Assembly: GCA_009786455.1 (NCBI GenBank)
Contig: WQTD01000012.1
Span: forward strand, 10,983 to 66,191
Source: Treponema sp.
GTDB lineage: Bacteria > Spirochaetota > Spirochaetia > Treponematales > Breznakiellaceae
DNA: 55,209 nt
Direction of reading: 5' to 3'
This document shows positions 1 through 55,209 of this stretch, piece by piece. A program made the translations under genes and the position numbers. A model generated the notes under the pieces. The model saw only the letters and a list, made by a program, of their open reading frames with translations. It ran no database searches and was not told where the DNA came from. Positions within the stretch are counted from its first letter, which is position 1. Each line of letters opens with the position of its first letter.

Positions 1-3000
1 TTCATCAAGCGCTTTTCTTGCAAGCGTCATGTAATTGGCAAGACGGCAGTCGCATATTAACTTGCCGGTACCCACGGCTACATTTTCAGGATTGTATTTA
101 CCGCTTTTCAGGGCAACGATGGCTTCACCGATTATAATTTGAGCGGGAAAACAAATATCGTTATGCACATATTTTTTCCCCATCATTATTGCTTCCATAT
201 TTCCCATGGGAAGCGGTTCAGCTTTTATACCCCTATTGTTAAGGCAAGCATTTATTATCAGACAGAAAGCCCTGCTTACATTGGGGACAAGTACAGTTTT
301 TTTCTGATTGTCTTTTTTGTAGTACTTAACCGGGAATGGATCGCCGAGCGGTTTTACATTTAACGATTCTTTTTTCCGCCGGATATTTACAGTTTCGATA
401 AATGAACGCACCCTTATCCGCAGTGGTCCCGCAATTTCGCTCTCATCCATTTTTAAAACGAGCGGAGACTTGCCGGATATTTCGCTCATAATTCGGGTTA
501 TTTCATCGGCATAAAGAGCGTCATGCCCGCAGCCGAAACTGAAAATATCGACATACTCCAGCAACGGATGTTCCGCAGCGAAAATTGCACCTGACAGCAG
601 CCGCGCATGATTGTTGTTGGTTATATCAAGCCGCGATTTCGTAAGTGAGATTTTACCGAGACCGGGAAGAGAATCAACAGTGAGTACCGGCACTCCGACA
701 CTTGTGAAATATCTGGACAGATTATGGTTTACAAGATCATCGTACTGATAGTGCCTTCCGGAAATGACTACCGCGAAACCATCTTTCTTTTTGGTTTCCT
801 CAATAATTTTTTTGCCGTATTCAACCAGAGTTTTATTAAATTCTTCAAGAGACGCCATTCCCTGTTTTATCGCAGCAAGGCACACGTTATGCGAAATATT
901 AAACGTTTCCTGAATGAAACGGCAGAGCTGGTAATCCCTGTCCCTGTCTGTAAACCAGTGAAACAGCGGCGCATCCAGTACAATGCCGTGTTTGCCTTCA
1001 GGATCATTTGAATAACGGATCGAAAGAGGATAACTTTTCAATACGGGACAGGTAAATGTACTGAATCGCTCAGGATTGTCAGACGGTAAATGATTTATCT
1101 GAGGGAAGAATATCCTGTCCGCTCCGTTTTTACATAGATCCTGTATATGTCCGTGAACAAGTTTAGCCGGGAAACAGACTGTGTCAGATGCCACATATTG
1201 AAGTCCCTGCTCGTACAGCTTCTTTGAACTTTTCCTGGAAACTTTTATTTTAAATCCAAGAGCTCCCCAGAAAGATTTCCAGAAAGGCAGATCCCTCCAG
1301 AAATCCAGCACTCTCGGAATGCCTATCGTTATATTTTTTTCCGGCAGTAAACGTGAAAATGAATAATCCTTAAATAAAAGTTCTTCGCGGATTTTAATCA
1401 TATCCGGAACAGAATTCATAATGGCTGTTACTTTGGCAGCTTCTTCCTTAACTGCCTGATTGGAAGGATCACCCACAATTTTTCCGCGTTCGCAGCGGTT
1501 TCCCGTAACCCAGGTTAATCCTTCCGGCGCGGACGGATGCTTGGGAAACCGTACCAAAGTACGGTTGCAATTATTTGTACAGAAAAGACAAATTAAATTG
1601 GCTTCCTGTTTATAAATAAAATCATTGAGCGCTTCAAACCCAATAAAGCGGGTATTATCGCCGGATCCGTGAGGTGAAGTATATCCATTTTCGGTAATTT
1701 CCCGTTTTGTCAGCAAGGCAATTCCTATCGCGCCCATCTCGCCGGGATACGGGGCGCGGACGACATTTCTTCCCAGATACTGTTCCAACGCGCGCAAAAC
1801 CGCGTCGTTTTTAAAAGTCCCCCCCTGAACAACGATCTTGTCTCCGAGCTGAGCGGGATTGGAAATTCTGATAACTTTTGTAAATACATTTTCAATTATT
1901 GAACGGCAAAGTCCCGCCATTATATCATCAGCCTGCTTGCCGTTTTTTTGTTCTGTGATTATCGTGCTGTTCATAAAGACAGTGCAGCGGCTTCCGAGCT
2001 TTGCCGGATTTTTCGCATTGAAAGCCTTCTCCGCGATTTTTTCAACGGGAATATGCAAGGTTTCCGCGAATGTTTCCAGGAATGAGCCGCACCCGGAAGA
2101 ACAGGCTTCGTTGACAGTAATATTTGTAATGATATTATTTGTTATGTTGATTGCCTTCATATCCTGGCCGCCAATATCCAGAATGAAAGTTACGCCGGGA
2201 ACATATTTTTGCGCCGCCGCCGCGTGCGCTACAGTTTCAACAGTATGAAAATCAGCACCTAACGCCTTGTCAAAAAGAAGCTCGCCGTAACCGGTAGTTC
2301 CCAGAGCTTTGACCTCAAGATTGATTCCGGCGTCTTTGTATTTTTTATATGTGTCAAGAAGCGCCTGCCTGACTACCTTTAATGGTTCGCCTTTGTTGGG
2401 ACTGTAAAAACTGTCAATTACATTTTCTTCATCGTCCATTAGTACAAACTTGGTCGTAGTTGATCCCGCGTCAATTCCAAGAAATACGCGGATGGTTTCG
2501 CCCTTAAGCTGCTTTAACATTTCAAAATCATGCGTAATATAGCGGGTTTTATGGCGCTCAAGAAATTCCTTGCGCTCTCTCTTGTCTGTAAAAAAGCTGG
2601 CGTTAAGCTTATCGGCATTCCCCGTAACAATCTCCCTGTGCATGGAGAGCGAAGTCAGAGCCGCTTCCGGACTGAAATGTTTATTGTAATCATTGAAAAA
2701 TTCATTTGCGGAAAGAGCCGCACCGTAAGCGACAAAAATTTCACTACCAGGCGGTGTTATAATATCAGAATCAACAAGATTGAGTCTTTCGGCAAAAACC
2801 TTAATTAAAGTCGGGTTAAAAGTTAAAGGGCCGCCTTCAAAAATCACCGGCGGTTTTATTTCAAGACCCTGTGCAAGACCGCCGATAGTCTGCTTCGCAA
2901 TTGCATGAAAAGTTGAAAGCGCGATATCTTCAGGAATTCCGCCCTGGTTTAAAAGCGGCTGAATATCGGTTTTTGCGAAAACACCGCAGCGTCCTGATAT

Positions 3001-3495
3001 ATCATAAACCTGAGTGCCTCTTGCGGCAAATTCGTCAAATTGTTCAACCGGAATGCGAAGAAGAGCGGCAATTTCATCAATGAATGCGCCTGTCCCTCCG
3101 GCACAGCTTCCGTTCATGCGCATGTCTCCGGCTAAAAGATGCCCTGATGTCTCATCATGATAAAAAAAGATGATCTTCGCATCCTGTCCGCCAAGTTCCA
3201 CCGCAACTTTTGTCTGCGGGAAAAATGTCCTGACTGCGATGGAATTGGCGACTACTTCCTGTATGTACGGCGCATTAATCGTCTCTGCAATGATCCTGCC
3301 GCCGGATCCGCAGAAGACAAGTTTTATGCTTTCATTGGGATACTTAAAAAAAATTTCTCTTAAGAGAGAATAGACTTTTTCGCTTTGGCAGGCATGATGA
3401 CGTTCATACCCTGAAAAAAGAACTTCCTTTGTTTCAGGTCTGATTAATACTGCTTTTACGGTTGTGGAACCAACATCTACGCCCAGATGTAACAA
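1..3495 (-). CDS. Two-module acyl-CoA dehydratase activase-type (BadF/HgdC family) giant protein, 3' end cut by window
   Basis: The reading frame is open from 3495 to position 1 (1165 codons) and runs off the left edge. Two ASKHA ATPase modules are visible. The first has phosphate-binding motif GVDVGSTT near residue 5 and the second has GIDAGSTTTK near residue 337. Each keeps the two cysteines that in the HgdC family bind the [4Fe-4S] cluster at the dimer interface: NGSCAGGTGAF and GRCGVFAKTD in the first, EACSSGCGSF and GSRCTVFMNS in the second. After about residue 720 a DUF2229/HgdB-like region begins (IGIPRVLDFWRDLPFW). Known single-module relatives use ATP to drive an electron into 2-hydroxyacyl-CoA dehydratases or benzoyl-CoA reductases. 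The role of the large fused form is not established, so the substrate is unknown. The start is TTG at 3495, because GGGGA lies 6 nt upstream and no ATG occurs in frame after the stop at 3513. Confidence 0.85.
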   Translation of the reverse strand, partial: MLHLGVDVGSTTVKAVLIRPETKEVLFSGYERHHACQSEKVYSLLREIFFKYPNESIKLVFCGSGGRIIAETINAPYIQEVVANSIAVRTFFPQTKVAVELGGQDAKIIFFYHDETSGHLLAGDMRMNGSCAGGTGAFIDEIAALLRIPVEQFDEFAARGTQVYDISGRCGVFAKTDIQPLLNQGGIPEDIALSTFHAIAKQTIGGLAQGLEIKPPVIFEGGPLTFNPTLIKVFAERLNLVDSDIITPPGSEIFVAYGAALSANEFFNDYNKHFSPEAALTSLSMHREIVTGNADKLNASFFTDKRERKEFLERHKTRYITHDFEMLKQLKGETIRVFLGIDAGSTTTKFVLMDDEENVIDSFYSPNKGEPLKVVRQALLDTYKKYKDAGINLEVKALGTTGYGELLFDKALGADFHTVETVAHAAAAQKYVPGVTFILDIGGQDMKAINITNNIITNITVNEACSSGCGSFLETFAETLHIPVEKIAEKAFNAKNPAKLGSRCTVFMNSTIITEQKNGKQADDIMAGLCRSIIENVFTKVIRISNPAQLGDKIVVQGGTFKNDAVLRALEQYLGRNVVRAPYPGEMGAIGIALLTKREITENGYTSPHGSGDNTRFIGFEALNDFIYKQEANLICLFCTNNCNRTLVRFPKHPSAPEGLTWVTGNRCERGKIVGDPSNQAVKEEAAKVTAIMNSVPDMIKIREELLFKDYSFSRLLPEKNITIGIPRVLDFWRDLPFWKSFWGALGFKIKVSRKSSKKLYEQGLQYVASDTVCFPAKLVHGHIQDLCKNGADRIFFPQINHLPSDNPERFSTFTCPVLKSYPLSIRYSNDPEGKHGIVLDAPLFHWFTDRDRDYQLCRFIQETFNISHNVCLAAIKQGMASLEEFNKTLVEYGKKIIEETKKKDGFAVVISGRHYQYDDLVNHNLSRYFTSVGVPVLTVDSLPGLGKISLTKSRLDITNNNHARLLSGAIFAAEHPLLEYVDIFSFGCGHDALYADEITRIMSEISGKSPLVLKMDESEIAGPLRIRVRSFIETVNIRRKKESLNVKPLGDPFPVKYYKKDNQKKTVLVPNVSRAFCLIINACLNNRGIKAEPLPMGNMEAIMMGKKYVHNDICFPAQIIIGEAIVALKSGKYNPENVAVGTGKLICDCRLANYMTLARKALDE

Positions 3496-3565
3496 ATTTA
3501 TTCCCCATAATTAAAACATTACATTGTGAAACTACAGACATGGCAGCCACAATAGAACGAATAAA

Positions 3566-3595
3566 ATTATACCGTACTTTTCATTAAAAAATCAA
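3566..3595 (-). promoter_or_regulatory. Sigma70-type promoter for the activase gene
   Basis: On the minus strand, -35 TTGATT (3595-3590), an 18-nt spacer and a perfect -10 TATAAT (3571-3566) are seen. The predicted start near 3559 leaves a leader of about 65 nt before the TTG start codon. Confidence 0.6.
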
Positions 3596-3675
3596 CACAT
3601 ACCTAAAGTAATAATCATAAAAAAATCAGTTTCGATATTAGATTCTAATAAAACAAAATTATCAGGAGGAGGATC

Positions 3676-3993
3676 GTGAAAAATTTCTTTAAAACATTTA
3701 CTTGTGTTTTAATTATCGGAATTACGCTCGCCGCGTTTGTTAGCTGTAAAAAAAGGCGCGGATGACGGGAAAATCAAGCTTAGGGTTATCAATTACCATG
3801 TGGGAACAGATTTCGCGGCGGATTATTTCAGCTATTTATTCACTGAATTTGATCCAAAATCACTTGAGTTTAACATGGCAGACGGCAGAATTTACAGCGT
3901 TCCGACATCACACCCGAAGTAATTTCCGCGGTAGGTTATGTTCAAAAAATGTTAATCGAATACAAAACCGCGAATGCCGCCGGCGGAATATAA
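3676..3993 (+). pseudogene. Remnant of a sugar ABC transporter substrate-binding lipoprotein
   Basis: A GTG start at 3676 follows a good Shine-Dalgarno (AGGAGG, 3664-3669). It opens a lipoprotein signal peptide with lipobox LAAFVSC, but the frame stops after 29 codons. Removing one base from the run of seven A at 3748-3754 joins the signal peptide to the frame that continues KKGADDGKIKLRV to a stop at 3922. A third frame continues to 3993 (ISAVGYVQKMLIEY). The pieces resemble family 1 solute-binding proteins (N-terminal strand, then ADGRIYSVPT as in mid-protein segments), which are normally 400-450 residues. Only about 100 codons survive, so a large internal deletion is inferred. Promoter and RBS look intact; the product should not be functional. 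The family call rests on short motifs. Confidence 0.6.
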
Positions 3994-4008
3994 TACCGAC
4001 AGCCGCCA

Positions 4009-4990
4009 TGGGAGTGCTGTTTCTCCTGCTTCTTAATCCCCATTTCGGCATGATCAAGTCGGCGGTAAATTTATTCGGCATCAGCGGTGCGAAGATTCCC
4101 AATCCTTTCGGGAATTCCGACTTGGAAGGAAATTTCATTAACGGCTTTTATGAAAGTGAAACAATCCGTTACGGTGAACTGGGTTACGGATATCCTGAAA
4201 AAAGCCAGACCATGCTGAATGTACCGAACAAAAAAAATCAAACTGTACTTATGCTGCGAAGAATTCGATAAGCGGAATGGAAAATTACTTTCATATAAGA
4301 GAAATCTTGATTTAAGAAACGGCTTATTAATAAGGAATTTAATATGGGAATCCCCAGAAAAACGCCGTATTCACATTAAAATAAGCCGATTTGTCAGTTC
4401 TACCAGACGGAATCTTATGGTTATTGAATACCATGCGACTCCTTTAAATTTCAACGGAGAGCTGCGTTTATATCAGAAATTAGTACAAATGTAATAAATC
4501 ACACAAGAGATACAAATCCCCCTATTGACTACGGACCTTACGGCAGCGCTCTTGTTACAGAAAAAAATCACACTGACAGGAATAAAACCATTGTTGTACA
4601 GCGGGTAAAAAACAACAGATTCCGTTTGCATTGTCAGGCTGTTTTATCATTAAGAAAAATGTTACCTGACGATACACAGCAGAGTTTTAATCCCGTTTTT
4701 ACACCGATGATTAATGAATACTGCCAGCATGGCGGCGGAAAATATGCGCAATGCCTGCAAAGCGCTGGAAAAAATACGGAAAGAATTCCCCAAACGTTAT
4801 GTGCAATTAAAGGAAAAACTTGCCTAAAGCGACAGCGAAGCTGAAAACTGGTTTCATGCTGCCGATAAGAGGCAGAAGGATTAAAGTTACGGTTTCCCGC
4901 GAAGGCTTTATATTAAAACTGACAGAAGGAGAGCCTTTGACTGTCAATGTTGACGGTAAGCCTGTACATCTTGAGATGACGCTGATATAA
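4009..4990 (+). pseudogene. Degraded GH65 glycoside phosphorylase (kojibiose/maltose/trehalose phosphorylase type)
   Basis: Pieces of one GH65 protein lie in order in different frames. From about 4015 comes an N-terminal beta-sandwich segment (LNPHFGMIKSAVNLFG, then YGELGYGYPEKSQTMLNVPN). After a run of eight A at 4230-4237 the frame shifts to IKLYLCCEEFD, RNLDLRNGLLIRNLIWESP and IEYHATPLNFNGELRL. Near 4476 it shifts again to VINHTRDTNPPIDYGPYG. From 4729 a third frame gives MAAENMRNACKALEKIRKEF, a stop at about 4828, and ENWFHAAD. From about 4830 the C-terminal domain follows (RGRRIKVTVSREG to a stop at 4990). Intact members are about 750 residues; here the central (alpha/alpha)6 barrel with the catalytic acid is mostly deleted. 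GH65 enzymes split alpha-glucosides with phosphate. The order of conserved blocks makes the family call fairly safe; the substrate cannot be told. Confidence 0.75.
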
Positions 4991-5172
4991 AAGATGAAAA
5001 AATATAGAACTATTTTTTTGACATTTCCTCCGAACGGGGTGTATTTCCGGAAAAAGTAAAATGGCTGGGCGGCGTAATTGAAACGTTTCAGGGAATTTTT
5101 AAATGAACAGGGAAAATAAACGCAATTTATTAATTTCTTTACTTTTTTCAAAAGCCTTTATACCATACTCGT
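4991..5172 (+). other. Gap after the GH65 remnant; possible further gene debris
   Basis: No intact gene is seen. One plus-strand frame ending at 5106 gives DISSERGVFPEKVKWLGG, which reads like coding sequence but is too short to place. It may be another remnant of the decayed locus. The base composition is AT-rich close to the methylase start. Confidence 0.3.
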
Positions 5173-6030
5173 ATGATAAAAAACAATTCTCCTGTTAAGC
5201 CGTTTTTAAAGTGGGCGGGAGGCAAGAGACAGTTGTTAGCAGAAATTAAGAAAAATCTTCCGGACAATATCGATAGCCTTACATATTTTGAGCCGTTTTT
5301 GGGAGCCGGCGCTGTTTTCTTTGACCTGCAGCCCAAAAAAGCCGTTATAAACGATTTTAACGGGCAATTAATTCTAACATATAATGTAATAAAGGATAAT
5401 ATTGACGAACTTGCCGCATTACTGAATAAATATCAAAAAAAAAATGATGAAAACAATTTTTATAAAATCAGAAATATTGATCGTGAACCGGAAAAATTTA
5501 ACAAGTTATCGAATATTGAGAAAGCAGCCCGTCTCATCTTTTTAAATAAAACATGTTTCAATGGCTTATATCGTGTCAACTCACAGGGGTTTTTTAATGT
5601 ACCTTACGGAAAATACAAGAATCCTGCAATATGTGAAGAGATTATACTGCGCCGGATTAGTAGCTATTTAAATACCAGTAAAATCAATATTTTAAATTGT
5701 GATTTTGAAAATGCAGTTTCAACAGCAGATAAAATGTCATTTGTATATTTTGATCCTCCATATCATAGTCCCGATAAAACCAATTTTACTGGTTATCAGG
5801 CAAATGGATTTGATGAAACCGGGCAGGAGCGGCTTTACAATGTTTTTAATAAATTAACCAATCAAGGGGTAAAATGCCTGTTAAGCAACTCTGATACTGA
5901 TTTTATCAGGAAATTATATAAAAGGAAAATATTTAAAATTATATCTGTACAGGCAAAAAGGGCGATTAATTCTAATTCTGCCGGAAGAGGCAATGTAAAT
6001 GAAGTCCTGATAAAAAATTGGCAGGATTAG
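5173..6030 (+). CDS. D12-class adenine-N6 DNA methyltransferase (Dam/DpnIIA type)
   Basis: The 285-residue protein carries the class order of motifs: FLKWAGGKRQLL at residues 12-23 (typical Dam N-terminus), the S-adenosylmethionine motif FEPFLGAGAVFFDL near 41-54, and the catalytic DPPY near 194-197, followed by the expected late block (NSNSAGRGNVNEVLIKN). Its length matches Dam enzymes (about 270-285). It should transfer a methyl group to adenine N6 in duplex DNA; GATC is the commonest target of close relatives but is not shown here. No restriction endonuclease or mismatch-repair gene adjoins it, so it appears to be an orphan. It sits right beside decayed genes and is richer in A/T and in AAA/AAT codons than its neighbours, which is compatible with recent transfer. 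No Shine-Dalgarno is evident before the ATG at 5173. Confidence 0.9.
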   Translation: MIKNNSPVKPFLKWAGGKRQLLAEIKKNLPDNIDSLTYFEPFLGAGAVFFDLQPKKAVINDFNGQLILTYNVIKDNIDELAALLNKYQKKNDENNFYKIRNIDREPEKFNKLSNIEKAARLIFLNKTCFNGLYRVNSQGFFNVPYGKYKNPAICEEIILRRISSYLNTSKINILNCDFENAVSTADKMSFVYFDPPYHSPDKTNFTGYQANGFDETGQERLYNVFNKLTNQGVKCLLSNSDTDFIRKLYKRKIFKIISVQAKRAINSNSAGRGNVNEVLIKNWQD

Positions 6031-6063
6031 CCAGAATCCTGAAATTATTAATTTCCTTCGCCA

Positions 6064-6092
6064 TTGAATTTCCTCATTATTCATGTTAGAAT
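6064..6092 (+). promoter_or_regulatory. Promoter of the HD-GYP gene
   Basis: TTGAAT (6064-6069), a 17-nt spacer and TAGAAT (6087-6092) with an extended TGT just ahead of the -10. The leader to the ATG at 6132 is about 33 nt and carries GGAG. Confidence 0.6.
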
Positions 6093-6131
6093 GACGTAAG
6101 CTTTTTTATCATATTTTCAACGGAGCTTAAA

Positions 6132-6812
6132 ATGCAGGAAAATGTTTTAACGGCGGACAGCAGCGGCGCAAATTCTGAAAAGATAACGCAGATGCAAAAA
6201 CTTCAGGACAGCATGGTAGCTGTTTTCGCGGATATTATCGAGAGCCGCGATAATATCACCAGCGGGCATATAGAACGTGTAATTAAATGTTTAAAAATTT
6301 TAACGGAAGCGCTGATAAGACGCGGGAAATATACCGACGAGTTAAGTAAACTTGATCTGGATATATTCTACTCTGCTGCGCAGTTGTACGATATAGGTAA
6401 AATCTTTATTTCAGACTCCATTCTGAATAAGTCGGGCAAACTTACTTTCGATGAATTCGAAACCATGAAAACTCATGCCATTGAAGGGGAGTGTGTATTT
6501 GACCAAATTGATAAACTGACAAAAACAAATTTTAAATTTCTGGAATATGCCAGATTGTTTGCAGGTTATCATCATGAACGCTGGGACGGAAACGGATATC
6601 CGCGCGGACTGGACAAGCTGAACATCCCTATTCACGGGCGCATTATGGCAATCATCGACGTTTATGTCGCTCTTGTTTCAGAACGCCCGTTTAAAAAAGC
6701 GTTTACACCGGAAGACGCGGTAAAAATTGTCATGGACAGCACCGATGAAATGTTCGATCCCGAAATCGCCGAAATATTTTTTGAGGAAAAGGAAAAATTT
6801 AAAGATATATAA
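6132..6812 (+). CDS. HD-GYP-like protein with altered metal-site residues
   Basis: The 226-residue cytoplasmic protein aligns by motif with HD-GYP domains, which hydrolyse cyclic di-GMP. It has SGHIERV near residue 48, then AAQLYDIGKI where the family has LHDIGK, then MKTHAIEG, HHERWDGNGYP, and a late block IIDVYVALVSERPFKK. The histidine of the HD dyad is Tyr86, and the usual DVxDAL is DVYVAL. The other histidines and the GYP motif are intact. Loss of a metal ligand suggests weak or no phosphodiesterase activity, or a sensory role. There is no attached receiver or PAS domain, only a short N-terminal helix of about 25 residues. GGAG 6 nt before ATG supports the start. The gene is monocistronic and converges on the superoxide reductase gene. 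Confidence 0.85.
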   Translation: MQENVLTADSSGANSEKITQMQKLQDSMVAVFADIIESRDNITSGHIERVIKCLKILTEALIRRGKYTDELSKLDLDIFYSAAQLYDIGKIFISDSILNKSGKLTFDEFETMKTHAIEGECVFDQIDKLTKTNFKFLEYARLFAGYHHERWDGNGYPRGLDKLNIPIHGRIMAIIDVYVALVSERPFKKAFTPEDAVKIVMDSTDEMFDPEIAEIFFEEKEKFKDI

Positions 6813-6868
6813 ATCTGCGATCCTTCAGTTCCTGTTTGTTTTAGGACAGCCCCATATAAACCGGTATT

Positions 6869-7249
6869 TTATGCTTCTGCCATCCATAGCCCGTGCAAGT
6901 TACAGTACGCATAAACAGTAACCAGTCCGCTTCCGGTTATAAACCCGGCGGACGGAGCTCCAGTATGCGGTAAAACAACACGCTGCGTCCTGTCTCCTTC
7001 GGCAGCAACGATCCATGCAATATGATGTTCATCAGTCATTGGATGGGGTACACTTCCCACAGTAACTGTTATTTTATTTCCATCGCGGGAAACTTCAGGG
7101 ACGTGCTTTTCCTTTGATGCATCGGCGGTATTTGGTTTCATTTCCTGCATTTCTTCACCGCAGCAAACCACGCCCGGTCCTGCGCAATGTACATAACTGA
7201 TAATATTCCCGCAATGGGAGCATTTACAAAACCGTCTCTCGTTTTTCAT
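6869..7249 (-). CDS. Desulfoferrodoxin, 2Fe superoxide reductase
   Basis: The 126-residue protein has an N-terminal desulforedoxin-like rubredoxin centre (Cys10-x2-Cys13 and Cys29-Cys30) followed by the superoxide reductase domain. In this domain the expected active-site iron ligands are present: His49 in EKHVP, His69, His75 and the pair Cys116-x2-His119. Lys48 before the first His is the conserved residue that helps proton donation. Such enzymes reduce superoxide to hydrogen peroxide without releasing oxygen and are typical of anaerobes. All four Cys of the N-terminal centre are kept, so this is the two-iron class. The start at 7249 is preferred over an upstream ATG at 7288 because AAGGAG lies 7 nt before it and homology begins there. 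Confidence 0.92.
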   Translation of the reverse strand: MKNERRFCKCSHCGNIISYVHCAGPGVVCCGEEMQEMKPNTADASKEKHVPEVSRDGNKITVTVGSVPHPMTDEHHIAWIVAAEGDRTQRVVLPHTGAPSAGFITGSGLVTVYAYCNLHGLWMAEA

Positions 7250-7319
7250 ATCTTTTCTCCTTGCATTGATTATTATTTCATGTTCCAAACAGAATTTCCA
7301 TAATTATTTTGACACATTT

Positions 7320-7349
7320 TTACATAAAATTATCAAGCAAGGGTATAAT
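7320..7349 (+). promoter_or_regulatory. Distal promoter candidate for the cyclase gene
   Basis: TTACAT (7320-7325), an 18-nt spacer and a perfect TATAAT (7344-7349). It would give a leader of about 69 nt with no Shine-Dalgarno near the ATG at 7425, so the proximal element at 7409-7417 may be the one that makes translated mRNA. Confidence 0.45.
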
Positions 7350-7408
7350 AACAGGAAAATTTATATAAATCCTGCAAATCCAGCCCTCTTCCTTTTTAAC
7401 AACAAACA

Positions 7409-7417
7409 TGTTATATT
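7409..7417 (+). promoter_or_regulatory. Extended -10 element abutting the cyclase start (leaderless candidate)
   Basis: TGT followed by TATATT (7412-7417) ends 7 nt before the ATG at 7425. A -35 match is poor. The spacing would place transcription start at or next to the A of the start codon. Confidence 0.4.
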
Positions 7418-7424
7418 ATCTACC

Positions 7425-9098
7425 ATGAGTTTTATTGCTCAGGGTATAAAGTCTCTCATTAACAGGAATCAATCTGCCGTTAAAAAAGCCGAGGAGGTTG
7501 ATCTTCCCGCCGATCAGGATCTGGTAAGAGCAGGCGCGCTTCTGGCGCGTGAAAGAAACTTTAAAGACCTTGTCAGCGTATTTGTCGAACAGGCTCAGGA
7601 CATTTCCCGCGTTGATCTGACTGCTTTCTATATTTTAAAGGATGCGGATGATCGTAAAAGCGATTTGAAACTTGCGTTCAAAAGGGGAAGGTATCCGGTG
7701 CCTGAAACAATTTCCGGAACAAGCGAGCTTGTACTTTTTCTGCGCGAATGTAAAGAGGCTCTGATTTTTAACAATAAACAAGCGCTGGAAAAAGGAAAGG
7801 CACAAAAAGAAAATATAACCGCCGGATTTTTAAGGGAAGTTCTGATTAATCCCGAAATGAAAAGCGGAATGGCTCTCCCAATTGTAAGCCCGCCGCGCGA
7901 AATCGGCGTTATGTTTGCTGTCTCACTTAAACCGTGTTTCTTTAACCGGCGCCGCTTTCATTTTCTGGACTCTTATACAAAACTCGCAGCCGGCGCGATG
8001 CAAACATCACTTCTTTTTGAGGAAACGAAAGAGTCCAACAAAAAGATCGATGCCATGGAAAGGTATCAGGATAATGTATTTAATTCAATGACCAACATGA
8101 TCATCACCACAGACGCGTCAGGAAAAATATATTACTTTAATGAAGCAGCCGCGCTATCAATGAATCTCAGGGAAAAAGACCTTGGCCGCAATTTTGACAA
8201 GACTTTCCAGAAATCGCTTTCGGCAAGAACAATAAGAACAATTACAGATTGTCAGAATAACGGAAATGAAATACTTGGACTTGAAGGAATCTTTAAAGGC
8301 GATGGAAATGAACTGGACTACTCTCTCAATGTTTCGCCGTTAAAAACTCCCAGGGGAAAAAAAGAAGGCTTAACGCTGTTATTCACAAACCAGACCAGGG
8401 AAAAGGAACTGAAACAAACGGTACAGGCTGTCAGCGATGAAAGACGCGTGATTAAGGACATGTTTACGCGGTATATGTCGCAGGAGGTAGTGGCAAGCCT
8501 GATGGAATCCCCTGATAATATAAAACTTGGCGGAGACAAAAGAAACGCCACCGTTTTCTTCGCCGATATCCGCGGCTATACAAGTTTTTCGGAGAACCGC
8601 GATCCGCAGGCAATCGTAGAAATTTTAAACGAGTACTTCAGCGCGGCGGTAGAAAATATCGTGCAGTATAAAGGCTATATTGATAAATTTATCGGGGACT
8701 GCATTATGGCGGTATGGGGCGTTCCAATGCTGCCTGACAAGGATGACGCAATTAACGCTGTCTCATGCGCACTGGCGATTCAAAAGCTGGTTCGTTCAAC
8801 AAAAAGAAAATTTTTTAAAAAAGACGCTTCGCGTCTTCGCGTCGGTATAGGCGTCAATACAGGACCTCTTGTGGCGGGAAACCTTGGGAGCATGCAGAGA
8901 ATGGAATATTCCGTTATCGGTGATACGGTTAACCTCGCGTCGAGACTGGAAGGCGTAGCAGGACCTGATGAAGTAATCATCTCCAAATCAACCAAAGAAC
9001 AATTAGGAAACGCGTTTAAACTTGAAAAAAGAGAATCAATACGTGTAAAAGGAAAGGAAAAACCCATTCAAATATTTAATGTGCTGGGTTTAAATTAA
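7425..9098 (+). CDS. GAF-PAS-class III adenylate cyclase
   Basis: The 557-residue protein from ATG 7425 has no membrane segment. Residues about 35-215 look like a GAF sensor, about 225-370 a PAS domain (TNMIITTDASGKIYYFNEAA), and 375-557 a class III cyclase. Catalytic residues are visible: metal-binding aspartates in VFFADIRGYTSF and FIGDCIMAVWG, and the late block VIGDTVNLASRLEG with Asn and Arg for transition-state binding. The lysine in DKFIGD and the aspartate in GDTVN agree with ATP rather than GTP as substrate. It should make cAMP in response to a ligand or redox signal in the cytoplasm. The longer frame from 7266 was not used, because its first 53 codons are low-complexity and overlap the promoter region. 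A HEAT protein follows 62 nt downstream and may be co-transcribed. Confidence 0.9.
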   Translation: MSFIAQGIKSLINRNQSAVKKAEEVDLPADQDLVRAGALLARERNFKDLVSVFVEQAQDISRVDLTAFYILKDADDRKSDLKLAFKRGRYPVPETISGTSELVLFLRECKEALIFNNKQALEKGKAQKENITAGFLREVLINPEMKSGMALPIVSPPREIGVMFAVSLKPCFFNRRRFHFLDSYTKLAAGAMQTSLLFEETKESNKKIDAMERYQDNVFNSMTNMIITTDASGKIYYFNEAAALSMNLREKDLGRNFDKTFQKSLSARTIRTITDCQNNGNEILGLEGIFKGDGNELDYSLNVSPLKTPRGKKEGLTLLFTNQTREKELKQTVQAVSDERRVIKDMFTRYMSQEVVASLMESPDNIKLGGDKRNATVFFADIRGYTSFSENRDPQAIVEILNEYFSAAVENIVQYKGYIDKFIGDCIMAVWGVPMLPDKDDAINAVSCALAIQKLVRSTKRKFFKKDASRLRVGIGVNTGPLVAGNLGSMQRMEYSVIGDTVNLASRLEGVAGPDEVIISKSTKEQLGNAFKLEKRESIRVKGKEKPIQIFNVLGLN

Positions 9099-9160
9099 AA
9101 TAGTGTTATTCGGCGACTAACCGAGTTGTCAAACAAGTCCAATATTTTAAGGGGTTTTAA

Positions 9161-11779
9161 ATGATAGCGGCGTTAAATTCAATATTAAAAATAGAATTAC
9201 CGGCATGGGTTTACATCTGCGCTCTTGCAGCGTTGATTCTCCTCGCGCTTTTTCTGATTTGGTTTATACATACCCGTATTTTCAAATACAGGCTGCGAAA
9301 AATGAATAGTACCCATAATACCGATGAACATGCGGAAGCCATTCAAACATTCCAAAAGCATTATCCTGCTGACAGGCTGACGCTTTATTCAAAACGCATG
9401 GAAAGATACTCGCGCCAAATGGGACCCCAGATTGTTAGAGAAACAGGACTGGCGGATAAATGGGTGCAGAAGCTTTCTTCTTCATCATTGCCAAGAACAG
9501 CCGATCTGCGGCGCGTCCTTCTTTATTGTCCCCAGTCAGCTTTATTTAAGGCATTTCTTGCGGCAGGGAATCATCCGCATCTGAAAAAATATTTTTTTGA
9601 ATGGATGGAAGATGAAGGAGAAGAAAAAGTAATCCGTCTGTTGGCGGAGTCTTGTAGAGGCGAAGATTTTGATCCGGCATCAGGCAAGACATTCCTTGAT
9701 AACCACAGCGTCCTCCTTCGGGATCTTACAGGCGAATCTGAATGGTATGCCCGTTATTTTGCATACAAGATTCTTCTGCTGGACAAGGAGGAACTTGCTC
9801 AAAGAAGCCTTGAAGCGGGACTCATGGATTCACATCCGCTGGTAAGAAAAATACTTACAGAAAATTTCAATACAGACGAAAGGGAGAAAGTCTGGAATAT
9901 ATTATGGGAAAAACTGGTTAAAGATCCTGTATATGAAGTACGCAAAACAGCCCGCAGGCGAATCGCCGGGGAATACATGGATCTTTACAGCCTCATGGAA
10001 AAAGATTTTGATACCGATGAAACTTTCAGAGTGCTGGAACTGCTTGATCCGGATTCCCTGGAAGACAGATCTTTTGCAATGGCAATTCTTGAAAGCGACG
10101 ATAAAGAACTCCGGTTTCCCGCCGCAGCTTTTCTTGATAAGTGCGGAGTATTGTCATCAATCCTCGCGCAAAACACCTTTGATGAACCGAATAAAATCGA
10201 TCAAAATATAAATCTTTTGCAGAAAGCGCTTGAGGTCAATGTTTCGGGTTTTCTGAAAGATTATCCTTCAAATGACGGAGGACCGCTTTTGGTTGTCGCA
10301 AGATTGTTTGCAGAATCAAACGGAACGCACGATGGTATTTGCCTTCTTGCAAAAAAAGTCTTTGCCTTTTTTAGCAATAAAAAACCTGAACCTTTAACAA
10401 AAGAAATATACACAAAAACTCTGGAAGCAATATCAATCAACGGAAATATAAAAGCATACGAACTTTTAGCGGAAGAACTTGAAAAGAAGGAAAACGATCC
10501 TCTTTTCCTCGATCTGCTGTTACCCCGTATTCCTGTAAAAGCCGAGTTGATATTCCCGCCGATTTTATTCAGGTTTCTAAGAAATTCAACATTTTCTCCA
10601 AGGGATAAACTTGAACAGATACTCGGCAGCTTCAGACCGGATTGTATTCTACCGGAAGCTTTCCGTATATTAAACGGCAGCCGTGCGGAATTCCCGCACG
10701 AAGTACGCATAAGCGCATTGAAAATTCTTGTACGGTTGCGCCTTCCCTTCTGCATACAGCGCATACTGGAAAGCCTTCCCACATTAAAGAGTGACGAAAC
10801 AGAAGACTTTGCGCGCCTTCTGACCGAATATCCTAAGGATGTTTTTGAAGAAAAAGCGAAAACGCTTCTGGAATCTCCCGATGCGAAGATACGCGCTTCA
10901 TTAATTTCCATACTGCCCGCGACAAAAAATACAGGGTTCCTGAAGGAAATCAGATCATCCCTAAAAGACGTTGATCCGGACGTACGGGTCGCGGCAATCA
11001 AGGCTCTTCTGGGATTTGGCGAGATTAAACTACTTAATCAGGAAACTTCCATGCTTCATGATCCTGTAGAAAGAGTTCGTCTTGCCACAGCGGAAGTCAT
11101 TGCAAAGCACGGAAATACAGCCGCGCTGGAAATTCTAAAAAATACAATAAACGATCCCAATGAAACCGATTCCGTAAAAACAGGAGTCATAAAAGGGCTG
11201 GGACAGGCTGTCAGTGCGGAAGGCATCCCCATTCTTGTAACGGTTCTTGATTCCGATTCCATGATTGAGTTCCGCAAAGACGCTGAAGAAGCCCTGTCCA
11301 ATAGAACGTCAAAACGCGATATAACGCAGCTAATAGAAATTTTTAAAGATACTGAACCGCAGCTGCGGGAAAAATTGATTCCGGTCTTCAAAGGCATGGG
11401 AAGGCAGGCGGAACCGTGGATACTGGAGATATTAAAAGACGAAGTTGCTTCCTTTAAACCGTACCTTGTAAAAATCCTTGAAGAAACAGGTTATGTAGAA
11501 GAAGCAAAAAGACAACTTTCCAACAGGGACGTTGAAGTGAGAAGAGACGCCGCTAAACTTCTCTCTTTACTGGATACATTAACAGCCTTCAGGGGACTGG
11601 TTCTGGCGGCCAAAGATCCGGACCAAGAAGTGCGAATCTGCGTAGTAAAAGCGCTGGAAAAATTAAAAAGCGACAGCAGCCGCGAAATACTGGAAAAATT
11701 AAAAGAAGACCCGGACAGCCGTATTCGCAAATATACGTTTTGGGCTATGGAAAGACTGGATTCGCTTGGATTGGAATAA
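9161..11779 (+). CDS. Membrane-anchored HEAT-repeat protein
   Basis: The 872-residue protein starts with a short periplasmic stretch and one transmembrane helix (residues about 17-38, IYICALAALILLALFLIWF-like). A charged, helical cytoplasmic region follows. HEAT/PBS-lyase-type repeats of 30-35 residues are clear from about residue 590 to the end, with repeated D-x-x-x-x-V-R-x-x-A motifs (DPDVRVAAIKALLGF, DVEVRRDAAKLLSLL, DQEVRICVVKALEKL). Similar but weaker repeats occur earlier (HPLVRKILTENF). HEAT solenoids are protein-binding scaffolds; no enzymatic motif is seen. A Shine-Dalgarno AAGGGG precedes ATG 9161. It lies directly after the cyclase and could be its partner or a cAMP-linked scaffold; this is only inferred from position. 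A hairpin terminator follows the stop. Confidence 0.75.
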   Translation: MIAALNSILKIELPAWVYICALAALILLALFLIWFIHTRIFKYRLRKMNSTHNTDEHAEAIQTFQKHYPADRLTLYSKRMERYSRQMGPQIVRETGLADKWVQKLSSSSLPRTADLRRVLLYCPQSALFKAFLAAGNHPHLKKYFFEWMEDEGEEKVIRLLAESCRGEDFDPASGKTFLDNHSVLLRDLTGESEWYARYFAYKILLLDKEELAQRSLEAGLMDSHPLVRKILTENFNTDEREKVWNILWEKLVKDPVYEVRKTARRRIAGEYMDLYSLMEKDFDTDETFRVLELLDPDSLEDRSFAMAILESDDKELRFPAAAFLDKCGVLSSILAQNTFDEPNKIDQNINLLQKALEVNVSGFLKDYPSNDGGPLLVVARLFAESNGTHDGICLLAKKVFAFFSNKKPEPLTKEIYTKTLEAISINGNIKAYELLAEELEKKENDPLFLDLLLPRIPVKAELIFPPILFRFLRNSTFSPRDKLEQILGSFRPDCILPEAFRILNGSRAEFPHEVRISALKILVRLRLPFCIQRILESLPTLKSDETEDFARLLTEYPKDVFEEKAKTLLESPDAKIRASLISILPATKNTGFLKEIRSSLKDVDPDVRVAAIKALLGFGEIKLLNQETSMLHDPVERVRLATAEVIAKHGNTAALEILKNTINDPNETDSVKTGVIKGLGQAVSAEGIPILVTVLDSDSMIEFRKDAEEALSNRTSKRDITQLIEIFKDTEPQLREKLIPVFKGMGRQAEPWILEILKDEVASFKPYLVKILEETGYVEEAKRQLSNRDVEVRRDAAKLLSLLDTLTAFRGLVLAAKDPDQEVRICVVKALEKLKSDSSREILEKLKEDPDSRIRKYTFWAMERLDSLGLE

Positions 11780-11783
11780 AAAG

Positions 11784-11819
11784 GAGGGATTAACGCCGCG
11801 TGACAGACGCTAATCCCTC
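11784..11819 (+). terminator. Terminator after the HEAT gene
   Basis: GAGGGATTA (11784-11792) pairs with TAATCCCTC (11811-11819) around a loop with partial extra pairing. An A/T-rich tail with a short T run follows. It lies between convergent genes and may act on both strands. Confidence 0.6.
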
Positions 11820-11839
11820 AATATTTTATATAAGCTAAA

Positions 11840-12334
11840 TTAACTTATATCACATTTACATCCGCCGGTTCTGGGATTATCCCTGCGGTTGGGCATATTG
11901 TTTTTTTGCGGCATGTTTTTTTGCGGACCGAAGTTATGACCAGGACCAAAATGACCGCGTCCAAAATTATTGTTTCTCTGATTAAAACCGAAGTTAAAAT
12001 TTCCCATTCTTTCACGGATACCGGAAGCTAAATCGTATGTTTTACCTTCGATCGTGACTTTTTTCGGCATAATGAAATTTTTAAAAGCATTTCCTTCAAC
12101 AGAAATTTTAGCGCCTTCCTTTAAGCCGTTTATAAAATTTATATAACGGTTTAAAACAGGAACAACAAAAACAGAATCGCCGCTTTCAACGGCAACCATG
12201 CCTTTTTCCAGTTTAACTATTCCGTCGATTGTAACGACTTCGCGCTGCCTTTCCGGCCGTTCTGCCTTGTCCTGGGCAAAAATTGCACCTGTTGTCAAAA
12301 TACAAGCCAACAGAAAAATAACCAATCTCTTCAT
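11840..12334 (-). CDS. Secreted protein of unknown function with Asn/Gly/His-rich tail
   Basis: Function not recognised. The 164-residue product has a signal peptide (MKRLVIFLLACILTTGAIFAQ, cleavage after AQ-type site at about residue 21). A compact region of about residues 30-105 follows (VVTIDGIVKLEKGMVAVESGD, then EGAKISVEGNAF), which reads like a small beta-barrel with an OB-like strand pattern. The last 55 residues are low-complexity, rich in Asn, Phe, Gly, His and Pro, and end in CKCDIS. The tail resembles metal-binding tails but no specific ligand set can be claimed. A strong Shine-Dalgarno (GGAGG) precedes ATG 12334. It diverges from the alkyltransferase gene across a region with inverted TTATTCA repeats. 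Confidence 0.6.
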   Translation of the reverse strand: MKRLVIFLLACILTTGAIFAQDKAERPERQREVVTIDGIVKLEKGMVAVESGDSVFVVPVLNRYINFINGLKEGAKISVEGNAFKNFIMPKKVTIEGKTYDLASGIRERMGNFNFGFNQRNNNFGRGHFGPGHNFGPQKNMPQKNNMPNRRDNPRTGGCKCDIS

Positions 12335-12380
12335 AAAAACCTCCTGGGCGCCGTCTGGCTGCCGTATAATTTATAATGTA

Positions 12381-12430
12381 GTTATTCAGAAATTTTATTT
12401 TTTGAATAACTTTATTAACTTTCTGAATAA
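12381..12430. repeat. Nested inverted repeats of TTATTCA in the divergent intergenic region
   Basis: TTATTCAGAAA at 12382-12392 is perfectly inverted at 12420-12430 (11 bp). A third copy, TGAATAAC at 12403-12410, pairs with GTTATTCA at 12381-12388. The array lies between two divergent starts, just upstream of the -10 at 12455, and is a good operator candidate for either gene. Confidence 0.5.
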
Positions 12431-12451
12431 ATAACCAAAGACCAATATTTA

Positions 12452-12460
12452 TGTTACAAT
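12452..12460 (+). promoter_or_regulatory. Extended -10 abutting the alkyltransferase start (leaderless candidate)
   Basis: TGT plus TACAAT (12455-12460) ends 7 nt before ATG 12468. No -35 consensus and no Shine-Dalgarno are present. Confidence 0.45.
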
Positions 12461-12467
12461 TTATCAA

Positions 12468-12950
12468 ATGAAAAAAATATTTTTTTATGATTATAAAATC
12501 TGTAACCTAAAAAAAACATTATGTCTGGGAATTGCCGAAGAAGACGGAGCAATCTGCCGGGTTTGTTTCAGTCCGCTGAAAAAACCGGAATGTTTTGAAG
12601 AAGGAGAAACTCCGCTTATAAAAAAAACTTCTGTCCAGCTTGATGAATATTTCATGGGAAAACGAAAAAAATTCGATATACCGCTGAAATTAAACGGCAC
12701 TGGATTTCAAATAAAAGTGTGGACTGCGCTTCAAAAAATCGAATACGGAGAAAGACGCAATTACGGTTTTTTGGCAGACATGATCGGAAACCCAAAAGCA
12801 AGCCGCGCTGTTGGCATGGCAAATAACCGTAATCCGATAGTGATAATCGTACCGTGCCACAGAATAATCGGACATGACGGCAGCCTTACAGGTTACGCAG
12901 GAGGGCTTGAGCTAAAACAAAGTCTGCTTGATTTGGAAGCGGGAATTTAA
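12468..12950 (+). CDS. ogt: Methylated-DNA--protein-cysteine methyltransferase
   Basis: The 160-residue protein shows the alkyltransferase domain with the active-site PCHRIIG at Cys130, preceded by the helix-turn-helix block FQIKVWTALQKIEYGERRNYG and RAVGMANNRNP, and followed by GYAGGLELKQSLLDLE. These proteins remove O6-alkyl groups from guanine in DNA by moving them to their own cysteine, a one-time reaction. The N-terminal about 70 residues form the small poorly conserved domain. The gene is alone in its direction, converging on the membrane module 10 nt after its stop. Its start has no Shine-Dalgarno; the -10 lies immediately upstream. Confidence 0.93.
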   Translation: MKKIFFYDYKICNLKKTLCLGIAEEDGAICRVCFSPLKKPECFEEGETPLIKKTSVQLDEYFMGKRKKFDIPLKLNGTGFQIKVWTALQKIEYGERRNYGFLADMIGNPKASRAVGMANNRNPIVIIVPCHRIIGHDGSLTGYAGGLELKQSLLDLEAGI

Positions 12951-12960
12951 TATCTGAATA

Positions 12961-14739
12961 TTAACCATGCTGCGCGGACAGCGCAATCAATGCAACAATA
13001 AGCAATATTGCCATAACAACTATATATACAGCAAGCGCAGACATAAAACCCATACTCAACACAAGCCAAATACCCAGATTATTGAGAATAGAACGGTAAA
13101 TAAAGACAAAGCCGTGAAAAATAACCGGCAGTACCGGAAGCATTACTGCAAAAAGATAACGCGGTTTCATTTTTACGCGGTAACGCCATCCGATAATAAT
13201 GATAAATATGGCAGCCGGAAGGAAGAACAATGCAGAACCTATACGGTTCAAAATTTCCGCCTGAAAAATCTGATAAACATACCCGGTATCCGTAAATTTT
13301 TGCGCCGCGGCGAAGAGCTCGCTTATCTGAAGATCATGCAAACCCCTGCGTATATCGGAAAGAAGCATAAGATCGTCAAAACTTATGTCAAGAAAAACGC
13401 CGCCGACAGGTTTGTCTCCGTAAAGCCATTCACTGTCAAAATTATTACTCTCATCATAACGATCAAGAGCGTGCGTTAAAATTAAAACCTGCTGTTTCCC
13501 GTTTAAAATAAAAGGCAAAAGCTTTGCATACCGTGATCTTGCGCTGCCAGTCAGGCGGGACTCTTCATCAAATGACATATATTCAAATCCCATTCCATAA
13601 GCTATATCTTCTGATGTTGTAAGACTGGAAAAACGAAGTATCGCTCTGCCTCTGTCATCAGGAAGTGAAAAGACAGCGCCTGTTAAAATTTCACCAAGGG
13701 ATAATTCCATTTCATCAATAAAAAAAGCGGTCTCTTTGGAACCAAGTTCGCTTAAGGCAAGGAAATTAACAGCATCAGGATCGTCAGGAGTATAAGCAAG
13801 AAGTTCCTGAAAAATATAGTAGGCGCGAATCCATTCTCCTGTGTTCATCGCCTGATAACCTGAATTTTTTAATTGAAATAACCTGTAAAGACGGGCTTCC
13901 ATTAAGTTTGGTTCCTGGGATGAAATCATGTTCCATGCGTCGCTTGCAAGACGCGTACAGTTTCTTTCTTCTGCGCTTCCGGTTTCAGCCAGCCTGCTTC
14001 CGAGCGTAAAAAGCCAATGCGCTTCATAATAATGTTTCTCGTTGTAAGCCAGAGTACCCATGTTTACAGCCTGTACTACGGTTAAAACGGGCTGACGATC
14101 CGCTACGGATGAAAAATTCGCAGAAATAGCGGGCTCCCTTAAATCCCTTGTTAACGCGGTTCTTGCAAGATTCCTCTCTCTTGTTTCTTCCAGCCGCTTT
14201 TTATCAAGATTAATTTCAATATCGACCTTCAAATCAGCAAGCTCCGGGCTGTTAAGCCAAATAAAATCGCAAATAGCGAGAAACTGCGACGCTTCAACCC
14301 ATTCGCCGCTGCTCCTGTGTTCATAAGCATAATTTTTAGAAAGCTGATAAAGCTCTCCGTTATAAAGCATGTTATCTTCACTGTTCCTGACAAGCGGAAG
14401 AATTAAAAAGAAAATCAACCCGTATATAACCGCTGCGCAGATCGCGGTAATTACAGAAACAAGCAGCCGTTTGAAAAACACATCGGAGAAACTCTGGTAA
14501 TTTTCCTCAAAGGTAACAAAACCAAAAGGAACAACAAGCGCAGCAAGAGCCAGCGCGGGATACCAGTTAAAAAATTCCAGAAAACCCTGAGTTACCCGCC
14601 ATGAACGCGAATAAAGCAAAAGAGGCGCTTCGGATCCGGGAAAAATAAAACGAAAAAGTATAATCAAAAGACCGGTTAAAATTATATAAATAATAAATAT
14701 CCACTGAGGCGAACGGAGTTTCTCAATATTAAGCGTCAT
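12961..14739 (-). CDS. Polytopic membrane protein of unknown function with TPR-like soluble region
   Basis: Function not recognised. The 592-residue protein has N-terminal membrane segments at about residues 12-32, 58-76 and 88-115. A large soluble region of about residues 125-480 contains helix pairs with TPR character (NEKHYYEAHWLFTLGSRLAE, TGEWIRAYYIFQELLAYTPD). Three C-terminal membrane segments follow, with a short loop MKPRYLF. The pattern suggests an envelope complex with the solenoid exposed on one face. It overlaps the upstream gene by 11 nt, indicating translational coupling, and both are transcribed away from gpsA. No enzymatic motifs are seen. The pair resembles spirochaete-specific conserved hypotheticals; this cannot be confirmed here. 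Confidence 0.65.
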   Translation of the reverse strand: MTLNIEKLRSPQWIFIIYIILTGLLIILFRFIFPGSEAPLLLYSRSWRVTQGFLEFFNWYPALALAALVVPFGFVTFEENYQSFSDVFFKRLLVSVITAICAAVIYGLIFFLILPLVRNSEDNMLYNGELYQLSKNYAYEHRSSGEWVEASQFLAICDFIWLNSPELADLKVDIEINLDKKRLEETRERNLARTALTRDLREPAISANFSSVADRQPVLTVVQAVNMGTLAYNEKHYYEAHWLFTLGSRLAETGSAEERNCTRLASDAWNMISSQEPNLMEARLYRLFQLKNSGYQAMNTGEWIRAYYIFQELLAYTPDDPDAVNFLALSELGSKETAFFIDEMELSLGEILTGAVFSLPDDRGRAILRFSSLTTSEDIAYGMGFEYMSFDEESRLTGSARSRYAKLLPFILNGKQQVLILTHALDRYDESNNFDSEWLYGDKPVGGVFLDISFDDLMLLSDIRRGLHDLQISELFAAAQKFTDTGYVYQIFQAEILNRIGSALFFLPAAIFIIIIGWRYRVKMKPRYLFAVMLPVLPVIFHGFVFIYRSILNNLGIWLVLSMGFMSALAVYIVVMAILLIVALIALSAQHG

Positions 14740-15658
14740 TGCCGCTCCGCCTTTTAATAATAAAAATCAGGAATGAATAAAGATGCAGTAAGAGACCGGC
14801 GCTGAGGAACATAAAAGGAACGGCGAAATCCAAAGGAATAATACCTTTTACGAAGGAGGAAATTATTTCCTGCATCTCCGGCGTATTAATAAATGAGCAA
14901 AAAGAAAGTATACCCCTAAACGCAAGAATTCCCAAAAAAAGATTTGCAAGCGGCCATGCGCTGAATTTTATAACATTACCCAATGAACATAAAAGAAAAA
15001 TCAGGGAACCTGCATAAATTAAAAAAGACAAAAGACTTTTTGAATATTTTTCTTGAAACATCCCGGCGTTTAACCTGATGTCAATGGAAAGACTTTTTAA
15101 AAACCACGGAGTATCATCCCTGAACGGAATGGACGGAAGATCAAAACCGGCGTTTACAGATTCAAGGTAAATCATCGGCTGACCAGGCAAAGCGGTAACG
15201 CGCGGACCCAGCGGCTGTGAAGCGCCGTTCAATAAAACTACAACAGTCTCATTTCTATGCAATGAATTGGACAGCATCAAACCTTTGCCGCCAAGAGGTA
15301 TACCCGGACTTTGCGCAGGAGGAACGGATTTCCAGTTATCAAGAAGAAATGAAATACCTAAACAGAAAACAAGAGAAAGTCCCATAATTGTAAAAACCGT
15401 CATAAGCGCGGAATATTCCTGTCTTGCCGAATAGCATAATGAAAAAAGAATGGAAAAAAACAGCGCAAGCGATAAAGCCCAATGAGCAGATGTAATAAGA
15501 AGAGTAAGCGTAGTTTCAGGTTTCGGCGGTAAATTCATCGCCCACCCAACCCTTAAGGCAAGAAACCTGAATAATACCGCTGTCAGAAAAATAATAAGAA
15601 AACTAATACAGAAAAGAATTGTTTGTTTAGCAAAATTCTTCACAATTAAGCTTAACAT
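14729..15658 (-). CDS. Integral membrane protein, partner of the following membrane/TPR protein
   Basis: Function not recognised. The 309-residue protein has about six or seven membrane segments: residues 11-35, 48-70, 83-105, then a soluble loop of about 80 residues (LMLSNSLHRNETVVVLLNG and FDLPSIPFRDDTPWF), then segments at about 208-225, 233-255 and 275-300. The loop between the two membrane halves is likely periplasmic. The tail is basic (KRRSGNDA). ATG 15658 lacks a clear Shine-Dalgarno. The gene diverges from gpsA across 85 nt and overlaps the 592-residue membrane gene, so the two probably act together. Confidence 0.65.
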   Translation of the reverse strand: MLSLIVKNFAKQTILFCISFLIIFLTAVLFRFLALRVGWAMNLPPKPETTLTLLITSAHWALSLALFFSILFSLCYSARQEYSALMTVFTIMGLSLVFCLGISFLLDNWKSVPPAQSPGIPLGGKGLMLSNSLHRNETVVVLLNGASQPLGPRVTALPGQPMIYLESVNAGFDLPSIPFRDDTPWFLKSLSIDIRLNAGMFQEKYSKSLLSFLIYAGSLIFLLCSLGNVIKFSAWPLANLFLGILAFRGILSFCSFINTPEMQEIISSFVKGIIPLDFAVPFMFLSAGLLLHLYSFLIFIIKRRSGNDA

Positions 15659-15706
15659 GGCAGAAAAACTGGCGCAAGAGGCAGCAGGAGTCCCGCAGAA
15701 ACCTTA

Positions 15707-15735
15707 TTGAGAAAATTTCCAAAATGCCTCATAAT
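15707..15735 (+). promoter_or_regulatory. gpsA promoter, leaderless arrangement
   Basis: TTGAGA (15707-15712), a 17-nt spacer and CATAAT (15730-15735). Only 8 nt separate the -10 from ATG 15744, so transcription should start at or within a base or two of the start codon. No Shine-Dalgarno is present. Confidence 0.6.
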
Positions 15736-15743
15736 AAATTGAT

Positions 15744-16802
15744 ATGAACGCTCAGATAACAGTCCTTGGAGCCGGCGCATGGGGAACGGCAATCGCAAAA
15801 GTAATTGCCGAGAAAGAAAATGATGTTGTGATCTGGAGTTTTGAGAAAGAAACAAGGGATGATATAAATCAAAGACACAGAAATACAAGATACCTGCCTG
15901 ATGTTGAACTGCCTCAAAGAATAAACGCAACAAGCGACATTGAAGAAGCGGCGGAAGGAAAACAATATTTGATTTTTGCGGTTCCTTCCTTGTTTTTACT
16001 GGATACTGTCAGGAAAATTCTTAATGTCAGCTCAATAAGGGAAGGAAAAACAATAATTGCCGTTTTAACAAAAGGTTTTTTACCGTCGGAAAACGGTCCG
16101 CGTTTAATTGTTGAAACAATGGAAGATTACCTGCCGGGCTTTTACCAGAAAGCTCTCGTTTATATTTCTGGACCGAGCCATGCGGAAGAAGTATCCACCG
16201 GAAAAATGACAGGACTTATCGCGGCAAGCGAAAACCCCAAGAACTCCATCCGCTTCAGGGATGTACTGAAGAGTCAGCAGCTTTTTGTGTATTCATCGCT
16301 TGATATAAGGGGAGTACAGGTGTCAGCGGCGTCAAAAAACGTAATCGCCATCGCTTTTGGAATGTTAGACGCAATTAAATCAATCGGCGGTTCCACTGTT
16401 TTCGGCGACGGAACGGAATCGCTTCTTCTTGCCGCGGGATTAAACGAAATTCAAACTCTGGGCAAAGCTCTCGGCGCCACACATCCTGAGACATTCACGT
16501 CAATCGCAGGCATTGGAGATTTGGATGTTACATGCCGTTCTGTCTTTGGAAGGAACAGGCGTTTCGGCAGGGAAATTATTGAAAAGAATATTCTGGAACC
16601 TTTCAGGGATATTGACGACATTCTGGCGCGTATCGGCGAAATAGGATACCTTCCGGAAGGAATAGCTGCGGCAAAATATATTAAGGAACTTGCGGAAAAA
16701 CATAAATTAAAAATGCCGGTCTCCATGGGATTAAGCAGGCTTTTGAACCGTGAACTTGATCCGTATGAATTTATTCAGAAATTCCTGGATGGACTTAGAT
16801 AA
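15744..16802 (+). CDS. gpsA: Glycerol-3-phosphate dehydrogenase [NAD(P)+]
   Basis: The 352-residue cytoplasmic enzyme reduces dihydroxyacetone phosphate to sn-glycerol 3-phosphate for phospholipid synthesis. The nucleotide-binding GAGAWGTAIAK lies at residues 9-19. Also present are KGFLP, the GPSHAEEV motif, the catalytic-lysine region ASKNVIAIAFGMLDA, and GIGDLDVTC. Length matches GpsA (330-360). The gene heads a pair with ffh, whose start lies 17 nt downstream. The ATG lies 8 nt after the -10 with no ribosome-binding site. Confidence 0.96.
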   Translation: MNAQITVLGAGAWGTAIAKVIAEKENDVVIWSFEKETRDDINQRHRNTRYLPDVELPQRINATSDIEEAAEGKQYLIFAVPSLFLLDTVRKILNVSSIREGKTIIAVLTKGFLPSENGPRLIVETMEDYLPGFYQKALVYISGPSHAEEVSTGKMTGLIAASENPKNSIRFRDVLKSQQLFVYSSLDIRGVQVSAASKNVIAIAFGMLDAIKSIGGSTVFGDGTESLLLAAGLNEIQTLGKALGATHPETFTSIAGIGDLDVTCRSVFGRNRRFGREIIEKNILEPFRDIDDILARIGEIGYLPEGIAAAKYIKELAEKHKLKMPVSMGLSRLLNRELDPYEFIQKFLDGLR

Positions 16803-16819
16803 CAAACTAGGGATTTAAA

Positions 16820-18160
16820 ATGCTGGAAAAATTATCTGCTAAAATAACTGACGCGTTCCGATTTGTTACAGGCAAATCAACAATCTCGGAAAAAAATATT
16901 GAAGACGCGGTTGAAGCGATTAAGATGGCGCTTTTGGAAGCGGATGTAAACCTGCGCGTAGTGCGCCGTTTTGTCAATTCCACAATTGAAGAGGCAAAAG
17001 GTGAAAAAGTCCTTCGCTCTGTTGATCCGGGACAACAATTCATAAAAATCGTTCATGACAAGCTTGTCTCTTTCCTTGGAGACGCCGATCCGTCAAGCCG
17101 CGCATTAAAACTGCGCGGACCGGATGTAATTACAAATATACTTATGCTTGGACTGCAGGGTTCCGGAAAAACAACAAGCGCGGCAAAACTGGCTCTCCGT
17201 TTGAAAAAAGAAGGACGCAAACCCCTTTTGGCAGCTTGCGATCTTGTGCGTCCCGCGGCGATGGAACAGCTCACTGTACTTGGCGGACAGATTGGCATAC
17301 CTGTTTACAGGGAAGACGGAGCAAAAGACAGCGTTAAGGTTTATCAAAACGCACTAATATTCGCAAAACAAAATTTGATTGACACAATTATCGTTGATAC
17401 AACAGGACGCCTGCAAATTGATGAGATCATGATGGCGGAGCTTTCCTGCCTTAAAGAAACAGTGAAACCTGATGAATTACTACTGGTCGCAGATTCGATG
17501 ACAGGACAATCCGCCGCCGATATAGCAAAAACCTTTGATGAAAAAATAGGGCTTACGGGAGTTATCCTTACAAAATTTGATTCTGACACAAGAGGCGGTG
17601 CGGCGCTGTCGCTTAAAACAATTACAGGCAAACCGTTAAAATTTACCGGGACAGGCGAAAAACCGGAAGACTTTGAGCCTTTCCATCCCGACAGAATCGC
17701 GGGGCGCATCCTTGGCATGGGCGATGTTGTAAGTCTTGTAGAAAAAGCGCAGGAAGTAATTGATCAGAAAGAGGCGCTCGAACTCCAAAAAAAGATGGAG
17801 AAGGAAAACTTCACTCTTGACGACTGGCTTACCCAGCTTCGCGCCGTAAAAAAGATGGGTTCGCTTCAGTCCATGCTTGAAATGATTCCCGGAATGCAGG
17901 GACAGATCAGCGAAGAAGATATTGATAAAGCAGAATTAAAAAAGCAGGAAGCCATTCTCAGCTCCATGACGCGCAAAGAACGCGCTAACCATTTGATCAT
18001 CGGACCGCCGCGCCGCAGCCGCATTGCGCGGGGTTCGGGCACATCTGTCGCGGAAGTTGCGCGTTTGATTAAAAAGTTTGAAAAAATGCGCGGCATGATG
18101 AAAAAGATGGCAAAAGGCTCAAAAGGCGGCATGCCGAATATACCGGGAATGTCTTTTTAA
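16820..18160 (+). CDS. ffh: Signal recognition particle protein Ffh/SRP54
   Basis: The 446-residue GTPase binds SRP RNA and hydrophobic signal sequences and delivers ribosomes to FtsY at the membrane. Domains in order: N (helical, 1-95), G with P-loop GLQGSGKTTSAAKL near residue 111, DTTGRL, TKFDSDTRGGAAL and TGTGEKPEDFEPF, then M (from about 320), which contains GSGTSVAEVARLIKKF and a methionine-rich end (KMRGMMKKMAKG, ending NIPGMSF). The usual bacterial length is about 450. A weak Shine-Dalgarno (AGGG) precedes the ATG. The common downstream rpsP-rimM-trmD genes are not next to it; a minus-strand carbohydrate operon begins instead. Confidence 0.97.
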   Translation: MLEKLSAKITDAFRFVTGKSTISEKNIEDAVEAIKMALLEADVNLRVVRRFVNSTIEEAKGEKVLRSVDPGQQFIKIVHDKLVSFLGDADPSSRALKLRGPDVITNILMLGLQGSGKTTSAAKLALRLKKEGRKPLLAACDLVRPAAMEQLTVLGGQIGIPVYREDGAKDSVKVYQNALIFAKQNLIDTIIVDTTGRLQIDEIMMAELSCLKETVKPDELLLVADSMTGQSAADIAKTFDEKIGLTGVILTKFDSDTRGGAALSLKTITGKPLKFTGTGEKPEDFEPFHPDRIAGRILGMGDVVSLVEKAQEVIDQKEALELQKKMEKENFTLDDWLTQLRAVKKMGSLQSMLEMIPGMQGQISEEDIDKAELKKQEAILSSMTRKERANHLIIGPPRRSRIARGSGTSVAEVARLIKKFEKMRGMMKKMAKGSKGGMPNIPGMSF

Positions 18161-18198
18161 AACTTGTCCAAAAACCAGCCGGATTTTAATAAGTTTAA

Positions 18199-19752
18199 TT
18201 ATTCATCAGTTGATTCATTTCTGTTTGTGCGAAATGGCATAACAGGAAATCCGTTTTTTGCGAAAAGGGGGGTCGCGCCGAATTTCACCCACGCATACCG
18301 CGCTCTTTGCGGATGCCGCAGCTTTTCGCAGTGAATAACCACAGCATTGCCGTCTATAACAGCCTTCGCTGGAAAATAGGAACCATCCGCTTCTGCGGCT
18401 TCAAAAATTGAAGCAATGTCATCTTTGCTTCCGCGGAATTCCAAACCGCTTTCGGCGTTTTTAAAATGAATGCGCAATGTGTTTTCCTGCGCTTCCGCCC
18501 AATCAAACACAGGTCCGTCAGCGTCGATCTCTTTTCCATAAACTTTTTTTAACGCTTGCAGCGCAAGCCGAAGACCCACTGTCTTTTTATCAAGCGGATG
18601 GATATTATCAAATTCACCGCAATCAATTATAACTGAAAGCCCTGAATTCGCAATGTCAAGCGAAGCAAGGTACTGTTGTTCCCTCATTAAACACCAAAGC
18701 CGAGAAGGACAGCCCGAAGCCATTTCTTCACTGGAAGCATACATCGGCAGCTGAACAAACAAAAAAGGCAGACTTTGATCATTCCAGTCATTACGCCATT
18801 GATTTACAAGATAGTACATCATTTCGCGGTAGTCATCCGCGCGCTGATCATCTTCTTCTCCCTGATAATAAAGAAAACCTTTTATCGCAAAGGGAGCTGT
18901 TCGTTTTATTCGCGCGGTATGTAAATTAACGGGACAATAAGGACTGGTTCTTCCGGCAGGCTGGGGCCAGGGACATTGTCCGCATTCCCTGTTAAGAATT
19001 TCATTACTTACATCAGGTTCTTTTTCTTTTCTCCTGCGGACGCGCTCATCCCAGGCCTGCCACTCCATGACATATTCTTCCATCGCAGCGTTGTACTGTT
19101 CGTCTGTCTTGCCGCCGATCCTGTTATTATAATCGTCAATAAAACGCTTTCCCGCTTTGCTTTTTTCAAGCTGCTGCCGACTCATCCATGCGCTTATTGA
19201 TGTGCCGCCCCATGAACAGTTTATAATTCCAACCGGTATTCCAATTTCCCTGTTAATTTTCTGCACAAAAAAATAAGCGGCTGCACTCAGTATTGAAGCG
19301 GTATCGGGCGAGCAGACCTGCCATTTGCCTGCCGCTTCTTCGCGCAGATAATCATCGTCTATAACAGCGCGTTTAACTACCTGATAAAAACGAATGTTTT
19401 GATTCGCACAGGCGGCAAGCTCAGCGTTTCCGTCTTTGCAATTGATCAGCTCCATCTCCATATTGCTCTGTCCGCCGGCAAACCACACATCTCCTGTTAA
19501 TACATTTGTAAAACGTATTTCGTTTGAATCGTTTTTTATAACAAGATTTCCTTTTAAGCCGGCGGACAGAGGAGGGAGAAAAACATTCCATTTGCCGCTT
19601 CTAACAGCGGTTTCCGCTTTAAGACATTTTCCTTCACTTTCCCAAATCACGCAAACAGAACCGGCATCACCTGTTCCCCAGACAGGAACAGGCTTACCAT
19701 GCTGTAAAATCATATCGTCAGAAAATATTGAAGCAGCTTTAAATGGAATCAT
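18199..19752 (-). CDS. Sialate O-acetylesterase-type SGNH esterase
   Basis: The 517-residue protein has the SASA-type SGNH hydrolase fold. Block I is GGQSNMEMEL with the nucleophile Ser near residue 96. Glycine- and Asn-containing blocks follow (INCSWGGTSISAW; FLYYQGEEDDQRADDYR), and the catalytic Asp/His block is IHPLDKKTVGLRLALQ. These enzymes remove acetyl esters from sugars: sialic acids in the founding members, hemicellulose sugars in many anaerobes. No signal peptide is seen, so it should act in the cytoplasm after uptake. It lies 7 nt after the GH130 gene, so the two are co-transcribed. This supports deacetylation of an imported oligosaccharide before or after phosphorolysis. The substrate is inferred, not shown. 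Confidence 0.85.
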   Translation of the reverse strand: MIPFKAASIFSDDMILQHGKPVPVWGTGDAGSVCVIWESEGKCLKAETAVRSGKWNVFLPPLSAGLKGNLVIKNDSNEIRFTNVLTGDVWFAGGQSNMEMELINCKDGNAELAACANQNIRFYQVVKRAVIDDDYLREEAAGKWQVCSPDTASILSAAAYFFVQKINREIGIPVGIINCSWGGTSISAWMSRQQLEKSKAGKRFIDDYNNRIGGKTDEQYNAAMEEYVMEWQAWDERVRRRKEKEPDVSNEILNRECGQCPWPQPAGRTSPYCPVNLHTARIKRTAPFAIKGFLYYQGEEDDQRADDYREMMYYLVNQWRNDWNDQSLPFLFVQLPMYASSEEMASGCPSRLWCLMREQQYLASLDIANSGLSVIIDCGEFDNIHPLDKKTVGLRLALQALKKVYGKEIDADGPVFDWAEAQENTLRIHFKNAESGLEFRGSKDDIASIFEAAEADGSYFPAKAVIDGNAVVIHCEKLRHPQRARYAWVKFGATPLFAKNGFPVMPFRTNRNESTDE

Positions 19753-19759
19753 TTATAAG

Positions 19760-20752
19760 TTACATCTTATTTGCTTTTACCCAGGCGATGATTTCATCGA
19801 CTTTCCCGAATACAAGACCGGTCACTGTATCAGCGCATCCGTAATAAATCGCAACTTTTCCTGTGTCTTTATCTACCAGAGAAGCGACTGGGAATGTAAC
19901 ATTGGGTACATCGCCGGCAAGTTCATAAATTTCACGAGGATTGATGATATACGGCTTAGGACGCGCTATTACTTTCCACGGTTTATCAAGATCCATCAAT
20001 GCCGCGCTGAAGGAATAAACAAAACCGTTACAACTTGTCAGTACGCCGTGATAAAACACAAGCCATCCTTCGCTGGTTTCAATCGGACAGGGACCCGCGC
20101 CGATCTTGGTGCTCTGCCAGCCTCCGTACGGTCCCATTACATGACGGTGTTTCCCCCAGTAAATCATGTCAGGGCTTTCTGAATACCAAATATCGCCGAA
20201 GGGAGTATGCCCCGAATCGCTCGGACGGCTGTACATGGCGTAATTTTTCCCGATTTTACGGGGAAAGAATGCTCCGTTGCGGTTATAGGGCATCATGGGG
20301 TTTTCCATCTGATAAAATTTTTCAAAATCATGCGTATAACCGATGCCGAGACAGGGACCGCTGTAACCGTTACACCAGATCAGATAATAACGATCCTCAA
20401 TAAAAATTACACGCGGATCGTATTTGTAATCAGAATCCGGAAGTTCAGGATCAGTCTTTATAAACTGAATTGGATTATCTTCAATCTTCCAGTTAATGCC
20501 GTCTTTGCTTTTTCCTGCGTGAATATCCATGTGACGTGCGGTATCATCACAGCGGAATACGCCTGCGAACTCTCCCTTAAAAGGAACAACCGCGCTGTTA
20601 AAAATACTGTTGGATGTTAAAGTTAAATTCCTCGGAATAATAGGGTTTTTTGTATAACGCCACATCAGTTCTTTTTTGGGATCACTGGAAGACGGTCTGT
20701 CTTCCCATGGAATATTGGGAATGCCTGCGCCGTTTACTATAAGGCTGCTCAT
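19760..20752 (-). CDS. GH130-family glycoside phosphorylase (beta-mannoside type)
   Basis: The 330-residue five-bladed propeller enzyme shows GH130 features: an early NPIIPRN, a VFRCDD segment, YDPRVIFIEDRYYL, the HDF-type strand FEKFYQMENPMMPYNRNG, and the phosphate-site region KIGAGPCPIETSEGWLVFYHG. Known members split beta-1,2- or beta-1,4-linked mannosides with phosphate, giving alpha-mannose 1-phosphate; some act on mannosyl-N-acetylglucosamine. The exact subgroup cannot be fixed by eye. No signal peptide is present, so it works in the cytoplasm. The ATG follows AGGAG located just beyond the U-tract of a strong terminator, so expression depends on read-through or on RNA processing. It is paired with the downstream esterase. 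Confidence 0.85.
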   Translation of the reverse strand: MSSLIVNGAGIPNIPWEDRPSSSDPKKELMWRYTKNPIIPRNLTLTSNSIFNSAVVPFKGEFAGVFRCDDTARHMDIHAGKSKDGINWKIEDNPIQFIKTDPELPDSDYKYDPRVIFIEDRYYLIWCNGYSGPCLGIGYTHDFEKFYQMENPMMPYNRNGAFFPRKIGKNYAMYSRPSDSGHTPFGDIWYSESPDMIYWGKHRHVMGPYGGWQSTKIGAGPCPIETSEGWLVFYHGVLTSCNGFVYSFSAALMDLDKPWKVIARPKPYIINPREIYELAGDVPNVTFPVASLVDKDTGKVAIYYGCADTVTGLVFGKVDEIIAWVKANKM

Positions 20753-20765
20753 AATTTCTCCTTTT

Positions 20766-20802
20766 AAAAAAAATCCAGCACTTAAGTTTTTAAGTGCTGG
20801 AT
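20766..20802 (-). terminator. Intrinsic terminator between the ABC operon and the GH130-esterase pair
   Basis: A perfect 13-bp stem (20773-20785 with 20790-20802) has a 4-nt loop, followed on the minus strand by seven to eight U. It is 23 nt after the binding-protein stop and only 14 nt before the GH130 start, so it should reduce expression of the two enzymes relative to the transporter. Confidence 0.88.
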
Positions 20803-20825
20803 CAAATGTCGACTTTAAGTATTAA

Positions 20826-22184
20826 CTAGCGGTTAAAATCGTCAAGCGATGCCTGGAACCTTGGCGTCCATGATTCAACAACCTGTGATGGATTTGTGTT
20901 TCCAAGACCGTTTCTGAAATCATTAATAAAATCATCAAACGGGTATCCCGGGATCAAAGCAAAATTTCTTGGGGTAAGGTAACGTGCATCCCTTGACATT
21001 GCAACAGTTTCTGTTACGTCACGGAGGTTACGGGAAGCCCAATAATGTCCCTGCAGCCAGTCTGTGTCTGTCGGTGTAAACCAGAGTTCAGAGGCTTTAA
21101 GAATAACGTCAACTTCTGAAGGAGAGAAAATGGCGGGAACAACATAAACAGGATCAGAAGAGTCCATGCGAAGCTGACTTGATCTTGGACCTCTTGGCGG
21201 CAGAACGTATCCGCCGTCAAACTGATCCTGCGCCTGTCCTTTTCTCCATTCAGGATCAAATGTCATCGCAACGCGCTGATCATAGAATGCCGTCCAGTTC
21301 CAGCCCCAATCATATGAAGGCGTAGTCAGAATGAGACCTTCATTAATAAGCGTGTTGTAGAATGCCAAAGCTTCAAGGAACGCAGGGGTATTGGTCGCAT
21401 TCACGGCTTTGCCTGACGCGTCAAAGCTGACAAAGTTCGCGCCGTTACCATAAACAAGTCCTATTAATACTTCACGAGCGTCGTCACAGGGAAGCGCATA
21501 AATATCAGTAATACCGTCATTGTTTGTATCGCGGGTTAATTTTCTGCAGACATCAAGGAAGGTATCCCATGTCCAATTATTGTTCTTCTGTAAATCATAG
21601 AGATAATCCGGGCTTAAACCGACATCAGTTAAATGTTTTGTGTTAAAGAATATCATCGCCTGCTGCCAGCCGTTATTTGGGAGACCGTATTGCCAGCCGT
21701 ACTGTTTTCCGTTAAAGGTCATAAGCTGCTCTATAACACCGTTATACATCGGCGTTACTTCGGCAATAGGTTCGCGGGTTTTAAAATTAACTGCGGTACT
21801 GTCACTGACAGGATAAAGAAGTCCCTGCTTGTAGAGCGTAACAGCCATATTCGCCGCAACTTCATAAATGCCGTATGTTTTGTTTCCCGCCATGATATTG
21901 CTTGCAACGAGCGGAAGATAATTATCATAATCAGACAGCTCAACTACCTCAAATTTGAAATCATTCTCACTTAAGATTTTCCTTCTCCATTCAAGGTCTT
22001 TTTCTTCGCCTTCATTTCTTGGCTCAAAAGTGTCTACATTCCAGGTTGACCACCATGATGATACTTTAATATCCGCCCCTTTAAGTTTTACTCCCTTTGA
22101 TCCGCACCCTGTAAATACGAGCATACTCATTACAAGGATAAGCGCAAAAAGGATTAAACCAATTTGACCTGTTCTTTTTAACAT
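20826..22184 (-). CDS. Extracellular sugar-binding lipoprotein (family 1 SBP)
   Basis: From ATG 22184 the product is 452 residues. It has a lipoprotein signal peptide (charged start, hydrophobic core, lipobox MLVFTGC), so it is anchored to the membrane facing the periplasm. The mature part follows the family 1 solute-binding pattern (IKVSSWW, FEVVELSDYDNYLPLV, an early hinge, many Trp such as WGWNWTAF and WTWDTFLD that could stack on sugars). A longer frame from 22292 was rejected, because AGGAGG sits 7 nt before ATG 22184 and the signal peptide begins there. It closes the nine-gene operon and follows its cognate permeases, which is typical for the most abundant component. Confidence 0.9.
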   Translation of the reverse strand: MLKRTGQIGLILFALILVMSMLVFTGCGSKGVKLKGADIKVSSWWSTWNVDTFEPRNEGEEKDLEWRRKILSENDFKFEVVELSDYDNYLPLVASNIMAGNKTYGIYEVAANMAVTLYKQGLLYPVSDSTAVNFKTREPIAEVTPMYNGVIEQLMTFNGKQYGWQYGLPNNGWQQAMIFFNTKHLTDVGLSPDYLYDLQKNNNWTWDTFLDVCRKLTRDTNNDGITDIYALPCDDAREVLIGLVYGNGANFVSFDASGKAVNATNTPAFLEALAFYNTLINEGLILTTPSYDWGWNWTAFYDQRVAMTFDPEWRKGQAQDQFDGGYVLPPRGPRSSQLRMDSSDPVYVVPAIFSPSEVDVILKASELWFTPTDTDWLQGHYWASRNLRDVTETVAMSRDARYLTPRNFALIPGYPFDDFINDFRNGLGNTNPSQVVESWTPRFQASLDDFNR

Positions 22185-22236
22185 GTCATTCCTCCTAAAA
22201 ATTTTTATCTCAAACGGCAAACAACCGCATTGAAAC

Positions 22237-23241
22237 CTACATCTTAATCCCTGTCTGGCTGAGGGATTCAACAAATGTTCTCTGCGCAACAAGGTATAAA
22301 AGCACCAATGGTATAAGAAACAGTATCATGCCGGTAGCGACAACAGCCTGCACATATCCAATCGGAGGCTGAGCCATTACGCCTCCGCTCCCCGATCCTA
22401 CAGCATTTATGCTTGCCCAGTAACGGAAAAAACTCTCGGTAAGCCGGCTTAACGAAATCGGCATCATCATATAACCGCGTAAAAACAAGGATGAAAAAAT
22501 ACTGTCCGTCCATTGCCACACAAAGGAAAACAAAAAGCAGGATGTTACCATTGGAAGCGCATCCGGAAGCATTATCCTTCCGAATGTATGAAGTCTTCCG
22601 CATCCGTCAACATAGGCGGCTTCTTCCAGTTCTTTGGGAACACCCCTGAAATACTGGCGCAGCAGAAATATATACAATCCGCTTTTTAAACCCATCGCAG
22701 TCGCGGAAAGAAGAAAATAACCTGTTAACGTCCCAAGTAAATTTATATTCCTGCCGGAAATAAGCTTAACTATCCCGAATATATCAAAAAACTGGAAATT
22801 CAAATACAGAGAAGAAAGAATTGTCTGCGGAGGAACAATAATTATAAGGAACACACACATGAAAAGCACATTCCTGCCGGGGAATTTATAACGCGCAAAT
22901 CCATAAGCCGCCAGCATACAGGAAGTTACCTGCAGCGCAGCGCTGATTACGATAATAATTATCGACTGAAAAAGCGTAGGCCAGTATTTCATCAGATTCA
23001 TTGCAATTTTATAATTATCTGTAGAGAAATTACGAGGAATGCTGATTACAGTCGCATCATAAAGATCAACCTCTGGCATAAAACTGACAGAAATCTTGTC
23101 CAATAAAGGCTGCATGATAAGAAAACAAAACCCGAAAAGAAGAATGGCGCGGAATATCTTATAAATAACATCAACAATATTATTCTTTACAATGTTCAAT
23201 GAATTGGAACCGGTTCTCGCGGTGACTACATTATCACTCAT
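22237..23241 (-). CDS. Carbohydrate ABC transporter permease (MalG/UgpE type)
   Basis: The 334-residue inner-membrane protein has six predicted helices and the cytoplasmic EAA loop EEAAYVDGCGRLHTFGRIMLP, through which it contacts the ATPase. The N-terminal 35 residues are polar and precede the first helix (FRAILLFGFCFLIMQPLL). It overlaps the preceding permease by 8 nt, so the two form one heterodimeric channel with the 452-residue binding protein downstream. No ATPase gene is present in the cluster; a shared MsmK-type ATPase elsewhere is the usual solution. Confidence 0.93.
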   Translation of the reverse strand: MSDNVVTARTGSNSLNIVKNNIVDVIYKIFRAILLFGFCFLIMQPLLDKISVSFMPEVDLYDATVISIPRNFSTDNYKIAMNLMKYWPTLFQSIIIIVISAALQVTSCMLAAYGFARYKFPGRNVLFMCVFLIIIVPPQTILSSLYLNFQFFDIFGIVKLISGRNINLLGTLTGYFLLSATAMGLKSGLYIFLLRQYFRGVPKELEEAAYVDGCGRLHTFGRIMLPDALPMVTSCFLFSFVWQWTDSIFSSLFLRGYMMMPISLSRLTESFFRYWASINAVGSGSGGVMAQPPIGYVQAVVATGMILFLIPLVLLYLVAQRTFVESLSQTGIKM

Positions 23242-24211
23242 AATAATACACCTTCTTTGAAACCAATCCCATCGTAACCCCTATAACAATTATGACTATA
23301 AGAAAATAAAACCACGCCATGGCTGCTGAATAGCCAAAATCCAGCTGCTGTGTTAGAGCAAGGAATATCTTGTTCATAACGCGGTTATCTGTCCTCAGGA
23401 AGAAGTCTACCACACTATATACTACATTGACAAGTATTAATGAACTCACCATGGGGAAGGTTATCTTCCAGAAACATTCCCAGCTTGTAGCTCCTTCTAT
23501 CTTGGCGGCTTCGAACATACTCGGCGGAATTGTCTGAAGAGCGGAAAGGAAAATAATGATCTGTATCCCCGATGCCATGGCAATGGTGTATATTTGATTG
23601 ACAATCTGGAATATATATCCCATAAACCTGCTTGCCGCTCCTTCTACAACAAGAATCTCCTGTAAAACTCCCGTTATCGAAGATTTCATTTGATTACTGT
23701 CTTTAATGGATTGTGCAATACTTTGTAAAAGAGCATTATTGGCTTCAAGCCCTATCAAAACGCCGGAAGATAAAATAACAGGCAGGAAGAAAATCGCCCT
23801 GACAAGACCTCTTGCCTTGAACTCCTGATTTAAAAGAAGGGCGATAAAAAGACTGAAAATAATGATTGCAGGCACTACAAGCACCATACGTACCAGTTCT
23901 TCAACAAGAAGACGATTAAATTCAGGATCCACAGCAAGCGCACGTTCTAGATTTCCAAGTCCGATAAAGTCAAGAATAAATCCGTAATTAACAACATCAA
24001 TGCTGACCTTGGTAAAAATCATTCTGAAAGATTCGAAGATCGGTATAAGCATGAACAGAATAAAACCAATAAGAAAAGGAAGAATAAACAAATAACCCGC
24101 ACGGGCATTTTTCCCTTCCAGAGTAAGGCAAAGTTTTTCTCTTTTCACATGGAAATATTTCGGGAGAAATCGCAGAATGAATTTATCTACAATAAAGTCT
24201 TTGGCTTTCAT
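23234..24211 (-). CDS. Carbohydrate ABC transporter permease (MalF/UgpA type)
   Basis: The 325-residue inner-membrane permease has six main helices and EAA loop FEAAKIEGATSWECFWKITF. A soluble N-terminus of about 40 residues precedes the first helix (GYLFILPFLIGFILFMLIP). A loop of about 70 residues between the third and fourth helices (QSIAQSIKDSNQMKSSITG) is longer than in many relatives and could touch the binding protein in the periplasm. Its start codon overlaps the stop of the DUF5696-type gene by one base, so translation is coupled. Partner of the next permease. Confidence 0.93.
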   Translation of the reverse strand: MKAKDFIVDKFILRFLPKYFHVKREKLCLTLEGKNARAGYLFILPFLIGFILFMLIPIFESFRMIFTKVSIDVVNYGFILDFIGLGNLERALAVDPEFNRLLVEELVRMVLVVPAIIIFSLFIALLLNQEFKARGLVRAIFFLPVILSSGVLIGLEANNALLQSIAQSIKDSNQMKSSITGVLQEILVVEGAASRFMGYIFQIVNQIYTIAMASGIQIIIFLSALQTIPPSMFEAAKIEGATSWECFWKITFPMVSSLILVNVVYSVVDFFLRTDNRVMNKIFLALTQQLDFGYSAAMAWFYFLIVIIVIGVTMGLVSKKVYYYE

Positions 24212-26739
24212 TAATTCCCCCGCCCTAATACAGTGTAATTATTCGCGTTAATAAATCTGCCGCCGTACTCAACAGTAAAATTATTGGTGTTTACGGCAAT
24301 TCTTGTCCCGTCTTCGTATTCAGTTACTGTAACTCCGTTTGACACAATTTCATGATTTACAATAGTCTGATTATAAAGATGCCCGAGATCAGCGCTTAAC
24401 TGCCGCACCAGCCTGTCCGCGTCTCCAATCCATTTACTGTATACATTTGCGTAAAACTGCCTGAACTTGGTTTCCTGCAGGATTTCAGTTTCTTCGGTCA
24501 TAAAACTGAAGTACACCCCTGCTCCGCTTTCTATGGTTTTTAATAAATGATACGTGTAATCCTCTGCAAGATTTATTGCTTTTCCGGCATACGGCACAAG
24601 ACCGTGTAAAACCATCGGATAAAAGGGGACTGAAACATCAGTAATGCCAAAACCCTGACAGTCAAGCGGTAAATCCACAATGAAATCCGCCCAGGGCGCG
24701 GCATAAGCATGACCGGAAAGAAGCATAATTCCGGTTCCTGAATTCCGTAATTGCTCGAGTTTCTCCTGTCTCATTTTCATTGAGGTTTCGCGGCTTATAT
24801 ATTTTCTTTCATTGTAATCGCCTGCCAGCCTTGAACCGATATTTCGGAACGCAACATTGTTAAATCCAAAGTTATCAGACTTATCGGTAAAGCTGTCGAT
24901 CAATGACATCATCGTATCCGGCCGGGCTACATAGCTTAATTTACCCCAGCGCGCTCTCTCTCCGAACCAGACAAAGCTGTACGGATATCTTTGAATGCGT
25001 TCGCGGCTGATATACCGTGAAGCGTCATTATAAAGGCTGAAACCGTCAAAAGCTTTTTTATCTTTCATAAAAAAGAAATCAACTTCCGGATAAAGTTCAA
25101 ACCCGTTTGAATTCGCGGCGTTAACAAGATCGTTAAAATTTTTTCTGCTGCCAAGAGTCCGTATTAGTTTTATGCGCGTGGGAATTGAATGATCAACGCT
25201 CCGGTTAAACCAGCCGTTTAATTTTATATTCACATTTTTCCATCCAAGAGCGGAAAAATTATTAACCATGTCTGCGGCTTCACTGTAGGAAGTTAACTTT
25301 AAAGGCAGGTCAAAAGGTATGCCAAGACGGTGCTGGGTTTTATTGACCGCTCCGGGAATTTCCACTGCAATCTGCAGACCGCTCTGAGCGCGCCTGTTCA
25401 TCGCCGGAAATTTATTTACAAACCATTTGCGGTATTCATTTGCCATGCCGACATATCCGTCATTTTCACAGACAACATACCGTAAGGTAATTCCTTCACC
25501 TTCGGGCAGAGACCTTTCATATTGATAAACATCCCTCTGCGATTTTCCTGAAATATTCATTAATTCGCTTTTTACCATGGAAAAACGCGCATAAACATTA
25601 TTCCATGAACTGTTACGGCCTGATACGTCAGCGCGCACATTGGAATATGACGCTCCGTTCTCCATGATGCACAAAAGAGCGTTTCCGTTTTTCTGTATGC
25701 CGAAAGCGGGGAAGGGAGATCTGTTGTCGGAAACAACCGCCTTGCGGACAAGTCCTTCATCCCATCCGTATACAATACTGTTGTAAGACGTTTGATTTTG
25801 TCTGCCGTTGTTAAAGTAAATCAGAGCTCCGCTTCCGTCCGGCACCAAAAGATAGCCTTCATCTTCAAGACCTCCCGCGCCCATATAAGGCATAACGGAA
25901 AGCGTTGTAATCGGATTGTTTGAGCGGTACGCTATTTTATCAAAAGGTATATTTAGGACAAGGGATTTGCCTTCCAGCGAATAACGGAACGTTATGTTAA
26001 ATGCAGGTCTTTCAGCGCTTGCGAGGGTAGGATAATAGGCGACATCCTCAAGATAATCATCATAAGTATATCCGACGGCGGCAAAATATTTTTCATATTC
26101 GGCTTTCTGATATTCCTGGGCTATCGGCGATAATACATAAATATTTCTGCGGTTAAGATCGGGATACATTGCCAAAAGCGAGTCTCTGTCGTCGTCACGG
26201 CGAAGGCTGTTAATGTTATAAAGCCGGTAACCGGCATTAACAAGGCTCTTCTCGCCCGCGCTCATTTTATCAATAAATTCTTTCATTCTCTCTTCCGGTA
26301 CTGCCGGAGGGATAACATAAGTGCGTTCGAGATTGCCAACTGAATAGTTTACTTCCAGAGCGCCGTCTTTTATGCCGTACTCATATGCGCCAAGTTTAAC
26401 GCTTTGCTCGCTTGAATAAAGAGTCTGTCCTATTCCGTAAACATTGGCATATTCAAGAAAAAAAATCGAATCCATCATGTTTTTGGTTACAGGGTCTGCG
26501 AGATTATCTTCTCCGCCGGGAAGAGAACGCCATTGTGAACCATTGGCTTTATTGACGAGAATTATTTCCGTAGTTTCAGGCAGAAATATAAGTGAAAGAT
26601 ATTCATTTTCCAGAACAACTTCTTCGGTGCTGCCATCGTATTCGTATATAGTAACATTTTTTGACGCATAAGGTCTTCCGCCACAAGCGGTCAAGGCAAG
26701 TAAAACAATTGTTATCAGAAGCCAAACAACCTTTTTCAC
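24211..26739 (-). CDS. DUF5696-type lipoprotein with TIM-barrel-like segment
   Basis: The 842-residue lipoprotein (lipobox LLALTAC, residue about 19) starts with beta-rich modules (residues about 30-300) containing EVVLENEYLSLIFLPETTEI and a string of strand-forming segments. A region from about residue 470 reads like a glycosidase-type (beta/alpha)8 barrel: LPLKLTSYSEAADMVNNFSA, WKNVNIKLNGWFNRS, FELYPEVDFFFM, then MMSLIDSFTDKSDNF and DLPLDCQGFGITDVSVPFYP. The domain is assigned to the DUF5696 family from memory of its typical context. A catalytic function is plausible but no acid pair can be named. It is exported and surface- or periplasm-facing, between two transporters in a carbohydrate operon, so a role in glycan binding or cleavage is inferred. 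Confidence 0.65.
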   Translation of the reverse strand: MKKVVWLLITIVLLALTACGGRPYASKNVTIYEYDGSTEEVVLENEYLSLIFLPETTEIILVNKANGSQWRSLPGGEDNLADPVTKNMMDSIFFLEYANVYGIGQTLYSSEQSVKLGAYEYGIKDGALEVNYSVGNLERTYVIPPAVPEERMKEFIDKMSAGEKSLVNAGYRLYNINSLRRDDDRDSLLAMYPDLNRRNIYVLSPIAQEYQKAEYEKYFAAVGYTYDDYLEDVAYYPTLASAERPAFNITFRYSLEGKSLVLNIPFDKIAYRSNNPITTLSVMPYMGAGGLEDEGYLLVPDGSGALIYFNNGRQNQTSYNSIVYGWDEGLVRKAVVSDNRSPFPAFGIQKNGNALLCIMENGASYSNVRADVSGRNSSWNNVYARFSMVKSELMNISGKSQRDVYQYERSLPEGEGITLRYVVCENDGYVGMANEYRKWFVNKFPAMNRRAQSGLQIAVEIPGAVNKTQHRLGIPFDLPLKLTSYSEAADMVNNFSALGWKNVNIKLNGWFNRSVDHSIPTRIKLIRTLGSRKNFNDLVNAANSNGFELYPEVDFFFMKDKKAFDGFSLYNDASRYISRERIQRYPYSFVWFGERARWGKLSYVARPDTMMSLIDSFTDKSDNFGFNNVAFRNIGSRLAGDYNERKYISRETSMKMRQEKLEQLRNSGTGIMLLSGHAYAAPWADFIVDLPLDCQGFGITDVSVPFYPMVLHGLVPYAGKAINLAEDYTYHLLKTIESGAGVYFSFMTEETEILQETKFRQFYANVYSKWIGDADRLVRQLSADLGHLYNQTIVNHEIVSNGVTVTEYEDGTRIAVNTNNFTVEYGGRFINANNYTVLGRGN

Positions 26740-26747
26740 TTTTCCTC

Positions 26748-27407
26748 CTATATAACCCTGAATAGAATTTCTTTATACAGCGATATAAAATAAGCAATCG
26801 TATCGCTGATTAAGCTGAAGAAAACAACAAAAATAAACACTATAATGCCCATCCCGACAACTGTAAGAAGACTGGAAAGAATGGTTTTTCCCATGCTGTA
26901 ATCATGAATCATCATCATTCCGGAAAGTATCAGCATACCTGTCCATAATATGGAAAAACCGGCGAGGAACCAGTAAACGGCGCCTTCTTCATAAGTGATA
27001 ACCTGACTTAATAAAATCATTATGAAATTAATTATTACAGACGGAACCAGCGCATAGGCAATCGCCATGTATATGTCGCTCATCCTGCCTTTACCGTCCA
27101 TCAGGGTTGTAAGGCTCCAGTTCGCAACTGTCCACAAAAGAACGGGAACAATCGTACGTAAAAATATAATAACCGCATTGAAATTCTCCATGTTAATTCT
27201 GACAAACATAAAACTTGACAATGTAAGGCGTAATACTTCCACCAAAATGGAAGCTACTACAATCACGTTAGCGGCGGCAATTGATCCTCTTTTTTCATTG
27301 GTTAAATCCCAAAAACCATCCAGAGGATGGGTACATACATACAATGAGAATTTTAAGGTTTTCCCCAGACGCTGCCACCAGCTTTTATCAGTAAAAAATA
27401 ATGTCAT
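26748..27407 (-). CDS. Yip1-family membrane protein
   Basis: The 219-residue protein has five predicted helices: residues about 46-66, 82-100, 120-142, 152-172 and 180-205. A soluble N-terminus includes WQRLGKTLKFSLYVCTHPLDGFWDL, which matches the entry of Yip1-domain proteins in bacteria (HPxDGF before a loop GSI). Yip1 domains are membrane scaffolds; their bacterial role is not known. It overlaps the upstream NHL/TPR gene by 4 nt and is followed 8 nt later by the DUF5696-type gene, so the three are translated as a unit. The conserved coupling suggests a physical complex. Confidence 0.7.
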   Translation of the reverse strand: MTLFFTDKSWWQRLGKTLKFSLYVCTHPLDGFWDLTNEKRGSIAAANVIVVASILVEVLRLTLSSFMFVRINMENFNAVIIFLRTIVPVLLWTVANWSLTTLMDGKGRMSDIYMAIAYALVPSVIINFIMILLSQVITYEEGAVYWFLAGFSILWTGMLILSGMMMIHDYSMGKTILSSLLTVVGMGIIVFIFVVFFSLISDTIAYFISLYKEILFRVI

Positions 27408-28894
27408 GCTTCCCTGATCTCCTTGACAAGTTTGATGGATTGTTTTACTGCGATGGGAACCAGGACTACTACAGCTAAAATTAAGAGTATCTTCCAGAGA
27501 TTTATCTCAATCCATTGTTTCCGGTACAATTGAAACGCCTTCCCGTAACCTTCACGGAAATGCTTGAGCTTATAATAGCTCATGGCTTTTTTATATTCAC
27601 CCTGACGAAGAGCCGCCCTGCCTATGCCGATGTACGCAAGATCATAATTTCCGTTCATTTTTAAAACTTCTTCCCAAATCTTCGCGGAAGATTCGTACCG
27701 CCCCGAGCGGTATTCATCGAGAGCTTCGTTTATTCTTGCCCCGTAACCGGTAAGCTCAAACTTTGTAAGAGCGGCATTTCTTGAATCCAGCGCGTAAATG
27801 GAATATCCCAGTTTGTCTATGGCAACAGGTATGTTAAAAGAGCCTTCCCTGTTGCCAAGTCCTCCGAAAGCATAGAGAAGGTTTCCCTGAAAATCATAAA
27901 CAAAAATTCGCCCTCGCGTTCTGTCAAAGCAGGCGTATGAATCATTGTCAAAAGCGACGACATCAATAAATCTTGATCGCCCCGATACGCCGCCTGCAGA
28001 ACCATAAACGAGATCGCCGACAGGTTTTTTATACCCGTTACGGATTAATATATCCTGCCCCATTGCATTAAGGCGCCGTACAGGATCGGTAATATCCGTT
28101 TCAACAGTTTGAATTTGACCGGCAGTCTGCTGGGCAGCCGCGCTTGTAACGCTTGACGCGTTGGTTACATAAATGAAACCGTCGTTATCAATATAAAGAT
28201 TGTTATATTCAGTGGGAATAAAAAGCTCCATGCGATCCCGCTGCGCCTGAGTAGAAAAGAATCTCCAGACAAAATCAACAATGTTGAATTTAACTTTATT
28301 GGCTCCCATATAACCGGAGAATTCACCGCGGCTGTTAAACTCCATTAATCCCTTGTTGACATTTCTGACCTGTACGAAAATTCTGTCAGCGAAATCAACA
28401 ATTAGTTTAAGAGGCTGGAATTCAACAAACTCATCAAGGCTTTCATCGTCCGGTTTTGTTATCGCGTAAATAAAATTCCATTCACTGTCAAGCTTTAAAA
28501 TCCGCAGATTGTTGGTATCGGCGATGTAAATAAAACCTTCCCTGCACTCAAAGATATCCATCGGATAGTTTAAAGGCGATTCCGCGCCGTTGATCATTAC
28601 ATATTTAACTTCTTTGACAAGAACATGCTCTCCATTTTGAACTTCAATATGCAGAATTCTGTTATTTCCCGAATCGCAGACATATATCCGGTTTTCACGG
28701 ATAAAAAGCCCCTGCGGTTCCCTCAGATGACCTACGCCGAAAGAAGTGCCGAGAATATAATGACTTACGCGGTAGGCATCAGGCGAGGCGACCTGTTCCT
28801 GCCAATAATCATAATTATATGTGAAGTTGGTGGGTTCCGCAAAAACAGGAAATAAAATAAAAACACAAAGTAAAAATAAACCGATGTTTTTCAT
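27404..28894 (-). CDS. Exported NHL-repeat beta-propeller protein with TPR and C-terminal membrane anchor
   Basis: The 496-residue protein has a signal peptide (residues 1-19, ending FAEP). NHL-like repeats cover about residues 55-365 (LREPQGLFIRENRIYVCDSG, NYPMDIFECREGFIYIADTN and FNIPVAIDKLGYSIYALDSR), which should form a propeller. TPR helices follow at about 390-450 (ESSAKIWEEVLKMN, GEYKKAMSYYKLKHF). A membrane helix near 470-488 places the C-terminus in the cytoplasm. Such a mix fits a sensor or scaffold that connects periplasmic ligand to a membrane complex; the ligand is unknown. It overlaps both neighbouring genes by 4 nt and lies between an importer and the Yip1 protein. Confidence 0.72.
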   Translation of the reverse strand: MKNIGLFLLCVFILFPVFAEPTNFTYNYDYWQEQVASPDAYRVSHYILGTSFGVGHLREPQGLFIRENRIYVCDSGNNRILHIEVQNGEHVLVKEVKYVMINGAESPLNYPMDIFECREGFIYIADTNNLRILKLDSEWNFIYAITKPDDESLDEFVEFQPLKLIVDFADRIFVQVRNVNKGLMEFNSRGEFSGYMGANKVKFNIVDFVWRFFSTQAQRDRMELFIPTEYNNLYIDNDGFIYVTNASSVTSAAAQQTAGQIQTVETDITDPVRRLNAMGQDILIRNGYKKPVGDLVYGSAGGVSGRSRFIDVVAFDNDSYACFDRTRGRIFVYDFQGNLLYAFGGLGNREGSFNIPVAIDKLGYSIYALDSRNAALTKFELTGYGARINEALDEYRSGRYESSAKIWEEVLKMNGNYDLAYIGIGRAALRQGEYKKAMSYYKLKHFREGYGKAFQLYRKQWIEINLWKILLILAVVVLVPIAVKQSIKLVKEIREA

Positions 28895-29763
28895 TCTTTT
28901 ATCCCCGAATTAGCCATTGTCTGCAGAACATTGCTCTGGGCCAGAATGAACATTACAAGCGGGACTATCATGACAAAAAGCCCGACTGCCGCTCCTACTC
29001 CTGCGCGGGCAACGCCGACTGTAATAATCTGCGAAAGCGCGTAAGGCAGCGTCTTTAGCTGTTCTGAATAAATAAAGTTTGAAGCCCTTGCATTCCAGAG
29101 AGCCTGCACAGAAAAGATCATGACCGTAAGCCACGCCGGCTTTATCATCGGCAGGACAATCCATGCGAATATACCAAATTCCTTTGCGCCGTCTACAGTT
29201 GCCGCTTCAAGAAGCGTATCGGGGATTGTGTCAATAAACTGTTTTAAAAGGAAGAAGCCCATCGGCATAGCGAAAGCCGGTATGATAATTGCAAGATAAG
29301 TATCAACCCATCCCAGCCATGCCATAACAAGGTAATTCGGAATTGCGGTTACATAGCCGGAAAACATTAGGGTAATAATTACGCCCTGAAAAAAAATCTT
29401 TGATCCGGGGAATTTGTATTTTGATACTACAAACGCTCCCATCGAAGCGACAACTATAAGCCCGACGGTTCCGATTGCTGTAACAAAAACCGTATTGAAA
29501 ATATAACGGGAAAATGTAACCCACGATTTACTCATAATAATGAACAAATCCTGGAAATTATTCATGGTAGGATTACGCACAAAAATATTGGGAGGAAAAA
29601 GAAAAATTTCGTTTAACGGTTTAAAAGCATGATTAATTGTAAAAACAAGGGGAAAGGCGAAGAATATGCCGAAAAGAGCAAGCAATGAAAATATAAAAGC
29701 GTCCCCTCCGTAGGAGCGGTTCAGCCTCTTGCCGCCTATTAATTTTTTTTGTTTCTTTGCCAT
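28891..29763 (-). CDS. Carbohydrate ABC transporter permease (MalG type), system 1
   Basis: The 290-residue permease has six helices, starting FIFSLLALFGIFFAFPLVF, and the cytoplasmic EAA loop LEAATVDGAKEFGIFAWIVLP. The periplasmic loop after the first helix (NEIFLFPPNIFVRNPTMNNF) is usual for this family. Its start lies 9 nt after the upstream permease's stop and the stop overlaps the NHL/TPR start by 4 nt, so it belongs to the same message. It partners the 310-residue permease to import the ligand of the 961-residue binding protein. Confidence 0.94.
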   Translation of the reverse strand: MAKKQKKLIGGKRLNRSYGGDAFIFSLLALFGIFFAFPLVFTINHAFKPLNEIFLFPPNIFVRNPTMNNFQDLFIIMSKSWVTFSRYIFNTVFVTAIGTVGLIVVASMGAFVVSKYKFPGSKIFFQGVIITLMFSGYVTAIPNYLVMAWLGWVDTYLAIIIPAFAMPMGFFLLKQFIDTIPDTLLEAATVDGAKEFGIFAWIVLPMIKPAWLTVMIFSVQALWNARASNFIYSEQLKTLPYALSQIITVGVARAGVGAAVGLFVMIVPLVMFILAQSNVLQTMANSGIKE

Positions 29764-29772
29764 ATATACCTC

Positions 29773-30705
29773 TTAAGTTCCCACACGCCTGAGCATTTTT
29801 TGAATGACAGCGTTACACACAATCATCGTGAGGAAAAGAATAGTCGCAATGGCGGAAGCGTAACCCATTTCGAAACGGATTGATCCGTAGTCAATAAGAT
29901 GGTTAACAACCGTATGCACCGCGTAATCCGTACTTGGGAATCCCGCAAGAACAATAGTGACATCGGCGACTCCAAAAGACTGGGTAATCGCCATAACAGC
30001 CCCGAACATTAACATGCCTTTCATGTTGGGGAGGGTAATATACCAAAGCTCCTGCCAGCGGTTGGTAATGCCGTCAACGAGACCCGCTTCATAGAGAGTC
30101 GGATCAATTGTGGAAAGACCGGCGATAAAAGCGAGGAAGCCTGCGCCCAAACTCATCCACAGAATAACAATCAGCATTACCGGCATCATAAATTTTGGAT
30201 CCGTCAGCCAGAGAACAGGCTGATCGAGAATACCGAGATTCATAAGAACGCCGTTTATGTAACCGTATGCATCGCCGGAAAAAATCAGCGCCCAAATCAT
30301 ATAAGCGCCGCCGGAAATTGAAGGCGCGTAAAAAATCAATGTAACAACAGCGCGGATATAACGCGGGAGCTCATTAATAAACCATGCAAACAAAAACGCC
30401 GCGATATAACCGACAGGACCTGTTATCGCCGCCATTATAAACGTGTTTTTTAGTGCAATTAAAAATACATCATCTGCAAGCAGCAGGTTGATGTAGTTGC
30501 GCAGACCGATGAATCTGGGCGGCTCAAGGATATTGAAATATGTAAAACTGTAAAGAATTGAAATAACCAGAGGCGCTACAAAGAAAAGAACAAAAACCAC
30601 CGCGTAAGGCGCGAGGAAAAGGTAACAAATACGGTACCTGTAAATCTCCCTTGCCCTTATTTCATCGGCTTCTTTTCTTTTATCAAAATATCTGGCAAGA
30701 CTCAT
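29773..30705 (-). CDS. Carbohydrate ABC transporter permease (MalF type), system 1
   Basis: The 310-residue protein has six predicted helices and EAA loop YEAGLVDGITNRWQELWYIT. The N-terminal 27 residues are charged and cytoplasmic (SLARYFDKRKEADEIRAREI). It lies 8 nt after the 961-residue binding protein gene and is followed by its partner permease, as expected for a complete importer lacking only the ATPase. Confidence 0.94.
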   Translation of the reverse strand: MSLARYFDKRKEADEIRAREIYRYRICYLFLAPYAVVFVLFFVAPLVISILYSFTYFNILEPPRFIGLRNYINLLLADDVFLIALKNTFIMAAITGPVGYIAAFLFAWFINELPRYIRAVVTLIFYAPSISGGAYMIWALIFSGDAYGYINGVLMNLGILDQPVLWLTDPKFMMPVMLIVILWMSLGAGFLAFIAGLSTIDPTLYEAGLVDGITNRWQELWYITLPNMKGMLMFGAVMAITQSFGVADVTIVLAGFPSTDYAVHTVVNHLIDYGSIRFEMGYASAIATILFLTMIVCNAVIQKMLRRVGT

Positions 30706-30713
30706 TATTCCCC

Positions 30714-33599
30714 CTATTCCAGACCGAATTCTTTCCGTTTTTTGATTAATTCGTCGTTAATTGTGATGGTATAATCCAACAGGGTTTCCCGCGTATCCAT
30801 ACCTTCGTTCAAAATGCGGCGCACTGCGTTTGTAATATGGCGGGAAACAAAATAACCGCCGGGAACTTCCGGTATGCCGACTGCCCATGAACGCTGCTCG
30901 TCAAGAACCGTCATCTGCTGCGAACCCCACGGAAGACGCCTGAACGCATCGTAATTAGCGGTAGGATAACGCGCTGCGGAGCCCATTAAACTTTCAAGCT
31001 CGCGGCCGAACCTTAACTGGGTATCGGCGCTAATCCACCACTTTAAAAATTCCCATGCCAAATCGGGACGCTGCGCATCGGAAATAATCATGGAAGCGAG
31101 CGTTCCTGTTGACACAGATCTGTCTATTGTTCCGTCGAATTTTTTAAGACCGGGCATTCTGGAGAAACCCCAAAGACCGCGAATTTCCGGAGCAAAAACT
31201 TCAAGCGTGTTATACCACGTGTAATCTGCGAACCCCAGAGGCATTTCACCTGTACGGAAACGGTTGACAAAGTCGAAAACTACAGGGGTTTTGTAATGGG
31301 TATAAAATTTTGTATAAAAATCAAATGCGTCAATGGCGACTTCGGTGTCAAGAAGAGCGCGTGAACCTTCAGCGTTAAAAAGACTCCCTCCGCGCTGAAA
31401 AAGATGCGCAAGGAAGTTCGAGAAATCGGGAGCAGCGGCATTCGCGACCGAAGGGACGCCCACATTCATGTTATTTTTTTGAATTATGGGAAGAATATCA
31501 ATAAGATCATCCCATGTATCAGGAAGATCGATCTCAAGTTCTTCCATAATGTCCTTTCTGTAATACATGACATGGAAGTACTGAGTTTCCGGAAGACCGT
31601 ATACGCCGCCCTGAAACCTGAAAGGAACAATTACACTCTCATGAAGCTGGCTGATCACGTCGTTATAACCGGGGAATTTTGAAATATCCAGAACAGCTTT
31701 ACGGACAGCGTAATTTATAACATCGCCCTGGGGAACCGTAAGCACAATATCGGGACCTGTGCCGGCTACGACAGCGGGCATAACAGCGTCAAGGGCGACA
31801 AGTTTGACATTCACCCTGATTCCTGTAAGGGGAGTAAAAGTATCGTCAACCATCGCTTTCAAAACAGAGCTTTGATCGCGCCCCGCGAGAATCCATACTT
31901 CGACAACATCGGGATTATCATCGTATTTATTGCCGAGCATATCGTAATCAACAAAGAATGACGCGAAGAATGAACGTATCTCATGCCATGTGGTAACAAG
32001 GAAATTTTCCCTAATCGGCGGGAGAGCGGCTTTTTCCGCGCTTATCAAAATGTAATCAATATCAAGCTGGCTTTCTGAAAGAGCGATTAGGCTGTCGCCG
32101 AGAGAACTGATGTTTGCCTTGAAGTTAACAAGCGTTCTGGGGATTTTATCCGGACGCCTGAGGAACATTTCAAGCTGGCGGGCAAGCGTTAATGTTCCGG
32201 CTGCCTGCGCGCTTCGTTCACCGGAGTAGCGGGTAAGATCATCCACCAGTTTGTAGAGTATCCTGCTTTCCAGTTCCATCGCTTCCATTATTTCAGGATA
32301 AATTTCATTTACCCGGTAATCGCGGTATATATCAGGTTCAGGTCCTGTCAGAACAAGTATTTTACGGTAAATCGCATTCAGGCGGTAAACGCTCTCTTCC
32401 ATTACATTTAACACTTCACCCATTCCGCCGAGGGTTGCTTTAAGCCTGATGGTATGAGAGCCCCTGTTGAGGGGAAGCAGTATGTCTCCCTGATCGTCGC
32501 TTAATGTGTTGTATCTCCACTTGTTGGTGTATTTAAAGGGAACAGCGGCGAATTCCTGAACAGGAATTTTCCCGTTTATCATTACAGTACGGTTCGATAC
32601 AAAGCCGCGGTTATAATTCTGCCGCCCCTTGATGGAAATACGGTACATTCCGTCGTCAGGAACGTCAAAATCCCACTCTATCCACTGCCCTGATACGCGC
32701 CACGGTTCGCCTCCGATCATGTTAAGACGGATTGTCGCGACGCTTGCAGGCTCTGTCGCACCCGAAGATCGATCATAAATCGCATAAAGCGAAGCGTCAG
32801 AGCGGCGAGCTGCCCTTTCACCCTGAAGTTTCACAATAAAATTATCCCGGGTATTACCGTATGCGTTTGTATTAACTCCGGCTATAAACTCACGATAGGA
32901 GGGTGTGCGGACAGGAGCGGCTAATGAAAGAGAGCGTATGGCTATCGGTTCATTAATGCCCGTAAGCCTGATGGTATTCTCGCCTTCCTTTAAATAAAAC
33001 GAATAAGGATCGGCTATATAACCAAGGGAATCGCTCAACCAGACATTTTCCCAGCGCGGCAGTTCTATCTGCGAAGGACGGATTTCATTTCCCTGATTGT
33101 CAAAGCGGCTTAACCCGGCGTCTCCCCAAACACGGGGAAACATCATTCTGTCGGCGCCGAGAAACGGAATTTCACCGTTAATCATTAAGCTGCGTTCAAT
33201 TGTCACTCCCCGCGAAGGCAGGGGGAAATATTCAAGATAAATATTATAAAGACCGTTTCTGTTGATATTTACGGTGTATTCAACAAAACTTTCTTCTTCA
33301 GTACGCAGAACACGCGCTTCTCCCTCAAAATTTTCAAGTACAGAAACACCTCCGGCGGAACTCCATGAAAAAATATCAACCGGAATATCATATTGACCTG
33401 CGGGAATGTGCCCGTAACGTTCCATGTAGCGGGAGTAAATATTGGTTCTTCCGGCGCTAACGCCGCTTAAATTATAACCAGCGTATTTCGCTGAAAAATC
33501 ATCCTCCGGTCTTCCGGCTACCAAAAAGATGAGCGCTATCACTGCGATAACAGCGGCAATTATTATCAGTTTTTTTAAGACGTTTAATCTGTTCATCAT
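30714..33599 (-). CDS. Giant solute-binding protein with two N-terminal carbohydrate-binding-like modules
   Basis: The 961-residue protein begins with a membrane helix (residues 11-29, IIIAAVIAVIALIFLVAG), which could be an uncleaved anchor. Two beta-sandwich modules follow, each with the strand order of CBM6/35-like domains. The first (about 85-220) contains VEYTVNINRNGLYNIYLEYF and SLMINGEIPF; the second (about 275-405) contains WIEWDFDVPDDGMYRISIKG and TVMINGKIPV. A helical linker spans about 410-560. From about 560 to the end a family 1 solute-binding domain runs, with VVEVWILAGRD, LVALDAVMPAVVAGTGPDIV, FRFQGGVYGLPETQYFHVM and WEFLKWWISADTQLRFG. Typical binding proteins have only this last part (about 420 residues). 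The fusion would let one protein dock on a polymer and hand over oligosaccharides. First gene of the operon. Confidence 0.85.
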   Translation of the reverse strand: MMNRLNVLKKLIIIAAVIAVIALIFLVAGRPEDDFSAKYAGYNLSGVSAGRTNIYSRYMERYGHIPAGQYDIPVDIFSWSSAGGVSVLENFEGEARVLRTEEESFVEYTVNINRNGLYNIYLEYFPLPSRGVTIERSLMINGEIPFLGADRMMFPRVWGDAGLSRFDNQGNEIRPSQIELPRWENVWLSDSLGYIADPYSFYLKEGENTIRLTGINEPIAIRSLSLAAPVRTPSYREFIAGVNTNAYGNTRDNFIVKLQGERAARRSDASLYAIYDRSSGATEPASVATIRLNMIGGEPWRVSGQWIEWDFDVPDDGMYRISIKGRQNYNRGFVSNRTVMINGKIPVQEFAAVPFKYTNKWRYNTLSDDQGDILLPLNRGSHTIRLKATLGGMGEVLNVMEESVYRLNAIYRKILVLTGPEPDIYRDYRVNEIYPEIMEAMELESRILYKLVDDLTRYSGERSAQAAGTLTLARQLEMFLRRPDKIPRTLVNFKANISSLGDSLIALSESQLDIDYILISAEKAALPPIRENFLVTTWHEIRSFFASFFVDYDMLGNKYDDNPDVVEVWILAGRDQSSVLKAMVDDTFTPLTGIRVNVKLVALDAVMPAVVAGTGPDIVLTVPQGDVINYAVRKAVLDISKFPGYNDVISQLHESVIVPFRFQGGVYGLPETQYFHVMYYRKDIMEELEIDLPDTWDDLIDILPIIQKNNMNVGVPSVANAAAPDFSNFLAHLFQRGGSLFNAEGSRALLDTEVAIDAFDFYTKFYTHYKTPVVFDFVNRFRTGEMPLGFADYTWYNTLEVFAPEIRGLWGFSRMPGLKKFDGTIDRSVSTGTLASMIISDAQRPDLAWEFLKWWISADTQLRFGRELESLMGSAARYPTANYDAFRRLPWGSQQMTVLDEQRSWAVGIPEVPGGYFVSRHITNAVRRILNEGMDTRETLLDYTITINDELIKKRKEFGLE

Positions 33600-33668
33600 T
33601 TCTATGACTGCCTCTTAATGAAAAATACTCTACACAGAACAGATAGCCGGCGGGATTAATTAATAAAT

Positions 33669-33680
33669 TTTGACGTCAAA
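33669..33680. promoter_or_regulatory. Perfect 12-bp palindrome in the leader of the glycan operon
   Basis: TTTGACGTCAAA is fully self-complementary and lies about 32 nt downstream of the predicted transcription start and about 70 nt before the first ATG. Its position suits a repressor operator. The binding factor is unknown. Confidence 0.4.
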
Positions 33681-33718
33681 CCGCTGACTGTAAAAATGAA
33701 TTGTGATCAATTTTAGAT

Positions 33719-33747
33719 ATAGTAACCTTAAAATATACAACCGTCAA
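33719..33747 (-). promoter_or_regulatory. Promoter of the nine-gene glycan-uptake operon
   Basis: On the minus strand: TTGACG (33747-33742), a 17-nt spacer and TACTAT (33724-33719). It gives a leader of about 110 nt before ATG 33599, containing the palindrome at 33669-33680. Confidence 0.6.
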
Positions 33748-33782
33748 CATTTTTCTGTTTTAAGATATGGATATTAACGTAA

Positions 33783-33827
33783 AACACCTTATTAAAACGA
33801 AAAATCCTTCCGTTTTAATAAGGTGTT
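33783..33827. terminator. Long perfect hairpin between the small lipoprotein gene and the glycan operon
   Basis: A 17-bp perfect stem (33783-33799 with 33811-33827) has an 11-nt loop. On the minus strand it is followed by UUUU, and it lies 67 nt after the stop of the 33895-34197 lipoprotein gene. It should end that transcript before the glycan operon promoter. Confidence 0.75.
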
Positions 33828-33894
33828 AATCAAGAGGCTGAACAATTCAGCGGTAAATTTGTATAAATACTGAAAACTCAATCAATAATACAAA

Positions 33895-34197
33895 TTACTC
33901 GGCATACGCTGTAGTTCTGGTAAAGACAAAATAAAATTTCGTTATCGAAGTGATTTTCCTGCCTGCAGCTTCGGCGTCTTTCACTATAGCGGCGTATTCA
34001 GTGTACCCTGAATCTACAAGACCAAACCAAACAGTATAAGACGCGATTTCCATACCGCCTACCGAAGCGGCGCCAGCCTGTGAAAAAAGCCCATGAGCAT
34101 CGGCTGTACCTCCGATGGAACTCCCAGTCATACAACCGGTAAATGAAACCATTATCACTGCCAACGCAATAATTCCCAACAACATAAATTTTTTCAT
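33895..34197 (-). CDS. Small lipoprotein of TRL-like type
   Basis: The 100-residue product has a lipoprotein signal peptide with lipobox VSFTGC (Cys near residue 22). The mature part (SIGGTADAHGLFSQAG, then ASYTVWFGLVDSGYTEYA and KITSITKFYFVFTRTTAYAE) resembles the TRL-like family of short bacterial lipoproteins, of unknown function and often found in several copies in treponemes. The resemblance is from motif memory. GGAGAG stands before the ATG. It has its own promoter (34261-34289) and a hairpin terminator, so it is monocistronic. Confidence 0.7.
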   Translation of the reverse strand: MKKFMLLGIIALAVIMVSFTGCMTGSSIGGTADAHGLFSQAGAASVGGMEIASYTVWFGLVDSGYTEYAAIVKDAEAAGRKITSITKFYFVFTRTTAYAE

Positions 34198-34260
34198 AAA
34201 ATTCTCTCCTTAAAGAATAGGCAAAAAACAATGAACCTGTACGGGATCATTCATTTACTC

Positions 34261-34289
34261 ATTGTAGTCAAATAAATCACTTTTGGCAA
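34261..34289 (-). promoter_or_regulatory. Promoter of the TRL-like lipoprotein gene
   Basis: Minus strand TTGCCA (34289-34284), a 17-nt spacer and TACAAT (34266-34261). The leader to ATG 34197 is about 57 nt and carries AAGGAG. Confidence 0.6.
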
Positions 34290-34348
34290 GTGTTTTTTAA
34301 GTATTATAGGCGTATGCTCATATAAAGCGTTCCCCCGGAAATTGACAC

Positions 34349-35617
34349 TTAAATCCCGCTGATTTCGTCCCATTTCAGTTGAATAGCGTTTATTGTTTCC
34401 TGTAAGGTACGGTTAGTTTCCAGAAAAGAGCGGAATTCATTCAAAAAAGCGTCTTCGTATTCATCAGCGCGGGAAATTCCTGAAAAATCACGGATAACAG
34501 CCGAGGATTCAAAAATATACTGCGCTTTGGAATAAAAAGGATCGTCTCTGATATAATCACCGGGGATAATATCGGAAACAACGCCTGGAACCGCTTTAAA
34601 AATCCCGCAGAATAAAAGCCTGCGATCTGCAAGAAAAGCCAGAAAATCCAGCGCTTCTTTGGGGTATTCGCAATTGATGTTAATTCCTGCATAAATACCC
34701 GACAGATTGATGTTGTACCTCCCGGATTGGGCTGGAATTGGGATGGTTGTTATTCCAAACACATTATCCCCCATTTTTTCACGCAGATAGGGAATAGTCC
34801 GCGTTGAAGCGATCATCATCGCTGTTTTGCCGGCGGCAAAACTTTCAAGGGTCTGCTCCCCTGCCATTCTGAAAATTCCGGGCGCAAATGAATTGTCGCG
34901 GTAAAGATTCTTTAAAAATGTAATATCAGCGGAAGTGCTTCTTGCTCCAAGGACAGGCTTGTTTTCATCGGAAGACCAGAAATCGCCGCCGGCTGCCCAT
35001 ATCCAGGAAAAGACATCCCTTGAAAGCGCCTGTTTGTCCTCAGGATTTAAACTCATGGCGGCGCCGTGTATATTCAGGTTTTCCGACACGGCTTTCGCGG
35101 CGGCAGCAAATTCATCCCTTGTTTTGGGAGGACGATCGAAGCCGGCGGCGGTAAGGATATCAATATTATAAAAAAATAAATTCATGAAAGAGACAAGAGG
35201 AACAGCGAATTCGTAATCCGGAAAAAATTCCAGTTCAAGCAGCATGCCGCTCGTTAAAAAAGCGTTCAGCCCGCCGTCATCAAATATCAATATATCAGGC
35301 TCTTCCGAAACAAAAGAATTTTTTCCGTCAGGAACAGGCTGAATGCCAATCTGCAAACCCGGATTCAACCCGATATATTCATTCAAAAGCTTTTCAGTTA
35401 ATTCTTTGCCGAATAAATCTTCAAAGTCCGGTGAAATATATAAACTAATCTGATTGCTTTCAATTTGTCTTTTGTTAAAGAAATTAATAATGAAAGGACT
35501 TGCAATTAAGATAACAAGAACAATAATAATGAAAATGTCCAGCCGCCGCGCTCCGGGCTTAACGGTCAATTTACGGAGTATCGACTTTTCCGCATTTTTA
35601 TTGTTAATATTTATCAT
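34349..35617 (-). CDS. Membrane-anchored family 1 solute-binding protein without adjacent permeases
   Basis: From ATG 35617 the product is 422 residues. A basic cytoplasmic N-terminus (ILRKLTVKPGARR) and one membrane helix (IFIIIVLVILIASPFIINFF) precede a solute-binding fold (ISLYISPDFEDLFG, PDILIFDDGGLNAFLTSGML, YEFAVPLVSFMNLFFYNIDI, AAGKTAMMIASTRTIPYL). No lipobox is present, so it is probably held by an uncleaved anchor. No permease or ATPase lies nearby, so it may serve another system or act as a receptor. An alternative start at 35641 adds eight residues. It is head-to-head with the LamG-like/TPR gene, whose predicted start overlaps this one by two bases. Confidence 0.75.
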   Translation of the reverse strand: MININNKNAEKSILRKLTVKPGARRLDIFIIIVLVILIASPFIINFFNKRQIESNQISLYISPDFEDLFGKELTEKLLNEYIGLNPGLQIGIQPVPDGKNSFVSEEPDILIFDDGGLNAFLTSGMLLELEFFPDYEFAVPLVSFMNLFFYNIDILTAAGFDRPPKTRDEFAAAAKAVSENLNIHGAAMSLNPEDKQALSRDVFSWIWAAGGDFWSSDENKPVLGARSTSADITFLKNLYRDNSFAPGIFRMAGEQTLESFAAGKTAMMIASTRTIPYLREKMGDNVFGITTIPIPAQSGRYNINLSGIYAGININCEYPKEALDFLAFLADRRLLFCGIFKAVPGVVSDIIPGDYIRDDPFYSKAQYIFESSAVIRDFSGISRADEYEDAFLNEFRSFLETNRTLQETINAIQLKWDEISGI

Positions 35618-37226
35618 GCTTTCTTTTTCCGGAAGATCCATTTACGCTTTCTTTAACAGAATCCGGCATAAAATAACCGAAGAGAAATCAGAAAGCAAAC
35701 TGATCGCTGATTTTTCCAAAACAAAAAAATCTCCTTTTGATATTAAATCAGAATCTTCATACAATGCCTATCTGTCAAACGGCTCTTTGCTGCTGGAATT
35801 AAAAAAATCAAACTGTATTTCATGGATTGATATACCGGAAAAGGAATACGGGGATCATGTTATCGAAGCGAAAATCCGCCTTGACAGTCCCGAAGGTTAT
35901 GCCTCCACAGGCGTTATTTTCCGGCTCATGGATGAAGATTCCTGTTACATGGCGCTTGTCTCGAATAAAGGATATTTCCGCCTGGATGCCGTAAAGGACG
36001 GTTCGCCCAAAGCGCTTATTGCGTGGACAGAGGTTCCTGATTTCAGCGAAACCAATATCAATATTAATATAATCACATACGGCGCTGACATGGTTTTAAT
36101 TGTAAACGGAAAGTGGGCAGGCTGCATAAATGACGATACAATCCAACACGGCAAGCCCGGTTTTATTCTGGCGTCATATGATGATAACGGCATACAAACT
36201 GAAAAAGAATGCGTCTGCAGGGCATGGCTTGATTATTTTTCTGTTGACAGCCGATATAACGCTGTATCGGAAAAATACAAAACATGGACAGATGATTCAA
36301 ATATCAACGCTGACTGCAGATTGCGGCTCGCAGAAACATTCGCCGTTATGGGCAAATCATCAGACTCTCTGGAACAGATTAAAAAAGCGTGGAAACGAAG
36401 GGATGAAGCCATCCGTTCCGCTGACGTATCATACACGGAAGTCAGAACAAGAAAAGAGCTTCTGCTCGCTTCACGCATGGCATTTAATACCGGTCAATAC
36501 AGCGAAGCAAATGATTATATCGATATAATTCTTGATCAATCGCCGGATTCCGAAGAAGCGAAAACGGCGTTTTCAGAAAAAATAAAAACACTGAATGAAC
36601 TTGACAACTTCGGCGAATTAAAAGAATTTATTTTAAAACACAAAAACATCGCCGGCAAGAACGTTGAATGTCTGGCTGTACTAGGGCGATGCTGCTGGGA
36701 ACTTGGGGAATACAGGGAATCCGCTGAAGCATGGGAAAAAGCCTTTAAAACAGGAAATGAAAACGGAGTTTACGCCGTAAATGCCGCCAACGCATGGGAG
36801 CATGCCGGAAAGAAAGAAAATGCTGTTAAATTATACATTGAAGCAGGGAAGATTTTTTTAAGGCAGGATAATAAAGCAGAGCTTGAAGTAATGATGCCCA
36901 GGCTGCAGTCATTGGGACACAAAAATTGGGAAGCGCGCGCGCTTTCAGGCAAGTGGGCTTACAGCATCGAAAATTACAATCATTGCGAAGAAGAACTTTC
37001 CGCCGCCGAAAAACTCAGGTGCGCCGTAAAACCGCGGCCGAAAGCGGACCCTGCGCTTTACTACCTTTGGGGACTTGTTCTGTACCTGAAGGGAAAGCTT
37101 AAAACATCCGTAAAAATGCTGGAAAAAGCAGTCAGACTTGCTCCCGATTACGAACTTTTCAGCAGCAAGCTGAAAGAAATATCAGCGTTATCTGAATCCT
37201 GGGAAAAACAAAACGCCGGAAAATAA
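35616..37226 (+). CDS. LamG/3-keto-disaccharide-hydrolase-like domain plus TPR protein
   Basis: From ATG 35616 the product is 536 residues. Residues about 30-205 form a jelly-roll-like domain (SWIDIPEKEYGDHVIEAKIR, STGVIFRLMDEDSCYMALVS, VNGKWAGCINDDTIQHGKPG) of the concanavalin/LamG or DUF1080 type, which binds sugars or acts as a scaffold. From about 230 to the end TPR helices repeat (FNTGQYSEANDYIDIILDQ, LGEYRESAEAWEKAFKTG, KGKLKTSVKMLEKAVRL). The open frame extends upstream to 35454. An earlier start such as 35532 would give a signal-anchor-like N-terminus, but that stretch is antisense to the binding protein. No Shine-Dalgarno decides the matter, so the start is uncertain. ribF follows 4 nt later. 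Confidence 0.7.
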   Translation: MLSFSGRSIYAFFNRIRHKITEEKSESKLIADFSKTKKSPFDIKSESSYNAYLSNGSLLLELKKSNCISWIDIPEKEYGDHVIEAKIRLDSPEGYASTGVIFRLMDEDSCYMALVSNKGYFRLDAVKDGSPKALIAWTEVPDFSETNININIITYGADMVLIVNGKWAGCINDDTIQHGKPGFILASYDDNGIQTEKECVCRAWLDYFSVDSRYNAVSEKYKTWTDDSNINADCRLRLAETFAVMGKSSDSLEQIKKAWKRRDEAIRSADVSYTEVRTRKELLLASRMAFNTGQYSEANDYIDIILDQSPDSEEAKTAFSEKIKTLNELDNFGELKEFILKHKNIAGKNVECLAVLGRCCWELGEYRESAEAWEKAFKTGNENGVYAVNAANAWEHAGKKENAVKLYIEAGKIFLRQDNKAELEVMMPRLQSLGHKNWEARALSGKWAYSIENYNHCEEELSAAEKLRCAVKPRPKADPALYYLWGLVLYLKGKLKTSVKMLEKAVRLAPDYELFSSKLKEISALSESWEKQNAGK

Positions 37227-37230
37227 TATT

Positions 37231-37815
37231 ATGCAGGTTATTGACTGGAAGCAATTTCTTGAAACAGGTTTACCGTCCCCTAAAAAATCTTCGATGACTG
37301 TCGGCGTTTTTGACGGAGTGCATCTGGGGCATCAGGCACTGATAAGGAAGATTGTTTCGCATAACGACGAATATGTCCCGGCGGTTGTCACATTCAGGGA
37401 AAATCATAAAACCGGGGATAAAACGGAAGATATTTTCAGTCTTAACGAAAGGCTTGTGGTATTTGAAAGTCTTGGAATTCAGATAACGATTGTAATTGAT
37501 TTTACAAAAAAATTCAAAAAAATGCCTGGTACTGAATTTCTGGAACTTCTGCTGAAACACGGCAGCGTCGGATTTTTCGCAGCCGGAGGCAATTTCCGCT
37601 GCGGTTACAGGCTGGATACAGACGCTTGCGCAATCAGGGATTTTTTTGTTTCGCATAACATCCCGGCTGAAATTGTGCCTGAAGTCACAGAAGACTCCCT
37701 GCCGGTAAGTTCAAGCCGCATCCGCAGGGCAATCGCCGAAGGAGATACAGAGCTGGCGGAAAAAATGCTTGGGCGGAAAAACAACGCGGATGACAGCATT
37801 AAACATCTGTGTTAA
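37231..37815 (+). CDS. ribF: RibF-type FAD synthetase, adenylyltransferase domain only
   Basis: The 194-residue protein has the nucleotidyltransferase signature GVFDGVHLGHQALI at residues 25-38, the flavin-site pattern FFAAGGNFRCGYRLDTD, and SSSRIRRAIAEGD near 165-177. These are the hallmarks of the FMN adenylyltransferase half of bifunctional RibF, which turns FMN and ATP into FAD. Bifunctional enzymes are about 300-320 residues; the C-terminal riboflavin kinase domain is missing and the frame ends normally without frameshift. The cell would need FMN made by a separate kinase or taken up. The gene lies 4 nt after the TPR gene and 31 nt before tldD. Confidence 0.85.
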   Translation: MQVIDWKQFLETGLPSPKKSSMTVGVFDGVHLGHQALIRKIVSHNDEYVPAVVTFRENHKTGDKTEDIFSLNERLVVFESLGIQITIVIDFTKKFKKMPGTEFLELLLKHGSVGFFAAGGNFRCGYRLDTDACAIRDFFVSHNIPAEIVPEVTEDSLPVSSSRIRRAIAEGDTELAEKMLGRKNNADDSIKHLC

Positions 37816-37846
37816 AATCCCGTAAAGCAATACAGGGGGAATATCA

Positions 37847-39229
37847 ATGCTAAGTGATTTACTCAGTACGCATAAAAAAACGTTCAGCGATTACACAGAA
37901 CTGCGCGCCCAGGTGAATACTTCAAGACATGTGTCTTTTCTTGCGGGAAACATGGTCGGAAACGGACAAAGCAGCGAAAGCGGCGTATCAGCCCGCGTGT
38001 ACAAAGGCGGCACTTACGGATTCGCTTCCGGCGCAGAGTATACAAGCGACAGCGTTAAAAGCATACTTTCAGCAGCGGCGGAAAACGCGGCGTTCATGGA
38101 CAAGCATGTAAACAAAAAACTGCCGCCTCTTCCAGGCGCAAAGGGCGGGAATTTTCAGCCAAAGATAAAACCGGAAAACGATCTGCCTCAAAGCGTTTTA
38201 ATTGATTATGCGAAAACGCTTGATAACATCGTCATTGAAAAATATAAAAATCTTACAAGCCGCACGATAGCCATTAACTGCCTTGATATTGAGAAACTCC
38301 TCTCGGTAAGCGACGGAGCGGACAGCCATTCCTATCAACCGCGGAGCATGATCTATGTGTTCATGACCGCCGAGACAGACGACGGCATTCCTGTGGAGCT
38401 CTTTAAACCATTTACAAGACTCGGTCATTTTAATGACCACTTTTCCGATCCGGCGTCGCTTACAGAAGAACTTGATAAACTCCACGAAATGCTTATGCAC
38501 AAACGCGAGGGAGTTTTTTCCAGCGCAGGAATGCGAAAGTGCGTGATGCATCCCGATCTTGCGGGTATGCTCGCGCATGAAGCGGTCGGTCACACAGTAG
38601 AGGCTGATCTTGTTCTGGGCGGGTCAGTCGCCGGTCATAATCTCGGAAAGCAGGTAGCAAGCGAACTTGTCACCATGGTGGATTTCGCGCATACCGCTTT
38701 GGGGAAACCCTGCCCGCTTCCTGTTTATGTTGATGATGAGGGAACAATCGCTGAAGACGCTGTTTTGATAGAAAACGGCATATTAAAAAGTTTCATGCAC
38801 TCAAAGGAAAGCGCGCAGCACTTCGGCGTAAAGCCGCAGGGAAACGCGCGCGCATTTAAATTTTCTGACGAGCCTCTTATCCGCATGCGCAACACGGCGA
38901 TCCTCCCTGGTAAAAGCAAACTTGAAGACATGATCGCAAGCATTGATGACGGATACTACCTTGTAAAAACAGGAAACGGTCAGGCTGACACAACCGGCGA
39001 GTTCATGTTCTCTGTCGATTTGGGTTATGAAATAAAAAACGGAAAACTGGGAAAACCGATACGCGAAACTACAATCTCGGGCGTCGCTTTTGAAATGCTG
39101 AAAACCGTTGACATGATTTCCGATGACATGCACTGGGACGCAAGCGGCTTCTGCGGCAAAAAACAGCTTATGACAGTCGGCATGGGCGGACCTGCCATCA
39201 GGTGCGATGTCAATATAGGAGGGCGCTAG
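37847..39229 (+). CDS. tldD: TldD-type metalloprotease subunit
   Basis: The 460-residue protein carries the zinc motif HEAVGH near residue 244, in LAHEAVGHTVEADLV, and the glycine-rich C-terminal block (GNGQADTTGEFMFSVDLGYEI, then MTVGMGGPAIRCDV). TldD supplies the active site of the TldD/TldE heterodimer, which trims unfolded peptides and the leaders of some modified peptides. Length agrees with the family (450-480). Shine-Dalgarno AGGGGG precedes ATG. tldE follows after a 63-nt gap holding two short hairpins. Confidence 0.93.
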   Translation: MLSDLLSTHKKTFSDYTELRAQVNTSRHVSFLAGNMVGNGQSSESGVSARVYKGGTYGFASGAEYTSDSVKSILSAAAENAAFMDKHVNKKLPPLPGAKGGNFQPKIKPENDLPQSVLIDYAKTLDNIVIEKYKNLTSRTIAINCLDIEKLLSVSDGADSHSYQPRSMIYVFMTAETDDGIPVELFKPFTRLGHFNDHFSDPASLTEELDKLHEMLMHKREGVFSSAGMRKCVMHPDLAGMLAHEAVGHTVEADLVLGGSVAGHNLGKQVASELVTMVDFAHTALGKPCPLPVYVDDEGTIAEDAVLIENGILKSFMHSKESAQHFGVKPQGNARAFKFSDEPLIRMRNTAILPGKSKLEDMIASIDDGYYLVKTGNGQADTTGEFMFSVDLGYEIKNGKLGKPIRETTISGVAFEMLKTVDMISDDMHWDASGFCGKKQLMTVGMGGPAIRCDVNIGGR

Positions 39230-39280
39230 AATGAAACTTCCTTTCATTTTCGATTTTACTCCGCGGTTACGCAGCCGCGG
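39230..39280 (+). repeat. Two small hairpins between tldD and tldE
   Basis: AATGAAA (39230-39236) pairs with TTTCATT (39242-39248), and CCGCGG (39261-39266) pairs with CCGCGG (39275-39280). The second ends just before the tldE Shine-Dalgarno GGAGG and could tune its translation or the relative amounts of the subunits. Confidence 0.45.
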
Positions 39281-39292
39281 TTTGGAGGCAGA

Positions 39293-40597
39293 ATGACACA
39301 CAAAGAAACAGCGGTATATGCGCTTGAAGCCCTGAAAAAAGCGGGAGCGGACAAGGCGTCCTGCGCGGTAAACCAAAACCGCAAAGACGAATTCAATGTA
39401 GAAGCCAATGAATTTTCATTGATGCGCACTCTTTTTAACGATCAGCTATTTTTAAAAGCGATTAAGAACAACCGCAAGGGAATGATCTCTGTCAACAAGC
39501 TGGATAAACAATCTGTTGACAAAGCTGTGGCGGATTGTATATCGTTCGCCTCCTCCGCGCAGCCGGAAGAAGCGGAAGACATCGCTGAAAAAATTGAAAA
39601 TAAAATCTTTGATCAGAGCATCGGCAGAAGCGATATGGAAAAACTTTTTTCAAGATCAAAGGAATTTCTGGAACAGTTAAAGGACGAATACCCCAAAATT
39701 GTGCTTGAAGGCATGACTACGGAATATAACAGCGGGAAAACAGTTTTTGTAAATTCAAACGGCGCAGAGTTCGAGAAAACATTTGGATGCTATGATATGG
39801 AAACAATGTTTTCCGCAAAGGACGGGGAAAAATCCTCGTCATTTAACGGATACGGCGCGCGTCTTTCGTCCCTTTCAAAACCTTTTATTGATTTGGACAT
39901 GCACAGGACTCTTGTCTCAGAATCAGAGCAGTCTTTAAACCCGCGGATTGTGGAAAAAAAGTTTACAGGCAAAGTCATCGTTACTCCCGCGTGCAGCGAC
40001 ATGATTTGGCAGACAATCATAAACTGTTTCCTTTCCGAAGGTTCGCTTATTGACGGAACAAGCCGATGGAAAGAGTCTCTTGGAACCAAAGTTGCAGACT
40101 CTAAACTTACTTTCCGCACAGTTCCTCTTCATCCTGAAATCATCGCAGGCGAAAGATTTACAATAGACGGTTACGAAAGTAAAGACGCGGACATTATAAA
40201 AGACGGAGTATTAAAATCATTCGCGCTTTCGCTTTACGGCAGCCGCAAGACAGGCAAACCGCGCGCGCTGAACACAGCTTTTAACAGTATCGAAGTAACA
40301 TGCGGTGATACCCCTCTTTCACAGATGATTAAGGGAATTGACAACGGCATCCTGCTTAACCGTTTTTCAGGCGCTTCGCCGGGACCCAGCGGAGACGTAT
40401 CAGGAGTTGCAAAGAACAGCTTTCTGATCGAGAAAGGCACAATAGCCGGAGCGTTAAAAGAAACAATGGTGTCGTTTAACATCATCGATATTCTCGGCAA
40501 TATCGGTATATCAAGGGAACGCTGCTGTAACGGTTACAGCGTACTGCCGTGGTGTTGCTTTGACGGGGTTACAATCTCCGGCGCCGGTACACAGTAA
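39293..40597 (+). CDS. pmbA: TldE/PmbA-type metalloprotease partner subunit
   Basis: The 434-residue protein matches the non-catalytic partner of TldD: no HExxxH, but the family's C-terminal architecture is kept (IDGYESKDADIIKDGVLKSF, ALNTAFNSIEV, RFSGASPGPSGDVSGVAKNS, ISRERCCNGYSVLPWCCFDG). The complex with TldD is cytoplasmic. Start is supported by GGAGG 5 nt upstream. A terminator hairpin follows within 15 nt of the stop, closing the TPR-ribF-tldD-tldE run. No candidate peptide substrate was found next to it. Confidence 0.9.
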   Translation: MTHKETAVYALEALKKAGADKASCAVNQNRKDEFNVEANEFSLMRTLFNDQLFLKAIKNNRKGMISVNKLDKQSVDKAVADCISFASSAQPEEAEDIAEKIENKIFDQSIGRSDMEKLFSRSKEFLEQLKDEYPKIVLEGMTTEYNSGKTVFVNSNGAEFEKTFGCYDMETMFSAKDGEKSSSFNGYGARLSSLSKPFIDLDMHRTLVSESEQSLNPRIVEKKFTGKVIVTPACSDMIWQTIINCFLSEGSLIDGTSRWKESLGTKVADSKLTFRTVPLHPEIIAGERFTIDGYESKDADIIKDGVLKSFALSLYGSRKTGKPRALNTAFNSIEVTCGDTPLSQMIKGIDNGILLNRFSGASPGPSGDVSGVAKNSFLIEKGTIAGALKETMVSFNIIDILGNIGISRERCCNGYSVLPWCCFDGVTISGAGTQ

Positions 40598-40609
40598 AAT
40601 GCGAAATAA

Positions 40610-40642
40610 TTAGAGTCTGTCTATAATGTGGACAGACACTAA
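40610..40642. terminator. Hairpin between convergent tldE and lipoprotein genes
   Basis: A 12-bp stem with one mismatch (40610-40621 with 40631-40642) has a 9-nt loop and A/T-rich flanks. It abuts the stop codon of the minus-strand lipoprotein and probably terminates both transcripts. Confidence 0.65.
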
Positions 40643-41404
40643 TTAATCAAGAACCCATCTGAGGGCATCGGAATCTCCTGTAGCGATTGACACGGTAACT
40701 GAACCTGATACGTCCTCTGATAAAAACCTTGATACCGATCCTGTTATCGACGTTCTTGTTATATTCCAGCCTTTTTTTAATGAGATATTGAGAGCGTTGA
40801 CTGTAACAGGCACAGGATATCCCAGCTCTCCCGCCGGCAGAGATGCTTTGGATGCACTAACAGTAATATTATTATCTACCCATATATAATTTACTTTCGC
40901 TGAATTAACTGTCATGGTTATGGAGGATTCGTTATTGGAATAATTGGTGGAATCATTCATTCTGCTGAAATTGGAATAATCGCTTCCGCTTACATTAAAA
41001 CCAGAAATAGAAAATGCTTTAATATCTTCATTGCTGACTTTCAGATCAGTATACAAGCCGTTTGATATATCTTCCATTATTTCGGAAGCAGAGACCAGTA
41101 AATTAACATTCGGCGCACCCATCACAAAATCAAATTTTCCGTCAGCGCCGATAAAACCGGGTTCACCGCTTGCAGGTTCTGTTATTGTCAGTACGGAACC
41201 GGAATACTCATTGAAGGCAATCGCAGGAAGATCACCCAGATAAAAACCATTAATTAAATAAAATGTTTTATCAGATGATAATGCCAATGTATTTCCCAAT
41301 GAGCTGCTTACGCTTTTGCTGCTGCCGTCGCCGCAGCCTGTCATTGAAAATATTATTGCCGTGGAAATAACGATAACCCAAAGATTTTTTACAATGTTTT
41401 TCAT
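40643..41404 (-). CDS. Lipoprotein of unknown function
   Basis: Function not recognised. From ATG 41404 the product is 253 residues with a lipoprotein signal peptide (NLWVIVISTAIIFSMTGC, lipobox SMTGC). The mature protein is rich in Ser, Asn, Val and Thr, with alternating strands (VSASKASLPAGELGYPVPVT, ITRTSITGSVSRFLSEDVSG), which suggests a beta-sandwich. Start 41404 is preferred over 41431 because AAGGAG lies 8 nt before it and the signal peptide begins there. It has its own promoter and terminator. It faces away from the transketolase gene. Confidence 0.65.
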   Translation of the reverse strand: MKNIVKNLWVIVISTAIIFSMTGCGDGSSKSVSSSLGNTLALSSDKTFYLINGFYLGDLPAIAFNEYSGSVLTITEPASGEPGFIGADGKFDFVMGAPNVNLLVSASEIMEDISNGLYTDLKVSNEDIKAFSISGFNVSGSDYSNFSRMNDSTNYSNNESSITMTVNSAKVNYIWVDNNITVSASKASLPAGELGYPVPVTVNALNISLKKGWNITRTSITGSVSRFLSEDVSGSVTVSIATGDSDALRWVLD

Positions 41405-41443
41405 GAAAAACTCCTTCGATAAGGTATTCATCCGTATTGTTAA

Positions 41444-41472
41444 ATACTATGTATAATTTGGAAATTTTTCAA
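41444..41472 (-). promoter_or_regulatory. Promoter of the 253-residue lipoprotein gene
   Basis: Minus strand TTGAAA (41472-41467), a 17-nt spacer and TAGTAT (41449-41444), giving a leader of about 33 nt. Confidence 0.55.
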
Positions 41473-41495
41473 CTGTTTTAAAAATACGGTAAATG

Positions 41496-41524
41496 GTGAC
41501 AGTCAATTTTTATCATGTTATAAT
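41496..41524 (+). promoter_or_regulatory. Promoter of the split transketolase operon
   Basis: GTGACA (41496-41501), a 17-nt spacer and a perfect TATAAT (41519-41524) with extended TGT. The leader to ATG 41546 is about 15 nt and includes AGGAGAG, so here, unlike at gpsA or pyrG, a ribosome-binding site is kept. Confidence 0.75.
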
Positions 41525-41545
41525 CCCGTAAGACTAGGAGAGAAC

Positions 41546-42370
41546 ATGGATAAAGAAACTGAAGAATACCTGAAAGCCCGGGCAAAAGAAATCAGGAAAA
41601 TGACAATAGAAGAAATCGGAACCCTGGGAACAGGGCATATCGGAGGATCAATGTCAATCGCTGATCTTCTGGCTTTGCTTTATTTTCATCGCATGAAAAT
41701 CGATCCTCAAAAGCCAAGGTGGGAAGAGCGCGATCAGCTGGTGGTATCAAAAGGACACTCAGGTCCCGCTGTTTACGCGGCGCTCGCGCTTCGGGGTTTT
41801 TTCCCGAAGGACTGGCTTACCACCCTGAACAAGGGCGGGACAAGCCTTCCCAGCCATTGCGACCGGAACAAAACTCCCGGCATCGACATGACAACGGGCT
41901 CTCTCGGGCAGGGATTTTCCGCCGCCATCGGAATTGCCCTTGGTTTAAAAATGGATAAAAAACCTCAAACGGTTTACACAATCATCGGCGACGGCGAATC
42001 AAATGAAGGGCAGATTTGGGAAGGCGCTCTTTTCGCCGGTTTCCAGAAACTTCCCAATCTGATCGCCTTTACCGATTACAACAAGCAGCAGCTTGACGGT
42101 TTTACAAAGGACATTCTTGACCTCGGCGACCTTGCAAAAAAGTGGGAACAGTTCGGCTGGTTCACACAGGAAGCTGACGGGCATGACATTGCCGCCCTTG
42201 ACGGCGCAATCGAAAAAGCGTTAGCCGAAAAAGAAAAACCATCGATGATTGTCATGCACACAATCAAGGGAAAGGGCTGCAATTTCGCAGAAGGCGTGGA
42301 AAAGAATCACAGCATGGCGTTTGACATGGAAAAAGCCAGAGAAGCAATCGCTTTTTTGGAGAAGGAGTAA
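41546..42370 (+). CDS. Transketolase, N-terminal (thiamine-binding) subunit
   Basis: The 274-residue protein has the transketolase features GHIGGSMSIADLLALLYFH, VSKGHSGPAVYAALALRG, GSLGQGFSAAIGIALG and the thiamine diphosphate motif starting GDGESNEGQIWEGA and ending in YNKQQ. Transketolase moves two-carbon units between sugar phosphates in the non-oxidative pentose phosphate pathway. The usual single chain (about 650 residues) is split here into two genes; this one binds the diphosphate and metal. The next gene starts 3 nt after its stop, so equal expression is expected. Confidence 0.94.
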   Translation: MDKETEEYLKARAKEIRKMTIEEIGTLGTGHIGGSMSIADLLALLYFHRMKIDPQKPRWEERDQLVVSKGHSGPAVYAALALRGFFPKDWLTTLNKGGTSLPSHCDRNKTPGIDMTTGSLGQGFSAAIGIALGLKMDKKPQTVYTIIGDGESNEGQIWEGALFAGFQKLPNLIAFTDYNKQQLDGFTKDILDLGDLAKKWEQFGWFTQEADGHDIAALDGAIEKALAEKEKPSMIVMHTIKGKGCNFAEGVEKNHSMAFDMEKAREAIAFLEKE

Positions 42371-42373
42371 TAG

Positions 42374-43315
42374 ATGTCCGAACAGCAAAAAGAAATGAGA
42401 ATGGCTTATGTTGACACCTTAATGGAGTTAGCTGCAAATAATAAGAATATTGTCGCGCTGGAATCTGATTTGATGAGCTGCACAAACACAGGCGTTTTTA
42501 AAAAAACATATCCGGATCGTTTTTTCAACTGCGGCATCGCGGAAGCCAACATGATTGGCATCGCGGCGGGACTTTCAACGCTGGGAAAAATTCCTTTCGC
42601 TTCGGGGTTTGGATGTTTCCAGTCAAGACGGGTATACGATCAATTTTTCCTTTCAGCGAATTACGCGCAATTAAACGTTAAATTGATCGGGACAGACCCC
42701 GGCGTGACGGCGGCGTTTAACGGCGGGACCCACATGCCGTTTGAAGAACTCGCCTTGATGCGCGTTGTCCCGAAACTTACAGTGCTTGAACCTTCCGATC
42801 CCGTTTCATGCGCCGCCTTCGTCCGCCTGATGGCCGATGAATACGGCTGCCACTACCTTCGCATCCCGCGCAAAGCCGTTCCCAATCTGTACCTGGAAAA
42901 CGAAACTTTCAAATTCGGACAGGCAAAAGTTTTAAAGGAAGGAAAGGACGTTTGTTTTATCGCGCTTGGCAGCCTCATGGTAAACCAGTCCTTAAAGGCA
43001 TGCGAAAAACTCGCCGCAGACGGAGTTAGCGCGGGAGTGCTGGATGTCCTGACATTAAAACCAATCGACAGGGAAGCGGTGCTGGAGCAGGCTGGTAAAG
43101 TACGTGCGATTTTAAGCGCGGAGAACGCGCAGAAAATGAGCGGACTTGGCAGCGCAGTTGCGGAAATACTCGCAGAAGAAGGATGCAGGTGTCACTTTGC
43201 GCGTATCGGCATCAATGACGAGTTCGGCGAAGTGGGCACGCAGGATTACCTTGTAGACCGGTTCGGTCTTGATGTCGGAAGCCTTGTAAAAAAAGCGAAA
43301 GAACTACTGGGGTAA
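42374..43315 (+). CDS. Transketolase, C-terminal (pyrimidine-binding) subunit
   Basis: The 313-residue protein contains the pyrimidine-binding domain with the catalytic glutamate in NCGIAEANMIGIAAGLS, FASGFGCFQSRRVYDQ, and the C-terminal transketolase domain (GVLDVLTLKPIDREAV). It forms the active enzyme with the preceding subunit. The split form is common in anaerobic bacteria and archaea; 1-deoxyxylulose-5-phosphate synthase is less likely given the two-gene form. Translation is coupled to the upstream gene through the 3-nt gap. Confidence 0.93.
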   Translation: MSEQQKEMRMAYVDTLMELAANNKNIVALESDLMSCTNTGVFKKTYPDRFFNCGIAEANMIGIAAGLSTLGKIPFASGFGCFQSRRVYDQFFLSANYAQLNVKLIGTDPGVTAAFNGGTHMPFEELALMRVVPKLTVLEPSDPVSCAAFVRLMADEYGCHYLRIPRKAVPNLYLENETFKFGQAKVLKEGKDVCFIALGSLMVNQSLKACEKLAADGVSAGVLDVLTLKPIDREAVLEQAGKVRAILSAENAQKMSGLGSAVAEILAEEGCRCHFARIGINDEFGEVGTQDYLVDRFGLDVGSLVKKAKELLG

Positions 43316-43326
43316 AAACCGGTTCA

Positions 43327-43884
43327 ATGAATTTTGTTACCATAGATTTTGAAACCGCAGATTACCATCGTGAAAGTGCAATCGCAATCGGGATGGTTAA
43401 ATATCTTGATGGAAAAGCCGAAGACACATATTACTCTCTGATACGCCCTCCGAATCTTTACATCCGCCCTGATTTCACGCAGATTCACGGGCTTACAGTT
43501 GACGATGTAAAAGACGCTCCGCGTTTTTCGGATTTATGGGACAGCGAAATGAAACCTTTTATCGGCAGCTTACCTCTTGCCGCGCACAACGCAGTCTTCG
43601 ACATGGGCGTACTGAGCGCAGTTCTTGAATGGTACTACATTGACGTGCCCGAGCACCCTAATTTCTGCACATGCAATCTTGCGCGTAACACATGGCGCGG
43701 GCTCAGGTCTTACGCGCTCACCAGCCTTGCAGGGCATTTCGGCATTGTATACGATGCGCATAACGCATTGTCTGATGCCATGACCTGCGGCAAAATAGCG
43801 CTGATGTCAGCTGAAAAGTTCGGGAGTAAAAATGTTGATGAGCTGCTCAGTGCCGCGCATTTAAAGATGAAGCATTTATCTTAA
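43327..43884 (+). CDS. DEDDh 3'-5' exonuclease (DNA polymerase III epsilon-like)
   Basis: The 185-residue protein shows ExoI FVTIDFETADY (Asp and Glu), ExoII AAHNAVFDMGVL (Asp), and ExoIII HNALSDAMTCGKIAL (His and Asp), the DEDDh set of epsilon-type exonucleases. HGLTVDDVKDAPRF is the usual early segment. It is shorter than the proofreading subunit of E. coli and has no C-terminal polymerase-binding region visible, so it may be a stand-alone repair or RNA/DNA-trimming enzyme. It begins 11 nt after the transketolase gene and may be co-transcribed. It ends 3 nt from the convergent small Cys-rich gene. Confidence 0.88.
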   Translation: MNFVTIDFETADYHRESAIAIGMVKYLDGKAEDTYYSLIRPPNLYIRPDFTQIHGLTVDDVKDAPRFSDLWDSEMKPFIGSLPLAAHNAVFDMGVLSAVLEWYYIDVPEHPNFCTCNLARNTWRGLRSYALTSLAGHFGIVYDAHNALSDAMTCGKIALMSAEKFGSKNVDELLSAAHLKMKHLS

Positions 43885-43887
43885 AAT

Positions 43888-44034
43888 TTACGGCTGCCTG
43901 CTGTCTTTTTCATTGCCGGTTTTTCCGCAGTTGGTGCGGGAGCTGTCTTTTCTGTGATAATCCTGGCAGGCTTTACAGTTCCCGTGACGGCTGCAGCTGT
44001 ATGGACACTTACAGTCATTGTTTTTATCAGGCAT
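43888..44034 (-). CDS. 48-residue Cys-rich small protein
   Basis: Function not recognised. The product is 48 residues: MPDKNNDCKCPYSCSRHGNC, then KACQDYHRKDSSRTNCGKTG and a short polar end. Six Cys and two His sit in a C-x-C-x3-C-x5-C-x2-C plus His pattern that could hold zinc or an iron-sulfur site. Shine-Dalgarno AAGGAG stands 6 nt before the ATG, which favours a real gene although it is too short for usual gene calling. It lies 28 nt downstream of tRNA-Gly on the same strand, so it may be released by tRNA processing. Confidence 0.7.
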   Translation of the reverse strand: MPDKNNDCKCPYSCSRHGNCKACQDYHRKDSSRTNCGKTGNEKDSRQP

Positions 44035-44062
44035 ATTAACTCCTTAAATGAACTGATGAAAT

Positions 44063-44133
44063 AGCGGCCGACGGGAGTCGAACCCGCGTCACGAGCTTGG
44101 GAAGCTAGGGTAATGCCGTTATACGACGGCCGC
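44063..44133 (-). tRNA. tRNA-Gly (anticodon CCC)
   Basis: Minus strand 71 nt, with a perfect 7-bp acceptor stem (GCGGCCG with CGGCCGC), loop TTCCCAA giving anticodon CCC, and T-arm GCGGGTTCGACTCCCGT. The anticodon stem has one T-C mismatch. The 3' CCA is not encoded, so it must be added by nucleotidyltransferase. Confidence 0.9.
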
Positions 44134-44186
44134 ATAAAATATTTACCATGTTAATTATGAAACCTGTCTGGTTTTATAATTAGCCA

Positions 44187-44259
44187 TGATCCAGGGCTGA
44201 CTCGAACAGCCGACCTGCCGCTTAGGAGGCGGCCGCTCTATCCCCTGAGCTACTGGACC
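44187..44259 (-). tRNA. tRNA-Arg (anticodon CCT)
   Basis: Minus strand 73 nt, with acceptor GGTCCAG against CTGGATC (one G-U pair), D-arm GTAGCTCAGGGGATAGAGC, anticodon loop CTCCTAA in a perfect 5-bp stem, and T-arm with TTCGAGT. CCA is not encoded. It lies 53 nt upstream of tRNA-Gly on the same strand and is probably co-transcribed with it. Confidence 0.93.
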
Positions 44260-44381
44260 GAATACGCTTAGGGTATCACCCTAAAAATTTATTCGCAAGT
44301 GGGTTATTAATCTTTACATGCTTTCATGTGAGTCTTGGGCTATTGCTTTTAAACGGTGAATTGTCTAAAATAAACGCTAAG

Positions 44382-45080
44382 ATGAAAAAGATGATAATAG
44401 CGCAAAAACGATGGATTTTTCTGGTTATTTTTATAATAAATTCCGCTTTATTTTACGGGCAGGAGATTATAACCGCCGGTAAATATCTGGAAATGGTTTC
44501 AGAAACCTACGGCGCTATCAGGGATTATGAAGCGAATATTACCATGCGATCAGGCAATACAGATATGACAGGTATGGTTAGCCATCTGTCGCCGTCCTTC
44601 CTGAGAATTGATTTTACACGGCCTGCGGATCAAGTAATTGTGTTTAACGGCGAACTGCTTACAATTTACCTGCCTGAATACAGGGCAACACTTAACCAGT
44701 CAACCCCGTCCAGAAGCAGAGCTTCCGGAGCGTCGCTTGCAAGTGCGCAGGGTTTGTCTCTTCTAAGGCGCAACTATATTCCTTCTTTTTTAACAGGTCC
44801 GAATCCTGAACCGCTGGACAGCAGTTCGTCTGAAAGGGTTGTGAAACTGCGCCTTACAAGAAGTTCTGTCGCCGAGGGGTTCAGGGAGTTAATACTCAGC
44901 GTGAATCCAGACACAAGGTTAATTCGCAGAATCGAAGGACGAACCCTTGCAGACGGCGAAGTGCGTTTTGACTTTACAAATGTCAGAGTAAACCAGGGCA
45001 TTCCCGAACAGCGCTTTATTTACGATTCTCCTGCTTCAGCAAATATGTATAATAACTTTTTATTCAGGGATACTGATTAA
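44382..45080 (+). CDS. LolA-like outer-membrane lipoprotein carrier
   Basis: The 232-residue protein (ATG 44382) has a signal peptide (QKRWIFLVIFIINSALFYGQ) and a LolA-type body: early YLEMVSETYGAIRDYEANIT, SPSFLRIDFTRPADQVIVFN and GELLTIYLPEYRATLNQ, then the long strands RELILSVNPDTRLIRRIEGR and GEVRFDFTNVRVNQGIPEQR. LolA carries lipoproteins through the periplasm to the outer membrane. It is longer than E. coli LolA, with an insertion rich in Ser/Arg/Ala near residues 95-130. The frame could start upstream at 44328, but the first Met there gives a weaker signal. The rodZ-like gene starts 9 nt after its stop. Confidence 0.82.
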   Translation: MKKMIIAQKRWIFLVIFIINSALFYGQEIITAGKYLEMVSETYGAIRDYEANITMRSGNTDMTGMVSHLSPSFLRIDFTRPADQVIVFNGELLTIYLPEYRATLNQSTPSRSRASGASLASAQGLSLLRRNYIPSFLTGPNPEPLDSSSSERVVKLRLTRSSVAEGFRELILSVNPDTRLIRRIEGRTLADGEVRFDFTNVRVNQGIPEQRFIYDSPASANMYNNFLFRDTD

Positions 45081-45089
45081 GGAAAATTA

Positions 45090-46175
45090 ATGGAATCTCT
45101 CGGAGAGAAATTACGGAACGCCCGGACAGAAAAAGGTCTTAGCATAAATCAAGTCAGCCGTGATACGAATATAACAATAAGGTACATTGAAGCTCTCGAA
45201 TCTGAAAACTTCAGCGTTTTTCCCGGCGAGGCATATGTAATCGGGTTTATAAAAAATTACAGCTCATACCTTGATCTTGATGTTCAAAAAAGCGTTTCTC
45301 TCTACAGGGCGTTGAAAATACAGGAACAACCTGTTCCCGCGGAACAGCTTTTTATACATCCGCGTCATATACCGAAATTTACCCTTCCCGCGATAATTAT
45401 ACTTGCAGTCCTGTGCGCCGGAAGCTATGGAATTTACAGGTTGATCCTGCGAAATCAGGAAAGAGCGGCTCTGGAGCCGGTTGTTGAAAGAATTCCTGTT
45501 GAATATCTGATGGAAGGCAATTCCATGGAAAGGCGTTTGTATAAAAATGATTCTGTTTTAATTCATGCGAACAATGAAATATACAAGGTGGAATTATTCA
45601 ATCTCGGCGAGGCGATTACAATTCAAACCCCTGGGGGTTCTGTAGTCCTTGATTTGAGTCAGGAAGCAAGCATTGATTTAAACAATAACGGAACTCCTGA
45701 TTTGCGCATAACAGTAGCTGACTTTGCGAAAAATAACGCAGATATGGGAGCTTTACTGCACTTCCTCCTGTTTGATTCTTTGGCGTCAGCTGATGACAGC
45801 GTGTACGGAACTAACTATTCCATGAATACCATAAGCACGATAATAATACCCGGCGCTCCGAGCGCGTATCCATTTACCCTGCAGATGAATTTTCACACGT
45901 TCTGCATGTTTCGATGGGAAATCCTGAATGAACGCGACAGGAGCGGCACAAATCAGAATTACTTTCAGCGAGCGGAGGATCTCAGTATTCAGGCTCAAAA
46001 CGGCATCAGAATATGGACGTCAAACGCCCAGGCCTCAAGATATCAGATCATCGGCGGAGGACGAACTTATCCGCTGGAAGTCGGAACGACAGGAGAAGTT
46101 GTCGTCGCAGACATCCGCTGGGTCAGGGATGAAAATAACCTATATCGTTTGGTATTTATTCGTCTGGAAAGTTAG
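45090..46175 (+). CDS. RodZ-like helix-turn-helix membrane protein
   Basis: The 361-residue protein has an Xre-type helix-turn-helix at residues 5-65 (EKLRNARTEKGLSINQVSRD and FSVFPGEAYVIGFIKNYSSY), a juxtamembrane region, one helix at about residues 97-117 (LPAIIILAVLCAGSYGIYRL), and a periplasmic part including a C-terminal beta domain like DUF4115 (EDLSIQAQNGIRIWTSNAQA, LEVGTTGEVVVADIRW). RodZ links MreB to the envelope in rods and helical cells. Start codon follows GGAAAATTA; spacing suggests coupling with the LolA-like gene. rimO follows 23 nt after the stop. Confidence 0.85.
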   Translation: MESLGEKLRNARTEKGLSINQVSRDTNITIRYIEALESENFSVFPGEAYVIGFIKNYSSYLDLDVQKSVSLYRALKIQEQPVPAEQLFIHPRHIPKFTLPAIIILAVLCAGSYGIYRLILRNQERAALEPVVERIPVEYLMEGNSMERRLYKNDSVLIHANNEIYKVELFNLGEAITIQTPGGSVVLDLSQEASIDLNNNGTPDLRITVADFAKNNADMGALLHFLLFDSLASADDSVYGTNYSMNTISTIIIPGAPSAYPFTLQMNFHTFCMFRWEILNERDRSGTNQNYFQRAEDLSIQAQNGIRIWTSNAQASRYQIIGGGRTYPLEVGTTGEVVVADIRWVRDENNLYRLVFIRLES

Positions 46176-46198
46176 CCTGCGGCGCCGGAGAATTTACT

Positions 46199-47530
46199 GT
46201 GCCTCAAAAGAAACCATCATACTTTATTGATCCCTTCGGCTGCGTTAAGAATCAGGTTGACTCCGAAAACATGATGTTATTTATGGAAAAGGCGGGATGG
46301 GAAAGAAAACCTGCTGAAGAAGCGGATTTAATAATAGTCAATTCATGCGGTTTTATTGAAAGCGCAAAACAGGAATCAATAAACGCTGTCATTGGATGGC
46401 GGAACCTATACCCCGGGAAAAAAATACTCCTTGCCGGCTGCCTTGCAGAGCGTTACGCGAATGAACTTGCGGAAAGCCTGACAGAAGCGGATGGTTTTAT
46501 GGGAGTAAAAGACATAAAGCAGATTGACAGAATCGCCAGAAATATAATCAATGCCTCTTGTGACAGCGGCTCACAACCGTTATCTGACAATTTGACAGGC
46601 GCGCGCCCTCTTTTATCGCTGCCGGGAAGCGCCTATGTAAAGATAAGCGAAGGCTGCGACAACCGGTGTTCGTACTGCGCGATTCCACTCATAAGGGGAA
46701 GACTCAAAAGCAGAACAATCCCTGATATCCAAAATGAATGCCGCACTCTTCTGGCAAGGGGAATAAAGGAACTGTGCATTGTTGCGCAGGATACAGGCTC
46801 CTTTGGCAGAGATGTTTCCCCGGACGGAAAACTGCCGCAGTTACTAAACGCAATCGGTGAGATTGACGGGGCTTTCTGGGTCCGCCTGTTATACATCCAT
46901 CCGGATCATTTCCCCCTTTCAATCCTTGATATAATTGAAAAAGACACGCGCTTTTTGCCGTACTTTGATATTCCCTTTCAGCACGCCAGTGAGAAAATCC
47001 TTCGTGCCATGAACCGAAAGGGGAACGCCGCTGGTTACCTTGAATTATTGAATAATATCCGTACCCGTCTGCCGGACGCTGTAATACGCTCTACTTTTCT
47101 GCTTGGCTTCCCTGATGAGACGGAAGAGGACTTTGCGGAACTGCTTGATTTTCAAGAGAAAGCCGCTTTGGACTGGCTTGGCTGTTTCGCATATTCAAGG
47201 GAAGAAAACACAGCGGCATGGTCAATGAAAAAACGCATTTCAAAAAAAACGGCAGCAGCGCGAAAACAGATAATCGAAGAAAAACAAATCTCCATAACCC
47301 AAAAAAAAATGGATCGCTTTGCCGGCAGAACTCTGGATGTTTTAATTGAAGAACACATGGATGAAAATCTCGCTATAGGGCGGCTGTACCTTCAGGCGCC
47401 GGAAATTGACGGAGCGGCAGTAATCCAAGCAGACAGACTCATGCCGCAGGCAGGGAGTCTTGTTCCATGCAAAGCCACCGCCCGCCGCGGCATCGATCTG
47501 GAAGTCCGGCTGTTAATAAAAGAACATTGA
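46199..47530 (+). CDS. rimO: Ribosomal protein S12 methylthiotransferase
   Basis: The 443-residue radical SAM protein has an N-terminal UPF0004 domain with Cys motifs (DPFGCVKNQVDSENM, NSCGFIESAKQES, AGCLAERY), the radical SAM CxxxCxxC in SEGCDNRCSYCAIPLIRG, and a C-terminal TRAM domain (ending VRLLIKEH). RimO adds methylthio to Asp of ribosomal protein S12. The set of Cys and GCVKNQVDSE is typical of RimO rather than MiaB. It starts with GTG at 46199 after GGAG at about 46185. Third gene of the lolA-rodZ-rimO run. Confidence 0.94.
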   Translation: MPQKKPSYFIDPFGCVKNQVDSENMMLFMEKAGWERKPAEEADLIIVNSCGFIESAKQESINAVIGWRNLYPGKKILLAGCLAERYANELAESLTEADGFMGVKDIKQIDRIARNIINASCDSGSQPLSDNLTGARPLLSLPGSAYVKISEGCDNRCSYCAIPLIRGRLKSRTIPDIQNECRTLLARGIKELCIVAQDTGSFGRDVSPDGKLPQLLNAIGEIDGAFWVRLLYIHPDHFPLSILDIIEKDTRFLPYFDIPFQHASEKILRAMNRKGNAAGYLELLNNIRTRLPDAVIRSTFLLGFPDETEEDFAELLDFQEKAALDWLGCFAYSREENTAAWSMKKRISKKTAAARKQIIEEKQISITQKKMDRFAGRTLDVLIEEHMDENLAIGRLYLQAPEIDGAAVIQADRLMPQAGSLVPCKATARRGIDLEVRLLIKEH

Positions 47531-47583
47531 CTGAGCAGCCGTTGTAACGATCACAACAAGAGCTAAATTAGAAAAATATATAA

Positions 47584-48120
47584 TTACAGACCAAAAACAC
47601 CAAATATTGAATTTAAAAACCCTTTCTTTTCCCCTGAAGTAGTGCCGCTTGGTATAGTACCAGTATCACCAGAAATAGGACTTTCACCTTCCGGAAGGGA
47701 TGTAGTGTATTGAATTACAAGTGCATTGGCATAATATTCAATTGTCGAATGTTTACCAGTAAAAAATTCGATAAAAAACGGTGAAATTGACGAACTCTTG
47801 TCAACTGTATCAATACGAACATTAATGATGTCCGAAGCGTTTGGATATAATCTTCTGGCTTCATTGATCAATGTATCAAAAGTAACCCTTTCCCCTTCGG
47901 TTTTTGTAACAAATCTAAAAGGCGAAACAGAATATTCAACCTGTGTTTTAATATTAACGTGACCAAGAATAATAAAATCCTTTCCGGCAATTTTAGGGAT
48001 CATATTATATTCCCCGGCAAGATTAGATTTAACATCGACAGATGTTGTACAACTGACGGTAATGAAGCCGAACACCAGCAACACACACAACATACCTTTG
48101 AAAAACCTGTTTTTTATCAC
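47584..48120 (-). CDS. Lipoprotein of unknown function
   Basis: Function not recognised. The 178-residue product has a lipoprotein signal (FFKGMLCVLLVFGFITVSC). A central region (VTFDTLINEARRLYPNASDI, VSPFRFVTKTEG) is well structured and reminiscent of small spirochaete lipoproteins. The C-terminal 40 residues are Ser/Gly/Thr-rich with a hydrophobic end (FLNSIFGVFGL). GGAG lies before ATG 48120. It diverges from the helicase gene and has a consensus promoter. Confidence 0.65.
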   Translation of the reverse strand: MIKNRFFKGMLCVLLVFGFITVSCTTSVDVKSNLAGEYNMIPKIAGKDFIILGHVNIKTQVEYSVSPFRFVTKTEGERVTFDTLINEARRLYPNASDIINVRIDTVDKSSSISPFFIEFFTGKHSTIEYYANALVIQYTTSLPEGESPISGDTGTIPSGTTSGEKKGFLNSIFGVFGL

Positions 48121-48178
48121 AACTAACTCCTCAAATTTTAATAAACGCGAATTTCACCATTTTTTTATAGAATGTAGC

Positions 48179-48207
48179 AATCTATCATAAAATTATAGCT
48201 ATGTCAA
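48179..48207 (-). promoter_or_regulatory. Promoter of the 178-residue lipoprotein gene
   Basis: Minus strand perfect TTGACA (48207-48202), a 17-nt spacer and TAGATT (48184-48179); the leader is about 52 nt with GAGGAG before the ATG. Confidence 0.65.
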
Positions 48208-48230
48208 TATAGATACTATAATTCAAATTT

Positions 48231-48259
48231 GTGACACCATTATGCAATTCTGTTATTAT
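48231..48259 (+). promoter_or_regulatory. Helicase promoter, leaderless arrangement
   Basis: GTGACA (48231-48236), a 17-nt spacer and TATTAT (48254-48259) with extended TGT. Only 5 nt separate the -10 from ATG 48265 and there is no Shine-Dalgarno. Confidence 0.6.
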
Positions 48260-48264
48260 TAACC

Positions 48265-50571
48265 ATGCGTGAAGCAAGCCCGCCTTATCTTGAACCGCTC
48301 AATGAAGAACAAAAAAAAGCTGTCCTGCACACAGGGAAGCCGCTTTTAATACTTGCAGGCGCGGGTTCTGGAAAGACAAGGGTAATCACTACAAAGATTG
48401 CATGGCTCATTACAGAACAGGGCATGGATCCCCGTTCCATTTTAGCGGTAACCTTTACCAATAAAGCGGCAAGAGAAATGGCTGAACGCGCAAGGCAGAT
48501 TGAACCAAGGGCGGAAGGCGCAATGCTGAGGACTTTCCATTCATTCGGAGCGTGGTTCCTCCGGCGCAACGGAAATTTTGCGGGACTGAACTCTTCATTT
48601 GTCATTTATGATGACGATGATGTTATCTCGCTGTTATCAGGCATTATGGAAAACGCACCGAAACCGGAAGTAAAACAGTGCGCGCATAATATTTCCCGCG
48701 CAAAGGATTATTTTCTCTCCGCTGATGATCCGCAGCTTGTGAAAATCGACAGCAGAAAAAAATTCCGCGGTATTTACAAACGTTATGAAAAGCGCCTGGC
48801 GCAAATCGGCAATGTTGATTTCGGAGACCTGATTAAAAAACCGGTTGAGATACTGCAGAACCATGTTGAAGTTGCGAAGCGTTTCCATGACAGATTCAAG
48901 GTTATAATGGTAGACGAGTATCAGGACGCGAATGTCGCGCAGTTTAATCTGCTGAAAGAACTGTGCGGCCCTGAAACATATGTCTGCGTAGTCGGCGATG
49001 ATGATCAGTCAATTTACCGTTTCAGGGGTGCGGAAGTAAAAAACATCCTTGAGTTTCCGGATCGTTTTTCAGGCGCAGACATTATCCGCCTTGAAAAAAA
49101 TTACCGCTCTACTGATCCTATTCTAAAAACAGCCTCCTCTGTTGTTGATAATAACCGCGGCAGGCTGGGAAAAACGCTTTACGCAGAAAAAGGAAAAGGA
49201 ACCCTGCCGGTTCTCGCATATCTCCCGAATCAGGATGAGGAAGCCGCTTTCTGCGCTGAAAAAATAACAGTCTCTGTTAAAAACGGCGAGAGCTCATGGT
49301 CCGACTGGGCGGTACTTTACAGAACAAACGCCCAGTCCCTTGGCTTTGAAACGCTTTTCTTGCGAAAAAGCATTCCGTACCGCATTGTCGGCTCGCTTAA
49401 ATTCTACGAGAGAGAAGAGATAAAAGACGCGCTCGCGCTTCTTGCGCTGCTTGTAAATCCGCGCGATGAAGTAGCTTTTCGCAGGGTAGCGAATAAACCG
49501 GCAAGAGGAGTGGGAGCTGTTACCATTGATAAAATCATCGAAGCATCTGGCGGATATAACAGCAATCTGCTTGAAGCGGGACGCGGCATTGATCTTTCCG
49601 CAAAAGCGCGGGCGGGTTTTGATAAATTCATCAAAGTGATAGAAGAGGCGGCATCAATACTCGAAGCGTCAGACGAATCAATGACCGGCGCAGAAATGTC
49701 AGATAACGTATCTGAAACGAAAGAAGAAAAAAAACACAAACGGGCAAAAAAAGAAAAACAGGGATTAAAATCAGGCGAAGGACTTTCTGTCTGCGTTGAA
49801 AAACTTTTAATTAGTTCCGGAGTAGCCGAATATCACCGAACGCAGGATGAAATATCCGGCAACTCAAAAATTGCAAACTTGCAGGAACTTCTGAACACAG
49901 CAAGCAAATACCGGAACAACCGTAACGGGCTTTTGGAATTTCTTGAAGATATTGAGCTGGATCGCTCAATGGAAGAAAATTTCGGCAGTAATACGCAGAA
50001 TTCAGTTACGCTTATTACTTTTCACAATACAAAAGGACTTGAATTCAGGCGTGTGATCATGACAGGGCTTGAGCAGGGCATCTTTCCCAGAAACGAAATA
50101 AAAGACGACGAACTTGAAGAAGAACGCCGCCTGTTTTATGTGGGAGCTACGCGCGCAATGGACGAACTTTACCTTACCTACTGCATGGTAAGGCGGATGT
50201 ACGGGAGAACACAGGTTTCACAGCCGTCCATTTTTTTACGCGAAATTGACAAACAGGGTTTGCAGACAGAAAACCGGACAGAACAATCAACTTATACGGA
50301 ACGCCGTCCTTTTATCGGAAGGAGTTTTAATCCGTTTAATTTAAACGGCATGACAGCTAACGCTACGGCTGACGCTGTAATTGAAGAGCGAGCCGGTTAT
50401 AAACGCGGACAGCGCATTTTCCACGATGATCACGGCTTCGGCGCAGTCATGGAAGTTAAGGAAAGCGATGACGGTCCTGTCGTCCGCGTCCGTTTTGATT
50501 CAGGTCAGGAAAAGCGTTTCCTGAGCGAATATCAGGGAAGAGCTTATGAAAAAGTCAGCGGTGATTCATAA
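48265..50571 (+). CDS. pcrA: UvrD/PcrA-type superfamily 1 DNA helicase
   Basis: The 768-residue helicase has the Q motif LNEEQKKAVLHTGKP, Walker A ILAGAGSGKTRV at about residues 29-40, FTNKAAREMAERA, Walker B VDEYQDAN, GDDDQSIYRFRGAEV, LEKNYRST, FHNTKGLEFRRVI, and VGATRAMDELYL. The C-terminus has the PcrA Tudor-like segment (QRIFHDDHGFGAVMEV). It unwinds DNA 3' to 5' in excision repair and replication restart. A charged low-complexity insert (KEEKKHKRAKKEKQ) lies near residues 485-505. Its downstream gene overlaps by one base. The -10 element lies 5 nt before the ATG. Confidence 0.94.
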   Translation: MREASPPYLEPLNEEQKKAVLHTGKPLLILAGAGSGKTRVITTKIAWLITEQGMDPRSILAVTFTNKAAREMAERARQIEPRAEGAMLRTFHSFGAWFLRRNGNFAGLNSSFVIYDDDDVISLLSGIMENAPKPEVKQCAHNISRAKDYFLSADDPQLVKIDSRKKFRGIYKRYEKRLAQIGNVDFGDLIKKPVEILQNHVEVAKRFHDRFKVIMVDEYQDANVAQFNLLKELCGPETYVCVVGDDDQSIYRFRGAEVKNILEFPDRFSGADIIRLEKNYRSTDPILKTASSVVDNNRGRLGKTLYAEKGKGTLPVLAYLPNQDEEAAFCAEKITVSVKNGESSWSDWAVLYRTNAQSLGFETLFLRKSIPYRIVGSLKFYEREEIKDALALLALLVNPRDEVAFRRVANKPARGVGAVTIDKIIEASGGYNSNLLEAGRGIDLSAKARAGFDKFIKVIEEAASILEASDESMTGAEMSDNVSETKEEKKHKRAKKEKQGLKSGEGLSVCVEKLLISSGVAEYHRTQDEISGNSKIANLQELLNTASKYRNNRNGLLEFLEDIELDRSMEENFGSNTQNSVTLITFHNTKGLEFRRVIMTGLEQGIFPRNEIKDDELEEERRLFYVGATRAMDELYLTYCMVRRMYGRTQVSQPSIFLREIDKQGLQTENRTEQSTYTERRPFIGRSFNPFNLNGMTANATADAVIEERAGYKRGQRIFHDDHGFGAVMEVKESDDGPVVRVRFDSGQEKRFLSEYQGRAYEKVSGDS

Positions 50572-51368
50572 TGGCAGCTAACGTTTATTCTGTTATGGAA
50601 AAATTTCCCGTTATCCTCCGCGCAAGAGGTTACCGCCTCTACGCGCAAAACGGACAGCGTTTAATCGATCTCTGGCTGAACGGCGGCGCGGCGATACTTG
50701 GGCACACTCCGCCAGATTTCCTCCGAGAAATCAAGAACACCGCAAGCCGCGGACTGTACGCACCATACCCGCATTTTTCAAAAGACCGTTATTTAAAAGC
50801 GCTGTCGAAGCTTTTCCCGCAGCGCAGCTTTCGTCTCTATGCCGCGCCGCCGCCGGAACTGACCGCGCTTTTTAATACAGGCGCTGTAAAAATTTGGCGT
50901 CCATTTATAAATCACGCCGATCCATTCGCTGTAAGTGAAGAACCCATTCTCATCCCTGCGCTGCCGGGTATTCAGCTCTGGCGTGACGGACTGCCGCTTG
51001 GTCTTTGCGCTGCTGCGCTTAAATCGGAGGAGTATACTGCGCAGCTTCCGCAAAGCGACATTCTGCCGCCGGTACTGCTTGCAGCGGCAGTGCGGGGATT
51101 GTATGACCTTATCGCATCACCGCAACGCGGAAAACCAAACCTGCCCCGTACATTAAAAGCGTTTCGTTCTCAATCTTTTTGGAAAAGGGAAGGCATTTAT
51201 TTAACTTTGAAAAAAGAAGCTTCCCTTGGCGAGTGGGAAGCGTTATTTCACAGGTTTTTGGAAGCGGGTTTTCTTTTACCGCCGGATCCGTCTTTTCCTC
51301 TTATTCTCCCGGGAGAACTTTCTGACGGCGAAGACGCAAAACTGGCAGTGGCATTGGGTTATACTTGA
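50571..51368 (+). CDS. Truncated aminotransferase class III-like protein
   Basis: The 265-residue product starts like a class III aminotransferase (RARGYRLYAQNGQRLIDLWL, NGGAAILGHTPPDFLREI), which normally covers the first 60 residues of a 400-450-residue PLP enzyme. After that no PLP-lysine motif, no GGxP/GT core and no usual C-terminal domain are seen; the rest (LRARG to PLILPGELSDGEDAKLAV) is unrecognised. A role as a PLP enzyme is unlikely. The protein may be a divergent relative that keeps only the substrate-entry region, or a decayed gene kept in frame. It overlaps the helicase stop by one base (TAATG), so translation is coupled. Its end carries the pyrG -35 element. Confidence 0.6.
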   Translation: MAANVYSVMEKFPVILRARGYRLYAQNGQRLIDLWLNGGAAILGHTPPDFLREIKNTASRGLYAPYPHFSKDRYLKALSKLFPQRSFRLYAAPPPELTALFNTGAVKIWRPFINHADPFAVSEEPILIPALPGIQLWRDGLPLGLCAAALKSEEYTAQLPQSDILPPVLLAAAVRGLYDLIASPQRGKPNLPRTLKAFRSQSFWKREGIYLTLKKEASLGEWEALFHRFLEAGFLLPPDPSFPLILPGELSDGEDAKLAVALGYT

Positions 51369-51393
51369 ATTTTCCCCGTAAAACCGCGATAAT
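51365..51393 (+). promoter_or_regulatory. pyrG promoter, leaderless arrangement
   Basis: TTGAAT (51365-51370, overlapping the stop of the upstream gene), a 17-nt spacer and GATAAT (51388-51393). Eight nt separate it from ATG 51402, and no Shine-Dalgarno is present. Confidence 0.6.
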
Positions 51394-51401
51394 TTTTTTA
51401 C

Positions 51402-53009
51402 ATGGACAAGATCATTTTCGTCTCTGGCGGCGTTTGTTCCAGTCTGGGGAAAGGCGTCGCGGCATCCTCTATAGGCGCGCTGCTGGAGAGCAGAGGTTTG
51501 AATGTCCGTATGGTTAAGTGCGATCCCTATATCAATGTTGACGCAGGCACAATGAGCCCGTACCAGCACGGCGAGGTTTATGTAACTGACGACGGAGCGG
51601 AAACTGATCTTGATCTCGGAAACTACGCGCGCTTTACAAAAGGGCGGCTGAGTCGAGCCAGTTCAATAACAACAGGACAGGTATATGACTCTGTTATCCG
51701 CAAAGAGCGTGAAGGGAAATATCTCGGAAAATGCGTGCAGGTAATTCCGCATATCACAGACGAAATAAAAGACAGAATCCTCGCGGTTGCGAAAGAAGAA
51801 AACGATACCGATGTGGTAATCGTTGAAATCGGCGGAACAGTAGGGGACATCGAATCGATTCCTTTTCTGGAAGCCGCACGTCAGTTGATCCATGAACAGG
51901 GAAAGAGCAACGCCCTCTCTGTACATTTAACGCTAATTCCAAAAGTAGCGGGAGGCGAATTAAAAACCAAACCCACCCAGCATTCAGTCAAGTCAATGCA
52001 GGAGATGGGAATCCAGCCGGATATATTGATATGCCGCTCGCCTGTAATGCTGGATGAACCTACATGCAAAAAAATAGCGCTGTTTACAAATGTCGATATT
52101 GACGCCGTTTTTACTTCACCTGACATCAGCACTACAATTTATCAGATACCGATTATTTTCTATGAACAAAAACTCGATCAGGTAATTCTGCGCAAGATGG
52201 GAGTCGAAAGCCGCCATGCCGATATGCGTTCATGGAATTCTGTAATGGAACGCTATTCCGCAAGACAGAAGAAAGCAAGGATTGGAGTTGTCGGCAAGTA
52301 TATGGAAATACACGACACTTACACGTCCCTTTATGAAGCGCTGTTTCATGCCTGTCTTGAAAACGGCGTAGAAGTTGAGCTTGTAAAAATTGATTCGTCT
52401 GCGATTGAAGAAGCGCAGAACGCCGGCAGCATACTGGACGGCAATGTTGACGGAATTCTTGTTCCCGGCGGTTTCGGAGAACGCGGCACTAACGGCATGG
52501 TTAAAGCCGCCGTCTGGGCAAGGGAAAACAAAATCCCATACCTCGGTATTTGTCTCGGCATGCAAATCATGGTTATTGACTGGGCAAGAAACATATTGAA
52601 ATGGAGCGATGCGGATTCTACGGAATTTAATCCGGACACAAAATATCCTGTAATCAGTTTATTGGAAGAACAGGTTGATATAAAAAATTACGGAGGAACA
52701 ATGCGCCTGGGAGCGAGTGACGTTATGCCGGAAGACGGAACGCACATCGCGTCAGCGTATGGGAAAACGCCGATCAGCGAACGCCACCGGCACCGTTATG
52801 AATTTTCCAATCAGTACAGGGAAGAGATGAAATCATCAGGTCTGAAACTTGCCGCCTACAATACTGACAGAAGCCTTGTCGAATGCGTGGAATGGCCGAA
52901 TCATCCCTGGGGTGTCGGCGTTCAATTTCATCCTGAGTACAAATCAAAACCCATGAAAGCAGCTCCGCTTTTCAGGGATTTTATCGCCGCAGTAAAGAAG
53001 TCCGTATGA
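51402..53009 (+). CDS. pyrG: CTP synthase
   Basis: The 535-residue enzyme makes CTP from UTP, ATP and glutamine. The N-terminal synthase domain has SGGVCSSLGKGVAASSIGAL at residues 7-26 and EIGGTVGDIESIPFLEA; the C-terminal class I glutamine amidotransferase domain has the nucleophile Cys in YLGICLGMQIMV and His/Glu in GVQFHPEYKSKP. Length matches the usual 535-550. The ATG has no ribosome-binding site and lies 8 nt after a -10. lptC begins 4 nt before the stop, so the lpt genes are coupled to it. Confidence 0.97.
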   Translation: MDKIIFVSGGVCSSLGKGVAASSIGALLESRGLNVRMVKCDPYINVDAGTMSPYQHGEVYVTDDGAETDLDLGNYARFTKGRLSRASSITTGQVYDSVIRKEREGKYLGKCVQVIPHITDEIKDRILAVAKEENDTDVVIVEIGGTVGDIESIPFLEAARQLIHEQGKSNALSVHLTLIPKVAGGELKTKPTQHSVKSMQEMGIQPDILICRSPVMLDEPTCKKIALFTNVDIDAVFTSPDISTTIYQIPIIFYEQKLDQVILRKMGVESRHADMRSWNSVMERYSARQKKARIGVVGKYMEIHDTYTSLYEALFHACLENGVEVELVKIDSSAIEEAQNAGSILDGNVDGILVPGGFGERGTNGMVKAAVWARENKIPYLGICLGMQIMVIDWARNILKWSDADSTEFNPDTKYPVISLLEEQVDIKNYGGTMRLGASDVMPEDGTHIASAYGKTPISERHRHRYEFSNQYREEMKSSGLKLAAYNTDRSLVECVEWPNHPWGVGVQFHPEYKSKPMKAAPLFRDFIAAVKKSV

Positions 53010-53560
53010 AAAAAAATATAACAGGTTTTTTATTTATATTGATTCTGTTCGCAGGCTGTACTTTTGATTACGGCGGAAAAGGGTCCGAAGAAGACGCTCT
53101 TCCTGAAATCGTCATGGTTAATGTCGAGTATGTCAGAGTCCGGTCTGCGGGTCCTCTGGCGAGGATTCAGGCGGAACGTTTTGAACGTTATGAAAAACAA
53201 AGTATGATGAAAATGCAGGAAGTAACATTTGAGCAGTACAGCGAAAACGGCGAGAAAGTCAATATTTACGGAACCGCAGGACGCGCTTCATTAAATATTG
53301 AATCCGGAGATATTTTCATGGACGATAATGTCAATCTGGAAATAAAATCAGAAGATATAATTCTAGAGACATATCAGCTTGAATGGCAGGATGAATCCAA
53401 AAATCTTTACAGCGGCGAAAACGATGATGTATTTATTTTCAGGGAAAACGGTACAAAATTTACCGGTACTGGTCTTCACGCAAACACAAGAACGCGCATG
53501 TGGGAATTTCTGGCCAATGCCAGAGGCGTATATGTTCACGATGAAAAGGATACGGAATAA
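53006..53560 (+). CDS. lptC: LptC-type lipopolysaccharide transport protein (lipoprotein form)
   Basis: The 184-residue product has a lipoprotein signal peptide (FLFILILFAGC). The mature part is LptC-like: VRSAGPLARIQAERFERYEK, FEQYSENGEKVNIYGTAGRA, DIFMDDNVNLEIKSEDIILE, and WEFLANARGVYVHDEKD. LptC links the inner-membrane ABC exporter to LptA. E. coli LptC has a plain anchor rather than a lipobox. It overlaps pyrG by 4 nt and lptA starts at its stop. Confidence 0.85.
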   Translation: MKKNITGFLFILILFAGCTFDYGGKGSEEDALPEIVMVNVEYVRVRSAGPLARIQAERFERYEKQSMMKMQEVTFEQYSENGEKVNIYGTAGRASLNIESGDIFMDDNVNLEIKSEDIILETYQLEWQDESKNLYSGENDDVFIFRENGTKFTGTGLHANTRTRMWEFLANARGVYVHDEKDTE

Positions 53561-54168
53561 TGCGCATACGGTTAGTCATTTTCCTTTTAATAATTGGATT
53601 TAATCTTTTTGCCGCGGATAATTTTTCATTCAGGGCGGACAGAATGTCCGGTTCAAGCGCGATGGGCAGGGAAACAACAATATTAACGGGAAATGCCGAA
53701 GTAAGATCAGACAGTATGCTTTTACGCGCAAACAGGATAGAAATTCAGGGGGCAGATAACGAGTTTATTGACTGCATCGGAAATGTATGGGGTTTTGACG
53801 AAAAAAAAAATATCCTGTTTTATACAGACAGGCTTCGCTATGACCGTCATAATAAAATCGCCCGTCTGGAAGGAAATTCGACTCTGGAAGACAAGGAAAA
53901 TGAAATTGTCGCAAGGGGCCGTTTTATTGAATATGACGATGAAAATGAAATAGCGATTTTCCAAATCGCCGTTCGTCTGTTCAAGGATGACATGGTATGC
54001 CGCTCGGAATATGCGATTTATAACCGTAATGATAAACTGCTCGATCTGACAGGTTTCCCCATTGTTTACAAAAAAAACGATGAATTCCATGCTGATCGCA
54101 TCAGGGTAGATTTGGATACTGATGATGTTACAATGGAAGGGTCAGTATCAGGGTCAATAACAAATTAG
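53560..54168 (+). CDS. lptA: LptA-type periplasmic bridge protein
   Basis: The 202-residue protein has a signal peptide ([16 protein letters not shown]) and OstA/LptA beta-jelly-roll repeats: [55 protein letters not shown]-type strands, and [20 protein letters not shown]. It would form the periplasmic bridge from LptC to the outer membrane. It overlaps lptC by one base. Its presence suggests an Lpt-type export system; the transported lipid is unknown. Confidence 0.85.
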
Positions 54169-54172
54169 AAAT

Positions 54173-55027
54173 ATGCCGGGAAAGAAAAAAGCGTCAGAAA
54201 AAATTGAAACTCAGGAAGAAATAAGCATACCGGCGCAAAATGAAATTCTCAGGGAAACAGACACTCCTGAAGACAGCGGAAACCTTATTCCCCAAAACGA
54301 TATTCACACGCTTGGCGTAAAAAACCTGCATAAAAAATTCGGTAAAAAAGAGGTGGTAAGGGGCGTTGACTTTACCATGCAGAACGGAGAAGTAGCCGGT
54401 CTTTTGGGTCCGAACGGAGCGGGAAAAACCACGATTTTTTACATGATTGTGGGTTTTTATTCTCCATCCCAAGGAATTGTTTCAATGGATGATGTCAATA
54501 TCACTTCATTGCCGATGTACCGGCGCGCAAGAATGGGGATCGCTTATCTTCCGCAGGAAGCGTCAATTTTCAGGAAACTTACTGTTGAGCAGAATATTTG
54601 GGCGATTCTGGAGAGCCGCAGGGACATCAATAAAAAGCAAAAAAAAGAAAAACTTGAAAGCCTTTTAAGTGAATTCAACATTGGGCGGATTCGCAGCCAG
54701 TTCGGGTATACGCTCTCCGGCGGAGAGAGACGCAGGACAGAAATCGCAAGAGCCCTGGCAACAGAGCCGAAATTTCTTTTACTTGACGAACCTTTTGCCG
54801 GGATTGATCCGATAGCGGTATTCGACATCAAGCAAATTATCCGTCAGCTTGCGGATAAGGGCATCGGCATTTTAATCACTGACCATAACGTCAGAGACAC
54901 CCTTGAAATTACAAATGAAGCATTTATAATCGCAGATGGATTAATATTCGCCAACGGCGACAGGGACGCCATTTTGAATAACGAAATGGTGAGAAAGTTA
55001 TATCTTGGCAGTGAATTCAGGATGTAA
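54173..55027 (+). CDS. lptB: LptB-type export ATPase with acidic N-terminal extension
   Basis: The 284-residue ATPase has Walker [19 protein letters not shown]-loop [16 protein letters not shown], signature [15 protein letters not shown], Walker [16 protein letters not shown] and H-loop [11 protein letters not shown]. These and the Ala-rich arms match LptB, which powers lipopolysaccharide export with LptF/LptG. A region of about 45 residues before the first ABC strand ([14 protein letters not shown]) is acidic and not part of the usual 240-residue enzyme. A downstream start cannot be excluded. It begins 4 nt after lptA. Confidence 0.92.
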
Positions 55028-55073
55028 CGGAAAATACACTAAACAGATATTAACACGATTTTTGTCATATTGC

Positions 55074-55102
55074 TTGACACCTGATCAATCATGGTCTAAT
55101 AT
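55074..55102 (+). promoter_or_regulatory. Strong promoter upstream of the last partial gene
   Basis: Perfect TTGACA (55074-55079), an exact 17-nt spacer and TAATAT (55097-55102). The leader to ATG 55142 is about 33 nt and has GGTAAGGGG as ribosome-binding site. Confidence 0.75.
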
Positions 55103-55141
55103 TAAGACAGATTTGAATAATCATCGGTAAGGGGTAAAGCA

Positions 55142-55209
55142 ATGAGTCGTGAACTCTTGATTGGCTGCCTTCTTGCCTTACTAACCGGGTTAACTTTAGG
55201 CTGGATAAT
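55142..55209 (+). CDS. Partial gene, N-terminal membrane helix only
   Basis: Only 22 codons are in the window: MSRELLIGCLLALLTGLTLG, then WI. A hydrophobic N-terminal helix is seen, either a membrane anchor or an uncleaved signal. A strong promoter and an AAGGGG ribosome-binding site precede it, so the gene is real. Function cannot be named from this fragment. Confidence 0.6.
   Translation, partial: MSRELLIGCLLALLTGLTLGWI

Follow-up and report, generated by a model that had tools for sequence, protein, structure and literature searches.

A Yip1-domain protein, an NHL/TPR protein and a DUF5696 lipoprotein as predicted constituents of a conserved nine-gene sugar-import operon

Introduction

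Three closely linked genes encoding an NHL/TPR protein, a Yip1-domain protein and a DUF5696 lipoprotein lie between the permease genes of two sugar importers in a 55,209-nucleotide stretch of Treponema sp. DNA (GCA_009786455.1, contig WQTD01000012.1, positions 10,983 to 66,191; hereafter the window). This raises the question of whether the trio is a machine of its own, inserted between two importers, as a sequence-only reading of the locus had proposed, or whether it belongs to the importers themselves. A search of the openly accessible literature brought up no role for Yip1 proteins in bacteria, no paper on DUF5696 and no description of the trio or its surrounding cassette.

Results

The genes of the locus and the two hairpins that flank them are as follows.

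33784..33826, minus strand: hairpin with a T tail, 5' of SBP1 (20-pair stem)
30714..33599, minus strand: SBP1, solute-binding protein (Pfam SBP_bac_1, E 2e-22)
29773..30705, minus strand: PermA, MalF-type permease (BPD_transp_1, E 4e-8)
28891..29763, minus strand: PermB, MalG-type permease (BPD_transp_1, E 3e-9)
27404..28894, minus strand: NHL/TPR protein (Pfam NHL, E 5e-9; TPR_16, E 2e-7)
26748..27407, minus strand: Yip1-domain protein, 219 aa (Pfam Yip1 PF04893, E 7e-12)
24211..26739, minus strand: DUF5696 lipoprotein, GH129-like fold (Pfam PF18952, E 5e-176)
23234..24211, minus strand: PermC, MalF-type permease of the second importer (BPD_transp_1, E 1.6e-5; UgpA-like, E 1.5e-9)
22237..23241, minus strand: PermD, MalG-type permease of the second importer (BPD_transp_1, E 2e-14)
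20826..22184, minus strand: SBP2, lipoprotein solute-binding protein (SBP_bac_8, E 5e-12)
20772..20803, minus strand: terminator-like hairpin 3' of SBP2 (14-pair stem, then a T run)
19760..20752, minus strand: GH130 mannoside phosphorylase, an associated catabolic gene (Pfam GH130, E 3e-67)
18199..19752, minus strand: probable acetylesterase (SASA-like), an associated catabolic gene (family read from the translation, no domain scan)

The three open reading frames of the trio lie on the minus strand, with ends exactly as given by the sequence-only reading, which was equally exact in the 4-nt overlap between NHL and Yip1 (ATGA at 27407-27404) and the 8-nt gap between Yip1 and DUF5696, where AGGAGG-AAAA-GTG leads into the GTG start of DUF5696. 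The overlap between PermB and NHL is likewise 4 nt (ATGA), and at the DUF5696/PermC junction (TAATG) one base is common to the stop codon and the ATG of PermC; on this reading of the junctions, the coupling of the trio to the flanking permeases is as tight as that within it. Given that the coupling extends outward to PermB and PermC, the trio is better described not as inserted between two importers but as the middle of one nine-gene unit, coupled to permease genes on both sides. From 33599 to 20826 the order is SBP1-PermA-PermB-NHL-Yip1-DUF5696-PermC-PermD-SBP2, followed by the GH130 gene and the probable acetylesterase; SBP2 is read from the ATG at 22184, within a frame that is open up to a TTG at 22292. 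The terminator-like hairpin at 20803-20772 would close the unit and, given the coupled junctions and the presence of hairpins at both ends, SBP1 to SBP2 is treated here as a single putative transcription unit. The hairpin at the other end (33826-33784), about 185 nt 5' of the SBP1 start, could either terminate the preceding gene or act as a leader attenuator.

Both importers carry CUT1 features, namely solute-binding proteins of the SBP_bac_1 and SBP_bac_8 families and two permease pairs with EAA loops. The EAA motif is present in all four permeases (EAGLVDGITNRWQELWYITLP in PermA), and BPD_transp_1 exceeds the Pfam cut-off in three, with PermC scoring just below it (25.2 bits against 26.4). 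SBP1 is a 961-aa protein with β-sandwich N-terminal domains (CBM35/Golvesin_C-like), a helical spacer and a C-terminal SBP_bac_1 domain; it is anchored in the membrane by an N-terminal TM helix (11-29) without a lipobox, and its N-terminal family matches Golvesin_C in 19 and CBM_35 in 8 of 21 members (best E 1.7e-6). SBP2 has a lipobox at Cys27. No ATPase was recognised in the nine-gene unit. A single OB_MalK domain, indicating a MalK-type ATPase, was found in the genome, on another contig; since the genome is 86% complete, this count is a lower bound. A detached ATPase common to several CUT1 importers (MsmX) is an ordinary arrangement.

Comparison with the loci of 20 relatives, almost all of them from a single genus, shows the same order from PermB to PermD in every one, with SBP1 and PermA present wherever the fetched DNA extends that far; the most divergent of these loci (L050) has Yip1 fused into the NHL protein. 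The order recurs in other spirochaete genera and on plasmids of Butyrivibrio fibrisolvens and Paenibacillus cellulosilyticus. Across these 20 loci, eleven more that include the two plasmids, and the 80 genome loci and 40 further copies described below, SBP1-PermA-PermB-NHL-Yip1-DUF5696-PermC-PermD holds in nearly all loci of sufficient length. This conservation of gene order is far above chance. A DUF5696 profile built from five sequences, an alignment of nine very diverse ones having proved too divergent, found at least 554 relatives in 84,980 species genomes, of which the best 80, ranked by similarity to the query, were retained as a Firmicutes set; Yip1 or NHL-Yip1 lies directly 5' of DUF5696 in 73 of the 74 of these loci that have enough upstream DNA to be testable.

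Given that the 80 loci had been ranked by query similarity, an unranked test was made in 20 whole Firmicutes genomes. These contain 75 DUF5696 proteins and 75 cassette-type Yip1 proteins, paired 1:1 with no orphan on either side, so that the members of the trio do not appear often alone, which would have spoken against the sequence-only reading. Within this set 38 of the Yip1 proteins are fused with NHL and 37 are separate, NHL matches fall at the same places except for fragments, repeat proteins and one NHL on another contig, and the count of the SBP1 N-terminal family equals that of DUF5696 in 18 of the 20 genomes. Forty further copies, read fully, all have Yip1, NHL and the two downstream permeases, and SBP1 with the two upstream permeases accompanies 37 of them. 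Among 296 spirochaete genomes the same 12 carry DUF5696 and cassette-type Yip1, a thirteenth having a weak, interrupted match to cassette-type Yip1 and no DUF5696, and in a set of 72,556 plasmids the two records with DUF5696 are also the two with cassette-type Yip1. The 1:1 relationship is limited to the Yip1 subfamily of the cassette; the wider superfamily occurs elsewhere, with matches in 7 of 14 control genomes, and DUF5696 exceeds its cut-off in none of them. Viral contigs gave no match to Yip1.

Together these counts show that the trio is inherited with two CUT1-type permease pairs, SBP1 and usually SBP2, and that it is inseparable from a nine-gene sugar-import operon across hundreds of Firmicutes and spirochaete genomes. 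Conserved operons indicate shared function, and on gene content and order it is nearly certain that the nine genes share one; physical contact among their products is what we infer. A natural reduction of the operon occurs in a 2.9-Mb Halanaerobiaceae MAG, which has ten DUF5696 copies with Yip1 and no member of the SBP1 family. The three copies examined comprise a fused NHL-Yip1, DUF5696, PermC, PermD and SBP2, with PermAB absent and unrelated genes upstream. This reduction indicates that the trio belongs first to the PermCD/SBP2 importer.

The proposed architecture of the trio, an exported propeller with a cytoplasmic tail, a polytopic protein and an exported TIM-barrel-like lipoprotein, was upheld in each part. 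The NHL/TPR protein has a signal helix, a β-propeller, TPR repeats and one C-terminal TM helix at 469-487, leaving in the separate form an exposed cytoplasmic tail of about ten residues. Yip1 scores 45.9 bits against a Pfam cut-off of 28.6, the match is found in all 23 aligned members, and its five hydrophobic segments (5 TM) are helices in the model too; structure models thus agree with the expected form of both proteins. On the plasmid of P. cellulosilyticus, NHL-Yip1 is one 719-aa protein, and the model of a fused homologue (pLDDT 90) contains the propeller, TPR helices, a long TM helix and then the Yip1 helices. The top PDB matches of this homologue are eukaryotic NHL domains (Thin, TRIM71); these fold-search matches are driven by the propeller only, and for the Yip1 part a sequence search brought up no relative of solved structure. 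In a tree built from 152 DUF5696 sequences (a quick search, with long branches flagged) the fused or separate state changes about nine times, and at least nine when L050 is counted as fused. Given this repeated fusion and fission, NHL and Yip1 very probably act jointly in a fixed ratio, and NHL-Yip1 may with high confidence be regarded as one functional protein. The single envelope machine that had been proposed therefore stands as a functional unit, given the 1:1 co-occurrence, the repeated NHL-Yip1 fusion and the constant order, but one that includes the importers.

The DUF5696 lipoprotein of the window has its lipobox at Cys19; in 80 mostly Firmicutes DUF5696 proteins a lipobox is present in 12, most having a signal or anchor helix instead. 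Its model (44-sequence alignment, pLDDT 89.6) has the barrel expected of it and more, being a supersandwich followed by a TIM barrel and a C-terminal β domain, as in GH129. The match to NagBb of family GH129 runs along the whole chain (Z 30.1, 571 residues, rmsd 3.9, 13% identity), and the next unrelated folds score Z about 20. At the sequence level, too, the DUF5696 profile picks up GH129 (E 1e-6 to 3e-8); Pfam Glyco_hydro_129 (PF11308) does not match the protein of the window, where PF18952 stands alone at E<0.1. A global profile alignment of full GH129 with DUF5696 was unsuccessful, and the GH129 positions were set from three GH129-family Paenibacillus proteins aligned over the barrel (E 1.6e-4), which assigns residue 633 of the window's protein to the nucleophile position and residue 674 to that of the acid/base, a Glu (E478 in NagBb). 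The window protein has N633 and L674, neither of them a GH129 catalytic acid. Among the 152 DUF5696 sequences the nucleophile position is D in 91 and the acid/base position E in 13; both acids occur together in five and neither in 53. Other acids are conserved, namely D641 (141 of 152), D701 (138) and E737 (148), and the set P300, G304, Y436, G509, W510 and E737, spanning the N-terminal domain and barrel, is conserved in 139-152 of 152. This pattern suggests that the pocket is retained for binding and that GH129-type catalysis has in general disappeared, so that DUF5696 is probably a glycan-binding pseudo-glycosidase, and in this genome quite likely a non-catalytic one. Given the conservation of D641, D701 and E737, an unconventional hydrolase is possible.

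GH130 adjoins the cassette in most of the same-genus loci among the 20 relatives, an acetylesterase homologue occupies the same place in five of the 20, and a GH130 gene lies 3' of the cassette in several Lachnospiraceae loci. Glycan-related cargo families near cassettes are GH26, CBM65, GH53, GH10, GH38, GH43, GH20 and GH130, and GH26, a mannanase family, is among the commonest. Given the adjoining GH130 and the frequency of GH26, the substrate in this genome is likely to be β-manno-oligosaccharides. The GH130 link is not universal, Butyrivibrio having GH43 and P. cellulosilyticus flavin oxidoreductases nearby, and since the cargo elsewhere is GH53, GH10, GH43, GH38 or GH20, the cassette is an importer platform of general use whose specificity varies. 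Confinement of the trio to mannan use was considered and rejected, as the cargo enzymes vary among loci. The P. cellulosilyticus plasmid cassette (NZ_CP054609.1) is accompanied by a UgpC-type ATPase and several LLM-class flavin-dependent oxidoreductases, the latter an unusual cargo for a sugar importer.

Discussion

It is suggested that the trio provides obligatory accessory subunits of an oligosaccharide import operon, joined as a scaffold-plus-receptor physical complex, a reading to which we assign a probability of about 0.5. NHL-TPR and Yip1 would act as one protein, with the propeller and TPR outside, one TM helix and then five TM helices, forming a membrane scaffold that sits beside the permeases. 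DUF5696 would be a GH129-shaped, mostly non-catalytic receptor that captures oligosaccharide ends close to the membrane and hands the glycan to SBP2/PermCD and, in most genomes, to SBP1/PermAB as well, both permease pairs being powered by one MalK/MsmX-type ATPase encoded elsewhere. The imported sugar would here probably be a (partly acetylated) β-manno-oligosaccharide, cleaved by the GH130 phosphorylase. An extension of this reading, put forward tentatively, makes NHL-Yip1 the hub of a hitherto undescribed supercomplex, with two ABC importers served simultaneously by a single membrane scaffold and a single pseudo-glycosidase receptor.

The GH129/GH101 fold, matched along the whole chain, raises the possibility that DUF5696 is instead an active exo-glycosidase, anchored at the importer by NHL-Yip1 and trimming oligosaccharides there, perhaps by means of catalytic residues other than those of GH129. 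The D at the nucleophile position in 91 sequences and the three other acids conserved in over 90% would suit such an enzyme, and among GH129-type enzymes, where NagBb D435 and ZgGH129 D486 are the shared catalytic Asp, ZgGH129 has activity despite lacking the other NagBb catalytic residue (PMC5698469). However, this is unlikely for two reasons: the pair of GH129 acids survives in just five of 152 sequences and is wholly absent from 53, the window copy included, and a single fold is found beside cargo enzymes for very different glycans, which a common receptor role fits better than one linkage specificity.

A regulatory role is less probable still. Here the propeller would read glycan or SBP occupancy, Yip1 would gate or inhibit the permeases and DUF5696 would be the ligand receptor; the external propeller and TPR linked through the membrane to Yip1, and the invariant position between two permease pairs, are consistent with this. 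Nevertheless, the cytoplasmic tail of the separate NHL protein is only some ten residues long, regulation usually resides in separate LacI or AraC genes nearby, and the nine-gene unit showed no recognisable kinase, regulator or signalling domain. A trio that is mainly a sensor is ranked low for this last reason, and of the sensing and glycan-handling parts proposed by the sequence-only reading it is the glycan-handling that is retained. That the trio serves envelope or cell-wall glycan metabolism and travels with importers merely as a successful mobile operon, as up to ten cassette copies per genome and the two cassette-bearing plasmids might suggest, is very improbable: the copies are deeply diverged yet keep their order and 1:1 counts, those of Halanaerobiaceae retain the trio with PermCD although SBP1 is gone, and the cargo is directed at plant glycans.

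As in CUT1 carbohydrate ABC importers (MalEFGK2-like), an extracellular solute-binding protein is combined with two BPD_transp_1 permeases with EAA loops, to which the unit adds a second permease pair, three conserved proteins and carbohydrate-binding-like domains on SBP1. The CUT1 maltose importer of Corynebacterium glutamicum is reported to need an extra integral membrane protein, MusI, which is not known to belong to Yip1 or to be partnered by a propeller protein or DUF5696. DUF5696 shares domain order and fold, and a weak profile match, with the GH129 family (NagBb and the GH129-like ZgGH129/DagB), and differs in its Pfam family, in not retaining the catalytic acids as a pair and in being a membrane lipoprotein or signal-anchored. 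Eukaryotic and archaeal Yip1 proteins likewise belong to PF04893, with five TM helices (four in the archaeal set), but are linked with vesicle traffic or with small archaeal membrane cassettes, in contrast to the sugar-import setting here (PMC8327215, PMC5898192).

Through the exclusive 1:1 tie between glycan importers and a Yip1 subfamily that has repeatedly fused to an extracellular propeller, bacterial Yip1 proteins would gain a concrete job that can be tested. For DUF5696 the outcome would be a fold, a likely function and the prediction that it binds without hydrolysing. DUF5696, the marker of the cassette, is present in 68 of the 100 genomes sampled from one Paenibacillus family and in many gut Lachnospiraceae, often in several copies, so that a large share of oligosaccharide uptake may take this hitherto undescribed route. 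If the supercomplex proved true, Gram-positive bacteria and spirochaetes would have in it a functional equivalent of the glycan uptake machines that combine a receptor with a channel, and a bacterial Yip1 protein would for the first time have a defined role.

A comparable setting is the gpPUL, defined by a degrading enzyme, a transporter and a regulator alone, in which an ABC importer lies beside glycan enzymes and regulators; Yip1, NHL and DUF5696 were not seen in the parts of that description consulted (PMC5320581). Nor did the trio come up in term searches of papers that deal with Paenibacillus JDR-2, with the use of xanthan or with β-mannan in Bacillota. The enzyme (GH130) and transporter are present in the window, and an unsystematic look at the open reading frames of 18199-35641 recognised no transcriptional regulator. 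Just upstream of the unit, 34349-35641 encodes a further solute-binding-like protein without permeases, a homologue of which lies upstream in one of the relatives' loci (L047) too, with 55% identity over half its length. The start of this frame is overlapped at 35454-35641 by a divergent plus-strand frame (35454-37226), and one of these two frames has probably been extended too far at its mechanical start.
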